Part shown: positions 1 through 64,000 of the stretch, piece after piece | Layout: each line of letters starts with the position of its first letter | How positions within the stretch are numbered: position 1 is the first letter of the stretch | DNA from: Romanomermis culicivorax | Lineage: Eukaryota > Nematoda > Enoplea > Mermithida > Mermithidae | Direction: 5' to 3' | NCBI GenBank assembly: GCA_963922205.1 | Contig: CAWUHX010000243.1 | Span: 378,761 to 442,760 of the forward strand | DNA length: 64,000 nucleotides | Translations under genes and position numbers: made by a program | The notes under the pieces: generated by a model | Databases searched by the model: none | What the model saw: only the letters and a program-made list of their open reading frames with translations | What the model was told of the DNA's origin: nothing

Positions 1-130
1 AAAGGTGTAGGTGTAACTCCAGGCTATGTCTGAAAAACAATAGACATTCTTTATTAGACAGTGTCGATAACAAAGAATAAATTTGTCCATGTAGTCAATT
101 TTGTGATCAGATCTGACCAAAGCAGTTCTG
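1..130 (-). other. 5' flank of a receptor-family gene lying off the left edge
   Basis: Read on the minus strand, this stretch matches the upstream flanks of receptor exon 1 at 26403-26570 and 61570-61716. Shared words include a 'gtctaataa' block and a 'catagcctsragtt' block that, at 61717, lies about 30 nt before the ATG. The alignment puts the missing ATG a few bases left of position 1. This is inference from resemblance to paralogues; no coding sequence is inside the window. Confidence 0.5.
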
Positions 131-2046
131 TTCTCCTTAACTATCCAATGGGGCACATTAGTGTAATAGAGTAATGCTCATGTTTCGTTTGATTATGTTG
201 TTCAACAACAACCAAATGAGATTTATTAATGAATTTAAAAATGAGATGTTTTTTCTGATCCTTGTTTCTTGTTTCATTTTTTTCATTGAATCCAAACGCA
301 TTTCCATTTACCATTGTGTTTAATGTTTGGATGAGACATCTACGGAAAGAATTTTTAAGTTGGGAAGGTCCTTAAACTTTTTACCTAAGGGAAGAGGGAG
401 GTTTGGCCAGCAAAAATAACACAAAAAGTTCCAGCAGCTTGTTTTTCATACAAAATATGCATGAAAATCGTCAAAAAAGTTATCTTGGAAAAAGTTCAAG
501 GGGTGTTTGATGATTTTTTCCAGAGCCAAGGGGTCAGGTAGGAGGACACCTCTCTCACCTCCATCTGCATGCATGTATGGTTTGGTTCCATATTGCATGA
601 TGGACTGAGATGCATTCAGAATAGCATCACTTTATCAGCAGTAAGCCTGTGGCTGATGTCACTAAGAGGCCAGAATGTTTGGATATAGTGGTATATGCGA
701 GGTGAAGCCATTTGATATCTATAGACTATACAGCTGCCAATGCTCTGATTCAATGTTGCACAATATCTGACTAGCACAGTATTTGACTTGAATAAATTAT
801 AATTGGTGCAGTAGCAACAACCTATAATATAGTTTTTCTCATCCACCCTCTAGAGCCAAAACAGTAAGAGCTAGAACCTCGGGCTTTTGTCTTAATTTTG
901 GGCTTAGGGACAAACTATGGGGTGCATGTGTTTATTTGAACTCTATCTGCAAATGGTGCTGGGTGGAGCCCCAAGAACATGCAAAGAACTTCCTTTTAGA
1001 GGGCTTTTAGTTCCAGCATGCTCTACATTGTTTGTTGCGTCTCTGACCTCAATACTTCACCACAGGCATCTACCCAGTTTCCTTCATATTACACTTTTTT
1101 TTAAATATGGCATCAACTCAATTATACCATGCTCAAAGTCCAGAAAACAGGCAAAATTGCACAATCCTGCTACATAAAATTTACGTTTTCAAAAAAATAA
1201 TTTATTGCTTAACAATTTTGCTGTAGATTTTCTTAAGCATGATGGATTCATGCCCACATGAATGCATGCAAAAAGTCAAACAGAATTATTTGAACTGCAT
1301 GTGGTCAATTGCCGCTTCGTTTGCAATGGTTAAGGAAATGCATGGTTGAGGATAGGTGGAACAAAATGATCACATGACTACAAGGGGTATCAGTAGATGG
1401 GATGGCAGCATGTCTGAGTTTGCTTGGTGTGGCCACAGCGTGACTTCCACCACTGGTTCAGTTCTTCCACTAGGTCTCTCCACCACCTGGTCACCTCCAC
1501 CATGAGGTCATTTCTGCCATGATACAGTATGATCAGGTAATATGATGAGCAAGTAAAAATGATGCATACATCACAGTATGATCACATAACATGATGTGCA
1601 GGCACATTTCATGTACCACATTGTACTGGAAAGTTTTTGAACCTTCCACAAAATTCTATAATATTCTTCTATGTTCTACAAGGTTCTAGAACATTCTGTG
1701 ATTTTTCATGATACTATATAAGTTTTGTTGATTTGTAAATTAATTCATTTTATTTATTGTACCATTTATTGTACAGCTCATTAAATTTAGCACTTTATCA
1801 GCTATTAATCAAGATGGAATTTTGCCAATTATGTTATGGCTAATTTATTCTCGACTTAGTCCAGTCATTATTGAAGACATAACAAGTCATTTCTGCCACC
1901 CAATCACTTTTCCCACTGGGTTAACTCAGCCACCAGATCATTTTCGCAACTGGGTTTTTTCTCCCAACAGTTCACCTCCACCACCATGTCATTTCTTCCA
2001 CTGGTCATTTCAGCCAATGGCCTAGTCAGACTGGTGGAGCTCCACC
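131..2046. other. Non-coding, no gene seen
   Basis: AT-rich sequence with only short unsupported ORFs. Around 1390-1520 and 1890-2010 there are loose repeats of a 'ccaccasstggtca'-like word, and around 1525-1610 a repeated 'acagtatgatca' word. They look like decayed tandem repeats. I see no gene. Confidence 0.5.
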
Positions 2047-2529
2047 TATAGTCTGATTTTCTTGAAATGCTTTTTAATTATGAAGTAGAAAGCAAGTACC
2101 ATTTTAGATTTTTACAGTTTTCTGCTAAGCCATGTGTAACCAATGTCTGACAATTTGTGAGCTTATTCAACAATTGTTTGAATGAAAAATTCATTCTGAA
2201 AGCTTTTGTACTCGATTTAGACAACATATTGTCCATTTTTTATAAAATGCCTCCAAATAGAAAAGTGATAGAAATCAACACAATGGCTGGAATCATTTTT
2301 GTAGGGATCTTACCTTAAAATTTTTCACTCCAACAATTGTCCAAGGTTGGGCGAATACGCCCACAAATTCCCTGTCCTGTAGGATGCATTATTTATCAGT
2401 AAATAGGGCAAAGTCGAAATATTACTTGCTTTCCACTTTCATTACTTAGCAGCATACCAAGAATTACAGACTATAGTTGGTTTTTGTTCTTATTTAATTT
2501 AGAAGCATTTTATAAAAAACAAACTATAG
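2047..2529. mobile_element. MITE-like inverted-repeat element, copy 1
   Basis: The left end reads ctatagtctgattttcttg and continues into 'aaatgctttt'. The right end, reverse-complemented, reads ctatagtttgttttttataa and continues into 'aatgcttc'. The same imperfect terminal inverted repeat bounds the element at 23163-23413. No transposase is present, so this is a non-autonomous element. The middle holds another partial copy of the terminal motif near 2245-2270. Confidence 0.55.
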
Positions 2530-2574
2530 ATGGACTCTCCCCTAGTAGGACTGTGCAACCATCGGAGGCAAATG

Positions 2575-2915
2575 TGACACATTTATCAGCAAGTGAAACA
2601 AACTGTCGACATGCCAGATGTAGCCATCTGCAGGTGAGACACAGCCACCTGCAGCAGAGACGCACCTGTCTGCCTGTGAGACACAGCTGCCCCCCCCCCC
2701 CCTAAGAGACCCAGCCACCCCCACCAGCTGGATGCTGCAGTCTGCAAGTCAGATACAACCGTCTGCAAGTGGGACCCAGCCACCTGTGAGTGAAATGCAG
2801 CTGTCTGCAAGTGAGAATCACTCATCTGCAAGTGAGAGACACAGCTGTTCACAATTGGGGAGCAGCAAGACACAGCCATCCACAATTGCGATGCAGGTGT
2901 CCACAAGTGAAATTG
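2575..2915. repeat. Minisatellite, ~24-bp degenerate unit
   Basis: A tandem array whose unit resembles 'ctgcaagtgagacacagcca', with many substitutions and a run of C at 2691-2702. It is open in several frames on both strands, giving repetitive Ser/Glu/His/Gln-rich translations. I read these as repeat by-products, not proteins. Confidence 0.7.
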
Positions 2916-5499
2916 TAACGTACCTGCTAAAGCAGTACTGTAAATATGTAGCATACTGTATGTGATAGACATTTATTAGATATTATTTTATTTTCACATT
3001 TTATCGTCTCAAGGGTGTCTGGGATTCACACCCAAACATCCCTCTAAAATCACGTGAAGTACTTTATTTTGATCCATTCACACCCCGGTAGCCCAATTAA
3101 GATGCCCTAATTAATTTGCACAAACGGCAGCTGTTCCCCTAGAACCTACACTAAACTACACATTCCACAGCTACCGTAATCCCCCCTAAAAATCGTAAAA
3201 TACACCTGTACACAGTAAAATACATAGAAGCCCCGCCAGACAGTAGTCTCAAGTGTAACGGTGGCCCCACAAAACATGTGTATACAGAGAAACCGATACA
3301 GGAAGCATGCACAGAAGCACCAAGGTGTGGCCAAGCCCACCGTAGAAAGCAAGTGAAGCACAGAAAGCATACAGTACCAGAAAAGCATTAGAAAGGCGTA
3401 ACTAAGAAAAGCATAAAAAGCGTAGCCGGAAACAACGATTGGCGGAAGAAGATGGACAGAAACTCGACCTCCCGCAACACCCAGGGAGTGGCCAAAAACG
3501 CATTATAAAAGAAGAAGCAAAGCGTGATTTTGGTAGTTATTCTTCTTGTGGTTTTACATTTTTTTAGACTTCCGCACTCACCCCGTCCTTTTTTTATATT
3601 TGCAAGCGGCCAATTGTCCGAAAGCAACTTAAACTGAGGCCCCGTTCGTATTATAAATTGAGGCGCGTTTTGTATTGTCGACATTCAAGCGACCGTTGAT
3701 CATTCGTGTATTTTGGCATTATCGTACCGCCCGCGCCCTTTGTCCCTGCCGTAGCGACTGTTGGTTAGAAGTAAAGTACCTCACAAATCTGGTCGTTACA
3801 AAATGCAGCCTTCTGCAGGCATTAAGACTATCTATCAGAACTTGATCAAAGTCCAATTCATTGGAGTAAAATGAACAAAAAATATAATGGATTGTGAAAT
3901 GAGAAGTACAAAGAGTAGATTTTGAATTTATTTGTAGCACCTCAATATTAGTTAATCCTGAAGTGATAATTGTTAGTGCAACTGCGAGAAAATATTCTGG
4001 ACATTTAGATTAGCTGAAACTGATGATCTAGCCTTCAATTCTAATGTTGAGATTATCCCCAGACTAGGTTAGTGCAACCAACCTCAGGTTTTTATAGTGC
4101 CAAGGGATGCCTTTTTAATCACATGCATGAGTTGCAAAAAACAAAATTACTTTGATTTGTCCATCTCTCACTATTTTTCAGCTTGAGGAGAGTCACAGTT
4201 TTGAATCAGTCTGGAGCTAAAATGCTATTTCTTCACCATTTCTTTTTTGATTCGTTCCAGAAAATATGAAACTAGAAACAAGAATCAAAAACACTATATC
4301 ATTTTTTAATTTTATTAAGAAATCTCATTTCGTTTTTGACGCAAAAATTACGGAACGAAAAACGAGCATCAGTTTACTATAGTAATGTGCCCAATTGCAT
4401 AGTAAACAAGCGCAAATTCCGTTTATAGCTACACTTGTAACTGAATCATAGCTGAAAATGGTTTTATGCAATGCTGCACTTGTAAAATTTCTCTTATAGG
4501 ACTTGTAATCATTACTGGTGCTTTTCTGCAACAGCAGCTTGTAAATTATAGTTGTGGCACTTGTAATTGCAGCTTGTAACATGTAACTTTCATGCAATGG
4601 AATTCACAAGTAATTTTTGGCTTGTACTTGTAATGACTACAAATGTTTTACGCAACATGTCCCAGGGCTCAACCAAATGGCCAGGTTCAGAATCCATGGA
4701 GTGGCTGAAACATCAATGCTTTGGATGGAATAATGTGTGTCACCATACTACATCCCTCCCTCTTGGAGCAATAGGGGGCCCTGATACAGTCACCAGTGTT
4801 GAAGAGCTTCCAGGGTGGCACCAGAACTGTCCCACTACTGGCCAATGTTGAGGTAGGTATGACCATCTTGAGTGGCCCTCAGCAAAAATGGTCATGTTTG
4901 GAACCCATGAATTGGCTGGAACATCAATCCTACAGGTGACATGTTATATGTCACCATACAACAGACTGAGGGCGTGAACATTTGTCATATATTCTTGATT
5001 TGTAATTTTAGTTTAGTATTGATAACAAGAGTCATACAAAAAAATGATTCTAGCTGATCATTTAATTTCATACAGATCAGATCTGAGCTGAAGATTCCTT
5101 TGAGTCATTGTTTCAATAAATTTGGTTCAGAGCCTGGAATGATGGGGAAATAAGTCAAGCCAGCGACATGTTTGAGATGGTTATGCAAATATGGGCAGAA
5201 CTCACTGTTTCTAAAGAAGTTCAAAAATCTACAAAAGATTATTTTTTCCTTGTACAGGATGCATAAATTTATTTGGAGCATTTTCAGCACTGTCTGTTGT
5301 AAGACCAGAATGCTATTAGCAGTATGTCAAAACATGCAACATTGTCTGATGAAAAAGCTGTATCATTAGAATCGATTTTTATGATGAAATTCTTTTAGCA
5401 CGACTGCCTTTTATATATCAGGAAATCTTTTGTCTAAAAATCACCACAGACTTCAATGATTGAAATTTACGTTCCGAAAAGTTCAATCTAATTGAACCC
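2916..5499. other. Non-coding; relatively CpG-rich block at ~3050-3750
   Basis: 3050-3750 is richer in CpG and GC than its surroundings and contains ORFs of 80 and 98 codons with no recognisable domain. It may be a decayed regulatory or 5' region. 4650-4975 is a diverged copy of the ~213-bp repeat listed at 60262-61075. The rest is AT-rich and I see nothing in it. Confidence 0.4.
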
Positions 5500-6060
5500 A
5501 TGAAGATTTGAAAAATTGCATCATAGAAACTTTGGCTCTTCGCAGAAAAGCAGAATATGGGCAGATGTTCAAATCAGCTCACATGTATTGAGTTCAGTCA
5601 CAGAACATGAATGCAAAAAGTTACACAATCAGATTTATATATAGAAAAAAACCTGTGAAGCTGAGGATTGAATACACATATCACTGCTCTGAGGTATTCT
5701 GCAATCAAGAAATCTGCTGAATCTGCTGTACTTGGTAGTTTTGGAAGTCACATGTATGGTTAGTCATAAATTGGTCTGTAATGGCTGTAGAATTGGGAAC
5801 CCTAATAAAATGTGAGTGAACTTCTCAAATGTTTCATTCACAGGTGTTCAGTTAGAATGCTGTCTTTCCTCGAGGAAAAAATCTGCTTCTGTGCAAGAAG
5901 GAACTCAATTTCCTTGTCACATTATTTATTTTCACAATAAGATGCTTTTTTGACTTTTTTTTATAGAAGAGATACATATGCAATTAGATATACGAATGGA
6001 AAAGCCACTAAAATGCCCCATGAAGTAGAATGCAACAGTGAATTCTTAGAGACAATTGTC
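5500..6060. repeat. Duplicated segment, copy 1 (partner 29270-29840)
   Basis: Long stretches match 29270-29840 in the same orientation. Examples are the 'agatgttcaaatcagctca' block, the 'gtttcattcacaggtg' block and the 'atttccttgtcacat' block. A shorter match lies at 62555-62690. At the partner site this segment sits on the 3' side of a receptor exon 3 remnant (30193-30545), so it is probably receptor 3' flank. No exon remains here. Confidence 0.6.
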
Positions 6061-8160
6061 ATATGTTCATGAGGACTGTACACCAATAGAACTTGCATTA
6101 GAGAAGACCCAATGTCAGGAGGAAATATAGAATTTTCAAACCAAAAAATTCAATACAAGTGCCGATATACTTTCTTTTGTTTTTGAATCAGGCTAAAAAA
6201 GGAAAAAATCTGTAGATACCAGCGAGGAGACAATAAACCTGCATCATATGTCAAGACATTTTTCTTGATTTGTAGGATAAATTGCTAGAATCTGCTATTG
6301 AAAACTTTCTATATGTCGAGGGTCATATGAGAAAAAAGCTCTAGTGCCAGACCCTTTTCTACTTAATTTCACTGTAGAGATTAGTAAATCTGAACACAAA
6401 AAAAAATTAATAAAAATTCTGCTTGAGTTTTTTCTGCACACAATACCACTGCTTCTGAGGCCTGACTTGAATAACATCAAGTGCAGTCACTCCTAAATGA
6501 TCCCCAAGCAAATGACTTGGAATAAATAGAAAAATGAGAAAAATTGCTATTCATTTGTTGTTTAATTCAGGTTACTTTAATAATAAACCTGAATTCAGCT
6601 ATGCTAAAACATTAATGAATTCAATTCCATCTTGATATCAAATATATCATAACAAAAAACACATTTTCGCCTTGAAATAGAAAAAGGAAGCATTCCTAAC
6701 ATGGCATCTGGAGCCAGGCTTCCATCTAAGACTCATTTTACAGTAGGAAATATCCATATTTCAGTTCTAGGAACATTACTTACTTATCATAAATTAAAAA
6801 AATTTAACTATCACTTTGAAACTATGGCCAATCAATGGAGAATAAGTAATACAGTAAGATAAAACAAGAAACTTTAATTAAATGTGCTTTCAATAAGGTC
6901 AAAATCTATTGAGAAATTTGGGCACATTTTGGTTTTCATTTCCCAAATTTCTCAGAGGGTCAGAAAAAAGTGTTCTGTCTGTTTAATGCATTTTTTGAGA
7001 TCCATCCAATGGTATAAAGTTCCAAAAAATCCTGATGACAATTTTCATCGAATTTCACAATATGAGATTTTTATATATTTTCTACCACAGTAAGTGATAT
7101 GGCTGGGGGGGGGGCTTAATTCTATACTGGTAATGCTGATTTTTTTTCACCAGAAATTCACCATCTTATTTTTACTGTATTTAATCATATTTGTACTGTA
7201 TTCAATTCATCCAATTTGAGTAACAAAGTGCGTGCTCTTTGCAAGCTGTTGTGAAAATGATATTCTACCTCTAATGATTCAAGATTATGTGTTAAACATA
7301 TGCAGTGTATTAATCAGCACTTAATTTCAACTCTTCCCAAAAACATGTCCTTTAAAAAGAATAGATAAGTCCTTTATTCTTTGTTCACTGAGAAGCATCA
7401 CTACTCCAATTCATCCTGTTTGACTAGCATTTGCTTTCTGATAAGAGATGTGACTGAACTGAACTAAGTTGCTGTCTGTAGACTGAAGTTTGATTTTTAT
7501 TTGCAAGTCATGATTCTATAGAGGAACCATGGAAGGAGTTTGGCAAAAAACGTTGCTTTTGCACAGGTCATGGAATTATCAACATGAGGTTTCAGAAATA
7601 CCTCTTCAGAATATGGCAATTTTTTCCCAATGTGTTACAGGTATTCAAAGCTTATACAAAGGACAGTCAAAGCTTGTAGCGAATTTTCTGATCAGGACAT
7701 GAAATATCACTCAATTTTCGATTTGAAAGCTGTCTCATTACACAATTGCCAGGATGAAACATGTTTTCAAAGCAGTATGCTTTATACTGGAGACAAATCT
7801 TTTTGCCCTCGGAGAATTTTTCACAAAAAAAGCCAGTCTGATCAGTAGGACATCCAGAAACATTTGACTAATTGCATTATGAAGCAATAAGAGGTCTTTT
7901 TGTGCCTGATAAATAATTCCAAAGTCATCATGTTGATAAATTAAGGTCAGAATCCCTCCCTGAAAAAATGGGAAAACTGCATTATCATGCAATAATACTT
8001 TTTTTGTATGTGATTAACAATCATAAACAATTTTGATTACTAAGACAAGATTAATAATGAAATGGTGCATATAATTTTTCATTAACTACATGTGATTTGA
8101 AATGACAAAAATTATCATTCTAATCTTCTTCAGTAAAAGTTGATTGTGAGAAGATAGTTT
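6061..8160. other. Non-coding, no gene seen
   Basis: AT-rich sequence with short ORFs lacking any recognisable domain. I see no exon, transposon terminus or RNA gene. Confidence 0.5.
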
Positions 8161-8164
8161 CCAC

Positions 8165-8204
8165 TCATCAATCAATCAACCAATCAACCAATCAACTAAT
8201 CAAC

Positions 8205-8238
<34 letters not shown>

Positions 8239-8412
8239 GCCAATCAAGCAATCAAGCAATCAAGCAATCAATCAACCAATCAACCAATCAATCAATCAGC
8301 CAATCAAGCAATCAACCAATCAACCAATCAACCAACGAACCAATCAACCAATCCACCCAATCAACCAATCCACCCAATCAACCAATCCACCCAATCAACC
8401 AATCAACACACC
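8165..8412. repeat. (CAAT/CAAC)n tetranucleotide microsatellite
   Basis: About 250 bp of tandem CAAT/CAAC units with occasional variants (caag, cacc), becoming an 'aatccacccaatcaacc' higher-order unit at the right end. Confidence 0.95.
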
Positions 8413-10122
8413 ATACATCAGATTTAAAAAAAGTCTTACATTCTTTAAACATAGTAAGTTCAAAAATATTCTGTAATTTATGCATGAAACTGTCATTAAT
8501 CTATTCCTTTTGATTTCAAAATATGATACTATCACTTTTTATTTTGTACTGTATCCATGAATTGTGACTGTAGAGCCTAATGACACTTATGGTTTTGCAA
8601 TGAGTGTCATTTATTGTGCAAATTTTAAATAGACATCAAATAACCATATACGGAAACTAAAATTTTACAGGGAGATATAGTGGTTGGAATTGAGTTTATC
8701 TATTTTATTTTATTTATCAGAAATTTATAGACAAAAAAACCAATTCAGTTAATATTTAGAAATTGTAAATTCATGAAAAACTTAGAAATCTTGAAATCAT
8801 TATCTTGGAAACTCAAAAGTGGTTATGTAAAAAAAACTAACAAAATTTTAAATCTAAAATAATCTATTAGTTCAAAATGTTTCTAATATTTGTGATTTCT
8901 CTCATTTTGAAAGATTATAATGTCATGGAACTTAAATCTATGGATTGATCGATAATTTCAAAAGTAAAAACAAATTAAACAATTTTATATTAACCTTTTA
9001 CTATAATTAGTGTTATCTCAAAAAATTCAGAAAAAATGGGGCTTCAAGAATGTCTGCTGCTTGGACGATTTGGAGACTGCTTTATTTTATTTTGATTCCC
9101 TGTAGCACACATTTTCTCTTGTTTTCATTCCAAGTTTCAACTCAGAGAAATATCAGATGTAACATGGCAAGCTCTCTGCATCACACTTTAATGCTATGTA
9201 GTAACGTGAGCGCTTTAGTTTTTAAAATGCAGGAAGAGCAGAAGAAGCTTGCCATAGCATAAGTACATATCATGTTCATAACAGAGCCTAGCAAATTGGA
9301 TATATACAATTTAATATGAATGGTTTAGTCATCTTGCGTGGAATCATCAATAACATATGAATGGCTGAAAAATTAAAATTTTCAAAAGTGTAATTCACAT
9401 GGTTTTGTTGTGGTGCTGAGAATAAGAATATTTCAATACAGATGAGGGAACATAATTTCCTCATATCTGTAAAATGCACCATTTAATACGAGCAGATAAA
9501 ATGTTTGAAAATAGTGTGGACAAATCAAATCTGCACACAATTTTTCTCTAAAGTTGATTAAATATGCTATGGATTAAAGAATACCCCTTAAACTACATTT
9601 ATTACAATGTTCATTAATAGTAAGGAAACCAGAAAATTGCAAAAATTAGAGTAAATTTTTAAATTTTTCATGCACTGTGTTTCATGAAAAACTTTGATGC
9701 TTTATCACTAATGATGATACAAAAACATAAAACAAAATTAGGTGCTGGTTGTTGAGCTTTTAACCCAATTTTAGTTTCCATAACTTTCACAAAAAAAAAC
9801 ACTTCATATTGGCTTCTGAATCAATCTCAACAGATTTTCGAAATAAGATTATACCTGCTTATCTTGAAAAGTCACTATTTCGTAGAATCGAAACACCTTT
9901 CTGGGTGATGTTATCCACGCCCATGTTATGATGATGGAAAAAACACTCAAGTATGCATCAAGAATCTCAGATTTCCTCTCACAATTGCAAATTCTAAAAT
10001 AAATATATAGTGAACATGTCAATGTTCTATCATTTCTAACTCATGATGGAACTAGGTTTAATTCAACTAGATTTGCATAGTATGCAATGCAATAATGTTT
10101 AATTAACTCTCAAGATTAAGTT
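8413..10122. other. Non-coding, no gene seen
   Basis: Very AT-rich. Short ORFs of 60-70 codons have no recognisable domain. Confidence 0.5.
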
Positions 10123-10500
10123 TTAACTAAGCCTAGATTCAATAATACTGGATTTAGTATTCACCACTCTAACCCATTTCTTCCATGTTTTACAACCGTA
10201 AATTGCAGTTAAGAGGATGATGGTGTTGAGTAGACAAATTGTCATTACTATGTTGATCTTTGGGGTTAACCAAATTGTTTTAAGTTGCAGAAAGACTGCT
10301 CCTGCTTTCGCAATACAACATGCTTCGTCATGGTTGGAATCACCATCATTTGCCAAGATGCTGCCCGAATAGCTGAAAATATCAACACCTTCAATTTGCA
10401 GTTGGATAATACTCACAGAGTCCCTTTCTTTAGCATATCTGATTCTCATGATCTCCAGTTTATTCCAACTTATTTGGAGTCCTATCTTGGCACCTCCTTG
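10123..10500 (-). pseudogene. LINE reverse-transcriptase C-terminal fragment
   Basis: The minus-strand ORF 10123-10449, extended by related sequence to about 10500, has the layout seen just after the RT palm in many animal endonuclease/RT LINEs: a 'K..IMRI' segment, then an 'F.Y.GS....DG' block, then 'I.KA...F..LK.IW', then an aliphatic helix ending 'YG.KTW'. Only about 110 residues survive. The RT catalytic motifs and the endonuclease are absent. The sequence degenerates into AT-rich DNA on both sides, so this is a 5'- and 3'-truncated relic. The clade (RTE/CR1-like) cannot be settled from this fragment. Confidence 0.6.
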
Positions 10501-11610
10501 CTACATATTTATTGTCATGTCTTGCATGCATTTCTTATTGGCCCTGAAACACAACTTATGGTAGTGTTAGAATGCTTTATGATATCAAACCTGTGATATT
10601 TTTTTGGCTTATACATTATAGAGAATATGGTGTGTTAATACATTGATGAAAACCATGTATGAGTATGGGAAGTCATAGAAAATCTTGTGGAGAGCATATC
10701 TTGCTGATGTCATTCTGGACAGCGAGGAGATCACAAACATACCTGAACTTACCCAAATCAATTGTAAGCACATTTTTTTGAGATGACCCATTTTCTGTCA
10801 ATTGTTGGAGTTTTTATGCATGGAAAATCAGTCACATGCAGATTGGTAGAATAACAGTCCTACAAAATTTCGGGAGCTAGGCTTCCTTCACAAAATTTAT
10901 TGGATAAAAGTTGAATAATTATGCTAGGTGAAATACAGTAGGCCATTTCAAATTTTGCTATAATTTGTAAACATCATATGAATCAAGGATTGACCAGTCT
11001 GCATCCAGTAAGCGAGTTCATATAACATATTCAGGTGCATATCTTGCTTAAATCATTCTGGTCTATCAGGAGACTAGCAAACATACCTGAACTTGTCCGA
11101 AAACATTGTAAGCAAATTTTTTTATTCGTCTCATTTTCTGTCAATTATTGGAATTTGTATGCACTGAAAAATTGGTGACACCCAAATTGCATAAATAGAA
11201 GCCTTAAAAATTTCTAAGAGCTAACCTTCCCATACTAAATTTCCAGGATAAAAAATGATAATCTGTGAGTTACAATTGCCCATTTTGAATTTTTGATGTG
11301 TTTTGAAGTCAAAGTCATCAAAGTCGAAATCCTTGAACAAAATCTATGGATTGAAATGACTGGGATGGTTTTGCTGCCCATTCTATATCCACTATAAATG
11401 GGTTGGAGTGCATTCAATATTTGGTGTAAGAACTGAACAAAATAAAAATGAGATTACTGTTCTTGTTGTGATACAAACTCCTTGTTTTTTTAGTCAAAAA
11501 ATATCACTTGTTTATTTTCATATGTTACATACATTTTTTATACATACATTTGTAAAATATATACAAAATATGTCATAAAACCTAAACCAATTCCAAACAT
11601 CATCCTTAAT
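10501..11610. other. Non-coding; internally repeated block
   Basis: 10680-10800 and 11035-11160 share words such as 'gcatatcttgct', 'acatacctgaactt' and 'cattttctgtcaatt', so about 150 bp is directly repeated with a ~355-bp offset. No gene is seen. Confidence 0.5.
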
Positions 11611-12152
11611 TCATGGAATGTATTTCCACAACAGGAGTTGTAGTTTTGCCACTTGAAAAAACTTCACCACTGTTTTCCTGTAACGTTTTATGACGCAAAC
11701 TGTAACAAACGGGGCTGATGTTGGAATCAGTGAAACAAATAACATTGCAACTCGGCTAAACCATGGGTGGACATACATTAAAAATTGCGAAAGTTCTACA
11801 ATAATAGCAGGGCTTTGAACCAAAAATGGAATACATGCGGAAATGCATACAAAAATGACGATTTGTCGTGATTCTTCAACCAAATTTGAGTCTAGGTTGG
11901 TACCAACTTGTGAAACATGACTTCTTATCTTTTTCACTATGAAATAGCCAAAGACAAAGCATATAACACCTGAGAAGATTGATAAAGCTTGGCTGGGAAG
12001 GGTGTAGATTGTCATTTTAGAGTTGGTAGGATTCACACCACAAATACCCATGTTGTTGAAACCGAACAAGTCATAATTAGTATGCTCACAATGATAGTGA
12101 AAGAATAACAAATCAAGATGCCGTGTGTGTTGAACCATTGATTGTACTTTTC
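11611..12152 (-). pseudogene. Receptor copy A, exon 3 (frameshifted)
   Basis: This is the last exon of a rhodopsin-like 7TM receptor, homologous to exon 3 at 45608-46183 and 50797-51375. A splice acceptor (ttttgcag) precedes it at 12153. It encodes TM4 to TM7, including the family signature 'EESRQI' and the C-terminal 'SAPFVT' segment before the cytoplasmic tail. It is 542 nt, against 576 and 579 nt in the two intact genes. About 34 nt are missing near 12065-12080, which puts TM4 out of frame with TM5-7. A broken exon 2 remnant lies at 14500-14590 and no exon 1 was found. It is probably a pseudogene; a sequencing error is less likely because exon 2 is also damaged. Confidence 0.8.
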
Positions 12153-13189
12153 CTGCAAAAATAGCTAATATAGAAATATTGATATACATTGCACAAAGGG
12201 AAATATATTTTTTTAGGAAAAATTCTCATACCATGGCGACTGTATGCAACATTTGAGACCAGACAAACAGTCTGAAAATACTCACATTAAACATCAAACA
12301 GATTTAATGAAAACTGCACTGTATTCCATGCATTTCAAAATGATCAATGCAGGGACATATACAAAACTACGGAATGCTTATTGATTGGATTAAAAAACTT
12401 TTCCCTGCGTAAAACCCTTGAATTTAAAACGATGGAGGTTGTGGAAATGAAAAAAAAGTTGAAAAAATAAGTTATACTGCTGAAAATCAACACATTTTTT
12501 ATGAGAATGGGAAAAAGTTAAAATCCTTGAGCAAGCGTCATGATTGTTCACAGTTGATGTAAAGAGAACTGTATCACGCTCTGTTGAGAAGTTAGACTAT
12601 TCAACCAAGTATTATAGAAAATTTTCACTACTTGTTGATGAAAACATTCTTTCATTAATAACAAATGGGCTTACTTGTTTTTCCACATAATTTTTTTTCA
12701 TCAGATCACAGCAACATCTTTTCCAAATAAATAGAGTACGGGAGCAGTATTGCAGTGTTTAAGATGACCTAATGAATGCATGGTGTGCCATGAAATATGG
12801 TTTACTGATTGTTGATATCCATAAAAGTGCACTATAGCATGTGCAATTTCAGAATTCACGGTAATTCAACATGTTGAATTAGGTGATTCACAATGTATAT
12901 AGTGATAAAAATAGTTGAGCCTACTGTGTTTTTGAGTGCCGTTTTATAGACAAGTCATTGGGTTGCTGATAGGTGAAAAATTATCAATATTCATTGGAGA
13001 AAAACTTCGTTTTTTCTCCCTGGAAAGAAAAGTCAAAAGCCTGAACTTTTGATTTTGAAATTAATTTTTTCATGCAATTTAATGTCAATGTCTCAATTTT
13101 AAAGAGAATTAAAATTACTTAGAAATTCGTCTATAATTTATTCCGTTAATCAAGTAAACAAAATTCTAGAATGAACAAAATCACAAGAG
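12153..13189. other. Non-coding, partly intron of receptor copy A
   Basis: If copy A ever used the remnant at 14500-14590, this was its intron 2. No other feature is seen. Confidence 0.4.
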
Positions 13190-14097
13190 TAGTTATGCAG
13201 GCCTGTGCAGGAAGTACACAAAAGATACCCATGTTCATAACATAGACATCAATGTATGCTGCTTTAACTGTGCTAGGAGATGCAGAGGTGTAGAACGTAT
13301 AGTCCATGATACAGGGGATGTAAAAATGTAATCCAAAATCCCAATTTGTGAAATGTACAGGACAATATAAGGGGTGTAGAGAGTACACCCGAAGCTTCAA
13401 CATGTGAAATTCAATGTCAATGTAGAAAATAGGCCTGCAGCTTGATGTAGGAAGTACACCCAAAGCTTTATGTAATGCCTTGGCTCACTCAGACATTGGA
13501 ATTGATGACGATGACTCAAAAAAATTTAGTGCAACTTTTAGAATCTAATGGTTTTATAACTTTACTCATTTTTTTACAAAAATTTTCGACAAAACTTTGT
13601 TTGGGACACCTTTTTTACATATTTGGGACACAGTTTTCACATATGTGGGACACATTTTCCTCGATTCATATGCTTTTTTCTTTAATTCAGGACACATTGT
13701 TTTACAAAATGCATGAAAGTTTTTTGGGATACATTGCATAATCAATTTTAACATCAGAGCTGGCCAAGGTATATTTTATATGTAAAGCTTCAGGCGTACT
13801 TTCTACATCAAGCTTCGGTTGTACTTCTACATCAAAGTCGAATTTTACTAGTTAAAGCTTCAGGCATACTTTCTACACCCCCTGTATTGCCCCAAATGTG
13901 TTTTGAATTGAGATTATGGACTATGCTTTCTACACAACCTGAATTGTCCCACAGGTTATAAAGATGTGGGTTATGTTACATTGTTGACTATACTTTCTAC
14001 ACCCGTGTATAGCCTCCCACAGTTAAGACGGTATACTTTGATGCCTATGTTTGGTACATGGGTATCTTTTGCATACTGCACAGCCCCGTATAGCTAA
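13190..14097. mobile_element. Long foldback (inverted-repeat) element
   Basis: The left arm (~13190-13470) and right arm (~13780-14097) are imperfect reverse complements for ~280-310 bp. Both carry 'aaaagatacccatgt' and several 'gtgtagaaagta'-like words in mirrored order. The loop (13475-13775) has three 'tttgggacac'-type repeats. No transposase is seen. Arms made of a short repeated motif ('tttctacac' / 'gtgtagaaa') recall foldback-type DNA elements. Confidence 0.65.
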
Positions 14098-14499
14098 CTA
14101 ACAAGAATTTTTGTTGTTGTATATTATTTTTTTGTCCCTCATTTTTGCTCAAGTCTTGTCTTTAAATTACACGGGACAGTGTTACTATTGTATCCAAGAA
14201 TCAGTAAATCACAATTTTGATGACAAACTTCTAGTTTGTACTTTTATTTCATCATTCCATGTGATATGAAGGATTTCTCAAGAAATAGAATTCTGTACTC
14301 AAAGGAAACGAATAATATTTCTATGAGCATCACTCTGCCTAGCCCTGAAACTATTTTTGTCTCATTGTAGATACAGTAATTATTTATGAGTTGTCGGGCA
14401 TGAAGTACTTGCTTTGAAGTCTAATCCAAAAAATTACATTTGGAAAGACAAACTGTAGCTTTAGCTTCCATGGATTCAGTGTTCAAATATACTTCTTAC

Positions 14500-14590
14500 T
14501 TTGTGGTACAATGCTAAATATCAACTGAACATTGTGATTGCAATCCAAATTATGTTAATATTGAAGCAAAGTGTATAAAAGAATACTACT
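14500..14590 (-). pseudogene. Receptor copy A, exon 2 3'-end remnant
   Basis: The minus strand encodes the end of TM3 as in the intact paralogues ('IWIAI', then 'MFS', a TGA in place of the conserved Arg codon, then 'YLALYHK'). It ends at a consensus GTAAG donor at 14499. Only about 90 nt are recognisable; TM2 is gone. The stop replaces the key Arg of the DRY-equivalent motif, so the copy is dead. Confidence 0.75.
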
Positions 14591-15545
14591 GTGATTTTGA
14601 AGAGTTTTTAAAAAAAATAAATTTGTTGAAAAAAGCATTGTTTTTATACTACCTTTTTTGTCTAAAAACTTTGACGTTTTGGCATGTTGGAATTCGGATT
14701 GGCTTGTAAAATTTTGATCCTAGGGGCTAATTAACCTGTCGAGAAAAAAGAAAAAAACCCCGTCTCTATATGTGGATAAGATTGAACCATTGGCAAAACT
14801 CATTAGTTTTGTGTGACATAAGCACATGATATGTCAATTTTGTTGTTGGCACAGTGTGCTGGGCACATCTCAGAGGCTGTCTGGATAAATCCTGGGTGCA
14901 TTTTGGACATGTTGAGCACAGGCAATTAATTTCCCCTGGTAGTGTAGAACTAATCTCAGCTAGAGTCACACAAAAACATAGTTGCAAGAATAAACAAATC
15001 TGCATAAAAATAAAATTTTTAAAAATTATGATATTCTTTTACAAACTCATTCAATGATCACATGTCTGGTGTCAACCTCAAAGCAGTTCAGAATTTTCTC
15101 GGGAAATGATAAAAATTAGTGACACATGGATGCTGAAAGAACTCCATCAGAAAAATATGTATGTAATCAATATTTTTTTCATTTAAAAAAATGTAATCTG
15201 AATAATTTCCCTGGTAATGAAACTAGATTTAAGTAAACTACCTAATGTTAGTTTTTGGCTTACCTGTTTCCAACTTGAAAAAGTTGTGTTGCTTCTCGAG
15301 CAGTTTGCTATCAGATGTCTGTGCTGTTTCAACTTTGAGTTTTTTCCCATAATTCCATCAAGCAAGCCACTATATTGATCAAAAACTAGAATGAAATCAC
15401 GAAATTCACAAACTAAATGTCCTGTATATATAATACAGGACTATATTGTAATATAAGTGCCCATCTTAAATGAGAGGTGCTTTTGTTGAGGGTGGCCACA
15501 GTAATCACCTCAACTATGAATTGTTGCAGAAAGAGAGCACTTTTC
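14591..15545. other. Non-coding; dispersed repeat at 14800-14955
   Basis: 14800-14955 matches 59720-59862 ('agtgtgctggkcaca', 'ggtagtgta' and neighbours), marking an unclassified dispersed repeat. The remainder is AT-rich with no gene. Confidence 0.5.
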
Positions 15546-16120
15546 CTGTTGCCTGTTTGGCTCAGTTAGTTAGAGCATGTGGATGGCAGCCACAAGATCG
15601 AGCCTAACTTTTACTGAAGCCCCAAGTAGCCAGAATAGGTTGCCTCAACATGAGTGTTCCTTGATGGTCCATCAAACTTGGCAATGGAGGGATGTTGAGA
15701 TTGGCCAAAGCAGCCACCTCAAATATGCAATGTTGTAAAAAGAGAGCACCTTTCGGATTGCCTAGTTGGCTCAGTCAATTAGAGTGTGCAGACAGTAGTG
15801 GCAAGATTGCATGTTCAAGTCCCGGACCGAGCCTAACTTTGACTGAAGTCCTGAGTGGCAGGAAGAGGTTGCCTCAACACTGGTGGTCCTTGACGGTCCA
15901 TCAAACTCGAGGGCGGAGGTAAGTTGAGAGTGGCTACAGCAAACACCTCAACTACAAACTGTTGCAAAAAGAGAGCACCTTTCCCATTATTCAGTTGGCA
16001 CAGTTGGTTAGAGCATGCGGATGGTACCCATAAGGCCCCGGGATCAAGTCCCTGACCGAGCCTAACTTTCACTGAAGCCCTGAGTTGTGGGAAGTGGTTG
16101 CCTCAACACTTCATGGATGC
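15546..16120 (+). repeat. tRNA-derived SINE, three tandem units
   Basis: Three tRNA-like heads begin near 15558, 15766 and 15996. Each has a box-A-like 'tggctcagttrgttagag' word. The second and third have a box-B-like word ('gttcaagtccc', 'gatcaagtccc'), then a shared body ('gagcctaacttt.actgaag', 'ggttgcctcaacac') and a repeated linker ('gcaaaaagagagcacctttc'). Spacing is ~208 and ~230 bp, so it is a head-to-tail trimer. It is a degenerate pol III repeat, not a set of tRNA genes. Confidence 0.8.
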
Positions 16121-16428
16121 CTTTATCACCTAGTGGAGGCTACATTCCACAGACTAGCATTTGCCCGACAAGGCAGGTTTTGTTCAGCTAGTCATCCATA
16201 AATGTCATAGGTCTCCTTTTTTTCACTGTACCTTACCACCAAGATGCTAACTGGACTGACTTGACCCTGTCAAAGAGCATTGCCAGCTTGCCTACACAAT
16301 TTATCTGCCCTGAAAGGATGAAAGGCAGTGTCTTATCTAGGTCAGCTACCAAAAAAATCTGGGTCAAACCTGATTCCCAAAACTGGTTTTTGAAGGTGTT
16401 AACCAATAGATCAGTATGACTGTAAACT
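16121..16428 (-). repeat. SINE-like repeat with a second tRNA-like head (diverged)
   Basis: It matches 56020-56360 throughout ('ggatgaaaggc.gtgtct', 'cattccac', 'gatgctaactgg'). On the minus strand a head near 16428 resembles box A 'tgatctattggttaa', followed by a box-B-like 'gggaatcaggtttgaccc'. It abuts the SINE trimer directly. Confidence 0.65.
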
Positions 16429-19315
16429 GCAATTTTTGATGAACAGGAAATGATTCAAAATGACAAAAGTTTTCATTTCATTCAATATTCTTATGTAAGT
16501 TTTGTGCTGAAAAAAATGTGAGTGCAGACAATTTCTACTGTGTTAGCAGAGTCAGGAGAATCCTCCATCACATGATATTACCACAAATAAAAATAAAAAA
16601 TTGCTGACAATTGTAATAAATGCATACTTTTGGCAATTTTGATTTCAGAAAACATCTGAAAACATCACCCAGTAAGTGTAAAAATTTAATGAGAATCGTG
16701 AGTTCAAAATTGATTGTAAAACATGATAATTTCACTCAGGATACAGCAGTAATATTTTATGGACCCATATAGGGAATATAGAAAAGATGTTGAATGCTAT
16801 AAGTATAGCGCAAACAAAGGCTGCTAATACCATACAGGCTTTGATATGTGAAATTCTACATCCATATAGAAATTACAGCAGGAGCCAGTAAACATCAAAC
16901 TGAATGGCTTGGTATATGAAATTCAACTTCCGCCTAGAGATTTGGCTAGCTTTGTGTGGTGATCAAAAAGTTTGTTGATAATGTTATATTCAATACTTTT
17001 CTTGGGGCATTGAAGAAACGTAACTACTGAATGTGATGATTTGAAATGTGTATTAACAGGTAATAAGTTGAAACATCTTTTTTTCTCAAGGTGATTGATT
17101 TGGCTTCAGAGAAAGCGCATGAAACTGAATTTCCTTATCACCTTATTTTTTCACAAAGAGAGTCATTCTACATTAAAGCTTTATGATGTATGCCTGTGCA
17201 GCCATAAATACTTTTCAATAATTAATCCCAGTTTGTAGATAATGTTTTATGTGAGAATTCACAAAAGAAATGAATTTTTTGTGATTAATGGGCATGATGC
17301 CATTTTTGTCTCTCTTTTACTTTATATTTCTGTTATTCTCATGCAAAACTTTTATGTTTTCCGTGGAATGTATAAATCACAAGTCCATAGTAAAAAAGGC
17401 AATGTTTTATAACGTTCAGCATTTTATAGCTTGTAGGATCTACAGGATGCAATTTTCCAAAAACAGTAATTGTGAATGATGGCATATATAACCAGACATT
17501 GTAATTAAAGTTAATTTCCTGACTATTGTTATAGTCAGATTTTATACACATATGATACAAATGTGCAAAAGGTCATCTCATCATGACATATTTTATGTAG
17601 GTATGTATGAATGCATGAGAAATATACGAAAAAGTTTTTTGTGCACAAACATTCCTTCAGACTGCATGATCCAAACAAATCCATACATGTTGCTTGTTTG
17701 TCAAGGTAACAATTTGAAGTCCTAAGTTATAAATGCAGATGGAGTTCCATATTAAAACACAAAACATAAACACCTTAAGACTTAACAGTATAAGTCTCAA
17801 AAAGGCTCTGAAAACATGCAATTTTATCCAAATTTGTATAGCATGCAAGTTGACACTGGGGGGTGTAGAAAGTACTGTCAATGCATTAATGTGCAAAATT
17901 CCAAATCACTGTACAAAGTGCAGCGATTCAACCTTACCTTAGATGTTGAAATAGGAAGAAATCAACAGCTGATTTATAAAAGAACAGGGTGTGAGTTAAC
18001 CATTTTGTACTGTGAAAAAAGGGTGCAAGATACTGAAATATCTGTAGAGAACTGGTGAAAAGTACGTCAGAATATGAAAAAAAGTATTGAAATACAAGTT
18101 GAAAAACAAAAAAAACACCAAATATTTCAAACAGCATGCAAGTGGGCGCTAGAAAATATGTGGGAGTATGTACTAGAAAGTGGGAGACTTTGCTAAAAGT
18201 AACATTAGTTTTCTGCATTTTAAGAGATAATGGATCATAATCCAGTGATAAAAATGTTACATGCCACATGCACAATTCTGCTATCCAACAATATTCAACA
18301 CTTAATTTAAATTTCACATATTTGCACACTTTCATCAATGAGACAGTATCAGAAGCCTATGAAAATTGAGCAGTGTTCTATTAGGGATGTTGAAGCATTA
18401 AACACTGCTTCATTGTAATGTTCTATACTGTCCCATTACAAATTATTATCATAATTAAAGATTAGTTGGTAAGATTGCTTTTAATAGATCATGTGAATCC
18501 TCGATCTCTGGGAATTAGCTTTGAATATTTTTCCATTTCAAGGGTCATTTCTTGCTCTGGCAGTTCCATCTGATTGAACACCTACATGTCCCTTAAGCAT
18601 TTGATTAGATTCATTATAAAGGCAATAATGAGCTTGTGCTTTCAATAAGTTTAATTGAAACATAGACATCAAATTGTTTATGGGAAGATAATACTTGATC
18701 TGGAAACAATTTTAATATATCAATGAAAAAATATTATTTTTCCTATTCACATTTTTTTCCAAACATGTAGTGAGATTAGATGTTAAAACGAGTTCATTTG
18801 CAGGAGCTGAATCTTGGGGAAGTAATGAAGCAAGTCACACCATCAGAAAGGTTTATAAAAAACTTGAATGAGGAATGCATCAGATATTCGAAATTTAGAA
18901 AAGCCATGCCATTTTTTATAAATAGTAAATCTGATAAATTTTTCTATTCAGTTTTCTAAAATTTTCATGTCATATTGCTGAGAAATGAGTATGCTAAGAC
19001 AGGGAAATAACTAAAGTTCATGTTGATATACATCTCATTGAGCATGGATGCCATTTTGATGGAAGGTGTTCAGGTAAACCTCATGTTTAAGACCTACTGT
19101 TTTCATAGTTTAGTAAGAAACTAGTTTTCATTTTTTCTTGTATATTATCTAGGTGAATCTCCTAAATATCAAGAGCAGATTATCCTAGAGGTTGATCTTA
19201 CTTTGCTTGATCAAACAGTAACTGGATGGTCAATATAATTCAAACAAGGCAGAGTGACTTCAAACTGATTAGTGATTAGGCCTGAAAGTAAGAGTCTTGC
19301 AGACTTCACTTTAGG
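16429..19315. other. Non-coding, no gene seen
   Basis: AT-rich, with ORFs up to 134 codons that are low-complexity and have no recognisable domain. Near 17080-17175 there is a weak match to the duplicated segment at 5870-5960. I see no exons. Confidence 0.45.
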
Positions 19316-19775
19316 GCCTATTTACTCATCAGTTGGCTGTGGGCTTCAATAAAGGTCAGGCTCCATTTGGGACTTGAGACCTTGCAACTATCATCTGCAC
19401 ACTGTATCATACAAGGCCAACTGAGCCGAGGAAAAACATGGCCCCTTGCTTCAGTTAAAGTGAGGGTTGATTTGGGACTTGAGACCTTGGGACTATTGAC
19501 TATACACTGTAACCAACTGTGCCAACTGAGCCATGGAAAAGCTTGCACAAATTGTGAAAGTTTATGATGATCTCTCTAAACATTTCACAGACATCAAGTT
19601 TGACAGACTGTTGAGGGCCCCAAGTGTTGAGGCAACCTGCTCCTATTGGTTGCTCAGAGCTGAAGTAAAAGTTAGGCTTGGTCCAGGACATAACCCTCAA
19701 CCTTGCGGCTACCATCTTCATGCTCTACAGAATTGGGCCAACTGAGCAATGGAAAAGCACTCTCAATTTCCAACA
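19316..19775 (-). repeat. tRNA-derived SINE multimer (minus strand)
   Basis: Box-A-like complements ('ccaactgagcc') occur near 19411, 19517 and 19733, followed on the minus strand by the same body as the 15.5-16.1 kb SINEs ('gttgcctcaacac', 'cctaacttt'). Units are partly truncated: spacings are ~106 and ~216 bp. Same family as the trimer at 15546-16120, opposite orientation. Confidence 0.75.
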
Positions 19776-20570
19776 ATTTGCACTGAAGATGGTTGCTGTG
19801 ATCGCCCTGAGCATAACTTACAACAACATTGTGATGTCATTGCTCACAACACAATGATAATAATTGTGGCTGAAATACCATAAAGACAAGAATTTTAGGA
19901 TACTATAGAAGTAGGCTTAAGCCTTGACAGAATAAAAGCATTAAAAGTCGCAAATTAGATAATATTTATTCGGCACAAAAAATTTCAAACAACAATTCCC
20001 AGGTGGGGAACAGTTTGTGGATGGAATCCAATAAAGATGGACGTTCCAGGCCTAAAACAGAATGGAAATTATATCAAAAACAATAAATTTACACATAAAA
20101 AACAGGTGTGTAGGCAAAAATTTCAAGATTTTCATCACCTTCGTCCCCTTCTACTTTGCACACAGGCCGGCAAAAGAGAGAAAAGATAGAAAATTACAAG
20201 AAAAGAGCAAGAAAAAATATAAGGAAATAAATACAGTAAAAGATCATGATCAAGTTGGATGTGTAAAACTTCAACACCAGCTTAAATATCTGGTCACAAA
20301 AAATCGTCATTTCATTCATCATTAGAACGATTGTTTCATTTTGGCTTCAAAGTTCAGTTAACATAGCTGCTGCAATATTTTACAACTGTTAACTGACAAT
20401 TCAGTCATCTTGCCTTAAACTCTTATTTCTGCTGGTTTTAGTATCTGCTCTACTTATTACAATGATCATTATAAAACTTTTCATGGAATAAGGAAAGCAA
20501 TTGTCTTTAAAGAGGCAACTGAATTTGGACAACTAGCATCCTGGAAATCAATGCTGTAAATTGCTTACTG
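19776..20570. other. Non-coding, no gene seen
   Basis: AT-rich. An 87-codon ORF (20062-20325) has a Lys-rich tail but no recognisable domain, and I do not call it a gene. Confidence 0.5.
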
Positions 20571-20907
20571 TACTACCTGAATTAAGCGCCCCCATGATTT
20601 AAGCACCCCATCTCATTTATGCGCCCCCGATCAAGGTCACTTGGAAACTTAAGTACTATTTCTCATTTAAGCGCCCCCTAAAATTTGGTAACATCGTTTC
20701 TAAATAAGAAAATTATTTGTCCTCTGATAATGATGAAGTTGAATTGTAAAAATTTGGACTGATAATACAATTTGGAATCAATACATATGCAGCAAAACTG
20801 ACTTCAAAATTTAAGCGCCCCCTCATTTTAGCACCCCTCTCATTTGAGCACCCTCCTAAAGACTAACTTGAAACAATGAGTGCCCTGGGCGCTTAATTCG
20901 GGTAGTA
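20571..20907. mobile_element. MITE with 21-bp TIRs and repeated GCGCCCCC motif
   Basis: The left end tactacctgaattaagcgcc and the right end (reverse complement tactacccgaattaagcgcc) differ at one base. Inside, 'ttaagcgcccc' or 'cattt.agcaccc' motifs recur at least six times in the outer thirds, with an AT-rich centre. No coding capacity. The repeated subterminal motif is typical of transposase-binding sites; the superfamily is unknown. Confidence 0.8.
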
Positions 20908-21267
20908 TGGTAAATGATAATCATAAATTGTGTTTTCAGCAGAAGTGGTGTGCATGGAGCAAGATGCAGTGGAATGCACCACAACAAAACTGCACCTTTC
21001 AAAGGATGAAGGATCTCTGTTATGGTCACCAATGTACACCTACAGGCGAAATTAATCCTCAAAAGATGGGGTTCAAGATGTGCTATGGATGGGTCTAGGT
21101 TGCGTCCTGAATGCATGCAGGATGTGTGTTTTTTGGCAGCATTAAGAAAACCTTAATCATTCTTAATAATTGAATTCCATGCAACAACTGTCTATCATGG
21201 ATTCACCTGAATGTGTTGCAGACATGCACTTTGCTTTGACATATGATATGACAATAGTTTACACCAG

Positions 21268-21580
21268 CGGAAGTTGCCTAATGAAGTATAGCAGGGCATC
21301 TGATACTATCTGGCTTCATTAAATGGGTTGATTAAGGGGGCAGGGCCTAAATGCAGAAAACTTTAGGATTTTCTTGAATTTTGGACAGTGTCGGACAAAA
21401 AATTTCAACTCGATCCAATGTGGGCTGATGCCAGCTGACATTGAATTGGAGAAGTAAAGCAGCTCTGTCCTACTGTCAGCTGGAACAGGCCTGAGTCAGC
21501 CAGTGTCAAACTCCGACACCAGTCGATTGAACTGATGCTGACAGATGCTATCTGATGAAGTATAGAGGGGCTTTATAATC
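21268..21580. mobile_element. Diverged relative of the Harbinger-like MITE at 52324-52938
   Basis: It shares 'gaagtatagcagggc', 'aatttcaactcgatc' and 'gctgacactggctg'-type words with 52324-52938 and ends with 'gaagtatagaggggc'. Termini are decayed and the target duplication is not recoverable. Confidence 0.55.
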
Positions 21581-22069
21581 GAATTCTTGTGACTCATAAT
21601 CGAATGTAACAATCAAATTGATATTTTCACTATGGCTGTGAGCTAAGACTTTGTTATTGATTGATATGCAACTAGACATTTGAAATATCTTCCAAATTTT
21701 TACTATTTTAAAATTTTTAATTTTTCCTCCTACTCCCTCCTTCTATCATTCCCACACACACAATCGTGTTTAGCATTTCCCCCTCTGTACATTTATTTGT
21801 ACTGCATTCATGAATGTATGTACAAAATTTATTTGCTTCAGTTTTCAGATTAGCATCGTTCATGGAAAAAGTAAGTTAGTTGCTGGGTGAAACAAGTGCA
21901 CTAGTCTTTAACCTTAATGCAATTGGTTTGAGCAGTTTTTCACTGGTGGTAGAGTGTTGTTTTTGCCCCCTAATTAAAACTATTTAAACCTCTTTTACCT
22001 TTCCTCGTTAGATTCTACTGTTCACTTAGTTTTTCTTGTAGATGTCAACCATTTATAAATCGCAAGATT

Positions 22070-23140
22070 TGCACATTTGGATCACAATTTTGATACAATT
22101 CTTAACTGCCCTGTCCCCACTGTTTACGCTCTATTTTATGTAACAGCACAGAATGTGCCACAAGCGAACAAGTTGCAGGTCAAAAGTATGCCACCCTCCA
22201 AAATATCTTTCACAGTGGTCAACTGGCTAGGAAAAGCCAAAAATTGTATGCCCAGTAAGCAATCATTTCTACCAACTCTGGTTATAACTTATTGGTCTAT
22301 GCCCTCACTCTTCTCATCACCTCTTGGCAAAGAAATTCTGCCAGAACCTTCTCTGAAGAATATCTGATCATCGGTTTTCAGATGAAGAAGGTCATTTTCT
22401 CCATTTTGAGGGCTTTCCATTTCTATACTTGTGTTGCTGATGAGAAAACTTTTGATGAATATGCTAATAATTTCATTGCTGGCATCAAAGCCAATTTAAT
22501 ATGATTTATGAACTCAAGTCATTTTTAAGGGAGCTGAGTCCCCTGCATTATTTTCTCAATTGGGGATCTCTCCACAGGTCCAGGGTTTGAAAGAACTTGC
22601 CTTTGAATTCCTGGGGGTTAATCCAACACCATACATCATTAATTTCAGTGACTTGAATGTTCAAAATCAACTGCTAAAACCTGTTCTGGATTGAAATTTG
22701 GAAATCTATGCTGACATCAACAGTCCACTCATACCTAATGTGTTTTGTGCGTCACTTCGTTTCCATCTTTGTGATAACATACTTTTCAACGCAATCACCT
22801 TACTGCATCGAACACAGCACAGAAAACTGGGACAATGCAACAGACCTTTCTAACTAGCCTATCAAAAAATTGGATGTTGATGTTTTCAGAGTTCATGCAA
22901 GAAAACTATTGTTTACATCCAGAGCATTATTTTATAAACTTCAGGAAGCTTCATATCAGTATATAGCCCATCTGAATCAGGAGACCGCTGCTGCTATGTT
23001 CTCATACACCAAAATCAATCACGGTATGGTGTTAAGAATGGACCTGTTCCCCACTGGTTTTCACAATCATGTTACAATAAACTCCGCCAACAAACCCAAA
23101 CCATTCATTCCAAATTCAAAGAAAACACATTGAGAAAAAG
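22070..23140 (+). pseudogene. Unidentified decayed coding region
   Basis: Several plus-strand frames carry non-repetitive, amphipathic, protein-like sequence interrupted by stops and shifts: 22077-22367, 22292-22504, about 22570-22850 (one TGA near 22690) and 22870-23133. The frames follow one another as if from one gene of ~350 codons. I recognise no domain. It ends just before the MITE at 23163. It could be a host pseudogene or part of a mobile or viral element; the sequence does not decide. Confidence 0.35.
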
Positions 23141-23162
23141 AAGAAGTGGAAGATGATATCTA

Positions 23163-23413
23163 TATAGTCTGTTTTTCTTAAAATGCTTCCAAATAATGAA
23201 AGTGGAAAACAAGTAGTATTTCAGATTTTTGTCATTTTCTGATAAATAATATATCATGTAGGACTGGAAATTTGTGAGCATACTGACCTAACCTTTATCA
23301 GTTTTTTGAGTCAAAAATTTTACAGTAACAACTTTATGTAAACGATTTTGATGACAGTACTGATTTGTGTCACTTTTCTATTTGGAAGCATTTTATAAAA
23401 AACAGATTATAGT
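23163..23413. mobile_element. MITE-like inverted-repeat element, copy 2
   Basis: The ends are tatagtctgtttttcttaaa and the reverse complement tataatctgttttttataaa, each continuing into 'atgcttccaaat'. The arms are ~40 bp and match the element at 2047-2529. No coding sequence. Confidence 0.65.
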
Positions 23414-25235
23414 TATGTCGACCAAATGGAACATCAAAGAAATATTGATCCTGAAATCCAAAATGAATAGAACGCCTTGGCAGGGTACTTGTTGAGTAAC
23501 CATTGAACTAACAACCACCGACTGTGCATTCATCCTAAGGCCCATGTTTTACACTGAATGACAAGATTTTAGAATAACCTTATGAACCTCTTGGTTCAAG
23601 GCGGTGCCAATTTTTGTCCACCCACAATAGCTATCCTTCAATATTTACATTGTTTTTATGTTTTTCTAATTTAGCATTATTATTTTCGTATTCCAAAAAT
23701 GTTCAAGTACTGTAAAATTATTTCTTGTAAAAATTTGTTTTCCAAGTCTCATTTGAAAACTTCGAAAAATAGTGTTATGTATTGTTGTATGGAAGTATTT
23801 CCTCAGAGTTCATTTATTTTGCCCCCAAACATATATACTGGTAAAAAAAAATTTTGAGCAGAAGCATGGTAAAACAAGGTTTCTTCAAATATCTGTATAA
23901 TTTAGAGGGTTCCCAGTGACTGGTCTTTGGAGTCACTAGGCAGTATTCATGAGTCTCGGGCAGCTGGCTTTTGGAGTCACTGCATAGTGGTGATGAGTCG
24001 CAGGGTTCACTGTGGCGTACAAACTTGGCATCTAGTGATCCCCAAAATTCCCTTTTTATCAATCCCTGAGAATTTAAACTTCTGAACACCCCAACACTTT
24101 TTTCCATTTCCTTCTTCATCCTCCTTCTCCTCCTCATCCTAGCTTCCCCTCCTAATTTTCCTTTCTTCTCAGCCTTAGTCAGATTTTGTTTCCTCCAGGA
24201 GGGAGGGGTGTGATATAACACTCACATTAGCTAAATCAGTACTATTTATCATTTAAAATTTACAATAAACATCAATCAATCACAATAGTATTAATAAAAA
24301 TGTGTTCCTATTTTTCGTTCTTATTTTTTGTTTAACTTGTAAATTTTGCATAATCATGTTCCTTACAGTTTGGACCATGAAGACATTTTTTCCTGTCTTA
24401 CTTTTTCTTATGTGACAATAAACTTGTGTTCAAACAGCCTGCCTGACTCGCAGGTGTTCAGAGAAAACTTATCAATCTTGCCTCATCTGGTCTCTCAAAG
24501 CTCCAAACTGAAATTCTCCATGACACCATTTCTCAACAACAATCCTATCTCCCCATTGACCTACGTTACCTTATCTTCTGTATTGCACTTCTAATCTTTG
24601 TGTTGTCTAAAATATGATAAATGTTCAGTTTGGACAATAGTTCAAAATTGAAAATAGTCATTTTGAATAAAAACAGTATTGTACATTCTAGAATTTCGTG
24701 AAAAAAACAAAGAATCTGTGCATGTGACTGCTTATTTCTTAAATTGACTGTGGCCCTTATGGAAATTTCTAAAAAACTATCACATGGCATTTATGGTCAT
24801 GTTCTATTTACAAGTTAAACAAAAAGACTGTTTAAGGTCTAAAATGTGAAAAAGTATTTATAATTTTATTTCTATAACAGAGTATCAGAGGTCCCCAAAG
24901 TCGAAAATTTAGGTAGGGGTATAATCCTAAATTGTAAGGGTGGTACTTGAAATATGCCATGCCATGCCATGACTTTCTTTGGTGGTGTAGTACTTTCACC
25001 ACGAAACAATTCTCACAATTACAAAAATGAATAATGCCCCTACTTTATGCTTTTTATGGTCAAAAACCATTTACTATTTAAACCCTATTTCCCTGCTCCT
25101 AATCATGCAACTTGAATGTACTAACACAGAGAATAGTCAGACTTTGACAATTGTCGTGTCAACTGATTCCTGCATATTTCAAGAATCAGGCACAATGTAC
25201 TTTTGGAAACATTAATTGAGCCAGCATCTTCAGGA
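23414..25235. other. Non-coding, no gene seen
   Basis: AT-rich. A 135-codon minus-strand ORF (23814-24221) is Arg/Lys-rich over a CT-rich tract and has no recognisable domain. A short 'atgcc' tandem repeat sits at 24955-24972. Confidence 0.45.
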
Positions 25236-25330
25236 GTATGAGCATATCCCATCACTGATGAGGGTTGTAATAGTCCTCCCAACTGAAAGTGCTGATGCCA
25301 AATGTGGCTTTAGTATTATCAATCCCATTA
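25236..25330 (+). pseudogene. Possible hAT-transposase dimerisation-domain scrap
   Basis: One frame reads 'LPTESADAKCGFS' followed by 'INPIR' and a TGA. This resembles the 'LP.S.A..ER.FS...RI' core of the hAT C-terminal dimerisation region. Only ~30 codons are seen and the Glu-Arg pair is replaced, so the call is tentative. Confidence 0.3.
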
Positions 25331-26015
25331 GATTATGAACCACAAGTTTGAAACCAGGTACCACTCCTGATCAGCGACAATAGACATCACATGTCTCAGC
25401 ACATAGCAGGAATGTATGCCACAGCTTGGGTGGAGAAATATAATCATATGCACACAGAAGACCCAATGCAGAAGTGGGAAACAGGAAAGGAGAGCATGAA
25501 GAGCAAGAACTTTGAGAACATAATGTTTTCCTTCCCAAGGGGCGATTTTTCGATAAATCACATATACATAACTCATTATTTGATCTCCCAATTATATATA
25601 TATAATAATTTCCTACAAGCAGTATATATTAATGTGTTGATATCCTTTCCTAAAAATTGCTATATGGCACAGATGTTGCATACTTTCCCATTATCATCTG
25701 TTCAGCAAATGTGTCAAAAAGACCAGTGAGTTATTCCTCTCAAGCACACATTGTGCACTTTGGCTCGAATTACTATAACCTACTGAGAAGAATATGAGGT
25801 CTACCAAATTTTTTTGCTATAGTGTGATGTTTTTATGCAGGTAGTGAATGAATTTCCAAATCTAAGACCAGGGTAATACCCCCCCCCCATGCCCCCATGA
25901 GGTGCTCTGCAGAGTATTTTTTGTGAATGAAATAAATACTCTAACATTGTAAGTTGGATCACTTAACATGAATTATTGTTTAGTTCAGGCTGTGCACACA
26001 AATACTATTTCTTAC
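25331..26015. other. Non-coding, no gene seen
   Basis: AT-rich. No receptor exon 3 is visible downstream (left) of copy B exon 2, although one would be expected for a complete gene. Confidence 0.45.
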
Positions 26016-26402
26016 CTGGTGGTATAGTGCTAAATATCGACCAAACATATTGATTGCAATCCAAATTGTATTCATGCTCATAAAAAGAACATAGAAAAAT
26101 CCAGTTATTTTGCAAAAAATTGTCACGCTGCCTAAGATGGCAAAAGTTTCCAAGCAGGCCATGACGAAGCATGAAAATGAATCTGTTAGCAGTGTTGCAG
26201 AAATGACTTTTTCATATGGTTTGCAGTTCTTTAAATCTAGAGAAGCAATTTGATATAAATATACAATTAAACAAGATAACCAAAAAAACTGCTAACCCCT
26301 TGAAATTATGGAAACCAAAACTATATTACCAACGAGGCCGACAGCACCTGAGCAGTCCCAGCTAAGGGCTGTAAGAATGTTTGCTGGTTGCATATTACTC
26401 AT
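26016..26402 (-). pseudogene. Receptor copy B, exons 1 and 2 only
   Basis: Exon 1 is 26402-26297 (106 nt) and exon 2 is 26236-26016 (221 nt), the same lengths as in the intact genes. The intron has a GTTAGC donor and a CTAG acceptor, and exon 2 ends at a GTAAG donor. The joined frame is open. TM1 has 'GLVGN' (Asn1.50), TM2 has 'LLTD' (Asp2.50), and TM3 starts at a Cys and ends 'FGRYLALYHQ' (Arg3.50). No exon 3 is found within the next ~14 kb except the frameshifted one at 11611-12152. It is either a truncated copy or a gene with a very long intron; truncation is more likely. Confidence 0.75.
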
Positions 26403-26644
26403 TTCGGAGGTGTAAGTATAACTTCAGATTACAACTGAAAAATATCAAATAGATAATTGTCTACAGAATGAGTCTCTGGGAGGAAGATTCACCATTTTTA
26501 AAATAAGCATTATTAACAAAAAATAATTTTGTCCATGTAGTGAAATCTGTCATCAGATCTCACACAAAACCAGTAACTGTTTGTTCCTTGTATTTTTGAT
26601 TTGTAGTTTGAATTTATCATTGACAAAAAAAGTAAGACAAAAAA

Positions 26645-28990
26645 AAGAATATTGCTGCTCATTGGGTCATGTCAGGAAATTACCGAACCATAGCTTGCTT
26701 AAACTCATGCTACAAATTATTAACAGCTATGATAGCGAGATGGTTCAGGATTCACTTCAGCAGACTGCCATTAGTTTTGCCCTATAATCAGGTGGCAGTC
26801 AAGCCTGCACTTTGGGCTACAACCCATGCTCCTATATTGGACAGAACGGTGGTCAAAGATGCCACTTTTGGATGTGGAAGATCACAAAGTGTGGCCTGGA
26901 TAGACTTTGTGAAAGCATTTGACTACATCCCGCTTAGTTATGTACAGTGGGTGCATGAGAAGGTAGAAATACTGAGAGCATTGTGATCATGATTAGCCAG
27001 GCTCATGAAGGCATGGGTGCTTACATAGGAAGGGAGTGAGAATGGAATGTATAAGGAGGGTACGCCACTGGCAGTCAAGAACAGTGTGTTTCAAGGGGAT
27101 TCATTGTCACCTCTATTGTTCTGTATGCGCATTGCTCCTATCTCACATTTCCTTAATACCAAAGTTCATAATGTATACTAGGCACACTGGTACAAGTACC
27201 GGACAAAGCCTCCAGCTGAGCCACCTATATTATGTGGATGATTTGATAATTTATGCTCCATCTGCCAGGGAACTCTCATGGGTGGTCATGAGGGTAGAGC
27301 AGTTTGCAGAAGATTTCGGCTGCAAACTCAATGCCAAAAAGTCAGCTATCTTTCACATCAATCAGTCAGATGTGGGAGCAGCCCCGGATAGAGATAGCAT
27401 TCCAGCTATCATGTCTCAGCAATGGTACAAGTACCTAGGCATCGAGAAGAGCATTGATGTGAACTTTTCGCATATGTGGGAAGATATCAAGGAAGCCATA
27501 CTTGCTTAAGTGGCAAAGATCTTCAACTAATGGTATGGTAAGTAGTGAGGACATTTAATGCCGTCATCATACCTAAAGCAAAATTTATATTTGCCAATGA
27601 AGACTTTGGAAAGGGCAAGTTTGTGTCAAATGTAGCTCAAGCAGCAAAGCTGGACAGAAGGATCTGTAAAATACTGGTCCAGTTCTATTTCATGCATAGA
27701 GGAAGCAGTATAAGTAGGCTGTATTTGAGCACAGAGAAAGGGGGCATTGGACTACAGTCCATTGCATCAGCTGTGCATGAGTCAGTCATCTACACCTTTT
27801 GCTACTTAGCACTCAGACCAGTGACACCAGTTGGAAACTGATGGAAGGTCTCTCAAAGAAACGGGGTAAGCGCTCTGTCATGAAAGACTTCCAGCATGCC
27901 AATAAAGACCTCAAACTAGAAGTCAGTTGGGAAACCGACCCAAGGCAGCTGAGCTTTATTGGGACAATCTTTACGCCCCTACTGAGGCTGCAAGACATGT
28001 GGTGAAACTGTTCCAAGACAGCAAACAGAACAAACATCTAGCCAAGTTCAGCTCTCTAAGAATGGTGAGCAAGATCTTCCAGAACCAGCACCTGGATCTG
28101 CACTCTAGCTTTTGCTGGCTGCAGCAGGAACATGTGAGTCCCAAAGTTGCTAATAATATAATAGCAGCATAAGAAGGGCAACTACTGCTGAAGAGTGGAC
28201 CTGCCAACAGAAATGAACCCGACTAGGTTTGCAGGTGGTGTCACTCTGACAAAGAAAATGCGGAGCATGTTCTGTCAGTCTGCCCACATTGGAGAACAAA
28301 TCCAATGGTCAAACCCCATAATCATGTGGCTAGAAACCTGTGTGTGAAGTAGGGATTTGTAACCCATCACTACAAACAGGAGATTGAAGGGCACAGAGCG
28401 CTAGGTGACATAAAACTGTACTGGAATCACCAGATAGTAACCACACCCAAAGTGGGTCACAATAGACCTGACATGGTAGTAATCAACCAGTTGGGCAAAC
28501 TGTACAGATAGTCGAAATTTCAGTGTCTTGGCACAACAATATCGAAGCGCAGGAACCCCACAAAGTTGCAAAGTGTGCAGTAAATTCAATCCTTGATGAA
28601 GAACACCCATTGGAGGAAAGAACCTTTCCCCCAGGAGATAACTTAGCTGGAGAAATGGGTGCAGATTTTAACTACCATGTTTACACCACAAGCATTGTGG
28701 TAGGGAGTTGTGAAGAAAATTGTGTGAACATGATGACAGCCCTCATGTCCCTTGGCTCAAGGGCCAAAGAATCCGAAGCAGTCATCAAAAGAATGGCACA
28801 CAGCGCAGTCATAGGTTCAGCGCCCATCATCAAAGCTAACTTTTCCAAAAAGATTGGATGATGTTAGATAGGTTAGGGGCAGTGGAATCACAACATTTCG
28901 TACTTAGAGGTCCGCGATGATTAGAAAAACGTCTCACATAGTAGACCTGTCCTGGCTGCTTGCAGTTCGGATTTAGACACCACCTGTAAC
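26645..28990 (+). pseudogene. R2-superfamily-like LINE, 5'-truncated and frameshifted
   Basis: Reverse transcriptase of a non-LTR retrotransposon. The frames show, in order: an RT 'NYR.IACLN..YK' block (~26670), a motif A 'AWIDFVKAFD' (~26900), a motif B 'QGDSLSPLL' in a second frame (~27088), a motif C 'LYYVDDL' (~27222), a thumb region ending 'RLYLSTEKGGIGL' (~27715), a CCHC knuckle starting 'CRWCHSD' (~28225), and a restriction-like endonuclease region with 'NRPDMVV' (~28450) followed by 'ISVSWHNN' (~28517). The C-terminal knuckle and endonuclease after the RT place it with R2/R4-type elements, which usually insert site-specifically. At least four frame changes or stops break it, and the 5' third is missing, so it is immobile. 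Confidence 0.85.
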
Positions 28991-29269
28991 AGGGTGTCGG
29001 GAGGTGGGATCTTCAGCATAGTCCTATCTTCAGCATAGTCTTGTATCTGAAAATCACTAATGACCAATGATTGGAATTGACACTTAGGAAAGTTTCATTT
29101 GATTAAGTTTCTTAGACAGTTGAAAAATTGTGTTAAGAGGACATTCATGCAAATAATTCGTCTTTGCCCATTGAAAAAGTTGATTGAGAAATAAAGGGAA
29201 AGTGTTTATCAAGATTTAATACTTGACATGGAAATAATTTGAACACCTCTCTCTTCCTCTCTCTACAGG
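28991..29269. other. Non-coding
   Basis: AT-rich spacer. A short direct repeat 'atcttcagcatagtc' occurs near 29010-29040, just 3' of the LINE. Confidence 0.5.
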
Positions 29270-29840
29270 TTAGCCTTATATTGCAACTCCTCAAAAAAAC
29301 CAAATATGGGTAGATGTTCAAATCAGCTCATTTGTGTGAGTTGAGTCACACAATGTCAATGCACAAAGTGACAGAATCCAATCTAAATGTAGAAAAAACA
29401 AGTGAACTTATGATCAAATACATATACTATGGCTTCAGAGCATTCTGCAGTCTGGAAACTTATGTGTAAAAAAGGGAAAACTTTGTTGATAAATCTATTT
29501 TGGCATGTGGTCTGTCAGCAATACCCAGAAGATCGTGGGTATGGCTCTAGAGTCAGAGAATCCCGATGTCTAAAATATATTTGAATTGTGTCCTAAAATG
29601 TGAGTTAGCTTCTCCAATGTTTCATTCACAGGTGCTCAGTTTAAATGTCATCTTTAATCAAGGAAAAAAATCTGCTTCTAGTGTGATACAAGAAACTTAA
29701 TTTCCTTGTCACATCATTCATTTTCACAATAGGATGTCTTTTTTGACCTTTTTATTGAAGAGATCACATGCAATTCATGTTCACATGCAAAAGGCGCAAG
29801 AACTCATTCTTGTCTTCAATTCAATAGTAAATGACAATAA
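29270..29840. repeat. Duplicated segment, copy 2 (partner 5500-6060)
   Basis: See the partner at 5500-6060. Here it lies ~350 bp beyond the 3' end of a receptor exon 3 remnant, consistent with duplicated receptor 3' flank. Confidence 0.6.
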
Positions 29841-30192
29841 ATTTTTTAGAGGCAGCTGATTCATGTTTATGTGGATTGGTATAATAAGGGTCTATCGAAC
29901 TCTGCTGCAGTGCACCAACCCAACCTGCATCAGAAAAGATCAGATGCATTATTTATTGTCGAAAAGAATGCAGCTATAAAATTTATTAACATGAGCAAAA
30001 AATGGTTGAAAAGTAACAAAAAGATTCAATGGGAATTATTTCTGACAGTAGATCTGTACCACACACACACAGAACATAATCTGCAATAAATCAAATCTGT
30101 TGTAGGATGCATAAGTTCAATACAGTAGTTCTTGTAAATTATATCCATGGAATTAAAGTTCAAGCTTGATGATAATTCGAGAAGTTATCAGT

Positions 30193-30545
30193 GATTTACA
30201 ATGTTCAATATCACAACGTTAGTCATTGAAATTTTGCTGCCTCTGGAAAATATCTTTATCACCTCCATTCTATATGGCTTTACATTGAAAGCTGTGATGA
30301 ATGGGGCCGAAGCTGGAACAAATGGAAAAAGAGCTGTAAGGGCTCTACTGAACCACAGGCTGACAGTTATAAAATATTGTGAAAGTCTAATCATAATAGC
30401 AGGACATTGAAAAACAAATACATTGATGGCTGATACTGCGACCAAAATTACAATTTGTGGCGGATTCCTCTATGAAGCTCAAGTCTAAATTTGAATCCAT
30501 TTGTGAAGTATGTCTCCTTATATTCCTTATGACTATTAAAATTTC
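30193..30545 (-). pseudogene. Receptor copy C, partial exon 3
   Basis: The minus strand encodes the end of TM5, 'EES' and TM6-TM7 ('CPAIMIRLSQYF', then 'ASAPFITAF' and 'VKPYR') as in the intact paralogues, ending at the same C-terminal 'VNH' as the gene at 45608. The 5' part around 30470-30545 is frameshifted ('EES' and the TM6 start are in different frames). TM4, exon 2 and exon 1 are absent. It is a pseudogene fragment. Confidence 0.8.
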
Positions 30546-31176
30546 TTCTTTCTCCCTCTGATTCTCGACGATGGTAGTACTTCACCATTGCTTGTGACTG
30601 GATATATTTTTTTCAGCACTTCTATTTCTGGGCAATGCATGACTTATAAGGCACACTTTTTTTAAGGATATAACCTTGCCAATTTTGAGTCACTTGCTAT
30701 GGTTTCGAGAAAAGGGGACCAACATAAACAGGAAAAACAATAGATAATTGGCCTATTTTTTATCTAAAGAAACAGAGTTACCTAGTTACATCAGACATGT
30801 AACAACTTGTACATTTTTGCAGTATCTATGGTCAAGCACATGCTGTTGTATCTAATACTGTAAAATGTTTGCTGAGGAATATTTTTACAGTTTACAACAT
30901 TCATGTAACTTTAAGTGTGAGAAGGTCCACTAGGGATGATGTTTAGTGAAACATTTCTCCATTGGCTGTTAACTGTCCCTAGGCTTTTGAATGTGCAATT
31001 TCAGAATTTACATTGAAAAAATTCAACTCAGTTTCAGCTTCCCTCATTTTGCATGCAAAAAAGCTGCTTACAAAGTATTGACTAAACATGTTAATTTATT
31101 TTGTTTACAAATGACGTTTATATGTGTAAAAAGATAAAAAAGTCTTATTGGATAAATTCAACCAATATTCTGCATG
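30546..31176. other. Non-coding; ends at the Polinton target site
   Basis: AT-rich, no gene seen. The last six bases (31171-31176, tgcatg) are the left copy of the probable target-site duplication. Confidence 0.6.
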
Positions 31177-31303
31177 AGTTGTATAGAGGGGGGGGGGGGG
31201 CTCGAGCGCTCCCCGGCCCATGCAAAAGATAGGCGTTGGACTTATTAAAAAAATCACAACCTCCCCGACACACAAAACATAGCCGGCCTTCCACTGACTA
31301 CTA

Positions 31304-31311
31304 TGACGTCA
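31304..31311. promoter_or_regulatory. CRE/ATF palindrome TGACGTCA (left TIR, outer)
   Basis: A perfect 8-bp CREB/ATF consensus, mirrored at 44452-44459. Whether it is bound is unknown. Confidence 0.6.
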
Positions 31312-31333
31312 TTTTTCCGGCTGGAAAAAAGCA

Positions 31334-31341
31334 TGACGTCA
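31334..31341. promoter_or_regulatory. CRE/ATF palindrome TGACGTCA (left TIR, inner)
   Basis: A second perfect copy 30 bp from the first (start to start), mirrored at 44422-44429. Confidence 0.6.
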
Positions 31342-31834
31342 CACCAGGTGTAGAAAGAAAAAAGTTGCCCGAACTTGGCCCACCCACATCTCCATCAAAA
31401 CTCAAAATAATGTAACATATATGGTACTTTCCGGAATCAGCTCAATGTGATCTATCCATTGGTACCCAACATGATCCATTTAGCACAAAAGCCTAAATTT
31501 AGTGTGGGCTATGTTATTTGTTATTATGCATTGCCACTGCTGCCTGCCACCACCGCCGCCACCGTTGCCACGCCTGTTGGGGGGAGGGAAGTTCGCCTAG
31601 CTAATAAAGCTGAAGCTGGTGCTTCAAGCTTTATATAGCTAGCCTAAATGGAATAAACAATCGATATGAGCAATAAATCATGTGATATATCAACAGAAAT
31701 TGTGTACTCATTCGCACTGATCACAGGATCAGTCCCAGCACCAGCTGCGGGGAGGCTAGTACACATGTGACGCCAAGTATAACCCTTTTATAGGATATAC
31801 CCGCCATACATAGTATGACTCGCAGTGCCCAACT

Positions 31835-31918
31835 CTAGGCCGTCATTGGCTCCTAACCAGGCACCTAATGCCATTGCACTGCTTGCTTCTACCTGACCCT
31901 AGGCCGTCATTGGCTCCT
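31835..31918 (+). repeat. Direct repeat with inverted CCAAT core beside the left TIR
   Basis: The 20-mer ctaggccgtcattggctcct occurs at 31835-31854 and 31899-31918 (64-bp period), and the following 'accakgcacctaktrcc' is also repeated. Each unit contains ATTGG, the complement of a CCAAT box. It has no counterpart beside the right TIR. Function unknown. Confidence 0.7.
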
Positions 31919-32125
31919 CACCATGCACCTAGTACCCTGTAGAAGCACTTCTCCTGCTTAGCAAAAGCAAGACGAAGACAAACACATAAACACACACAAA
32001 CACATAAAAATGATAAATAAATATGTAAAAAAATAATGACTCCTACATTCTAGGAGCAAAAAAATTATATAGCAAAATATATGTGAATAAAAAATGGGAA
32101 TAATAAAAAAAATGAATAAATATAT
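31919..32125. other. AT-rich spacer between left TIR and PolB 3' end
   Basis: Contains A-rich tracts and 'cacataaacacacac' repeats. Several AATAAA-like words on either strand could serve PolB polyadenylation. No gene. Confidence 0.5.
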
Positions 32126-35100
32126 TCATAAGTCCAATGGCACAGTTGTTACGCCATCATCCAACACCTTCCTTTTTATGTAAAGGAAAGGGAGACCCTG
32201 CTTCTGTTGCATGTATGTCCACATGTTACTGTCTCCCTGCAACCTGAACCCAATATTTTCACCATTCCAGGGTTCCTTGGTCTCCAGAACTGAAGCATAT
32301 TTGTGGAATGTGAGATCATTAATTTTTTCCATTAGACCCTTACAACTTGTCTTTTTCTCTTCCTCCCCTATCCCAATGTACGTTTTGGCGGACAAACAGC
32401 ACATGGCTGTTCCACGCGATTCCACTTTTAGTTATCCTGGGGTTCATTTTTGTTCGGGACTTACCACAAACCAATTTGGGTAGATTCGGCTCAAAAATTC
32501 TTCTTTCAGTTCTGGTTTTACAATATCCAAAAGACTTTCAGCAGATATTGCGAGGTAGATGCTATCAGCATCTAATTCCATACACTGATAGTCCGAAGGG
32601 TCGAAATACTTTTGCAAGACATCGTAAAAAAATTCTAGGATTCGGATTTTCGCCCAATTGTAAACTGAAAGTCCAACAACAATTGGTAGATCCAAAACAA
32701 TTTCCTTTTTCTTCATATGTACTTCGTAGCAATTTTCTGTAATACACTTTATCTTCTTGATGTAGGGACTTAAACCAAGTTCGGCAGCCCTCTCATAATC
32801 AGTGTAGATAACGTCCATATGGCTTTCCTTGTTTGTTAAAGTTTTTCCATATCCCCTATTACGGAGCTATTTAAAAGTATCAGCGATCATCGCCAGCTGG
32901 GGATTGATATCTTCTTCACTTCTGTGCCTTGTAACCTTATCACAAAAGGCTTCAAGTGGGGTAGACTTATCAAATTGAATTACTTCATGGATTTTTTCCA
33001 ATATCAATCCATGCTTGACCAAAAACTGGACCATGGGCGTGGAGAGCATGATGCCTTTTCCAAAATAACTGCTTATAAGATTTTTTCTTGGTTGCCTTAA
33101 CTGATTGGTTTTTTCAGCATAGTCCATCATGAGGTCACCCGCATCATCTTTGCCCACTTCTGCATGTTTTATTATTGGAGGAAAATTGGCATATTTTTCC
33201 TTCAGATGGTTCGGAGTTGAAATATCAACTTTTACAAATCCAAAAATGGAACCATCCAAAATCGATCTTTCCATTTGCTTTTTATCAACATATTTTTGAA
33301 ACTGAAATTTTCGAAAAAAATTTGGACATGATTTGGCTCTGTCTTTAACATAACTCTGGCGCTGGTCATCCCTCTGGCACTCCCAGATAGTGACCAAGTT
33401 ATGGCCTAATGATTTTATAAATGCTTCTTCTTCCAATCTTTTGCTATGCTCTTCATTACTATCCTTCCGTGTATTTGCCTTGCTGAAGGAACAGTTATGG
33501 CAATGCCAGTAGCAGCCGTAAAATTCATAAATGGTATTTGTGGTTGGGCAATACCCATCAACAGGCAAATGCCTCGGGCCTACACACTTTTCTTTGCCAT
33601 TTCCAAGATGTTGAATGAAATGGCCACTTTCCCAACTCATTTTTTCCAACCATTCAACAGACACTTTTTGGAACTGTTTACTTTATGAAAATCATTTCCA
33701 TGGGGCATCCAGTGATCAAAAAATCCCGTAGGTGTGGGCATGGACTGCGCCCAGAGGTAGAGGGCATTAAAATCGAGCCCAATTATTGATTTTACCAATT
33801 TAAGATCATTTTTCCGAATGAATGTCTTGTCTTTAATTGCCAGACGGGTCATCACCATTGCCAGACCACCCCTCATACTGGATTTTAAGGAATAGTATAG
33901 GTTTTTTGATTTTTCGGAAAAGAGGGCAAAGTGGGTGTCTGGAATGCTTTTAAAGAGGTATCTTTCAGTGACCCCTGGCAAAGACATTGCTTCCCTGAAG
34001 ATATCGATTCTAAATTGTTCCCAGTAAAGCTTGGCCATGACTGTGACTGCTTCTAGAAAAGGCACAAGATCCCGAAGATTGTACAAAATTAAAAAATCTT
34101 TCAAGTTTTCCATTCCATTCTCTCTCCAGTACTTTTGGCATAGTTGATAGTCCTCGTCAAAAATTGATTCTTCCCTACAAGAACTGTAAAATGCTTCTGG
34201 GAGTGGCAGTGATTTTTCATAAAGTTTTTCTAAGGCATCCAAATACTCATAGGGAAATTTGGCTTTGCTGAGGGATGCCCCATAAGACTTCTTAAAGGTG
34301 TCTAAACTAAAACCAGGGGCTAAGTATGGGGATATGTCCAAAAATTTAAGATTTTCAGTAGAAGGGCACAAATAGGCACCATTCCTTAAGATAGCTTTTG
34401 GCCAAGGCCCCTCCCCATTCACTCGAACTTGCTGGACAAGTTTTGGAAAAATATTTCTTTTGATGAGGTTAATATCATATTTCCCTGAATTAAAACCGAG
34501 GCAAGTGAGCTGGGAGCAAAACCTCACAAGACAATTTTTGATGGCAATCAGCAATACTTTACAAAAAATTCAAAAACATGGCTTTTGTCCTCAAAGCTGC
34601 CAAAAATTTCTTGGGCTAGACGCTGAAAAAACAAAGATTATCCTTAAATTTATGTCTTTGGCCATCTTGGGTCATACCAATAAGATTATGAGTCTGATAG
34701 ACCAGGGGTTCAGGTAAGCGAAAATCTTTACACAATGCAACAAAGCTTTTTTGGGGCATGACATAAAATTCCACATTAGTGATAGGGAAAAGTGCCCACT
34801 TTGTGTCTGGACGTGTAAATTTTTCTTCAAAATCAATGTTTTTCACAGTTTATGTCAATTTTTGTAAATCTTCAACATTTCTTATCAAAACAGGTTGATC
34901 AAATAAGGTAAAGTTATTATGGCAGGCATACCAATATTTAAGCTCACCTGTCTCTTATTCTTTAGCAGGCAACCAATTGCTCGATCAATTCTGAAGCATT
35001 CTTTTTCGGATTTGTAGACGTCTTCTAGTATACTTTGTAAGTCACCATTGACTGTAATTCATCGGTAATTGTAAGTATGGTCCAGTATATTAGAATTTGA

Positions 35101-35526
35101 CCTGTTGGTTCAAATTAGGCGCCGATAACTTTCGACTACTTCGTGAGTTACTTCTGGATATTCACCTAAATCCACTGGTGATGCTGGATCTTCTGGAATC
35201 ATATCTTGTCCACTTGTGCTAGGTTTTTCATGATCCATTTCCATTGAGCTGTTATCTTCTGGCTTGATCAATAGGCAGCTACCACTCTGACTTGGAGCGA
35301 ATAATTCTCCTTGATTGGTGAAATTTCTTCCACAATATAAGCAATTCAAGTCACCATGTTGTTGTTTCCAATGTTTGGTCAAACCTTTCACTCATGTAAG
35401 TAAAGAGGCACATCGGGGGCATTTGTATCTCCACCCCTTATGAACAATATAAGCATGTTCATACAAGTATCTTAATTCTTTGTAAGCTTTACCACAATCC
35501 ACACATAAAAAATTTTCAGTCTCCAT
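32126..35526 (-). pseudogene. polB: Polinton protein-primed DNA polymerase B (broken)
   Basis: Family-B, protein-primed polymerase that would replicate the element. Read right to left: an N-terminal C2H2/CxxC finger region (35526-~35300, with 'CVDCGK', 'CPRC' and 'CLYCGRNF'); an exonuclease region with 'FNSGKYDIN' (ExoII, ~34495) and 'YNLRDL' (ExoIII, ~34080); palm motif A 'GLDFNALYL' (~33775); an inserted segment resembling a PD-(D/E)XK nuclease ('VDGYC', 'YEFYGCYWH', 'IWEC', ~33560-33380); motif B ending 'GYGKT' (~32845); motif C 'LDADSIYLA' with both Asp (~32565); and the family C-terminus ending at 32126. Breaks: stops at 35392, 35110, 35059, 34849 and 32867; frameshifts near 34950, 34555-34620, 33660 and 32440. 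The ExoI acidic motif is not recognisable. The start is the ATG at 35526, just inside a TATAAAAG box. Confidence 0.92.
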
Positions 35527-35590
35527 TGTAATGAACTGAACTTTCTTTAACTTGATAAAATTCACAAATGAGCTTTCCTCAAATTTTTTT

Positions 35591-35600
35591 TGCTTTTATA
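35591..35600 (-). promoter_or_regulatory. TATAAAAG box upstream of PolB
   Basis: The minus strand reads TATAAAAGCA, ~65-75 nt upstream of the PolB ATG at 35526. It shares the first eight bases with the plus-strand gene boxes but lacks the TTG. Confidence 0.5.
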
Positions 35601-36111
35601 CTCTTATGGGAAGGATTACTGTAGGCTTAGTGGAATGGCAAAATCTACTGATCTATTCTATCAAATGTCACATCTTTCTCCCTTTTTCTGATGATTCATA
35701 CTGAAATAAACTGGTTTTTTCTGGTTTTTTCTTATCTCACTTTTTGATCTGTCTTTCAGGTCAAATTTAATCAAAATGCACATATAAAAACTTTCTTGCT
35801 TACATCACTTTTCTTTAGACAAGCAGTCACCTTATGAGTCATTTTCTCAACTATCTGTGTATAAAAGTATTTCTTGCTTTTTAGCTAGCCTTGATGCACA
35901 ACATTGAGCATGTGAATCATTTGAGCTTCTAATACTGTACCTCACTGCTCTTTCAATTTGATCTCTTTGCTACTTTCACTAGTGGAAAAACATGCCAGAC
36001 TTGACCATCTTTTCATCTACATAAAATGTTTCATGTAGTGGGAAGGTTTTCAATCAATAAAGTTTAGGTAAATAAACAACAACTGGCTCTCTTTGAAAAT
36101 TTATTGGGTGC

Positions 36112-36122
36112 TATAAAAGTTG
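36112..36122 (+). promoter_or_regulatory. TATAAAAGTTG box, membrane-protein gene
   Basis: An exact copy of the element's repeated 11-mer, starting 38 nt before the ATG at 36150. Confidence 0.75.
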
Positions 36123-36149
36123 GCTGGCTCTCTAAAGTGAAGAAAAAAC

Positions 36150-36365
36150 ATGGATGCTAACCACACTATTGAACATTTTCTAGCTTGCCTGGAAAGGCAT
36201 AATCGGAAAACAGTTTTTACTGAGATATGGTATTGTGTGGCTCTATTGGCTATACTAACAATACTGACTCTATTGAAATTGTTAAGGAGATATTTGGAGA
36301 ACCTGTTCACCAAAAAACCTAAAACTAGTACAAAAAGTGTCAGATTCAATCTTGCAGATGTATAA
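36150..36365 (+). CDS. Small single-pass membrane protein (Polinton)
   Basis: An intact 71-codon ORF, first after the divergent promoter. Residues ~27-45 (starting WYCVALLAIL) form one clear membrane helix, with charged residues before it and a basic tail (RR, KK, K-rich) after it. This suggests a tail exposed on one face of a membrane. There is no signal peptide and no recognised family. Its stop codon overlaps the short spacer to the integrase. It may be an accessory virion or host-membrane protein; the function is unknown. Confidence 0.6.
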   Translation: MDANHTIEHFLACLERHNRKTVFTEIWYCVALLAILTILTLLKLLRRYLENLFTKKPKTSTKSVRFNLADV

Positions 36366-36375
36366 ATAAAAGTTT
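36365..36375 (+). promoter_or_regulatory. Weak box (AATAAAAGTTT) before integrase
   Basis: Two mismatches from the 11-mer and only 20 nt upstream of the integrase ATG. TATAAATA begins at 36361. The spacing is shorter than for other genes, so it is a doubtful promoter. Confidence 0.35.
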
Positions 36376-36384
36376 GACAGCAGC

Positions 36385-37449
36385 ATGGTTGGAAAAATGG
36401 ACAAGCTCTTTGAAAGCATATACTTCAATCTAAGTATAGGGTATTGTAGTGTTCAGAACCTATTACGACAGGCAAAATCTAGTAATCCAAGGGTCACTCT
36501 GCATTCTGTTAAAGAATGGCTACAGAAACAGCCAACATATACTGTACACAAGTATGCTAGGCTCCATTACCCCAGGAATAATGTTCTAATTACTGATATT
36601 GATGAGCAGTGGCAAATGGATCTTGCAGACCTCAGTTCACTCACCAGGCATAATGATGAATGCAAATTCCTTTTAAATTGTATAGATGTCCTGTCAAAAT
36701 TCGCATGGTCTGTACCCTTGAAAAATAAAAATACATAATCTACTTTGCATGCCTTTCAAACAATTTTGAAATCTGGCAGAAAGCCACAAAAAATACAGAC
36801 TGATGCTGGTACAGAGTTCACGAGCAAAGCCTTCCAGGCCTTATTAAAAAAACTTGGCATTAGTTTTTTCATAACAGCTAGTGAAACTAAGGCTAGCATT
36901 GTTGAGCCGTTCAATAGAATTTTGAAGGAAAGAATGTGGCGTCATTTTACTCAAAATAATACATACAAGTACCTAAACATTCTACCCCACCTGCTAAGCT
37001 CTTACAACTCGACTAGGCATAGGACCATAGGTGTTGCTCCCATTGATGTTACTGATGAGAATAAAGCTGGAATTGTTGAAAAGCTTTTCAGGAAATGTAA
37101 GTATAGTTTACAATTTAAACTGGTCCCTGGTGACAAGGTACGCATAAGCAAAGTCAAAAAGACTTTTGAGAAGGGTTACACTCCCAATTGGAGTGACGAA
37201 GTTTTTGTGATTCGTGAGCAAAAAGCTAGATATCCTCCTGTATATACGGTAGAAAATCAGCTGGGAGAAGTCATACAGGGTGTATTTTATGAGCCAGAAT
37301 TACAGAAAGTTGATGAGATTACAGATGTCTGCATTATAGAAAAGATTATACAAAAGAGAAAAAGGGCTGGGAAAACTGAATACTTTGTTAAATGGAAGGG
37401 TCACCCAGATAAATTCAATAGTTGGGTGACAGATTTGATAAAACTATAG
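36385..37449 (+). pseudogene. int: Polinton RVE integrase with chromodomain (one stop)
   Basis: DDE-type, retrovirus-like integrase that inserts the element and makes the 6-bp duplication. The frame has an N-terminal helical region, then the catalytic core: first Asp in 'WQMDLADL', second in 'QTDAGTEF', and Glu in 'IVEPFNRILKE'. An SH3-like region follows ('VPGDKVRI'), then a C-terminal chromodomain ('VEKI'-type start, 'YFVKWKGHPDKFNSW'). The chromodomain is usual for Polinton integrases and probably binds modified histones. A single in-frame TAA at 36736-36738 interrupts the core between the first and second Asp; reading resumes in the same frame. All three catalytic residues are otherwise kept. 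About 354 codons, a normal length. Confidence 0.93.
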
Positions 37450-37619
37450 CTACAGTATGAAAATTAAACGATGATTTGCAGGTCTGAAAATTTTTACATG
37501 TGCCTGATATTTCAGCATATAAGCAACTTCAAAATTATTTTAATCATTTGATTAACTAGAACGGAGTCAAAAAAGTTAAAGCTCCTATTGAACTCTGCAC
37601 TCGAAACTTGCCAAGAACC

Positions 37620-37835
37620 ATGTATCCCTTTATGATTGAACTGTGTTATTTTTGTCAAAAGAACAGCTCTGAACGGGAGTGTTTCCATTTGTCTCAGGGC
37701 AGAACATTCTTTACTATTGAAATGTGCCCAAAATGTCTAGAATACAATAAGGCTTTGCAGGAAGCTGGCGCCGCTGTACTAAAGAAACAGCTAGCTGATA
37801 GACAGGCATTCATCTTGAAGCCTACAGTAAACTAG
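37620..37835 (+). CDS. Small two-knuckle zinc protein (Polinton)
   Basis: 71 codons from the ATG at 37620. Cys9/Cys12 and Cys36/Cys39 make two CxxC knuckles around a conserved-looking centre, followed by an Ala/Lys-rich amphipathic helix. This suggests a small zinc-binding, possibly nucleic-acid- or protein-binding factor. It lies between integrase and ATPase, a position where Polintons vary. A motif-like 'AAAAAAGTTA' is at ~37569-37578. No known family recognised. Confidence 0.6.
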   Translation: MYPFMIELCYFCQKNSSERECFHLSQGRTFFTIEMCPKCLEYNKALQEAGAAVLKKQLADRQAFILKPTVN

Positions 37836-37874
37836 TGAAATGTGATTTGCAAGTATTCTGTAACATTTTTTATG

Positions 37875-37885
37875 TATATAAGTTG
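37875..37885 (+). promoter_or_regulatory. TATATAAGTTG box
   Basis: One mismatch from the repeated 11-mer, starting 73 nt before the ATG at 37948. It is followed by a 'ttattcttcagt' stretch that resembles 'ctattcttcagt' after the box at 39051. Confidence 0.6.
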
Positions 37886-37947
37886 TAAGTTCTCCTTATT
37901 CTTCAGTCTTCAAACTTTTCCTTCTACAGTTTAGTCACTTTTTCAAA

Positions 37948-38280
37948 ATGGAAGGTATTTTTTTAAATGTTGCAATGAGTATGGGCACTTTTCTCAAAAG
38001 ACATTATACTCAAAAAGATGTGGCCAGATATGCCTCATATTTTTGGGATCGAACAAATGATGGCTACAAGCGTGAATGGAAGATTTTGGCTAAAGTGGCC
38101 AATGAGCTGGATCATCGTACCCGTAAGAGAAAACTGACTAGGTTTTGGCACTTTGCCTAGGCACTAGAGGGTTTGATAAAAACTTGTAGTGCTGGACCCC
38201 TTCTTTTTGAGATCTGGATGAATTTTACTCCAGAGGCTGTACAAAAATATGATGATGAAGGTATAGATATGGCCTATTAA
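37948..38280 (+). pseudogene. Small conserved-looking Polinton ORF with one TAG
   Basis: 70 codons to a TAG at 38158-38160, then 39 more open codons in the same frame to a TAA at 38278. The second part ('FEIWMNFTPEAVQKYDDEG') is protein-like, so the original product was probably ~110 residues. It is basic and helical in the middle (KRK, RTRKRK) with an acidic end. No known family. Nonsense mutation is the simplest reading; programmed readthrough is not excluded. Confidence 0.55.
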
Positions 38281-38397
38281 TATTGTAATAATTGTGAGTA
38301 AATATTGTAATAAAAAATAAAGACAAAAAAAATTAAAGAGAAAAAAATTTTAAAAAAATCGAAGCACAATTGCTAGTATTTCGAGCATGTTGCATGT
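38281..38397. other. A-rich spacer with polyadenylation-like words
   Basis: Several overlapping AATAAA-like words at ~38308-38325, after the small ORF and before the ATPase promoter box. They could end the upstream transcript. Confidence 0.45.
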
Positions 38398-38408
38398 TAT
38401 AAAAGTTG
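38398..38408 (+). promoter_or_regulatory. TATAAAAGTTG box, ATPase gene
   Basis: An exact copy of the 11-mer, starting 34 nt before the ATG at 38432. Confidence 0.8.
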
Positions 38409-38431
38409 AGAATCTATAGAAGAAAAAAAAC

Positions 38432-39055
38432 ATGGCTATAAAATTTAATCACCTCTTAACATGTACTGTTGCTGGCCCTAAAAAAGCGGGTAAAACAAAT
38501 TTTGTAAAGAATTTAGTACTAAATGTGAAGTATTTGATTGAACCGGTTCCTGAACATATTCACTGGTTCTTTAGTGAGAAGCAGCCAGTCTACAATGACT
38601 TGTCTGGCAGAGTCAACTTCTATCAGGGATTACCTGACATAAACTTGATTAGAGAGCTCAGTCCTGCACCCCAACTTGTTATACTAGATGATCTCTTGCA
38701 GGAAATGGCTAAAAATAAGCACCTGAACATTCTTTTTACTCATGGATGTCATCACATGAATGTGTATGTAATACACATTGTTCAAAATGTTTTCATCGAG
38801 GGTCTGAGAACATCTAGAATAAATGCAGAATACCTCGTTTTGATGAAGAATCCTGGAGATAGGCTCCAAGTAAAAACTTTGGCAAGACAGTTGTTTCCTG
38901 ACAAAGTAAAGTACTTTCTCAAATCTTTCGAGGATGCCTTATTTAAACCATACAGTTATATAATTGTTGATCTTTCTCAAACAACAACTGATAAACTAAG
39001 ACTCAGAGCTGATATTTTCTCAAAATTTTCCTCGATATATGTGCCAAAAGTATAA
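38432..39055 (+). CDS. Packaging ATPase (FtsK/HerA superfamily)
   Basis: An intact 207-residue genome-packaging ATPase of the type shared by Polintons, adenovirus-like elements and other double-jelly-roll viruses. The Walker A is 'GPKKAGKT' at residues 15-22. Walker B is 'LVILDDL' with Asp86-Asp87. Then comes the family block 'THGCHHMNVYV..IVQN' (~103-119), and near residues 139-142 'KNPGD' and 'YSYIIVDL' at ~174-181, all typical of Polinton ATPases. It would drive DNA into capsids. Its own TATA-like box lies upstream, and its stop codon overlaps the box of the next gene. Confidence 0.93.
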   Translation: MAIKFNHLLTCTVAGPKKAGKTNFVKNLVLNVKYLIEPVPEHIHWFFSEKQPVYNDLSGRVNFYQGLPDINLIRELSPAPQLVILDDLLQEMAKNKHLNILFTHGCHHMNVYVIHIVQNVFIEGLRTSRINAEYLVLMKNPGDRLQVKTLARQLFPDKVKYFLKSFEDALFKPYSYIIVDLSQTTTDKLRLRADIFSKFSSIYVPKV

Positions 39056-39061
39056 AAGTTG
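39051..39061 (+). promoter_or_regulatory. TATAAAAGTTG box, overlaps ATPase stop
   Basis: An exact 11-mer starting 36 nt before the ATG at 39087; the TAA of the ATPase lies inside it. A second exact copy lies at 39236-39246 inside the next gene and may be an internal promoter or chance. Confidence 0.8.
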
Positions 39062-39086
39062 TCTATTCTTCAGTTGTAAGGTCAAA

Positions 39087-39431
39087 ATGCCTTGTGATCA
39101 TCTTAGACATAATATTGATCACATCAAGGTACTAGCTAAGGCTAAACCCAAGCAACGTAAAGCCATTGTTAGTACTGCTGATCGTGAACTGATACTTTGT
39201 TTGTGTGAATGTATACTCAACTTTCTGGAAGGCAATATAAAAGTTGACAAAAATACCTTGAATAAATTAAGTTCCCACAAGGGACATTTAGGAGTATTAG
39301 CAGATGAGAAAACAAGTCTCAGCAAAAGGCGAGAAATTCTAGAACAAAAAGGTGGATTTTTGCCTGTATTGTTGGCACCAATTTTTGGAATAGCTGGACA
39401 AGTACTAGCTGATGCAATTATAAAAAGATGA
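39087..39431 (+). CDS. Conserved Polinton protein with C-terminal hydrophobic helix
   Basis: 114 residues, intact. It resembles the small protein found beside capsid genes in many animal Polintons: a basic helical N-terminus, 'DRELILCLCECILNFLEGN' in the middle, 'KTSLSKRREILEQKGGFLP' and a hydrophobic end (residues ~89-111). The start is the ATG at 39087, 26 nt after the TATA-like box. It overlaps the next ORF by four bases (ATGA), which suggests coupled expression. Function unknown; a virion core or membrane-interacting role would be a guess. Confidence 0.75.
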   Translation: MPCDHLRHNIDHIKVLAKAKPKQRKAIVSTADRELILCLCECILNFLEGNIKVDKNTLNKLSSHKGHLGVLADEKTSLSKRREILEQKGGFLPVLLAPIFGIAGQVLADAIIKR

Positions 39432-40096
39432 TGCATACAAATAAAATGATTCTTGTACCGCATGACATTGGTCATAAGGAGGATATAGCAGCTAATGTAA
39501 TGACTGCTTTGGATAAAGAATTGAATGACATTTTAACTAATAAGTCATTGCCCTCTGACAGAAAGATAATCTTATACAATCAAGTGTTGCACAGATATAG
39601 GCAGGCTACGCAGGATCAAACCAGACCTTATGAGTTGACTGTTAGTGAAGCTGTTGCAGAATACCCCATTCCTGATCTGGAAGAAATAACACCAAAGCAA
39701 AAAAAGCCAGACACTGCTGAAAGTACTGTTGATGTGACCCCGAGAAAAGATGCGCTATATGAAAAAACTATGAAAATTGTACCAAAAAAGTGGCATAGTC
39801 AAGCTAAAATGTTATATGATTATGCTAAAGATAATCCACACATGGAGTGGTCAGATAAAGGAGAAATGATTCTGAAAGGCACCAAAAAAAGTGGAACCAA
39901 CATTGTTGATTTGATTTCTGATGTGGCGAGAGTTGGTCCAAGGCGCCAGCAAGCAATAGGGTCAGAATTGTTTGCAAAGAACCTCTTAAAGGAGAATGTG
40001 CCTCGAGATCTTTTTGTAAATATGTCCAGGCTAAATGTTGGAAGTGAAAGTGATGAAACATTTGCTTTTTTGTTGAAGTGGACCCCTAGATGGTAA
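39428..40096 (+). CDS. Conserved Polinton protein, probable minor virion component
   Basis: 222 residues, intact. The N-terminal part has the family-type 'MILVPHD' start and a helical block 'LDKELNDILTNKSLPSDRK' then 'LYNQVLHRY' (~28-57). The centre is charged and low-complexity (~75-105), and the C-terminal region (~150-200, 'RRQQAIGSELFAKNLL') is helical. Similar proteins sit beside the capsid genes in many metazoan Polintons; their job is not established. It overlaps the upstream ORF by ATGA and is followed by a 100-nt spacer with a TATA-like box. Confidence 0.75.
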   Translation: MMHTNKMILVPHDIGHKEDIAANVMTALDKELNDILTNKSLPSDRKIILYNQVLHRYRQATQDQTRPYELTVSEAVAEYPIPDLEEITPKQKKPDTAESTVDVTPRKDALYEKTMKIVPKKWHSQAKMLYDYAKDNPHMEWSDKGEMILKGTKKSGTNIVDLISDVARVGPRRQQAIGSELFAKNLLKENVPRDLFVNMSRLNVGSESDETFAFLLKWTPRW

Positions 40097-40155
40097 AAAA
40101 ATTAATTCACCCAAAAGCATTACACCAAGGTCTAGATGCTTAGAATTTGGAAAAG

Positions 40156-40166
40156 CATAAAAGTTT
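40156..40166 (+). promoter_or_regulatory. Variant box CATAAAAGTTT
   Basis: Two mismatches from the 11-mer, starting 41 nt before the ATG at 40197, so the spacing agrees with the exact copies. Confidence 0.55.
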
Positions 40167-40196
40167 TAATTTACAGCATTTTGTAAATTTATAAAG

Positions 40197-40619
40197 ATGA
40201 GACAATACTTCAATCCAGAAGATTATGCAACTTGGCTTCAGTACTGTACTGAACAAGCTGAAGAAACTGGCTATGGTTTCAAAGGCTTCAAAGGCACTCC
40301 CTATCAACGCGGAGGAGGTCTAGGAAGCTTCTTTAGATCATTATTCAGAATGACCATTCCTGTTAATAAGTCAGCTGCTGGCCATATTGGTAAGCAAGTG
40401 CTATCTACAGGTGCACATATTGCTGGAGATTTAGCTGAAGGTCGATCTATTCAAGAGTCTCTAGAAGAACATGGCCAAGCAGCACTCTCCAAGTTGGCCC
40501 ACAGTGCGGGAGAGGCCTTGCAGACTGGAAGGGGCTTGGGGACTAGACCAAAAGGTATAAAAGTTGAGAAAAATGATATATTCTCAAAGAAAAAGAGAAG
40601 GAAGCATGGCTCTAATTGA
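40197..40619 (+). CDS. Conserved Polinton glycine-rich/basic virion-type protein
   Basis: 140 residues, intact. It has an N-terminal acidic segment, then the family hallmark 'YQRGGGLGSFFRSLFR' (~36-51), an amphipathic Gly/Ala-rich helix ('GKQVLSTGAHIAGDLAEG'), and a very basic end ('KKKRRK', a likely nuclear signal or DNA-binding tail). It lies immediately before the capsid gene and overlaps it by 14 nt. By composition and position it recalls small core or membrane-lytic proteins of adenovirus-type virions, but that is analogy, not homology I can show. Confidence 0.75.
   Translation: MRQYFNPEDYATWLQYCTEQAEETGYGFKGFKGTPYQRGGGLGSFFRSLFRMTIPVNKSAAGHIGKQVLSTGAHIAGDLAEGRSIQESLEEHGQAALSKLAHSAGEALQTGRGLGTRPKGIKVEKNDIFSKKKRRKHGSN
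40556..40566 (+). promoter_or_regulatory. TATAAAAGTTG box, major capsid gene
   Basis: An exact 11-mer inside the end of the preceding gene, starting 50 nt before the capsid ATG at 40606. Confidence 0.8.
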
Positions 40620-41856
40620 TACAATTTCTAGTATTAGTACAAAGTCTGAATTGGACTTTTTCACTGTACCTTCCACACAAGTAGTAATTAAACGAGGCTA
40701 CTGGGATGAAGTTAACCCCATAAATCCTATCAGAAATGATGGTCCATACGAATTTTGTATACCTCCAGATCCTCACATGATTCAGCTTAGCAAAAATTAT
40801 CTGTACATGACCTTGAAAATTACTTTTACTGTTCCTGCTGGTGGAGCTGCACCAGTAATCGCACCTATCAATCTGATTGGTAAAGCATTTTTCCGACAAG
40901 TGAAGCTCTTCCTGAATGGTCGTCTCATTCATGATAGTGGGGATAAGTATGCCTACAGAGCATTCTTTGAAACTGATTTAAATTTTGGTTTTGATGCTAA
41001 AAATAGTCACTTACAGTCTTCTTTGTATACTATGGAAGCTGGTCCTAAAATAGATACTGCTGATTGCCAGGGTTTCAAAGACAGAGTAAAGTACTTTGAA
41101 AATGGTCAAACAGTTGAAATAACAGCTCCTCTTCATATTGATCTTCTAATGCAAGATCGATATTTACTCAGCAATACTGAGCTCAAACTGGAATTGATTC
41201 GCAATAGTAATCCATTTGTATTACAGTGTCCAGCTGGTGATGCAGAAAATGCAAAATTGGAAGTCTCCCAGATGAAACTCTTCATCAGGAAAGTTGAAGT
41301 TCTCGACAGTGTTGGATTGGCTCTGGAGAAAGCAATGTTAAAGACATCAGTCAAGTACCCAATTAGACGAATCCAAATGGTGAATCTTCATATTGCTAGT
41401 ACAACACAATCTACTCCTCTGAATACTCTATTCACTGGTCAGTTGCCACATAGGATGATTATAGCATGTGTCCATGCAGATGCATATCGTGGAGAAATAA
41501 AAAAATCTCGTCAAGCTTTCCCAGCGACTCCACTAAGACTTGATTTTGCCAACAACAAATATATTCGAGCATATGATCAGCTCTTTGAAACTCTAGACAT
41601 GGCTTAAGATAACAAAGGGAATGGCATTAGCAGACTTAATTTTAAAAATTGACAGTGCTACTTTGCCTTTGATTTTACACCTGATGAAGATGATAGTGGA
41701 CATTGGGACTTGATTAGAGATGGTTCCACAAGTATAGAATTGACGTTTGCTGATAGGATACCTGATGCAGGTATAGAAGTTATTGTTTATGCAGAATTTG
41801 ACAATTTGATTATGATCGATAAAAATAGACACGTCTTTAATGACTATACTGCATGA
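40606..41856 (+). pseudogene. Major capsid protein, double jelly-roll (two stops)
   Basis: Homologue of the widely annotated animal 'F54H12.2-like' Polinton capsid protein, which builds the icosahedral shell. The N-terminus has the family start ('ELDFFTVPSTQ', then 'GYWDEVNP'), followed by the first strand set ('FFRQVKLFLNGRLI', 'YRAFFETDLNFG') and the second jelly roll ('MKLFIRKVEV', 'YPIRRIQMVNL', 'LPHRMIIACV'). TAA at 41605-41607 and TGA at 41650-41652 fall in one frame, and the family C-terminus ('FAFDFTPDEDDSGHW', then 'VYAEFDN') continues in that frame to a TGA at 41854-41856, which overlaps the protease ATG by four bases. Original length ~416 codons. The start at ATG 40606 is preferred over the upstream TTG. 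Confidence 0.92.
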
Positions 41857-42347
41857 ATACCTCTGAAATCTACATTTTGATCAATAGAGATCAAGCTCTC
41901 AGGCGAATCTTCAATGGGGTATTTCATATAGACTGTTTACCACCTCTTGACACTGTACCTGCAGCATTGGTTGTAAATCTGGACAAGCAGGATGAACCTG
42001 GTTCACATTGGGTAGCTCTGTTTGTTGATAAAAAACATGTATGTTGTTATTTTGACAGTTACGGCCTGGAACCACCTCAACAGCTTAGGAATTACATCAA
42101 GACTATATCTACTTCTTACAAGTGGAATACCAAATGTGTTCAACAGTACCTGACTGCTACATGTGGTCAGTTATGTGTATACTGTCTCGTGTGGATAGTC
42201 AGAGGTATAAGAATGAGGGTTATTGCTGCTAGTTTGGAACAAAGCTATGCTGATGAATTTGTTACTGGGTTCATCAACAGTCTCTTTGGAACAAACACTC
42301 CCATATATGATGATGCATTTTTATTTGAACAGCTCAAGAGAAAATAA
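41853..42347 (+). CDS. Adenain-like cysteine protease (maturation protease)
   Basis: 164 residues, intact. C5/Ulp-type cysteine protease that cleaves virion proteins in adenovirus-like and Polinton particles. His52 lies in 'GSHWVALF', Asp68 in 'YFDSYG', Gln97 supplies the oxyanion hole, and nucleophile Cys104 lies in 'TATCGQLC', seven residues after Gln97 as in the family. Length is usual for Polinton proteases. It overlaps the capsid gene end (ATGA), and its TAA overlaps a variant TATA-like box for the next gene. All catalytic positions are kept. Confidence 0.93.
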   Translation: MNTSEIYILINRDQALRRIFNGVFHIDCLPPLDTVPAALVVNLDKQDEPGSHWVALFVDKKHVCCYFDSYGLEPPQQLRNYIKTISTSYKWNTKCVQQYLTATCGQLCVYCLVWIVRGIRMRVIAASLEQSYADEFVTGFINSLFGTNTPIYDDAFLFEQLKRK

Positions 42348-42353
42348 AAGTTA
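42343..42353 (+). promoter_or_regulatory. Variant box AATAAAAGTTA
   Basis: Two mismatches from the 11-mer, overlapping the protease stop codon, 41 nt before the ATG at 42384. Confidence 0.5.
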
Positions 42354-42383
42354 GTTTCTACCATATTGACATATTGAAAAAAA

Positions 42384-43167
42384 ATGGATTTTTCACAGTT
42401 TTATGTAACATTACTGAGCAATGCTCAGAGCGATCAGAGTAACTCCGCTTTAAATTTTAGTATCAGATTGCCTCATAGATTGATTTTGCAAGGTGAATGG
42501 GAATGTGCACTTTGTGAATTCATCTACCCAAATATGTGGTTCAATATAACACCTAGTGGTAGTGTAATAAAATTTTAAATGATCTTCAGACCAATACTAG
42601 GCAATTACTGAAAGTACCTTCTACAAGGTATGAATCTATAATAGATTTAATTGAAGTTATTCAACAATCCATCAGGTTGTTGAGTGAACAGGAAAAAGTT
42701 CCAAATAATGTTTATCGAATTTTCATACAGGAGATTAGCCAGAGCAATTGTCCTGAAAGTGAACTTGACTAGAATCAAGGGCATAAAATTAAGTGATCCT
42801 TTACTCTACCTGTTGGGCTTTGAGAAATCACAACTAGAAACAATTTCATCTGAAAAATTGAAAATTGCTGCTGCACACCCTGCTGATATGAAGGCTGGTC
42901 TCGAAACTATGTATGTTTATTGTAACATCATTGAACAACAGATTGCTGGTGATATTTTAGCCCCCCCTCCTCTGTATTGTTAATATAGAGAGAGCTTTTG
43001 GTGTCATTATAGATAAGATATATATAGCTCCTCACTACTTGCCTGTACTCATAAGAGATATCCATTCTATCGAAATTTCAATTAGAACAGATCAAGACAA
43101 ACCTATAAAATTTGTCACTGGTAAAACAATTGTGAAGTTACACTTTAGAAAACGAAGTTTATTCTAA
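42384..43167 (+). pseudogene. Penton/minor-capsid-like protein (several breaks)
   Basis: The first frame (42384-42578) has the family start 'YVTLLSN' and 'LQGEWECALCEFIYP'. A shifted frame continues with 'LKVPSTRYESI' (~42608-42640). A third, from ~42715, has 'FSYRRLARAIVLKVN' and 'LLGFE'. After a one-base shift in the C run at ~42959-42967, the typical C-terminus ('IYIAPHYLPVL', then 'GKTIVKLHFRK') runs to a TAA at 43165. It therefore has at least three frame changes over ~260 codons. The layout fits the Polinton protein taken to be the single-jelly-roll penton; I am less sure of that role than of the family. Confidence 0.8.
43104..43114 (+). promoter_or_regulatory. TATAAAATTTG box upstream of the TBP-like gene
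   Basis: One mismatch from the 11-mer, 48 nt before the presumed original start codon at 43152. It lies inside the preceding coding region, as other boxes in this element do. Confidence 0.5.
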
Positions 43168-43688
43168 AATTGCAAGTACAAAACATTACTGTCACAGCTG
43201 AACTTGGCTGTCTACTCAATTTAGACTCACTTGTTAAAAAACTAGATGGCTCTAAACTTACTATGGGAAAATTCAGGTCACTAATTTGGCACCTTCATGA
43301 TCCTAAATGTTGTCTTCTGTTGTACGAAAATGGCAAGGTTGTATATGCGGGTATTAAGGCAACTCAGCAGGCTGTGAAAAGTATAGATTATGCTACAAAA
43401 ACACTTCTTAAACATGGCTATCAGCCAAGACCCAAGAAATTTAGAATGTGCAATGTTGTTGGGTCATAAGCCCCAGATCACTGAATAAATGTTGAAGAAT
43501 TCTATAACACTCATAGGGGTCAATGTGATTATTATCCTGAATTATTTCCTGCACTCAAATATACAATCAACAAGCAAGGCTTATGTGCATGGATTTTCCA
43601 TAATGGCAAAATTATTATTACAGGTGCCACAACCTATAATGAGCTACAAAAAAAGTTCAAAGAGTTACTTGTCAGTTTTCAAAATTGA
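43152..43688 (+). pseudogene. TATA-binding-protein (TBP) homologue, two stops
   Basis: A two-repeat TBP saddle domain. The first repeat has 'QVQNITVTAELGC' (TBP-type 'QNIV.T..LGC'), 'GKFRSLIWHL', and 'LYENGKVVYAG' (TBP 'IFSSGK.V.TGAK'), ending 'CNVVGS' (TBP 'QN.VGS'). The second has 'YYPELFPALKYTI' and 'WIFHNGKIIITGA', as in TBP repeat 2. Of the four DNA-intercalating Phe, three align (one in repeat 1, two in repeat 2) and the fourth is Tyr. Stops: TAA 43467 and TGA 43482, both in frame, in the inter-repeat linker. No ATG: codon 43152 is ACG where an ATG would fit, and reading is open from there. There is no long N-terminal tail. It would bind TATA-type promoters. Not part of the usual Polinton gene set I know. 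Confidence 0.88.
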
Positions 43689-43731
43689 TGAGTAAGTACT
43701 GGTATGATTCAATTACAGTACTACCCACTGG

Positions 43732-43742
43732 TATAAATATAT
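43732..43742 (+). promoter_or_regulatory. TATAAATATAT box before the terminal small gene
   Basis: A TATA-like box 43 nt before the ATG at 43775. It shares only TATAAA with the 11-mer. Confidence 0.5.
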
Positions 43743-43774
43743 CAAGTCAATAGGTGAAACATTCATTCTCTAAA

Positions 43775-43951
43775 ATGGAGCCTTGCAACTTATGTGGGAA
43801 AACTCCTGTGCATTCTGTGCATTATGCTGTGTGTAAATATGTTCAGGGAGGTAGATACAGAGAATTGGGTGTTGATCCTCCACCAGTGAAAACAAAAAGG
43901 CTGATGAAGAAAGACTGGACTTGGGATCACAACTATAGTGAAAAAAAGTAA
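43775..43951 (+). CDS. Small zinc-finger-like protein (Polinton, last gene)
   Basis: 58 codons, intact. Cys4, Cys7, His13/His16 and Cys20 form a C-x2-C-x5-H-x2-H-x3-C cluster that could bind one zinc. A basic stretch ('KTKRLMKKDW') follows. The start is the ATG at 43775, not the upstream TTG. It lies between the TBP-like gene and the right TIR. No family recognised; possibly a DNA- or protein-binding accessory. Confidence 0.6.
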   Translation: MEPCNLCGKTPVHSVHYAVCKYVQGGRYRELGVDPPPVKTKRLMKKDWTWDHNYSEKK

Positions 43952-44421
43952 ACCAACATTTATTGTGGGTACTTTCTATGAAAGTACTGGCGCCATGTGT
44001 GTACTAGCCTCCCCGCGTCTGGCGCTGGGACTGATCCTGTGATCAGTGAAAATGAGTACACAATTTCTGTTGATATATCACATGATTTATTGCTCATATC
44101 GATTGTTCATTCCATTTAGGCTAGCTATATAAAGCTTGAAGCGGCAGCTTCAGCTTTATTAGCCAGGCGAACTTCCCTCCCCCCAACAGGCGCGGCAACA
44201 GTGGCGGCTGCGGTGGCAGGCAGCAGTGGCAATGCATAATAACAAATAACATAGCCCACACTAAATTTAGGCTTTTGTGCTAAATGGATCATGTTGGGTA
44301 CCAATGGATAGATCACATTGAGCTGATTCCGGAAAGTACCATATATGTTACATTATTTTGAGTTTTGATGGAGATGTGGGTGGGCCAAGTTCGGGCAACT
44401 TTTTTCTTTCTACACCTGGTG

Positions 44422-44429
44422 TGACGTCA
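44422..44429. promoter_or_regulatory. CRE/ATF palindrome TGACGTCA (right TIR, inner)
   Basis: Mirror of 31334-31341. Confidence 0.6.
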
Positions 44430-44451
44430 TGCTTTTTTCCAGCCGGAAAAA

Positions 44452-44459
44452 TGACGTCA
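44452..44459. promoter_or_regulatory. CRE/ATF palindrome TGACGTCA (right TIR, outer)
   Basis: Mirror of 31304-31311. Confidence 0.6.
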
Positions 44460-44605
44460 TAGTAGTCAGTGGAAGGCCGGCTATGTTTTGTGTGTCGGGG
44501 AGGTTGTGATTTTTTGTTAAGTCCAACACCGCCTATCTTTTGCATGGGCCGGGGAGTTTTGGCGCTCGAGCACCCCCCCCCCCTCGCCTCTATATTACTT
44601 ACATG

Positions 44606-45607
44606 AAATCAGATGCTGTAATCTTCATATGAATCATTATGAAAAATACACTCAGCGTTGTTTTAAGACACTCTTTTACCCTCTTAGATATATTTCATGA
44701 ATTCCGAAGTGATTGAAAAGTTATGTTTTTGTTCTGAAACTCATAAGTCATCTATTAAATAAATTTTATTAGATCAGAATTGAATTTAATTGCATAAAAT
44801 TTATTGAAGGTGGATTAAGATTTGAGAATGTTTATGACTTATTAGGACAAGATTTAATAATACTGGGTCTGCATTCAATTACATGGAATTTAATAATGTT
44901 TCCTCAATAGTCTTGATTACAAGGGAATCAAAATAATCAACCTTTTCCATTATTCATGTTTTATTAACTCTTGATGAGTCATGTATACCAAAATTTTTTG
45001 AGAACTCTAGTACTGTTTTTCAGCGGCTCATTGCACTTGGGGTCTAAAATTCTCTGCATTACATTTTTGAAATATTTTCAAATATTGAAGAACATCTTAT
45101 CTTAAGGTATTCTCAAAAAAGTAGAACCTGAAACAGGACGCCCAATACATATTTAAAATTGAAGTCTGTTGTATATCATGAGCTGTTTAGTCTGTTCATC
45201 AATCCATAAGGAACTCACGTAAGGGCATGTTTCTCAGTGGTATGACAATGTTATGTCCTTGAAGGGTGTTTACACCTGATTTGTATATCAAAAACTGTTA
45301 AGAAATCATATCTTCTATGTAGATCATGTAGACTCGAGACATTTGGATATTATAGATTATGACTATTATTAGTTTTTTGGGAGGAATACCGTTGGGGAGT
45401 AAGAATCCATTCATCAATGTCTCATTGAATGTAAAGCAGGTTTTAACTACAATCTTTGCATATGTCATCTGAGACTTTTTAATATCAATATCTGATTTCC
45501 AAACATTAACCTGAGACAGAGTTCCATATTTTTTTTAACAATATAGAGTTAGTAACATGAAATGTAATGAATAGCAGCACGTAAAGAAAGAGAAACCATT
45601 CAAATAA
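44606..45607. other. Non-coding; AT-rich dispersed repeat at 44755-44900
   Basis: 44755-44900 shares 'tttaataatactg', 'tgcattcaattacatggaa'-type words with 48425-48640 and 58850-59050. No exons; the rest shows nothing. Confidence 0.45.
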
Positions 45608-46935
45608 TTAATGATTAACAGCATTCATTTCAACCACATTAATAGTTATAATTTTGCTGCCTCTTGAAAATAACTTCACCACTTTTTTCCTGTAAGGCTT
45701 TATGACAAAAGCTGTAATGAATGGTGCTGATGCTAAATTCAGGGGTAAAAATAACATTGAAACTCGGCTGAACCATGGATTGACAGCTGTGAAATACTGT
45801 GAAAGCTTTACAAAATTGGCTGGACATTGAACCAAAATTGGCATGACAGTAGAAATGGCTAGTAAAATGATGATTTGTCGTGATTCTTCCACCAGGCCCG
45901 AATCCATCCAGGGACCAACTTGCGAAATATGTATTCTTATTTTCTTTACAATAAGATAGCCGAATGCAACACAGAGCACATTTGAAATCAATAGGAATAT
46001 TTGACTATACAAGGAGCTAAAAGTTGACATTGTGCTGATAGTTTTCACAGCACAAATACCATTATTGTTTAGGCCAAAAGCATCATAATATATTAATGGG
46101 ATGAGAACTGGCATGTTCACAATCAGAACCAAAATAAAGCATGCCAGAATACCATACACGTTGAACCATGCTTTGTATTTTTCCTATAAGAAGATTTAAC
46201 ACTGTGAAATGTGCAAGAATCAAGTGAAAAATTCTAAAGATAAAACATGTCACTTACAAACTTCAGAGTACTAAGGATTATGTTATGTCAATAGACTCTA
46301 GACACTTTAACTGACATTCAGACAACAACATTGAAACAGATTCACAGATAAGAGAACACTGTAATGTGAAACCTTATGAATTGAAAAAACTGAGTATTGA
46401 TTGGTACCATGTGGAAGATTATACCATTTGACTATCAGAATTGTAATTCACAGGCAATTAACATATATGTAAGAATGAAGATCTAAATTAATAAAGTTAA
46501 GGACCTTTTCAATTCATGCACAAGTACGCATACAAATTCGTCTCTAACCTTGTGGTATATTGCAAGATATCGACTAAACATGTTGATAGTTATCCAAACT
46601 TGATTCATGCCCATGAATGATATATGAAAGAATCCAGCTATTTTGCAAGGAACTTCCCCATGGCTAAGGATTACATATGGTTCCAAGCAAGCTGAATTGA
46701 AGCACATGCATAAGTCTGTTAACAATGTTGCAAATATAATTTTTTCGTAGGGCTTGCATTTTTTGAAATCTGAAGAAATTTTGTGCTGTAAATATGCATG
46801 TAAACTGCAACATGGGAAAAACTGCTTACCTTTAAAGATTATGAATATCAAAACAATGTTGCCAATGAGGCCAACTGTACCTGATAGGCTCCAACAGACT
46901 GCTGTCACAATGCTTGAAGTTTGGGTATTATTCAT
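45608..46935 (-). CDS. Rhodopsin-like 7TM receptor, copy D (three exons, intact)
   Basis: Exons: 46935-46830 (106 nt), 46769-46549 (221 nt), 46183-45608 (576 nt). Introns are GT-AG: GTAAGC...TTCAG (60 nt) and GTTAGA...TATAG (365 nt). The joined frame is open for 300 residues. Seven hydrophobic segments are present: TM1 with 'GLIGN' (Asn26, the 1.50 position), TM2 with 'LLTDL' (Asp54, 2.50), Cys77 at the start of TM3, 'MFSRYLAIYHK' (Arg102 in the DRY position) at its end, TM4-TM5 around a Cys-bearing loop ('NGICAV'), TM6 after 'EESRQI', and TM7 with 'APFIT' in place of NPxxY, followed by a basic tail 'KPYRKK'. A rhodopsin-class GPCR of a divergent, locally expanded family; a chemoreceptor role would be inference. 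Ligand unknown. Confidence 0.85.
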
Positions 46936-47140
46936 TTCTAAGGCCTGAATATAATACTAATAAACCATATTCTGTAGTATAAATCCCTGAAAAAGATTCA
47001 CCAAAAATGGAAAAGTGGATTTGGGTCATTACTTCAACAAGCTCATAAATGTGGAAAGCTGATTGCAATGTTCTTCTTTGAAGGTTCACAAATGCAACAA
47101 GCCTGTCACTACAGAATAAATTTTTTTTTGTAGCACTAAT
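46936..47140. other. 5' flank of receptor copy D
   Basis: Presumed promoter region of the receptor. No clear TATA box assigned. Confidence 0.4.
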
Positions 47141-47990
47141 GGGGGTCTATTCCCAATTTGGTAGCACTAATGGGGGTCTATTCCCAAGTGAGGGATTCCC
47201 AAGTGAGTGATTCCCAAGTGAGCAATTCTCAAGTGAGTGATTCCCAGGTGAGTGATTCCCAAGTGAACAAATTCCCAATTGAGTTATTCCTATGCGAGTG
47301 AATTCCCATTTGAGGGATTCTCATGTGAGCGATTCCCAATTGAGGGAATTCCTAAGTGAGGGAATTCCCAAGTGAGTGAATTCCCAAGTGAGAAAATTCC
47401 CAATTGGGTGATTCCAAATGAGCAATTGAGAATGTAATAACAATTTCTTCCTTCTTTATCTAACATTTTTCTTTGAATGTTATTTCTGTTTCTTTTGTTT
47501 TCTGGGTGTATTGTTAATGTTTTTGTTTATGTATGTTTTAATGTTTTCATCTTTTGTCTCTGCTTTCTTTCCTTTTCTTTTTTTGTCATCTACTTTTTTC
47601 TTTTTTGCTCATGAAACAACATGCTACAAGTTGTTATTCTAAATAACTTTAGTATCCTATATAATTCTAGTACAGTTTCTAGTAACATACATAAAAAAAT
47701 TCTAGTAACATACATGAACAAAAACATAGATAAACAAAAACAAAAACATACACACAAATAACAAAGGAAAAAATACATAAAAAGAAACATATAGGGTAAA
47801 TAAGGAGAACATAAAGAAAGTTTTATTTTGGAATCACCCATTTGGGAATTTGCTCACTTGGGAATCGTCCACTTGGGAATCACTCAATTGAGAATTGCTC
47901 ATTTGAGAATCACTCACTTGAGAATCACTCGCTTGGGAATCACTCAGATTGGAATACCAGCTAATGGGTAATACCAGCTAATGGGTACCT
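47141..47990. mobile_element. Foldback element with tandem-repeat arms
   Basis: The left arm (47146-47428) is a tandem array of 'gtgagtgattcccaa'-type units. The right arm (~47834-47955) is the reverse complement of the same array ('ttgggaatcactcac'). Beyond the arrays each end carries a short doubled word: 'gtagcactaatgggggtcta' on the left, 'taccagctaatgggta' on the right. The ~400-bp loop is CT-rich then A-rich with no recognisable gene. This matches the architecture of foldback DNA elements. Confidence 0.75.
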
Positions 47991-49315
47991 TGCTGTAAAG
48001 AAACCTTTACAGTAAATAAACCACCCTATGATGAGGGTGATAATAAGACCATTTAGATAATGAGGCTTCTTGTATGGGAAAGAGCCCTGCATAAAAGAGG
48101 CTTGAGCACAAATCAAAACGTTGACAAACAAGTTGATTTGATCAGATACAACTAGCCAAAATCCTATTTGTTTATTAATGAATGGATTTGTAGCTTCAAG
48201 CTATGATTATTAGAGTAGGAAAAAAAGAATTTGTGCTGCTGGATGAGATTAGTACAAAACTCAACACCCACAAGCAGCACAACCTAAAATCTAAGCTGAT
48301 GATTCTTAGCAGTGATTAATGTAATGAATTTTATATATCATTGAGTAGATCAATTTTTTGCTTTTAATTTCACAAAGTACGTCAAAGCAGGTTATTCATT
48401 CCATATCCTTAATACTGCAGATTCAATATTACTGAGTTCACATTTAATTATATCAAATTTAACAATATTCAATTAGCATTTAATGATGTTTATGATTTGC
48501 TACGACTAGAGTTAATACCATTAGGTTTGCATTTAATAACATGAAATTTAATAAGATAAAATTTTATTAAATCTAGATTTAATGATATTGATTTGCATTC
48601 ATGTATTTCATTACAATTTATTTAATCGTATTGGGGAAGTATTCAATCAATATCATATAGTTGTTTAGAGTGCTTAGCCATCAACAAATTGGATTAGATA
48701 AGACCCACTAGACTCGTATCTCATAATGATTTTTCGTGTTTGGCTAGGGATTCCAAAAAAAGAGCAGAATTCTTGTTTGTAAGACCATATGCCGTGGAAA
48801 ATTTGCTCATCATAATGTTAGATAACATCAAAGAAGAGTCTAGAATCGTGAAAAAATTTAACATCATTTCATTATGTTTTAGTAACAAGAACTGTGGTGA
48901 ATGAAAAAAACTTATGTAGTTTTAAAACAGTCCAATCAATGATGAAACGAGGATTATTGAAAAGCTTACATTTGCTGAGTTGCATTAAAAGCTTCTTTAG
49001 AATTTTTAGATTTTCATAAAAATGATGTCAATTGATAATAAAATTCTTCCATGCTAACTGCAGCACATATATCAGAACAAAGGTGCAGGATAAAACATTT
49101 AATGGTGTTTATGATGCATTGTGTATAAAGTTAATGTGTGGGGGTGCATGCAAGATGCAACAAAAAAAAGATAAAACTGATCGAATTTTAGGAAAGTTGT
49201 ATTTGCAGAAGTTCACTTTATGGAAAAATTTTTTTTTGCATAGAGAATATATACATTTGATGCCCATCTACAAATTCTACGAGTCTGCTGACAATTTACC
49301 AATTTTTAAAAATTT
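47991..49315. other. Non-coding; AT-rich dispersed repeat at 48425-48640
   Basis: It shares 'tttaat'-rich words with 44755-44900 and 58850-59050. A 113-codon ORF at 49032-49373 runs into a known repeat and is not called. Confidence 0.45.
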
Positions 49316-49505
49316 ATGTCAATTGGGATTCTTGGGTGCCAGCATACCTGTCCCACTACTGGCCAATGTATGATCATCCCAACCAGGGATCAACAAAAAA
49401 AGTGTGACCATCCCAAACAGGGCACAGTCTCCTAGGACTGATGTTTTAACCAATCCAAGGGTTCCAATGCCAGTCATTTTTGTTGAACCCTGGTCCAGAT
49501 GGCTA
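49316..49505. repeat. Diverged copy of the ~213-bp repeat
   Basis: It contains 'ctgtcccactactggccaat', 'gaccatcccaacagggctcaacaaaa'-like and 'ggttccaa' blocks also found in the array at 60262-61075. Confidence 0.6.
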
Positions 49506-50796
49506 CACTTACCCTGACTTAGGCTATTGGTGGGACAGCTCCAACATCTTCACAGAGCATAAATGAACTTACTCATCATGCTATCATACAGTATACTGTT
49601 TTCTAATTTTTGATAGCAGGTAGCTCCTTGGTAATGGACTGGCTCTAAGGGCTTTACTCCCCTTTGTGCTGTTATTTATGCAATTTTGAGCAGTTGTAGA
49701 TTTTTTCTAACTTTCAACCGAAAAAGTCTCATTTCACAACATGAACATCTAGCTAGATTCTCATTTCTGACAAAAGTTCTAAGTTGTCACAGCTTCTGAC
49801 TTGTCTCTCTGACTGACTGTCACAGCATTTGACTTGGGCTGACTAAGCTGTAACTGTTGCTCCATGCCTTGCTCACCTGCAGTGGGCCTTTTTAAAAATA
49901 TTGACTAATCATATTCAAGCAGTTTATGCTATCATTGGCATGGAGTAACATAGTCCTTGATGGTGTGGTCAGGAAAGGAAATTTTTTCAGGTAGTGGTTC
50001 TGCTTCATTCCATTTCACATTGAAAATTTTATAAAAAACCTCTACAATAATGAGAAGTAAATCAGAATAAAACCACCAGATTGTAATTTGTTTCAAAAAA
50101 ATTTTAAAATTTTGTATTCTTAAAGGCTAGAAAATAAGTTTTTGCAACAAATCTTCCTGGATAAAATCTCCAAATTTACAGTCTAGGATGATGTTTTAAA
50201 TGGCTTTAAATGCTAAACTCAAATTCAAAATGTTTAGAATAGTTTCACCTGGAGAAAAAATTTGGGATGATATACTTAAAATCTATATCTTCAGGAAATT
50301 ACAGACCCTTAGTAAAAAAGGTGATGTAGTTAAATTTATAGAAACTGATGAGGACGAATTGCTTAGCAGAAGTAGATATGCTCATGAAAATCCATGTCAA
50401 TTATACATATGAAAAGCATGCAACATGCAAAAATTTTGGGACTTTTGCCAATTAAAGTTGAGCTGGAACACATTTTTCGTTTTTTCAACCAGCACTTTTT
50501 TATATTCTAAACTTTATGTTAAACCTGATTAGATATAATTAACAATTTGTTAAGTATTAAAGAATGGAAAAATAACAAATTGTCTGTATGTAAAATAGGT
50601 ATCTACTAAAAAGCACATGCAATGAAAACACATTCAAACTTCAAATTAAACCCATATCAACAGTCGGTGAGACACAATTACTTCTCAGAATAAATAATTT
50701 CACTCCAATTGCATTTTTGTATATTGTTGATGCATATGGACGATATATATGGATTGCTCTAAAATATCAAAACATTCAAACAATTAGTCGAAAACA
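49506..50796. other. Non-coding, 3' side of receptor copy E
   Basis: AT-rich with short unsupported ORFs. No feature seen. Confidence 0.45.
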
Positions 50797-53676
<2,880 letters not shown>

Positions 53677-56019
53677 GATCTGGTTCAAGTGAACAAAGCA
53701 GTATTGACGATACTTCTATAAAGTAGTAATTCCTGGAAAAATATTCATCACATTCCCAGCTCTATTAGTCTTCTGAAGTCATGTAATGTGTTTTGGGTTT
53801 CTCATTATGTATAAAAAAATTGAGTAAATATGACAATTTGATAAAAAATGCAGTTATAATCTTTCAATTTCTTGCTCTTCAACTAAACCATTATTTCAAT
53901 GGTCAGTGTTGCCTGTTCATCCCCACAACAGTTCTAGTACTCAGCCTGAACTGTACACAGCCATCCATGGGCCTAACTCATCCTAACACAAAGTGAATAA
54001 ATTCTCCAAATTTTTTCTAGAGGAAATTTTCTAAAAACCAGTTGGTCATGATCATAGGAAAAGTACCCATCAAAAGTCTTTGAGCTCTAGAAACTGTCCT
54101 AGTCTTTCCTGGTGAAATTGATTTTGGCCGTTTTCTTGAATCATAGGAAGAAAATCCATACACAAAACATAGGTAAATTCATTTTTTTGGCCATTAGTTA
54201 TTCACAACAATTGTGCACCACTGTTATTTCACAATGTTCAATATTGAATAAGCCATTGTGCTTCAGTGTAATTATTGATATTTCCAATGACTCATGAATG
54301 ATGTCATATTGCAGCTCAGAGAATGCAATGTGGTGAGGAAGAAATGAAAAATTTAATAAAAAACTTCTGGATTAATAATTCCAGAAATTTATAAAGATGT
54401 AAAACTAGTATTCTTCCCATGTATTTTGGTATAATATATTTTGCCATTGGATGGATCAATATGATAAATTGAAAGAAAGTAGCCTTGGCTCATTGCATCA
54501 GAACATCATAGAACTACTGCCAGAAAACTTCTTTTAGGGACCCAAATAATTTTTCAAAAAAATAAAAAAGGAAAAGTGTAACTTAATTTGTGTTTGCAAA
54601 ATTTTTGTTCTTGTGTCTTTGCCACAAAAATTTGAATTTATTTACTTTCAAAGAAAATTTCATAACTCAAAAGCTTTTTATAACATATTCTTTCAATCTG
54701 ATTACTTCCTCTATCCATTCCAGTGACAATCTTTATCATCATCTTCAAAGAAAAACTTCAAGAACACTGGGAGTGTTATCAAAACTTTCATTGAGCAGGT
54801 TAATAGGAAAAAATGAAAATTGATGTGATTTTTTCACATAATGTTATTAATCCAGCAACTAAAAAATAATGGATTCAGGTCCAAAAAAGCATACTGAATA
54901 TAATTTGATGCAGCCTCTGACAGATATATATATTTAAATAAGTTTTAATTCCAATATTGGCTCAAAGGCTCAAAATTATCAATCCTCTTAGCAAGAAAAA
55001 CAATACTTCTGGAAATTGTTCAAAAACACTTGGAATTGTCTAGCATGCATGTCATGCACAAAACGTCTGTTTTCAACTATTTCCAAAAAAAGCCTTCAAA
55101 AGAAAACAGACTCTATGATCACTCTCGTTCTTAGACTCCTGATTTTTAAATCAAGTTGGGACTTATTAACTTAACAGGAGTGTATTTTTTTGTAAATTGA
55201 GCTAAACAACACCAAACAAGACTAGTAAGCAAATGATTTCTTGACAGGAATAATTCTGAATTGAAAATTTAGTTCAAAAACATGTACACACCAGTTCACA
55301 AGATAATATGGAATTAGGTTGATTGAAACATCATATGTTCTACAGTCTTCATCATCTATGATGCCTCCAAACTATCAAATAGCATATTGGAAAATATGCC
55401 AACAGGAAAGAATGTCATCAAGCCATCTGGGGCTGATCACTGTGCAAAAAATTAATAACTAATGTTTTGAAATAGTATTTACTGTGTGCACAATAAATAT
55501 TTCTGCATAAAATATTTGAAAAAGCGAGTTACTAGGATTATCATTGGTTTTTAGGCAAATTCGATAATTTATAACGCGCACAAATTTAATTGTATTGAAA
55601 GCATTATTTTGAAAAAATTTGTTCATCACAAAATTTCAAATGAGAAATGATTGGAATTGTTGGTAAATTCTTTTTTCATAAAATTTTCCCACATTACCTT
55701 CTTCATAAAGAAATGAAATCAGAGTAGATGTTCAAAAATTGCACAACTGTCAGAGCTGAGATTTGGAAAACCCTGAAGGTGTCACAATGTTGTGAAATCA
55801 AAAAAGACGTACCACATTTATTTATTGAAATAAAGTATACCCTATGACACCTGCCAACAAATAGTGATAATAATAATAATAATAACAACACATATATCTT
55901 TAATATAAATTGGATCAGAAGATGTTTTTTTCTTTTTTTTAACTTTTTCAGGTACACCTACCCATTTTCCTATAGCTGGAAAGGCAGGCTTTACAGGACT
56001 ATACGGTCATACAAGTGCC
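53677..56019. other. Non-coding; 5' flank of receptor copy E, then AT-rich DNA
   Basis: No gene seen. A short 'aataat' repeat is at ~55868-55887. Short ORFs have no domains. Confidence 0.45.
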
Positions 56020-56360
56020 CACCTTGTCTGAGAGGCGCTCTTTGGGTGCTTTTTACTGCCTAGTGAAGGCCACATTCCACTGGCTGGTGTCTGCCTGACA
56101 AGCCTCATAATGGAATAGGCGCACCTCCTCATTTGCCGCACTATGGCCAACATGCTAACTGGGCTGAGTGGACCCCGGCAAGCAGCGTTCCAAGCTCGCC
56201 TAGACAATTTGTCTACCCTGAGAGGATGAAAGGCTGTGTCTGCCTGGGCCAGCTACTAGAAATTCAATTTCGGCCAGCTACTAGAAATTCAATTTCGGAA
56301 CCTGGTTCTTAAGGCTAGCAGTCAGAGGCGATAACCACTAGACCAGACGGCCAGAAGATG
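56020..56360 (-). repeat. tRNA-derived SINE (second family)
   Basis: On the minus strand a tRNA-like head starts near 56355: 'gtctggtctagtggttatc' (box A) then 'ggttccgaaattg' (box B), with a 'gccagctactagaaattcaa' unit duplicated just after it. A ~250-bp body ('cctctcagggtagacaaattg' region to 'gacaccagccagtgg') follows. A diverged copy is at 16121-16428. Confidence 0.75.
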
Positions 56361-58936
56361 TATTTGCATGTTTCAAAGAAAATAACAAGCTCCATGGTGC
56401 AAAAATGCTTATTACCTGAAAAGAATGTGCTCATGCAGTAAGAAAAATAGAATCCATAAATTGTTCTCAATGACTATAATCTTTAAGGAAAATATGATGA
56501 AAGTTTAATTGATTTGTTTTCTATTTTAAATAAAATGTGCTAGTTTGATGATGAAACATTTCTTGTTGATCTTTCATTTGAGAATATAAAACTAAGATTG
56601 AATTATGTTCACAAATTTAATAAACAGCACAAATATGCTCTGATAAATGCTGCAGCAAATGAACTGGATGAAAAACAATAAATAGAGGGCTGTTCATTTT
56701 ATAGATTACTGTAAAAAGGGGAACCATGTAAAGCAGGGCATGAACCTATTTCTGGTTCCAGACACTCAAAATACAGAAAAATTTTGTGAAATATGATGAT
56801 TTACTGATAAAAAATATTATAATATTCAGAATGAAGGTAGGAAGAATAACTTCACAAATAGGAATTTCAAAGATATCCTAAATAAAACTGAAGGAATCCA
56901 AGATCATTAAAATTGCAGAAAACCAGTGTCATCAAAATCAAAAAGTACATAGACCTCATAGAAATGATTGAAACCCCAATACTGATATCACTAAGATTTC
57001 ATCATTTTTCAGTGGGATGAAGATGAAGAATATTGCACAATCTCTTCCCTGTTTATTGTTTCTTTTTTATTGGTATCTAAAAACCCTTTTTTACATCAGA
57101 AATCGGTTGCAGGTATAACAAGTGTTTCTGTGGGTTTGTTCTCATGTTTACTTGTTTTGTAATAAAATAAAATATTTCACATTTTGTCAGTTAAACATTG
57201 TAGAGGCATATAGGTTAGGATTTGATATGCTGTGGAGATCAAAGGTATATACCAGAGAAATACACCTGACATTTGTTAGTTGCATATGGGGGCACTCTAG
57301 CAGACAAAGATGAAGAATATACTATGTTTCAGAGAGTTGGCTGCATGTGTGTCCCACCATTGAGCATCATGTAACTGCATTTACCAGAAATCATTACTCC
57401 AGAGGCACTGTGACCTAATGATTTTTTTGGTGGTTTAATGAAGTCAACAAAATTTCAAAAATTGTACATAACAGTGTTCAGTATTTCAAGTTTGAATGTG
57501 GTCAATGTGGAGGAGAGTATTGGATGGAGACTTTTGTAGGACTCAAATTGCAGACAGACTGATTGTGTTTTAGGCTCTGAGATTGTCGGGATTAGGCCTC
57601 TGAGAGTCCAGTGAGAGAATTATTTGTCTACTTGGTGTGGTAGGGGTGCGGTCAGAATTGTTGCATATTCCTTTGTACAAACCCAAAGGTCGCACCAATC
57701 CTCATAGTTCCACATCTGCCTAAAGGTCATTGCCAGTCAATGGGATGATTTGGGCTAGTTTCATTCCACACCCAATCATTCAGAACAGTGTCCACAAACT
57801 GATCTAATTACAACTCAGAATGTCATAGATTTCGGGTTTTATGGTCAATAATTTGTGGAGCATGGATGACCTGGATAAGCCTCATGATATAAAACAACAG
57901 GCACAAATCTTTCAGCATAACATACTACAAATTTTATGTTAACTTTATTTTCTGAAACTCTCAAAATTGAATATTCAAATATAGGCTTGAGTTTGGGGAC
58001 ACAAACTTTATCAAATTCTATAATTCAGAATTCTGGCAAATTTGGAAATTTTTAAAACTCAACATGGAAAAGCTTAGTTTTTTGAGATTAAATTCTTCAG
58101 CACTATAAAGAGTTTTTCATCATTGAGAATCAAATTTCTGAGCAGCAAATCAAAAAAACGAAAAAATCCAGTATTATAAATTGTGAAAACTGAAATTCTG
58201 GGAAATTATGAATTAAAAAAAAAGATATTCAAGGAAAGTTTGAAGGGACAAGAATTCAAATCTGAAAAACTCGAATTTTATTGAAATGAGTATTCTAAAA
58301 TTCTTGAAACCCAAATGTCAAGCACAAAAAATCTACAGATTTTCGAAATTCTCTAAATGAATTTTCAGACTTATTGATATTAAAAAAGCGAAAATTTTCC
58401 AATGTTTCAAAAGCACTTATTTCACAACTGATTTTCTGAAATATTTATTTCTATTTCGAGACATCTGAACTATTATTTCGACAAAATGTTTGAACCATAG
58501 AAGGTTTAATATTGTGCTCTTATAACTCAAGACTTTTTAAATAATGGAGTCCACTAATTACAAAATAACTGTGTTGGATTTGTAATTTATGAGTATGAGT
58601 CTTGAAAATCTTATGAACCTTAGAATGGGCTTTTTGCACACTCAGGCTAACTCAGCGCAAAGAACAAGCATTAAAGACATAATATGTATAACATTACTTC
58701 AGTTGCTATAGTCTAACAAAAGCATATGTGAAGAGAATTTTCCTGGTTGAAGATTCACCCTCATGATCAAAGTTTCAGGTAGTCAATATAAAGGCTGTAT
58801 GTCCTCGCTCTTATATTTGTAATTTGTATTAGAGTTGGGTTTAATGAGATTAGACCTAAATTTGATTACACCAATTTTTTCATGCCGAATATTCAATAAC
58901 ATTTGATTCTATTATTGACATTTAATTAAATTCAAT
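56361..58936. other. Non-coding, no gene seen
   Basis: AT-rich with many short A/T runs. ORFs under 70 codons have no domain. 58850-58936 begins the TTTAAT-rich dispersed repeat. Confidence 0.45.
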
Positions 58937-59357
58937 AACACTAGATTTGCATAATAAAATTTAATGTAATAAGGTTTGATTAATTTTTATTAATATTTAC
59001 CATCCAGTGAGGCTAGATTTAATAATACTGACTGGGTATTCATATACAGTAATTTTCATTAAGAAAATGTTTCTTAGATTGGGAAAAAATTAGGCAGTGG
59101 GTGGTTCGGAAGCTAGTTAATATTAGTTGCACATTTCTTTGACAAAAACACTAGATTTGCATAATAAAATTTAATGTAATAAAGTTTGATTAATTTTTAT
59201 TAATATTTACCATCCAGTGAGGCTAGATTCAATAATACTGACTGGGTATTCATATACAGTAATTTTAATTATGAAAATGTTTCTTTGATTGGGAAAAAAA
59301 TTAGGTGGTGTATGGTTCTGAAGCTAGTTAATATTAGTTGCACATTTCTTCGACAAA
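58937..59357. repeat. 210-bp direct tandem duplication
   Basis: 58937-59146 and 59147-59357 are near-identical direct copies. Both start 'aacactagatttgcataata' and contain 'accatccagtgaggctagat' and 'agctagttaatattagttgc'. Confidence 0.9.
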
Positions 59358-60261
59358 ATTTAATCTTAGGAAATTAGATAGTGTAGCGAGTATATTTTTT
59401 AGCAATCACTGGAAGCTACGAGTATATAACTCCAAAAAGCATGTGAATATTCACAAACTTTTCTTCCTTGTCATAATTGTCTAACACAATTAAGGTATGC
59501 AATTATGGTCATCAATGCTTCACAATGCTGTGCTCTGTTGAACCAAACTATCTCCTGTTGTAAAAGAGTAGACTGGAACACAGACTAAATTGTGTGTTTA
59601 TTATATAGTGTGAATATGCCACGTATGGTGAAATGGAGTAGTGCCTTTAATATATATTGAGCAAATAATGTGTGCTTTTTATAGGGAGGTAAGAAGGAAG
59701 CATGGGCAAAATTCTTTACCTTTGTGTGACACAAAGACATGGCTAGTCAATTTTATTGTCGGTATAGTGTGCTGGTCACATTGTGGGCATGTCCTGGACA
59801 CATTCTGGATGCATTGTGGATGTCTCCAGCATAGATGGTTAGTTTCACCTGGTAGTGTATTCTTTGAGGATTGTATGAATCATTACACTTAGCAGGTTGG
59901 CTATCAGAGCCAACACAACAACATATAAAATTCTTGGTGTCACTAAAATGATGTTTATTTACATACTCATTCCATTGGTAGCATTGATGTTTCATTTGGT
60001 TTATATGTCCCAATTGTGGCCATTTTGTTACATCCTGGTCAGCTTGCATCACACCTATCCTAACATTGGCCTGTGGAGAGACAACTCCAGCACCATCCAT
60101 GAAGCATGATTACTCCTTTATTAGAGAGTAAAAAAAAACATCATTAGGTACAAATAAATAACGTGAAAAGAAAATTCAGTTTATTGTTTCAAATTAGAAG
60201 CTGATTGGTTATCATTGAGGAAAATCAGCTGAGTAACTGTAAATAAAATGTTTGAAAAAAA
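59358..60261. other. Non-coding; dispersed repeat at 59720-59862
   Basis: 59720-59862 matches 14800-14955. No gene. Confidence 0.5.
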
Positions 60262-61075
60262 TGTTGAAGGGCTTCCTGGGTGGCCCCGTAGCTGTCCCAC
60301 CATTGGCCAATGTCGGGGTAGGTGTAACCATCCGGACCAGGGCTCAACAAAAATGGCCGGGTTTGGAACCCGTGGATTGGCTAAATCATCAATCCTACGG
60401 GTGGAATGTTGTATGTTGCCATACAACATCCCTCCCCCCTTGGAGCAACAGAGGGGCCCCCTGGTACGGTCACCAGTGTTGAAGGGCTTCCTGGGTGGTG
60501 CCGTAGCTGTCCCACCATTGGCCAATGTCGGGGTAGGTGTAACCATCCCGACCAGGGCTCAACAAAAATGGCCGGATTCAGGACCCATGGATTGGCAGAA
60601 ACATCAATCCTACGGGTGGAATGTTGTATGTCACCATACAACATCCCTCCCCCCTTGGAGCAACAGGGGGCCCCTGGTACGGTCACCAGTGTTGAAGGGC
60701 TTCCTGGGTGGCGCCGTAGCTGTCCCACCATTGGCCAATGTCGGGGTAGGTGTAACCAACCCCGACCAGGGCTCAACAAAAATGGCCGGGTTCGGAACCT
60801 GTGGATTGGCTAAATCATCAATCCTACGGGTGGAATGTTGTATGTTGCCATACAACATCCCTCCCCCCTTGGAGCAACAGGGGGGCCCCCTGGTACGGTC
60901 ACCAGTGTTGAAGGGCTTCCTGGGTGGCGCCGTAGCTGTCCCACCATTGGCCAATGTCGGGGTAGGTGTAACCATCCCGACCAGGGCTCAACAAAAATGG
61001 CCGGATTCAGGACCCGTGGATTGGCAGAAACATCAATCCTACGGGTGGAATGTTGTATGTCACCATACAACAAAA
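60262..61075. repeat. ~213-bp tandem repeat, about four units
   Basis: Units start near 60262, 60477, 60690 and 60905 with 'gttgaagggcttcctgggtg'. Each contains 'cccaccattggccaatgtcg', 'agggctcaacaaaaatggcc', 'atcaatcctacgggtggaat' and 'catccctccccccttggagc'. Units are very similar, so the array is recent. Diverged single copies lie at 4650-4975, 49316-49505 and 63815-63910. Frames stay open through the array on both strands (up to 285 codons) because of the unit, not because of a gene. Confidence 0.92.
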
Positions 61076-61569
61076 ACATGGATTTTGGTTTTGTTGGAAG
61101 CATAGACCCCCATATTTTGATCTTCTGCATGTGGTGAACAAAAAAGGTTTTGAAAAGCATATAGAACTTCTTTTTTAATGTTTATAGTCTGAAACATAGC
61201 ATCCAAAGGGTATAAAGTAAATAGCCCAATTTCCTGTTGTTCTTCTATTTGTGTTTTTCATTAGAACTAATGATGTATTTATTTTATTTTTTTCTCCATG
61301 CACTTTATGCATCAGCATCACTATGAATGTGAGGCATGCTGTCCATTATTCCTTTTTCAACACTAGTAGATTGTTAATGTCTCCAAATTATAACTTGTTG
61401 GAAGCCCCCTTCCCCATAAAATGATCAATACAGTATTTTACAAAACAAATGGAAAATTATGGTTTGTAAAATGTATAAAATGCCAGGTGTTTTAGGATTT
61501 TCAAATGTTTGGTTATTCTAAATAGCAGGCAATCATAAATTATACTACAGATATAGAGAAATCTGATCA
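61076..61569. other. Non-coding, no gene seen
   Basis: AT-rich spacer between the tandem array and the receptor inverted duplication. Confidence 0.5.
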
Positions 61570-61716
61570 CACAATCAACTATGTTCCCAAAATTATCCCT
61601 TGTTATCAATGGTGTCTAATAAATGGTCAATTTTTTTGCAGTAATGCATAATGTAGATACTTATCTATTTGATGTGTTTTTTAGCCATAGCCTCAAGTTT
61701 TACCTGCACCTTTAAC

Positions 61717-61983
61717 ATGAATAACACAGAACCAGCAAACATTTTGACAGCTGTTGGTTGGATCATGTCAGGCACTGTGGGCCTAATTGGAAACATTGTT
61801 TTGGTAATCATAATTTCAAAAGGTGAATTGTTCTTTTCTATGTCTATGTGTTCATCAAAAATTATTTCCTCAGATTTTAAAAACTGCAAACCATATGAAA
61901 AAGTCATATTTGTGACATTGCTAACAGACTTATTTACATGCTTCAATGTGGCTTGCTCAGAACCATTTGCCATCCTAAGTCAG
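61717..61983 (+). pseudogene. Receptor copy F, exon 1 and partial exon 2
   Basis: Exon 1 is 61717-61822 (106 nt, 'TVGLIGN'), a GTGAAT donor, a 51-nt intron ending 'CCTCAG', then exon 2 from 61874 ('CKPYEK', 'LLTDLF', 'ACSEPFAIL'). Exon 2 stops matching at ~61983, before TM3, where sequence leading into the inverted copy begins. It is the only receptor copy on the plus strand. TM3-TM7 are absent, so it cannot make a receptor. Confidence 0.8.
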
Positions 61984-62033
61984 GTATTTTCTGGTGAATA
62001 CACATGTAAAAATGACATGGGAAAAATACTCAC

Positions 62034-62139
62034 CTTTGGAAATTATGAAAACCAAAACAATGTTACCAATGAGGCCCACAGTGCCTGAGATGCTCCAACC
62101 AACAGCTGTCAAAATGTTTGCTGGTTCAGTGTTGTTCAT
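62034..62139 (-). pseudogene. Receptor copy G, exon 1 only
   Basis: 106-nt exon with ATG at 62139, 'GTVGLIGN' and a GTGAGT donor at 62033. It is nearly identical to exon 1 of copy F but inverted. No exon 2 follows in its direction; copy F lies there instead. Confidence 0.8.
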
Positions 62140-62295
62140 ATTAAAAAAGTAAGTGTATATTCAGGATACAGCTTAAAAAATTCATCAAATATATAACTGT
62201 ATACAGTATCATCTCTGGGAAAAAGATATACTACTTATTAGACACAATAGATAACATAGGACAGAATGTATAGCCATGCAGTTGATTGTGTTGAT

Positions 62296-64000
62296 GTTGA
62301 TCTCACTAGACAAATTTTTTAAATTCTTGAATTGTAGTGCCAATTTACTTTTGCCTGATATTTAAAATGACTAAAAATTTGAATAGAAATACGATTGGGA
62401 AGAAGACTGTCCACTACATACGTTTTGGTTGCTCTGTTTCAAAGAATCATCATTAAAAAACATTTGATATATGCTATTAACAATATTTGTTGTTTCTCAC
62501 ATGCAGAAAGTCAAAACATGGGGGTTTATACTATATACAAAATCAAAATCCATGTTTTTTTCAAACATTTTATTCACAGGTGTTTAGTTGAATTCCAGGA
62601 TTACTCAATGATGACCAATCTGCTTCTAAAATAAAACAAGAAACTGAATTTCCTGCTCACGTAATTTATTTTCATGTAACCATGCACTTCTTTTCTAATA
62701 TAAATGTTATCATGCCAATTCATGTCCATGAGGAATATGTGCAAAAAGTAATTATCTGCTTCAATGACATAATAAAGGCAGTTGGCATTGATTAAAACGT
62801 TGGAGCATAAATTTTGACCTTTGAAATAAAAAATTTCACTAATAACTAGTGCGCTCCAATGTGCCAGGAAATACAAAAGCCAATCCACGAAAATATCAAG
62901 AATATATTCTGTGATTGACTGAACAATATGCACACTTTTCATTTGCCTTCCTCAAGAGATCATGCTTTACCAATTTGATTCAAGCTCAGACATTGCACAA
63001 AGTCATTTCAGGAAATTCAATTTTTTAAATAAGAAATTTTGACATCTTAAAGATTTATTCATAAGATTTCTTCAAACACAACTGACATTCAACCTTATCA
63101 TTTGTGGAATGGTACAGTCACCAATGTGGATGATTACCAATGTGGATGGTCACCAATGTTAATCGGTCAACAATGTGGAATTATGTGCTGCAGTTTGTGG
63201 GAGATTCCTGACTTGGTTGTCCCCCTAATGCTAACTGAACTTTATTGAGTTAGAGCTAAGAAGGAGATTAATAGTCCAATGTGAAGTAAAGAGATTATTA
63301 TCAGAGCAGAGCACCATAAACACGTTGAAAATAAAGCCTCCTCAGTGAGGCACACCACATACACATCACCAAAACAGTGACACGACATCACTGGTGATGA
63401 GACGAGTTATTTCCAATTAGAAATAAAATGGGGGATGAATGAAAAAGGAAAAACGACGCCAAACATCAATTACAAACACTATTCAACTTTCCATCCATTT
63501 GTTTTGAGCCAAAAATAGTATAACACAAACTGTTTTGACATATTTGTGTTCCTAATAAAAAGTGAACCTAATTTAACAACAAAGACTTTCAGAAATGAAA
63601 TAAATAGTGATAGAGGACCAAAGTTCAGAGGAATTGACCCTCTGACACATTGTTAGAATCCTCATCATAATCGACAGGAATACACATAACATTTATAGTA
63701 TTACTTGCAAATATCAGTAAACTTGGCCTTCTCTGAATTGAGAACTTGCAATGAACATGTCTGACACATTATAATTTTTTGAACTACAAAATTCAAATAA
63801 AGACACTTTTGTTTGTATTCCAGGTACCGCATGTATGAATTCCACCAGTAGAATTGATATTTCCTCAAGTTCATTGGTTCCAAAGCTGGCGATTTTTGCT
63901 GAATGCTACTCAGGATGTTCACACCACGAGAAAAACTGACCATTTGTGGAACGTCTAATGTGTCCCCTTTTGAGCCCTTCCACAAAAGGGAAGATTAGAT
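62296..64000. other. Non-coding; duplicated 3'-flank scrap and repeat copy
   Basis: 62555-62690 matches the duplicated segment at 5840-5960 and 29600-29730. 63120-63180 has short 'accaatgtggat' repeats. 63815-63910 is a diverged minus-strand copy of the ~213-bp repeat. ORFs of 79-113 codons have no domain. Confidence 0.45.

What the first reader, a model, noticed from the sequence alone, without database searches (positions are those of the whole stretch)
43152..43688. A TATA-binding-protein homologue encoded inside a Polinton
Seen: both TBP repeats are recognisable, with the inter-repeat 'VGS', the 'PELFPALKY' and 'GKIIITGA' blocks, and three of the four intercalating Phe conserved (the fourth is Tyr). 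The gene lies between the penton-like gene and the right TIR on the coding strand of the element, so it is cargo and not host flank. Known: TBP homologues occur in some large nucleocytoplasmic DNA viruses; I do not know TBP as part of the canonical Polinton set. Inference: a captured or ancestral transcription factor for the element's own genes. Two linker stops and a lost start show this copy is decayed.
Basis: partly seen in the sequence, partly recalled or inferred. Interest (0 to 1): 0.93.

Follow-up and report, generated by a model that had tools for sequence, protein, structure and literature searches.

The report
Polintons carrying their own TATA-binding protein
Large virus-like mobile elements in what looks like an animal genome carry their own version of the TATA-binding protein, a basic factor that starts transcription in eukaryotes; the copy read here is broken, but many other copies in the same genome have an open gene that shows marks of selection.

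Summary
Window 43152-43688 (+) holds both TBP repeats (Pfam TBP 1.6e-14 and 2.7e-13) in a decayed Polinton, 31177-44599. The host genome has 172 listed TBP loci of this kind, fragments included; 61 of 120 near-full first-repeat matches are uninterrupted in frames of 165 aa or more. In 30 of 30 fetched close copies TBP follows the penton gene. A Polinton from a deep-sea bin, L014, has an intact TBP. Open close copies evolve at dN/dS about 0.16. Polinton TBPs form one group (84/83), sister to eukaryotic TBP; the host's own TBP is a separate multi-exon gene. DNA- and TFIIB-contact residues are largely kept, part of the TFIIA surface lost; gene starts carry TATA boxes above chance. Best explanation: a captured eukaryotic TBP, kept to start transcription from the element's own TATA promoters on host Pol II. 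Identity and linkage are shown; function is inferred. Some giant viruses and mirusviruses encode TBP; I found no report of one in Polintons, but the founding paper could not be read.

The parts
31171..31176 (.). left target-site duplication TGCATG (right: TACATG at 44600-44605; 5 of 6 equal)
   Evidence: sequence; 6-bp TSD and AGT/ACT ends are what PMC8097293 says of vertebrate Mavericks (passages)
31177..31775 (+). left terminal inverted repeat, starts AGT
   Evidence: 528-nt core 31248-31775 is 97% complementary to 43988-44515; outer end by comparison with other copies
32444..34849 (-). family B DNA polymerase, broken into several frames
   Evidence: DNA_pol_B_2 8.6e-08 in 33640-34569; the other frames gave no polymerase match and are assigned by position
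35110..35595 (-). zinc-finger-like ORFs on the polymerase strand
   Evidence: weak C2H2 matches, below the cut-off
36385..37449 (+). retroviral-type integrase with C-terminal chromodomain, one in-frame stop at 36736-36738
   Evidence: rve 6.3e-06 and Chromo 5.7e-09; both pieces match the L014 integrase, 6.7e-23 and 9.6e-33
38432..39055 (+). packaging ATPase
   Evidence: Pox_A32 0.0031; L014 ATPase pieces match at 1.1e-22 and 1.7e-22
39087..40096 (+). two ORFs of unknown function (39087-39431, 39446-40096) shared with L014 (3831-4169, 4170-4973)
   Evidence: 3.0e-31 and 1.0e-15
40197..40619 (+). small protein before the capsid gene, counterpart of L014 7204-7650
   Evidence: 37% over 119 aa, 3.9e-25
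40606..41856 (+). double jelly-roll major capsid protein, in-frame stops at 41605-41607 and 41650-41652
   Evidence: 181 relatives, best 70% identical, P0001 with PF21738; stops; L014 capsid 36% over 350 aa, 8.8e-81
41853..42347 (+). adenain-type cysteine protease
   Evidence: Peptidase_C5 0.0017; L014 protease matches at 4.8e-28
42384..43167 (+). penton (minor capsid) gene, broken into several frames
   Evidence: three pieces match the L014 penton at 3.5e-10, 2.7e-8 and 4.1e-14; frames; the name penton is recalled from Polinton anatomy
43170..43688 (+). TBP gene: first repeat to 43466, in-frame stops 43467-43469 and 43482-43484, second repeat 43485-43685; start codon lost
43732..43743 (+). 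TATA box (TATAAATATATC) 43 nt upstream of the small ORF, recurring in other copies
43775..43951 (+). small Cys-containing ORF after TBP, unknown function, present after TBP in 30 of 30 close copies
43988..44599 (-). right terminal inverted repeat, ends ACT

Best explanation
It is a decayed copy of a genuine Polinton gene. A eukaryotic TBP, without introns and cut down to the bare two-repeat core of about 170 residues, became part of these Polintons, probably once and early. It has diversified into several subfamilies and been kept under purifying selection at least in the close one. Most likely mechanism (inferred): the protein binds the TATA boxes in front of the element's own genes, bends them as TBP does, recruits host TFIIB and RNA polymerase II, and so lets the element start its transcription without depending on host TFIID and partly outside the controls that act on cellular TBP through TFIIA. 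Shown: identity, element linkage, many open copies, selection on open close copies, common grouping (moderate support), retained DNA-contact and TFIIB-contact residues, changed TFIIA-surface residues, TATA boxes at gene starts. Not shown: DNA binding, TFIIB binding, expression, effect on transcription.
For: TBP identity. Element gene: penton then TBP in 30 of 30 close copies, protease too in 29 of 30, TIR downstream in 24 of 30; protease-penton-TBP also in 8 of 9 fetched loci of other subfamilies with this layout (L051-L057 and L062; L058 lacks the protease). 172 TBP loci listed over three own-genome searches, each capped at 150 scored. 84 of 98 listed capsid loci at least 80% identical to the window's have a listed TBP within 5 kb, 93 of all 121 scored ones. 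Diverged Polinton L014 with an intact TBP of 172 aa; its capsid protein is 36% identical to the window's. Seven further relatives of that TBP in the protein database. Selection: 190 pairs of subfamily A, median dS 0.217, dN 0.036, dN/dS 0.163. One group 84/83 beside eukaryotic TBP, joint branch 92/83. Residues over 35 Polinton-type rows: N159, F207, K211, T215 in 35, N69 and E188 in 34, F190 in 33, F99 and L189 in 32; K138 in 2 and Y139 in none (which residue touches what is recalled). TATAWA 20-80 nt before gene starts: window 8 of 12 against a shuffle mean of 1.16, L014 5 of 16 against 0.20, neither reached in 2000 shuffles. TATA before the small ORF recurs in A, B and C copies. Precedent: the giant virus CpV-BQ1 encodes TBP and TFIIB, which its authors think redirect the polymerase to viral genes (PMC12085832, passage).
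Against: No structure model (tool off) and no expression or binding data. The Polinton group is not at the starred support level (84/83; the own-genome rows alone 69/61), and one E-type row is among the five long branches. TATAAAW is not enriched over the whole element (17 against 17.3 expected), and I knew the window's TATA positions when I listed its gene starts. Host TBP would also use such TATA boxes, so they do not prove that the element's TBP does. T124 is replaced in 32 of 35 rows, Q158 in 35 and E186 in 27, so DNA or TFIIB binding may be altered; K145, which I also recall as a TFIIA contact, is kept in 21 of 35. D-type pairs give dN/dS 0.26, 0.85 and 1.01. Open frames were chosen for analysis, which lowers dN/dS. 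28 of 121 capsid loci have no listed TBP within 5 kb, and 79 of 172 TBP loci no listed capsid within 5 kb; both lists are capped.
Confidence: 0.68

Rival explanations
1. The element's TBP acts on the host instead of the element: it occupies host TATA promoters or sequesters TFIIB and, lacking part of the TFIIA surface, blocks or redirects host transcription.
For: DNA-contact residues largely kept and K138/Y139 lost, which is also what a dominant-negative TBP might look like.
Against: TFIIB-contact residues E188 and L189 are kept (34 and 32 of 35), which a blocker would not need. TATA boxes sit before the element's own genes.
Confidence: 0.15
2. The protein steers integration: as a DNA- or TFIIIB/TFIID-linked tether it guides the integrase to promoter-like sites.
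For: Integrase and TBP are in the same element; some retroelements use the TBP-containing TFIIIB for targeting (recalled).
Against: The integrase already carries a chromodomain, a more usual tether (recalled). TBP lies beside the penton or, in L014, the ATPase gene, not beside integrase. Insertion sites were not analysed.
Confidence: 0.05
3. Architectural or virion DNA-binding role: TBP bends or packs the element's DNA.
For: In A-D copies it follows the capsid, protease and penton genes.
Against: In L014 it lies on the other strand next to the ATPase gene, and in E-type copies in another place again. Keeping TFIIB-contact residues is not explained.
Confidence: 0.05
4. A recent retrocopy of host TBP, or unrelated host flank, caught beside the element.
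For: None beyond TBP being a host gene.
Against: Host TBP is a separate multi-exon gene. The other own-genome matches are 25-37% identical to human TBP, group together, and recur at the same place in 30 of 30 fetched close copies and in another Polinton.
Confidence: 0.01

Closest known systems
Polinton/Maverick elements
   Same: PolB, integrase with chromodomain, ATPase, adenain-type protease, capsid and penton genes, TIRs, AGT/ACT ends, 6-bp target-site duplication (ends as in PMC8097293, passages)
   Different: Carries a TBP gene. 'TATA' and 'TBP' occur 0 times in the main texts of PMC8097293, PMC4028283, PMC3671162, PMC11071308 and PMC10120064 (word counts). Kapitonov and Jurka 2006 could not be read.
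Eukaryotic TBP (TFIID core subunit)
   Same: Two repeats, intercalating aromatics, central Asn pair, stirrup E188/L189
   Different: About 30% identical to yeast and human TBP in the window copy, no introns, no N-terminal region in the complete copies; K138, Y139, T124 and Q158 mostly or always changed
TBPs of algal giant viruses (YSLPV1-3, CpV-BQ1)
   Same: Eukaryotic DNA viruses that encode TBP, with TFIIB (PMC4602308 and PMC12085832, passages)
   Different: Genomes of well over 100 kb with their own TFIIB; no TFIIB match was seen in the Polinton frames tried against Pfam, a weak TFIIB zinc-ribbon hit (0.086) apart. Relationship of their TBP to the Polinton TBP not tested
Mirusvirus TBP
   Same: TBP among mirusvirus core gene clusters, 59% of genomes against 0% of Nucleocytoviricota in that comparison (PMC10132985, passages)
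   Different: Large viruses with a different capsid fold (recalled); relationship of their TBP to the Polinton TBP not tested
TBP-like factor (TLF/TRF2)
   Same: A diverged eukaryotic TBP paralogue
   Different: The one TLF row (human, recalled sequence) has V, W and H at F99, F116 and F190 and groups with cellular TBP, not with the Polinton rows
CHeCME elements of Cymbomonas
   Same: Mobile elements with sporadic TBP genes (PMC10675990, passages)
   Different: Said there to lack DNA polymerase, packaging ATPase and double jelly-roll capsid genes; thought mirusvirus-related
Haloarcula virus HJTV-2 and IMG/VR contig TBPs
   Same: Virus-encoded or IMG/VR-contig TBP
   Different: 8 of 9 IMG/VR rows (HJTV-2 among them as L012) group with the M. 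jannaschii TBP (95/88); the ninth, L003, is a long branch on the eukaryotic side

Membership tests
[quoted passage not shown]
   DNA_pol_B_2 8.6e-08 above its cut-off, frame broken; protein priming itself not tested
Polinton/Maverick | retroviral-type integrase | tested here: met
   rve 6.3e-06 (26.8 bits, below Pfam's cut-off of 32.6) plus Chromo 5.7e-09
Polinton/Maverick | A32-like ATPase and adenain protease | tested here: met
   Pox_A32 0.0031 and Peptidase_C5 0.0017, both under Pfam's cut-off; L014 counterparts match at 1e-22 and 4.8e-28
Polinton/Maverick | double jelly-roll capsid protein and penton | tested here: met
   MCP relatives up to 70% identity incl. PF21738 proteins; no Pfam hit of the window MCP or penton pieces themselves; penton pieces match L014's
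Polinton/Maverick | TIRs, AGT/ACT ends and 6-bp target-site duplication | tested here: met
   TSD 5 of 6 equal
TBP family (PF00352) | two TBP repeats above the curated cut-off | tested here: met
   53.9 and 50 bits against 22.9; three E-type copies 1.3e-32 to 2.4e-44
TBP family (PF00352) | intercalating Phe and central Asn pairs | tested here: met
   one Phe is Tyr in 22 of 35 rows
TBP family (PF00352) | saddle fold | not testable with these tools
   structure prediction switched off
TBP family (PF00352) | binding of TATA DNA and TFIIB | not testable with these tools
   needs protein
TBP family (PF00352) | TFIIA-contact residues K138, Y139, K145 (recalled) | tested here: inconclusive
   K138 in 2, Y139 in 0, K145 in 21 of 35 rows; not required for family membership: the archaeal row differs at Y139 and K145 too
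TLF/TRF2 | grouping with TLF | tested here: not met
   TLF groups with cellular TBP at 94/85 (one TLF row, recalled sequence)
Mirusvirus or giant-virus TBP | grouping with those TBPs | not tested
   no TBP known to be of either kind was fetched

The most novel reading that the evidence does not exclude
A virus-borne, further kind of eukaryotic TBP, neither TBP nor TLF, has travelled with Polintons since before the split of the lineages seen here. It runs a private TATA/TFIIB initiation pathway on host RNA polymerase II that bypasses TFIIA and TFIID control.
Probability: 0.35. Interest if true: 0.92.

Novelty: new variant of a known kind. Interest (0 to 1): 0.84.

Why it matters
TBP is used at nearly every eukaryotic promoter, and the five Polinton papers whose main texts I could search by word do not hold 'TBP' or 'TATA'. 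An element-encoded TBP in 172 listed loci of one genome, and in a Polinton from elsewhere, suggests that some of these small elements bring part of the basal transcription machinery with them, as some giant viruses do. It makes testable whether elements held to be ancestral to many eukaryotic DNA viruses can start Pol II transcription on their own terms. It also gives a natural set of TBPs with the DNA saddle residues kept and part of the TFIIA surface changed.

Tried and rejected
Searches with the window pieces alone found nothing in the protein database (first repeat), in IMG/VR for first repeat, second repeat, capsid and polymerase, or in phage records beyond a weak Haloarcula virus TBP. 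Capsid profile in IMG/VR: nothing. IMG/VR TBPs, 12 loci: 2 of 12, L002 and L010, were looked at gene by gene by eye and show no Polinton genes; the other 10 were not. Of 392 genomes of L014's phylum only L014's own has the Polinton TBP, plus one weak hit in G299 not followed up, so I take L014 for a stray eukaryotic contig in that bin. A seeming TBP-less control family (8 capsid loci at 45-46%) is no control: the one looked at, L072, shows no protease or penton match either. Chance, host retrocopy and host flank are rejected. TATA enrichment over the whole element is rejected; only the positions before gene starts stand out. The own-genome search by Pfam family did not complete, so protein queries carried that question. 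I first took the capsid break for a frame change; one search shows two in-frame stops.

Rows dropped before counts: tree used 35 of 36 prepared rows (IMGVR_L010 too short); L008, L009 (taken for near-duplicates of L007 and L003) and protein P0128 were not prepared; 12 of 37 own-genome frames were used. dN/dS used 33 of 37 frames (at least 165 codons), 28 distinct after leaving out L062. In one search the pattern was widened from TATAAAW to TATAWA, and one L014 start was entered 3 bases off. Literature listings were cut (18 of 19; 30 of 381; 15 of 985; 12 of 752).

Full report
The observation. The + strand frame at 43152-43688 translates into two TBP repeats separated by a linker with two in-frame stops. 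Searched apart, the first repeat matches Pfam TBP at 1.6e-14 and the second at 2.7e-13, 53.9 and 50 bits against a cut-off of 22.9. In the PDB by sequence both match TBPs of archaea, yeast, plants and man. The pieces align with the two halves of yeast TBP at 30% and 36% identity, and the linker between VGS and PELF has the length of yeast's (23 codons each, counted by eye). The copy is dead: stops at 43467-43469 and 43482-43484 and no ATG at the codon (43170) where complete copies begin.

The element. An inverted repeat of 528 nt, 97% complementary, encloses 12.2 kb. Comparison with other copies puts the ends at 31177 (AGT) and 44599 (ACT), flanked by TGCATG and TACATG, 5 of 6 equal. This is as described for vertebrate Mavericks (PMC8097293, passages seen). 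Inside lie polymerase B, integrase with chromodomain, ATPase, protease, capsid and penton genes. Polymerase, integrase, capsid and penton are broken in the window copy. The TBP gene begins directly after the penton gene. Then come a small ORF with Cys residues and the right repeat.

Copies in the same genome. The window lies in a 359-Mb, 595-contig genome. It is probably an animal's (inference), because its own TBP is 81% and 78% identical to human over two exons and is spread over at least three. Searching it with the first repeat gave 150 scored matches from 213 candidates, which are 147 distinct loci, fragments included. Human TBP as query added 22 and the L014 TBP three more, 172 listed in all, a lower bound. 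Of 120 matches spanning nearly the whole first repeat, 84 have no stop inside the match and 61 of these lie in open frames of at least 165 aa. In the fetched loci 37 frames of at least 120 aa run from ATG to stop, 32 distinct proteins; 33 of the 37 have at least 165 codons.

Context. Of 30 close copies fetched with up to 1.5 kb of flank (window included), 30 have penton before TBP, 30 have the small ORF after it, 29 have protease before penton, and 24 show the terminal repeat. Nine fetched loci of more distant subfamilies have the same layout: eight (L051-L057, L062) show protease-penton-TBP and L058 penton-TBP. A fourth type (L059, L060, L061, L063) has TBP elsewhere: L059, L061 and L063 share with L014 a gene that I take, from recalled motifs, for the N-terminal part of the polymerase (Pfam gave no polymerase match for the pieces tried), and L060 and L061 have a penton-like match downstream. 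A capsid query gave 121 scored loci from 1466 candidates. Of the 98 at 80% identity or more, 84 have a listed TBP within 5 kb; of the 13 at 60-79%, 8; of two at 50-59%, 1; of eight below 50%, none; 93 of 121 in all. In turn 93 of the 172 TBP loci have a listed capsid within 5 kb. L072, standing for those eight, has capsid pieces but no protease, penton or TBP match in the 5 kb downstream.

A second source. The capsid protein has 181 relatives in the protein database, best 70% identical. A profile of 28 of the 120 listed ones hit one contig in GTDB genomes: L014, 11.6 kb, in a bin labelled Planctomycetota, 'Dive96' (that this is deep-sea is my reading of the name). It is a Polinton: ATPase, integrase, penton, capsid and protease match the window's at 1e-22, 1e-32, 4e-14, 9e-81 and 5e-28. 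It has an intact 172-aa TBP gene matched by the two window pieces at 3.4e-13 and 1e-11. In the protein database this TBP has seven further relatives, 50-70% identical; six are 167-172 aa and one is 234 aa. Their contigs could not be read, so that they are Polinton genes is inference.

Descent. In a maximum-likelihood tree of 35 rows the own-genome Polinton TBPs and the metagenomic ones form one side of a branch (84/83), sister to human, yeast, host TBP and TLF (joint branch 92/83). The host TBP sits with human and yeast (92/94). Eight of nine IMG/VR rows sit with the M. jannaschii TBP (95/88); the ninth, L003, is a long branch on the eukaryotic side (86/93). This fits one early capture of a eukaryotic TBP, but the support is below the level that the program stars, five rows have long branches, and no TBP known to be from a giant virus or mirusvirus was included.

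Selection. Among 20 distinct open frames of the close subfamily, 190 pairs give median dS 0.217, dN 0.036 and dN/dS 0.163; the pooled raw ratio is 0.202. The B pair gives 0.277, the three D pairs 0.26, 0.85 and 1.01; comparisons between subfamilies are saturated (median dS about 2 or not computable). Frames were chosen for being open, which biases the ratio down, but not to this degree in my judgement.

How it may work. By position (contacts recalled from the literature), the 35 Polinton-type rows keep most of what touches DNA: N69 in 34, N159 in 35, F99 in 32, F190 in 33, F207 in 35, aromatic at F116 in 35 (22 Tyr), K211 and T215 in 35. They keep the TFIIB stirrup residues E188 (34) and L189 (32). 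They mostly lose E186 (8 keep it), T124 (3), Q158 (0), and of the TFIIA surface K138 (2) and Y139 (0), while K145 stays in 21. The host row has the yeast residue at all positions compared. TATA boxes stand before the element's genes: in the window 8 of 12 gene starts have TATAWA 20-80 nt upstream (shuffle mean 1.16), in L014 5 of 16 (mean 0.20), neither reached in 2000 shuffles. The box 43 nt before the small ORF, TATAAATATATC, recurs in all 30 close copies with small changes (one reads TATAGA) and in diverged form in the two B and one C copies. Over the whole element TATAAAW sites are no denser than in the flanks (17 against 17.3). I infer an initiation factor for the element's own promoters that uses host TFIIB and polymerase II and is at least partly freed from TFIIA.

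What is known. Full-text searches for Polinton or Maverick with TATA-binding protein, TATA-box, TBP, TFIID and related words, and adintovirus with transcription factor, gave no paper whose listing or passages, as far as I saw them, report a Polinton TBP (listings, several of them cut). I saw passages or word counts of PMC10675990, PMC10132985, PMC11071308, PMC10120064, PMC4028283, PMC3671162, PMC8097293, PMC4602308 and PMC12085832 and read no paper whole. The founding Polinton paper and one that I asked for as the adintovirus paper are not held. I dimly recall protein names such as PTRF or PTF1 for unassigned Polinton proteins; searches for these with Polinton gave no paper. An earlier mention there or in Repbase cannot be excluded. 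Virus-encoded TBP as such is known: the algal giant viruses YSLPV1-3 and CpV-BQ1 encode TBP and TFIIB, and for CpV-BQ1 the authors propose that such factors redirect the polymerase to viral genes. Mirusviruses carry TBP in 59% of genomes against 0% of Nucleocytoviricota in one comparison of gene clusters, which does not sit easily with the giant-virus cases and shows that such figures depend on the clusters used.

Verdict. The element is a Polinton and the gene is a TBP. The combination, its copy number and its conservation are the new part as far as I could search. The function is inferred.

Noticed in passing
43775-43951 and the same place in 30 of 30 close copies (L019-L048): A small Cys-containing ORF of unknown function follows TBP and has a well-conserved TATA box.
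   Followed up: partly
G000 C3, C5, C6, C94, C150 (example L072): Eight loci with capsid matches of the same length and 45-46% identity; in L072 capsid pieces plus the small protein before them stand without protease, penton or TBP match downstream: perhaps a capsid block carried by another repeat.
   Followed up: partly
L051, L054, L055 (D-type TBPs): Two of three D-type pairs have dN/dS near 1 (0.85 and 1.01), unlike the close subfamily.
   Followed up: no
P0128: A 234-aa relative of the L014 TBP with a Lys-rich insert of about 60 residues in the first repeat.
   Followed up: no
47180-47290 and 47830-47958: Arrays of a short repeat (ATTCCCAAGTGAG-like) in opposite orientations beside the element.
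   Followed up: no
45608-46956, 50797-51444, 53190-53585, 61657-62088, 11611-12225: Similar receptor-like host frames on both sides of the element, judged by eye as a GPCR-type cluster; no family search was made.
   Followed up: no
51684-52268: Long ATT microsatellite.
   Followed up: no
IMG/VR L002, L004, L005, L007, L011, L013: A group of TBPs on IMG/VR contigs on the M. jannaschii side of the tree; L002's neighbours do not look like Polinton genes by eye.
   Followed up: partly
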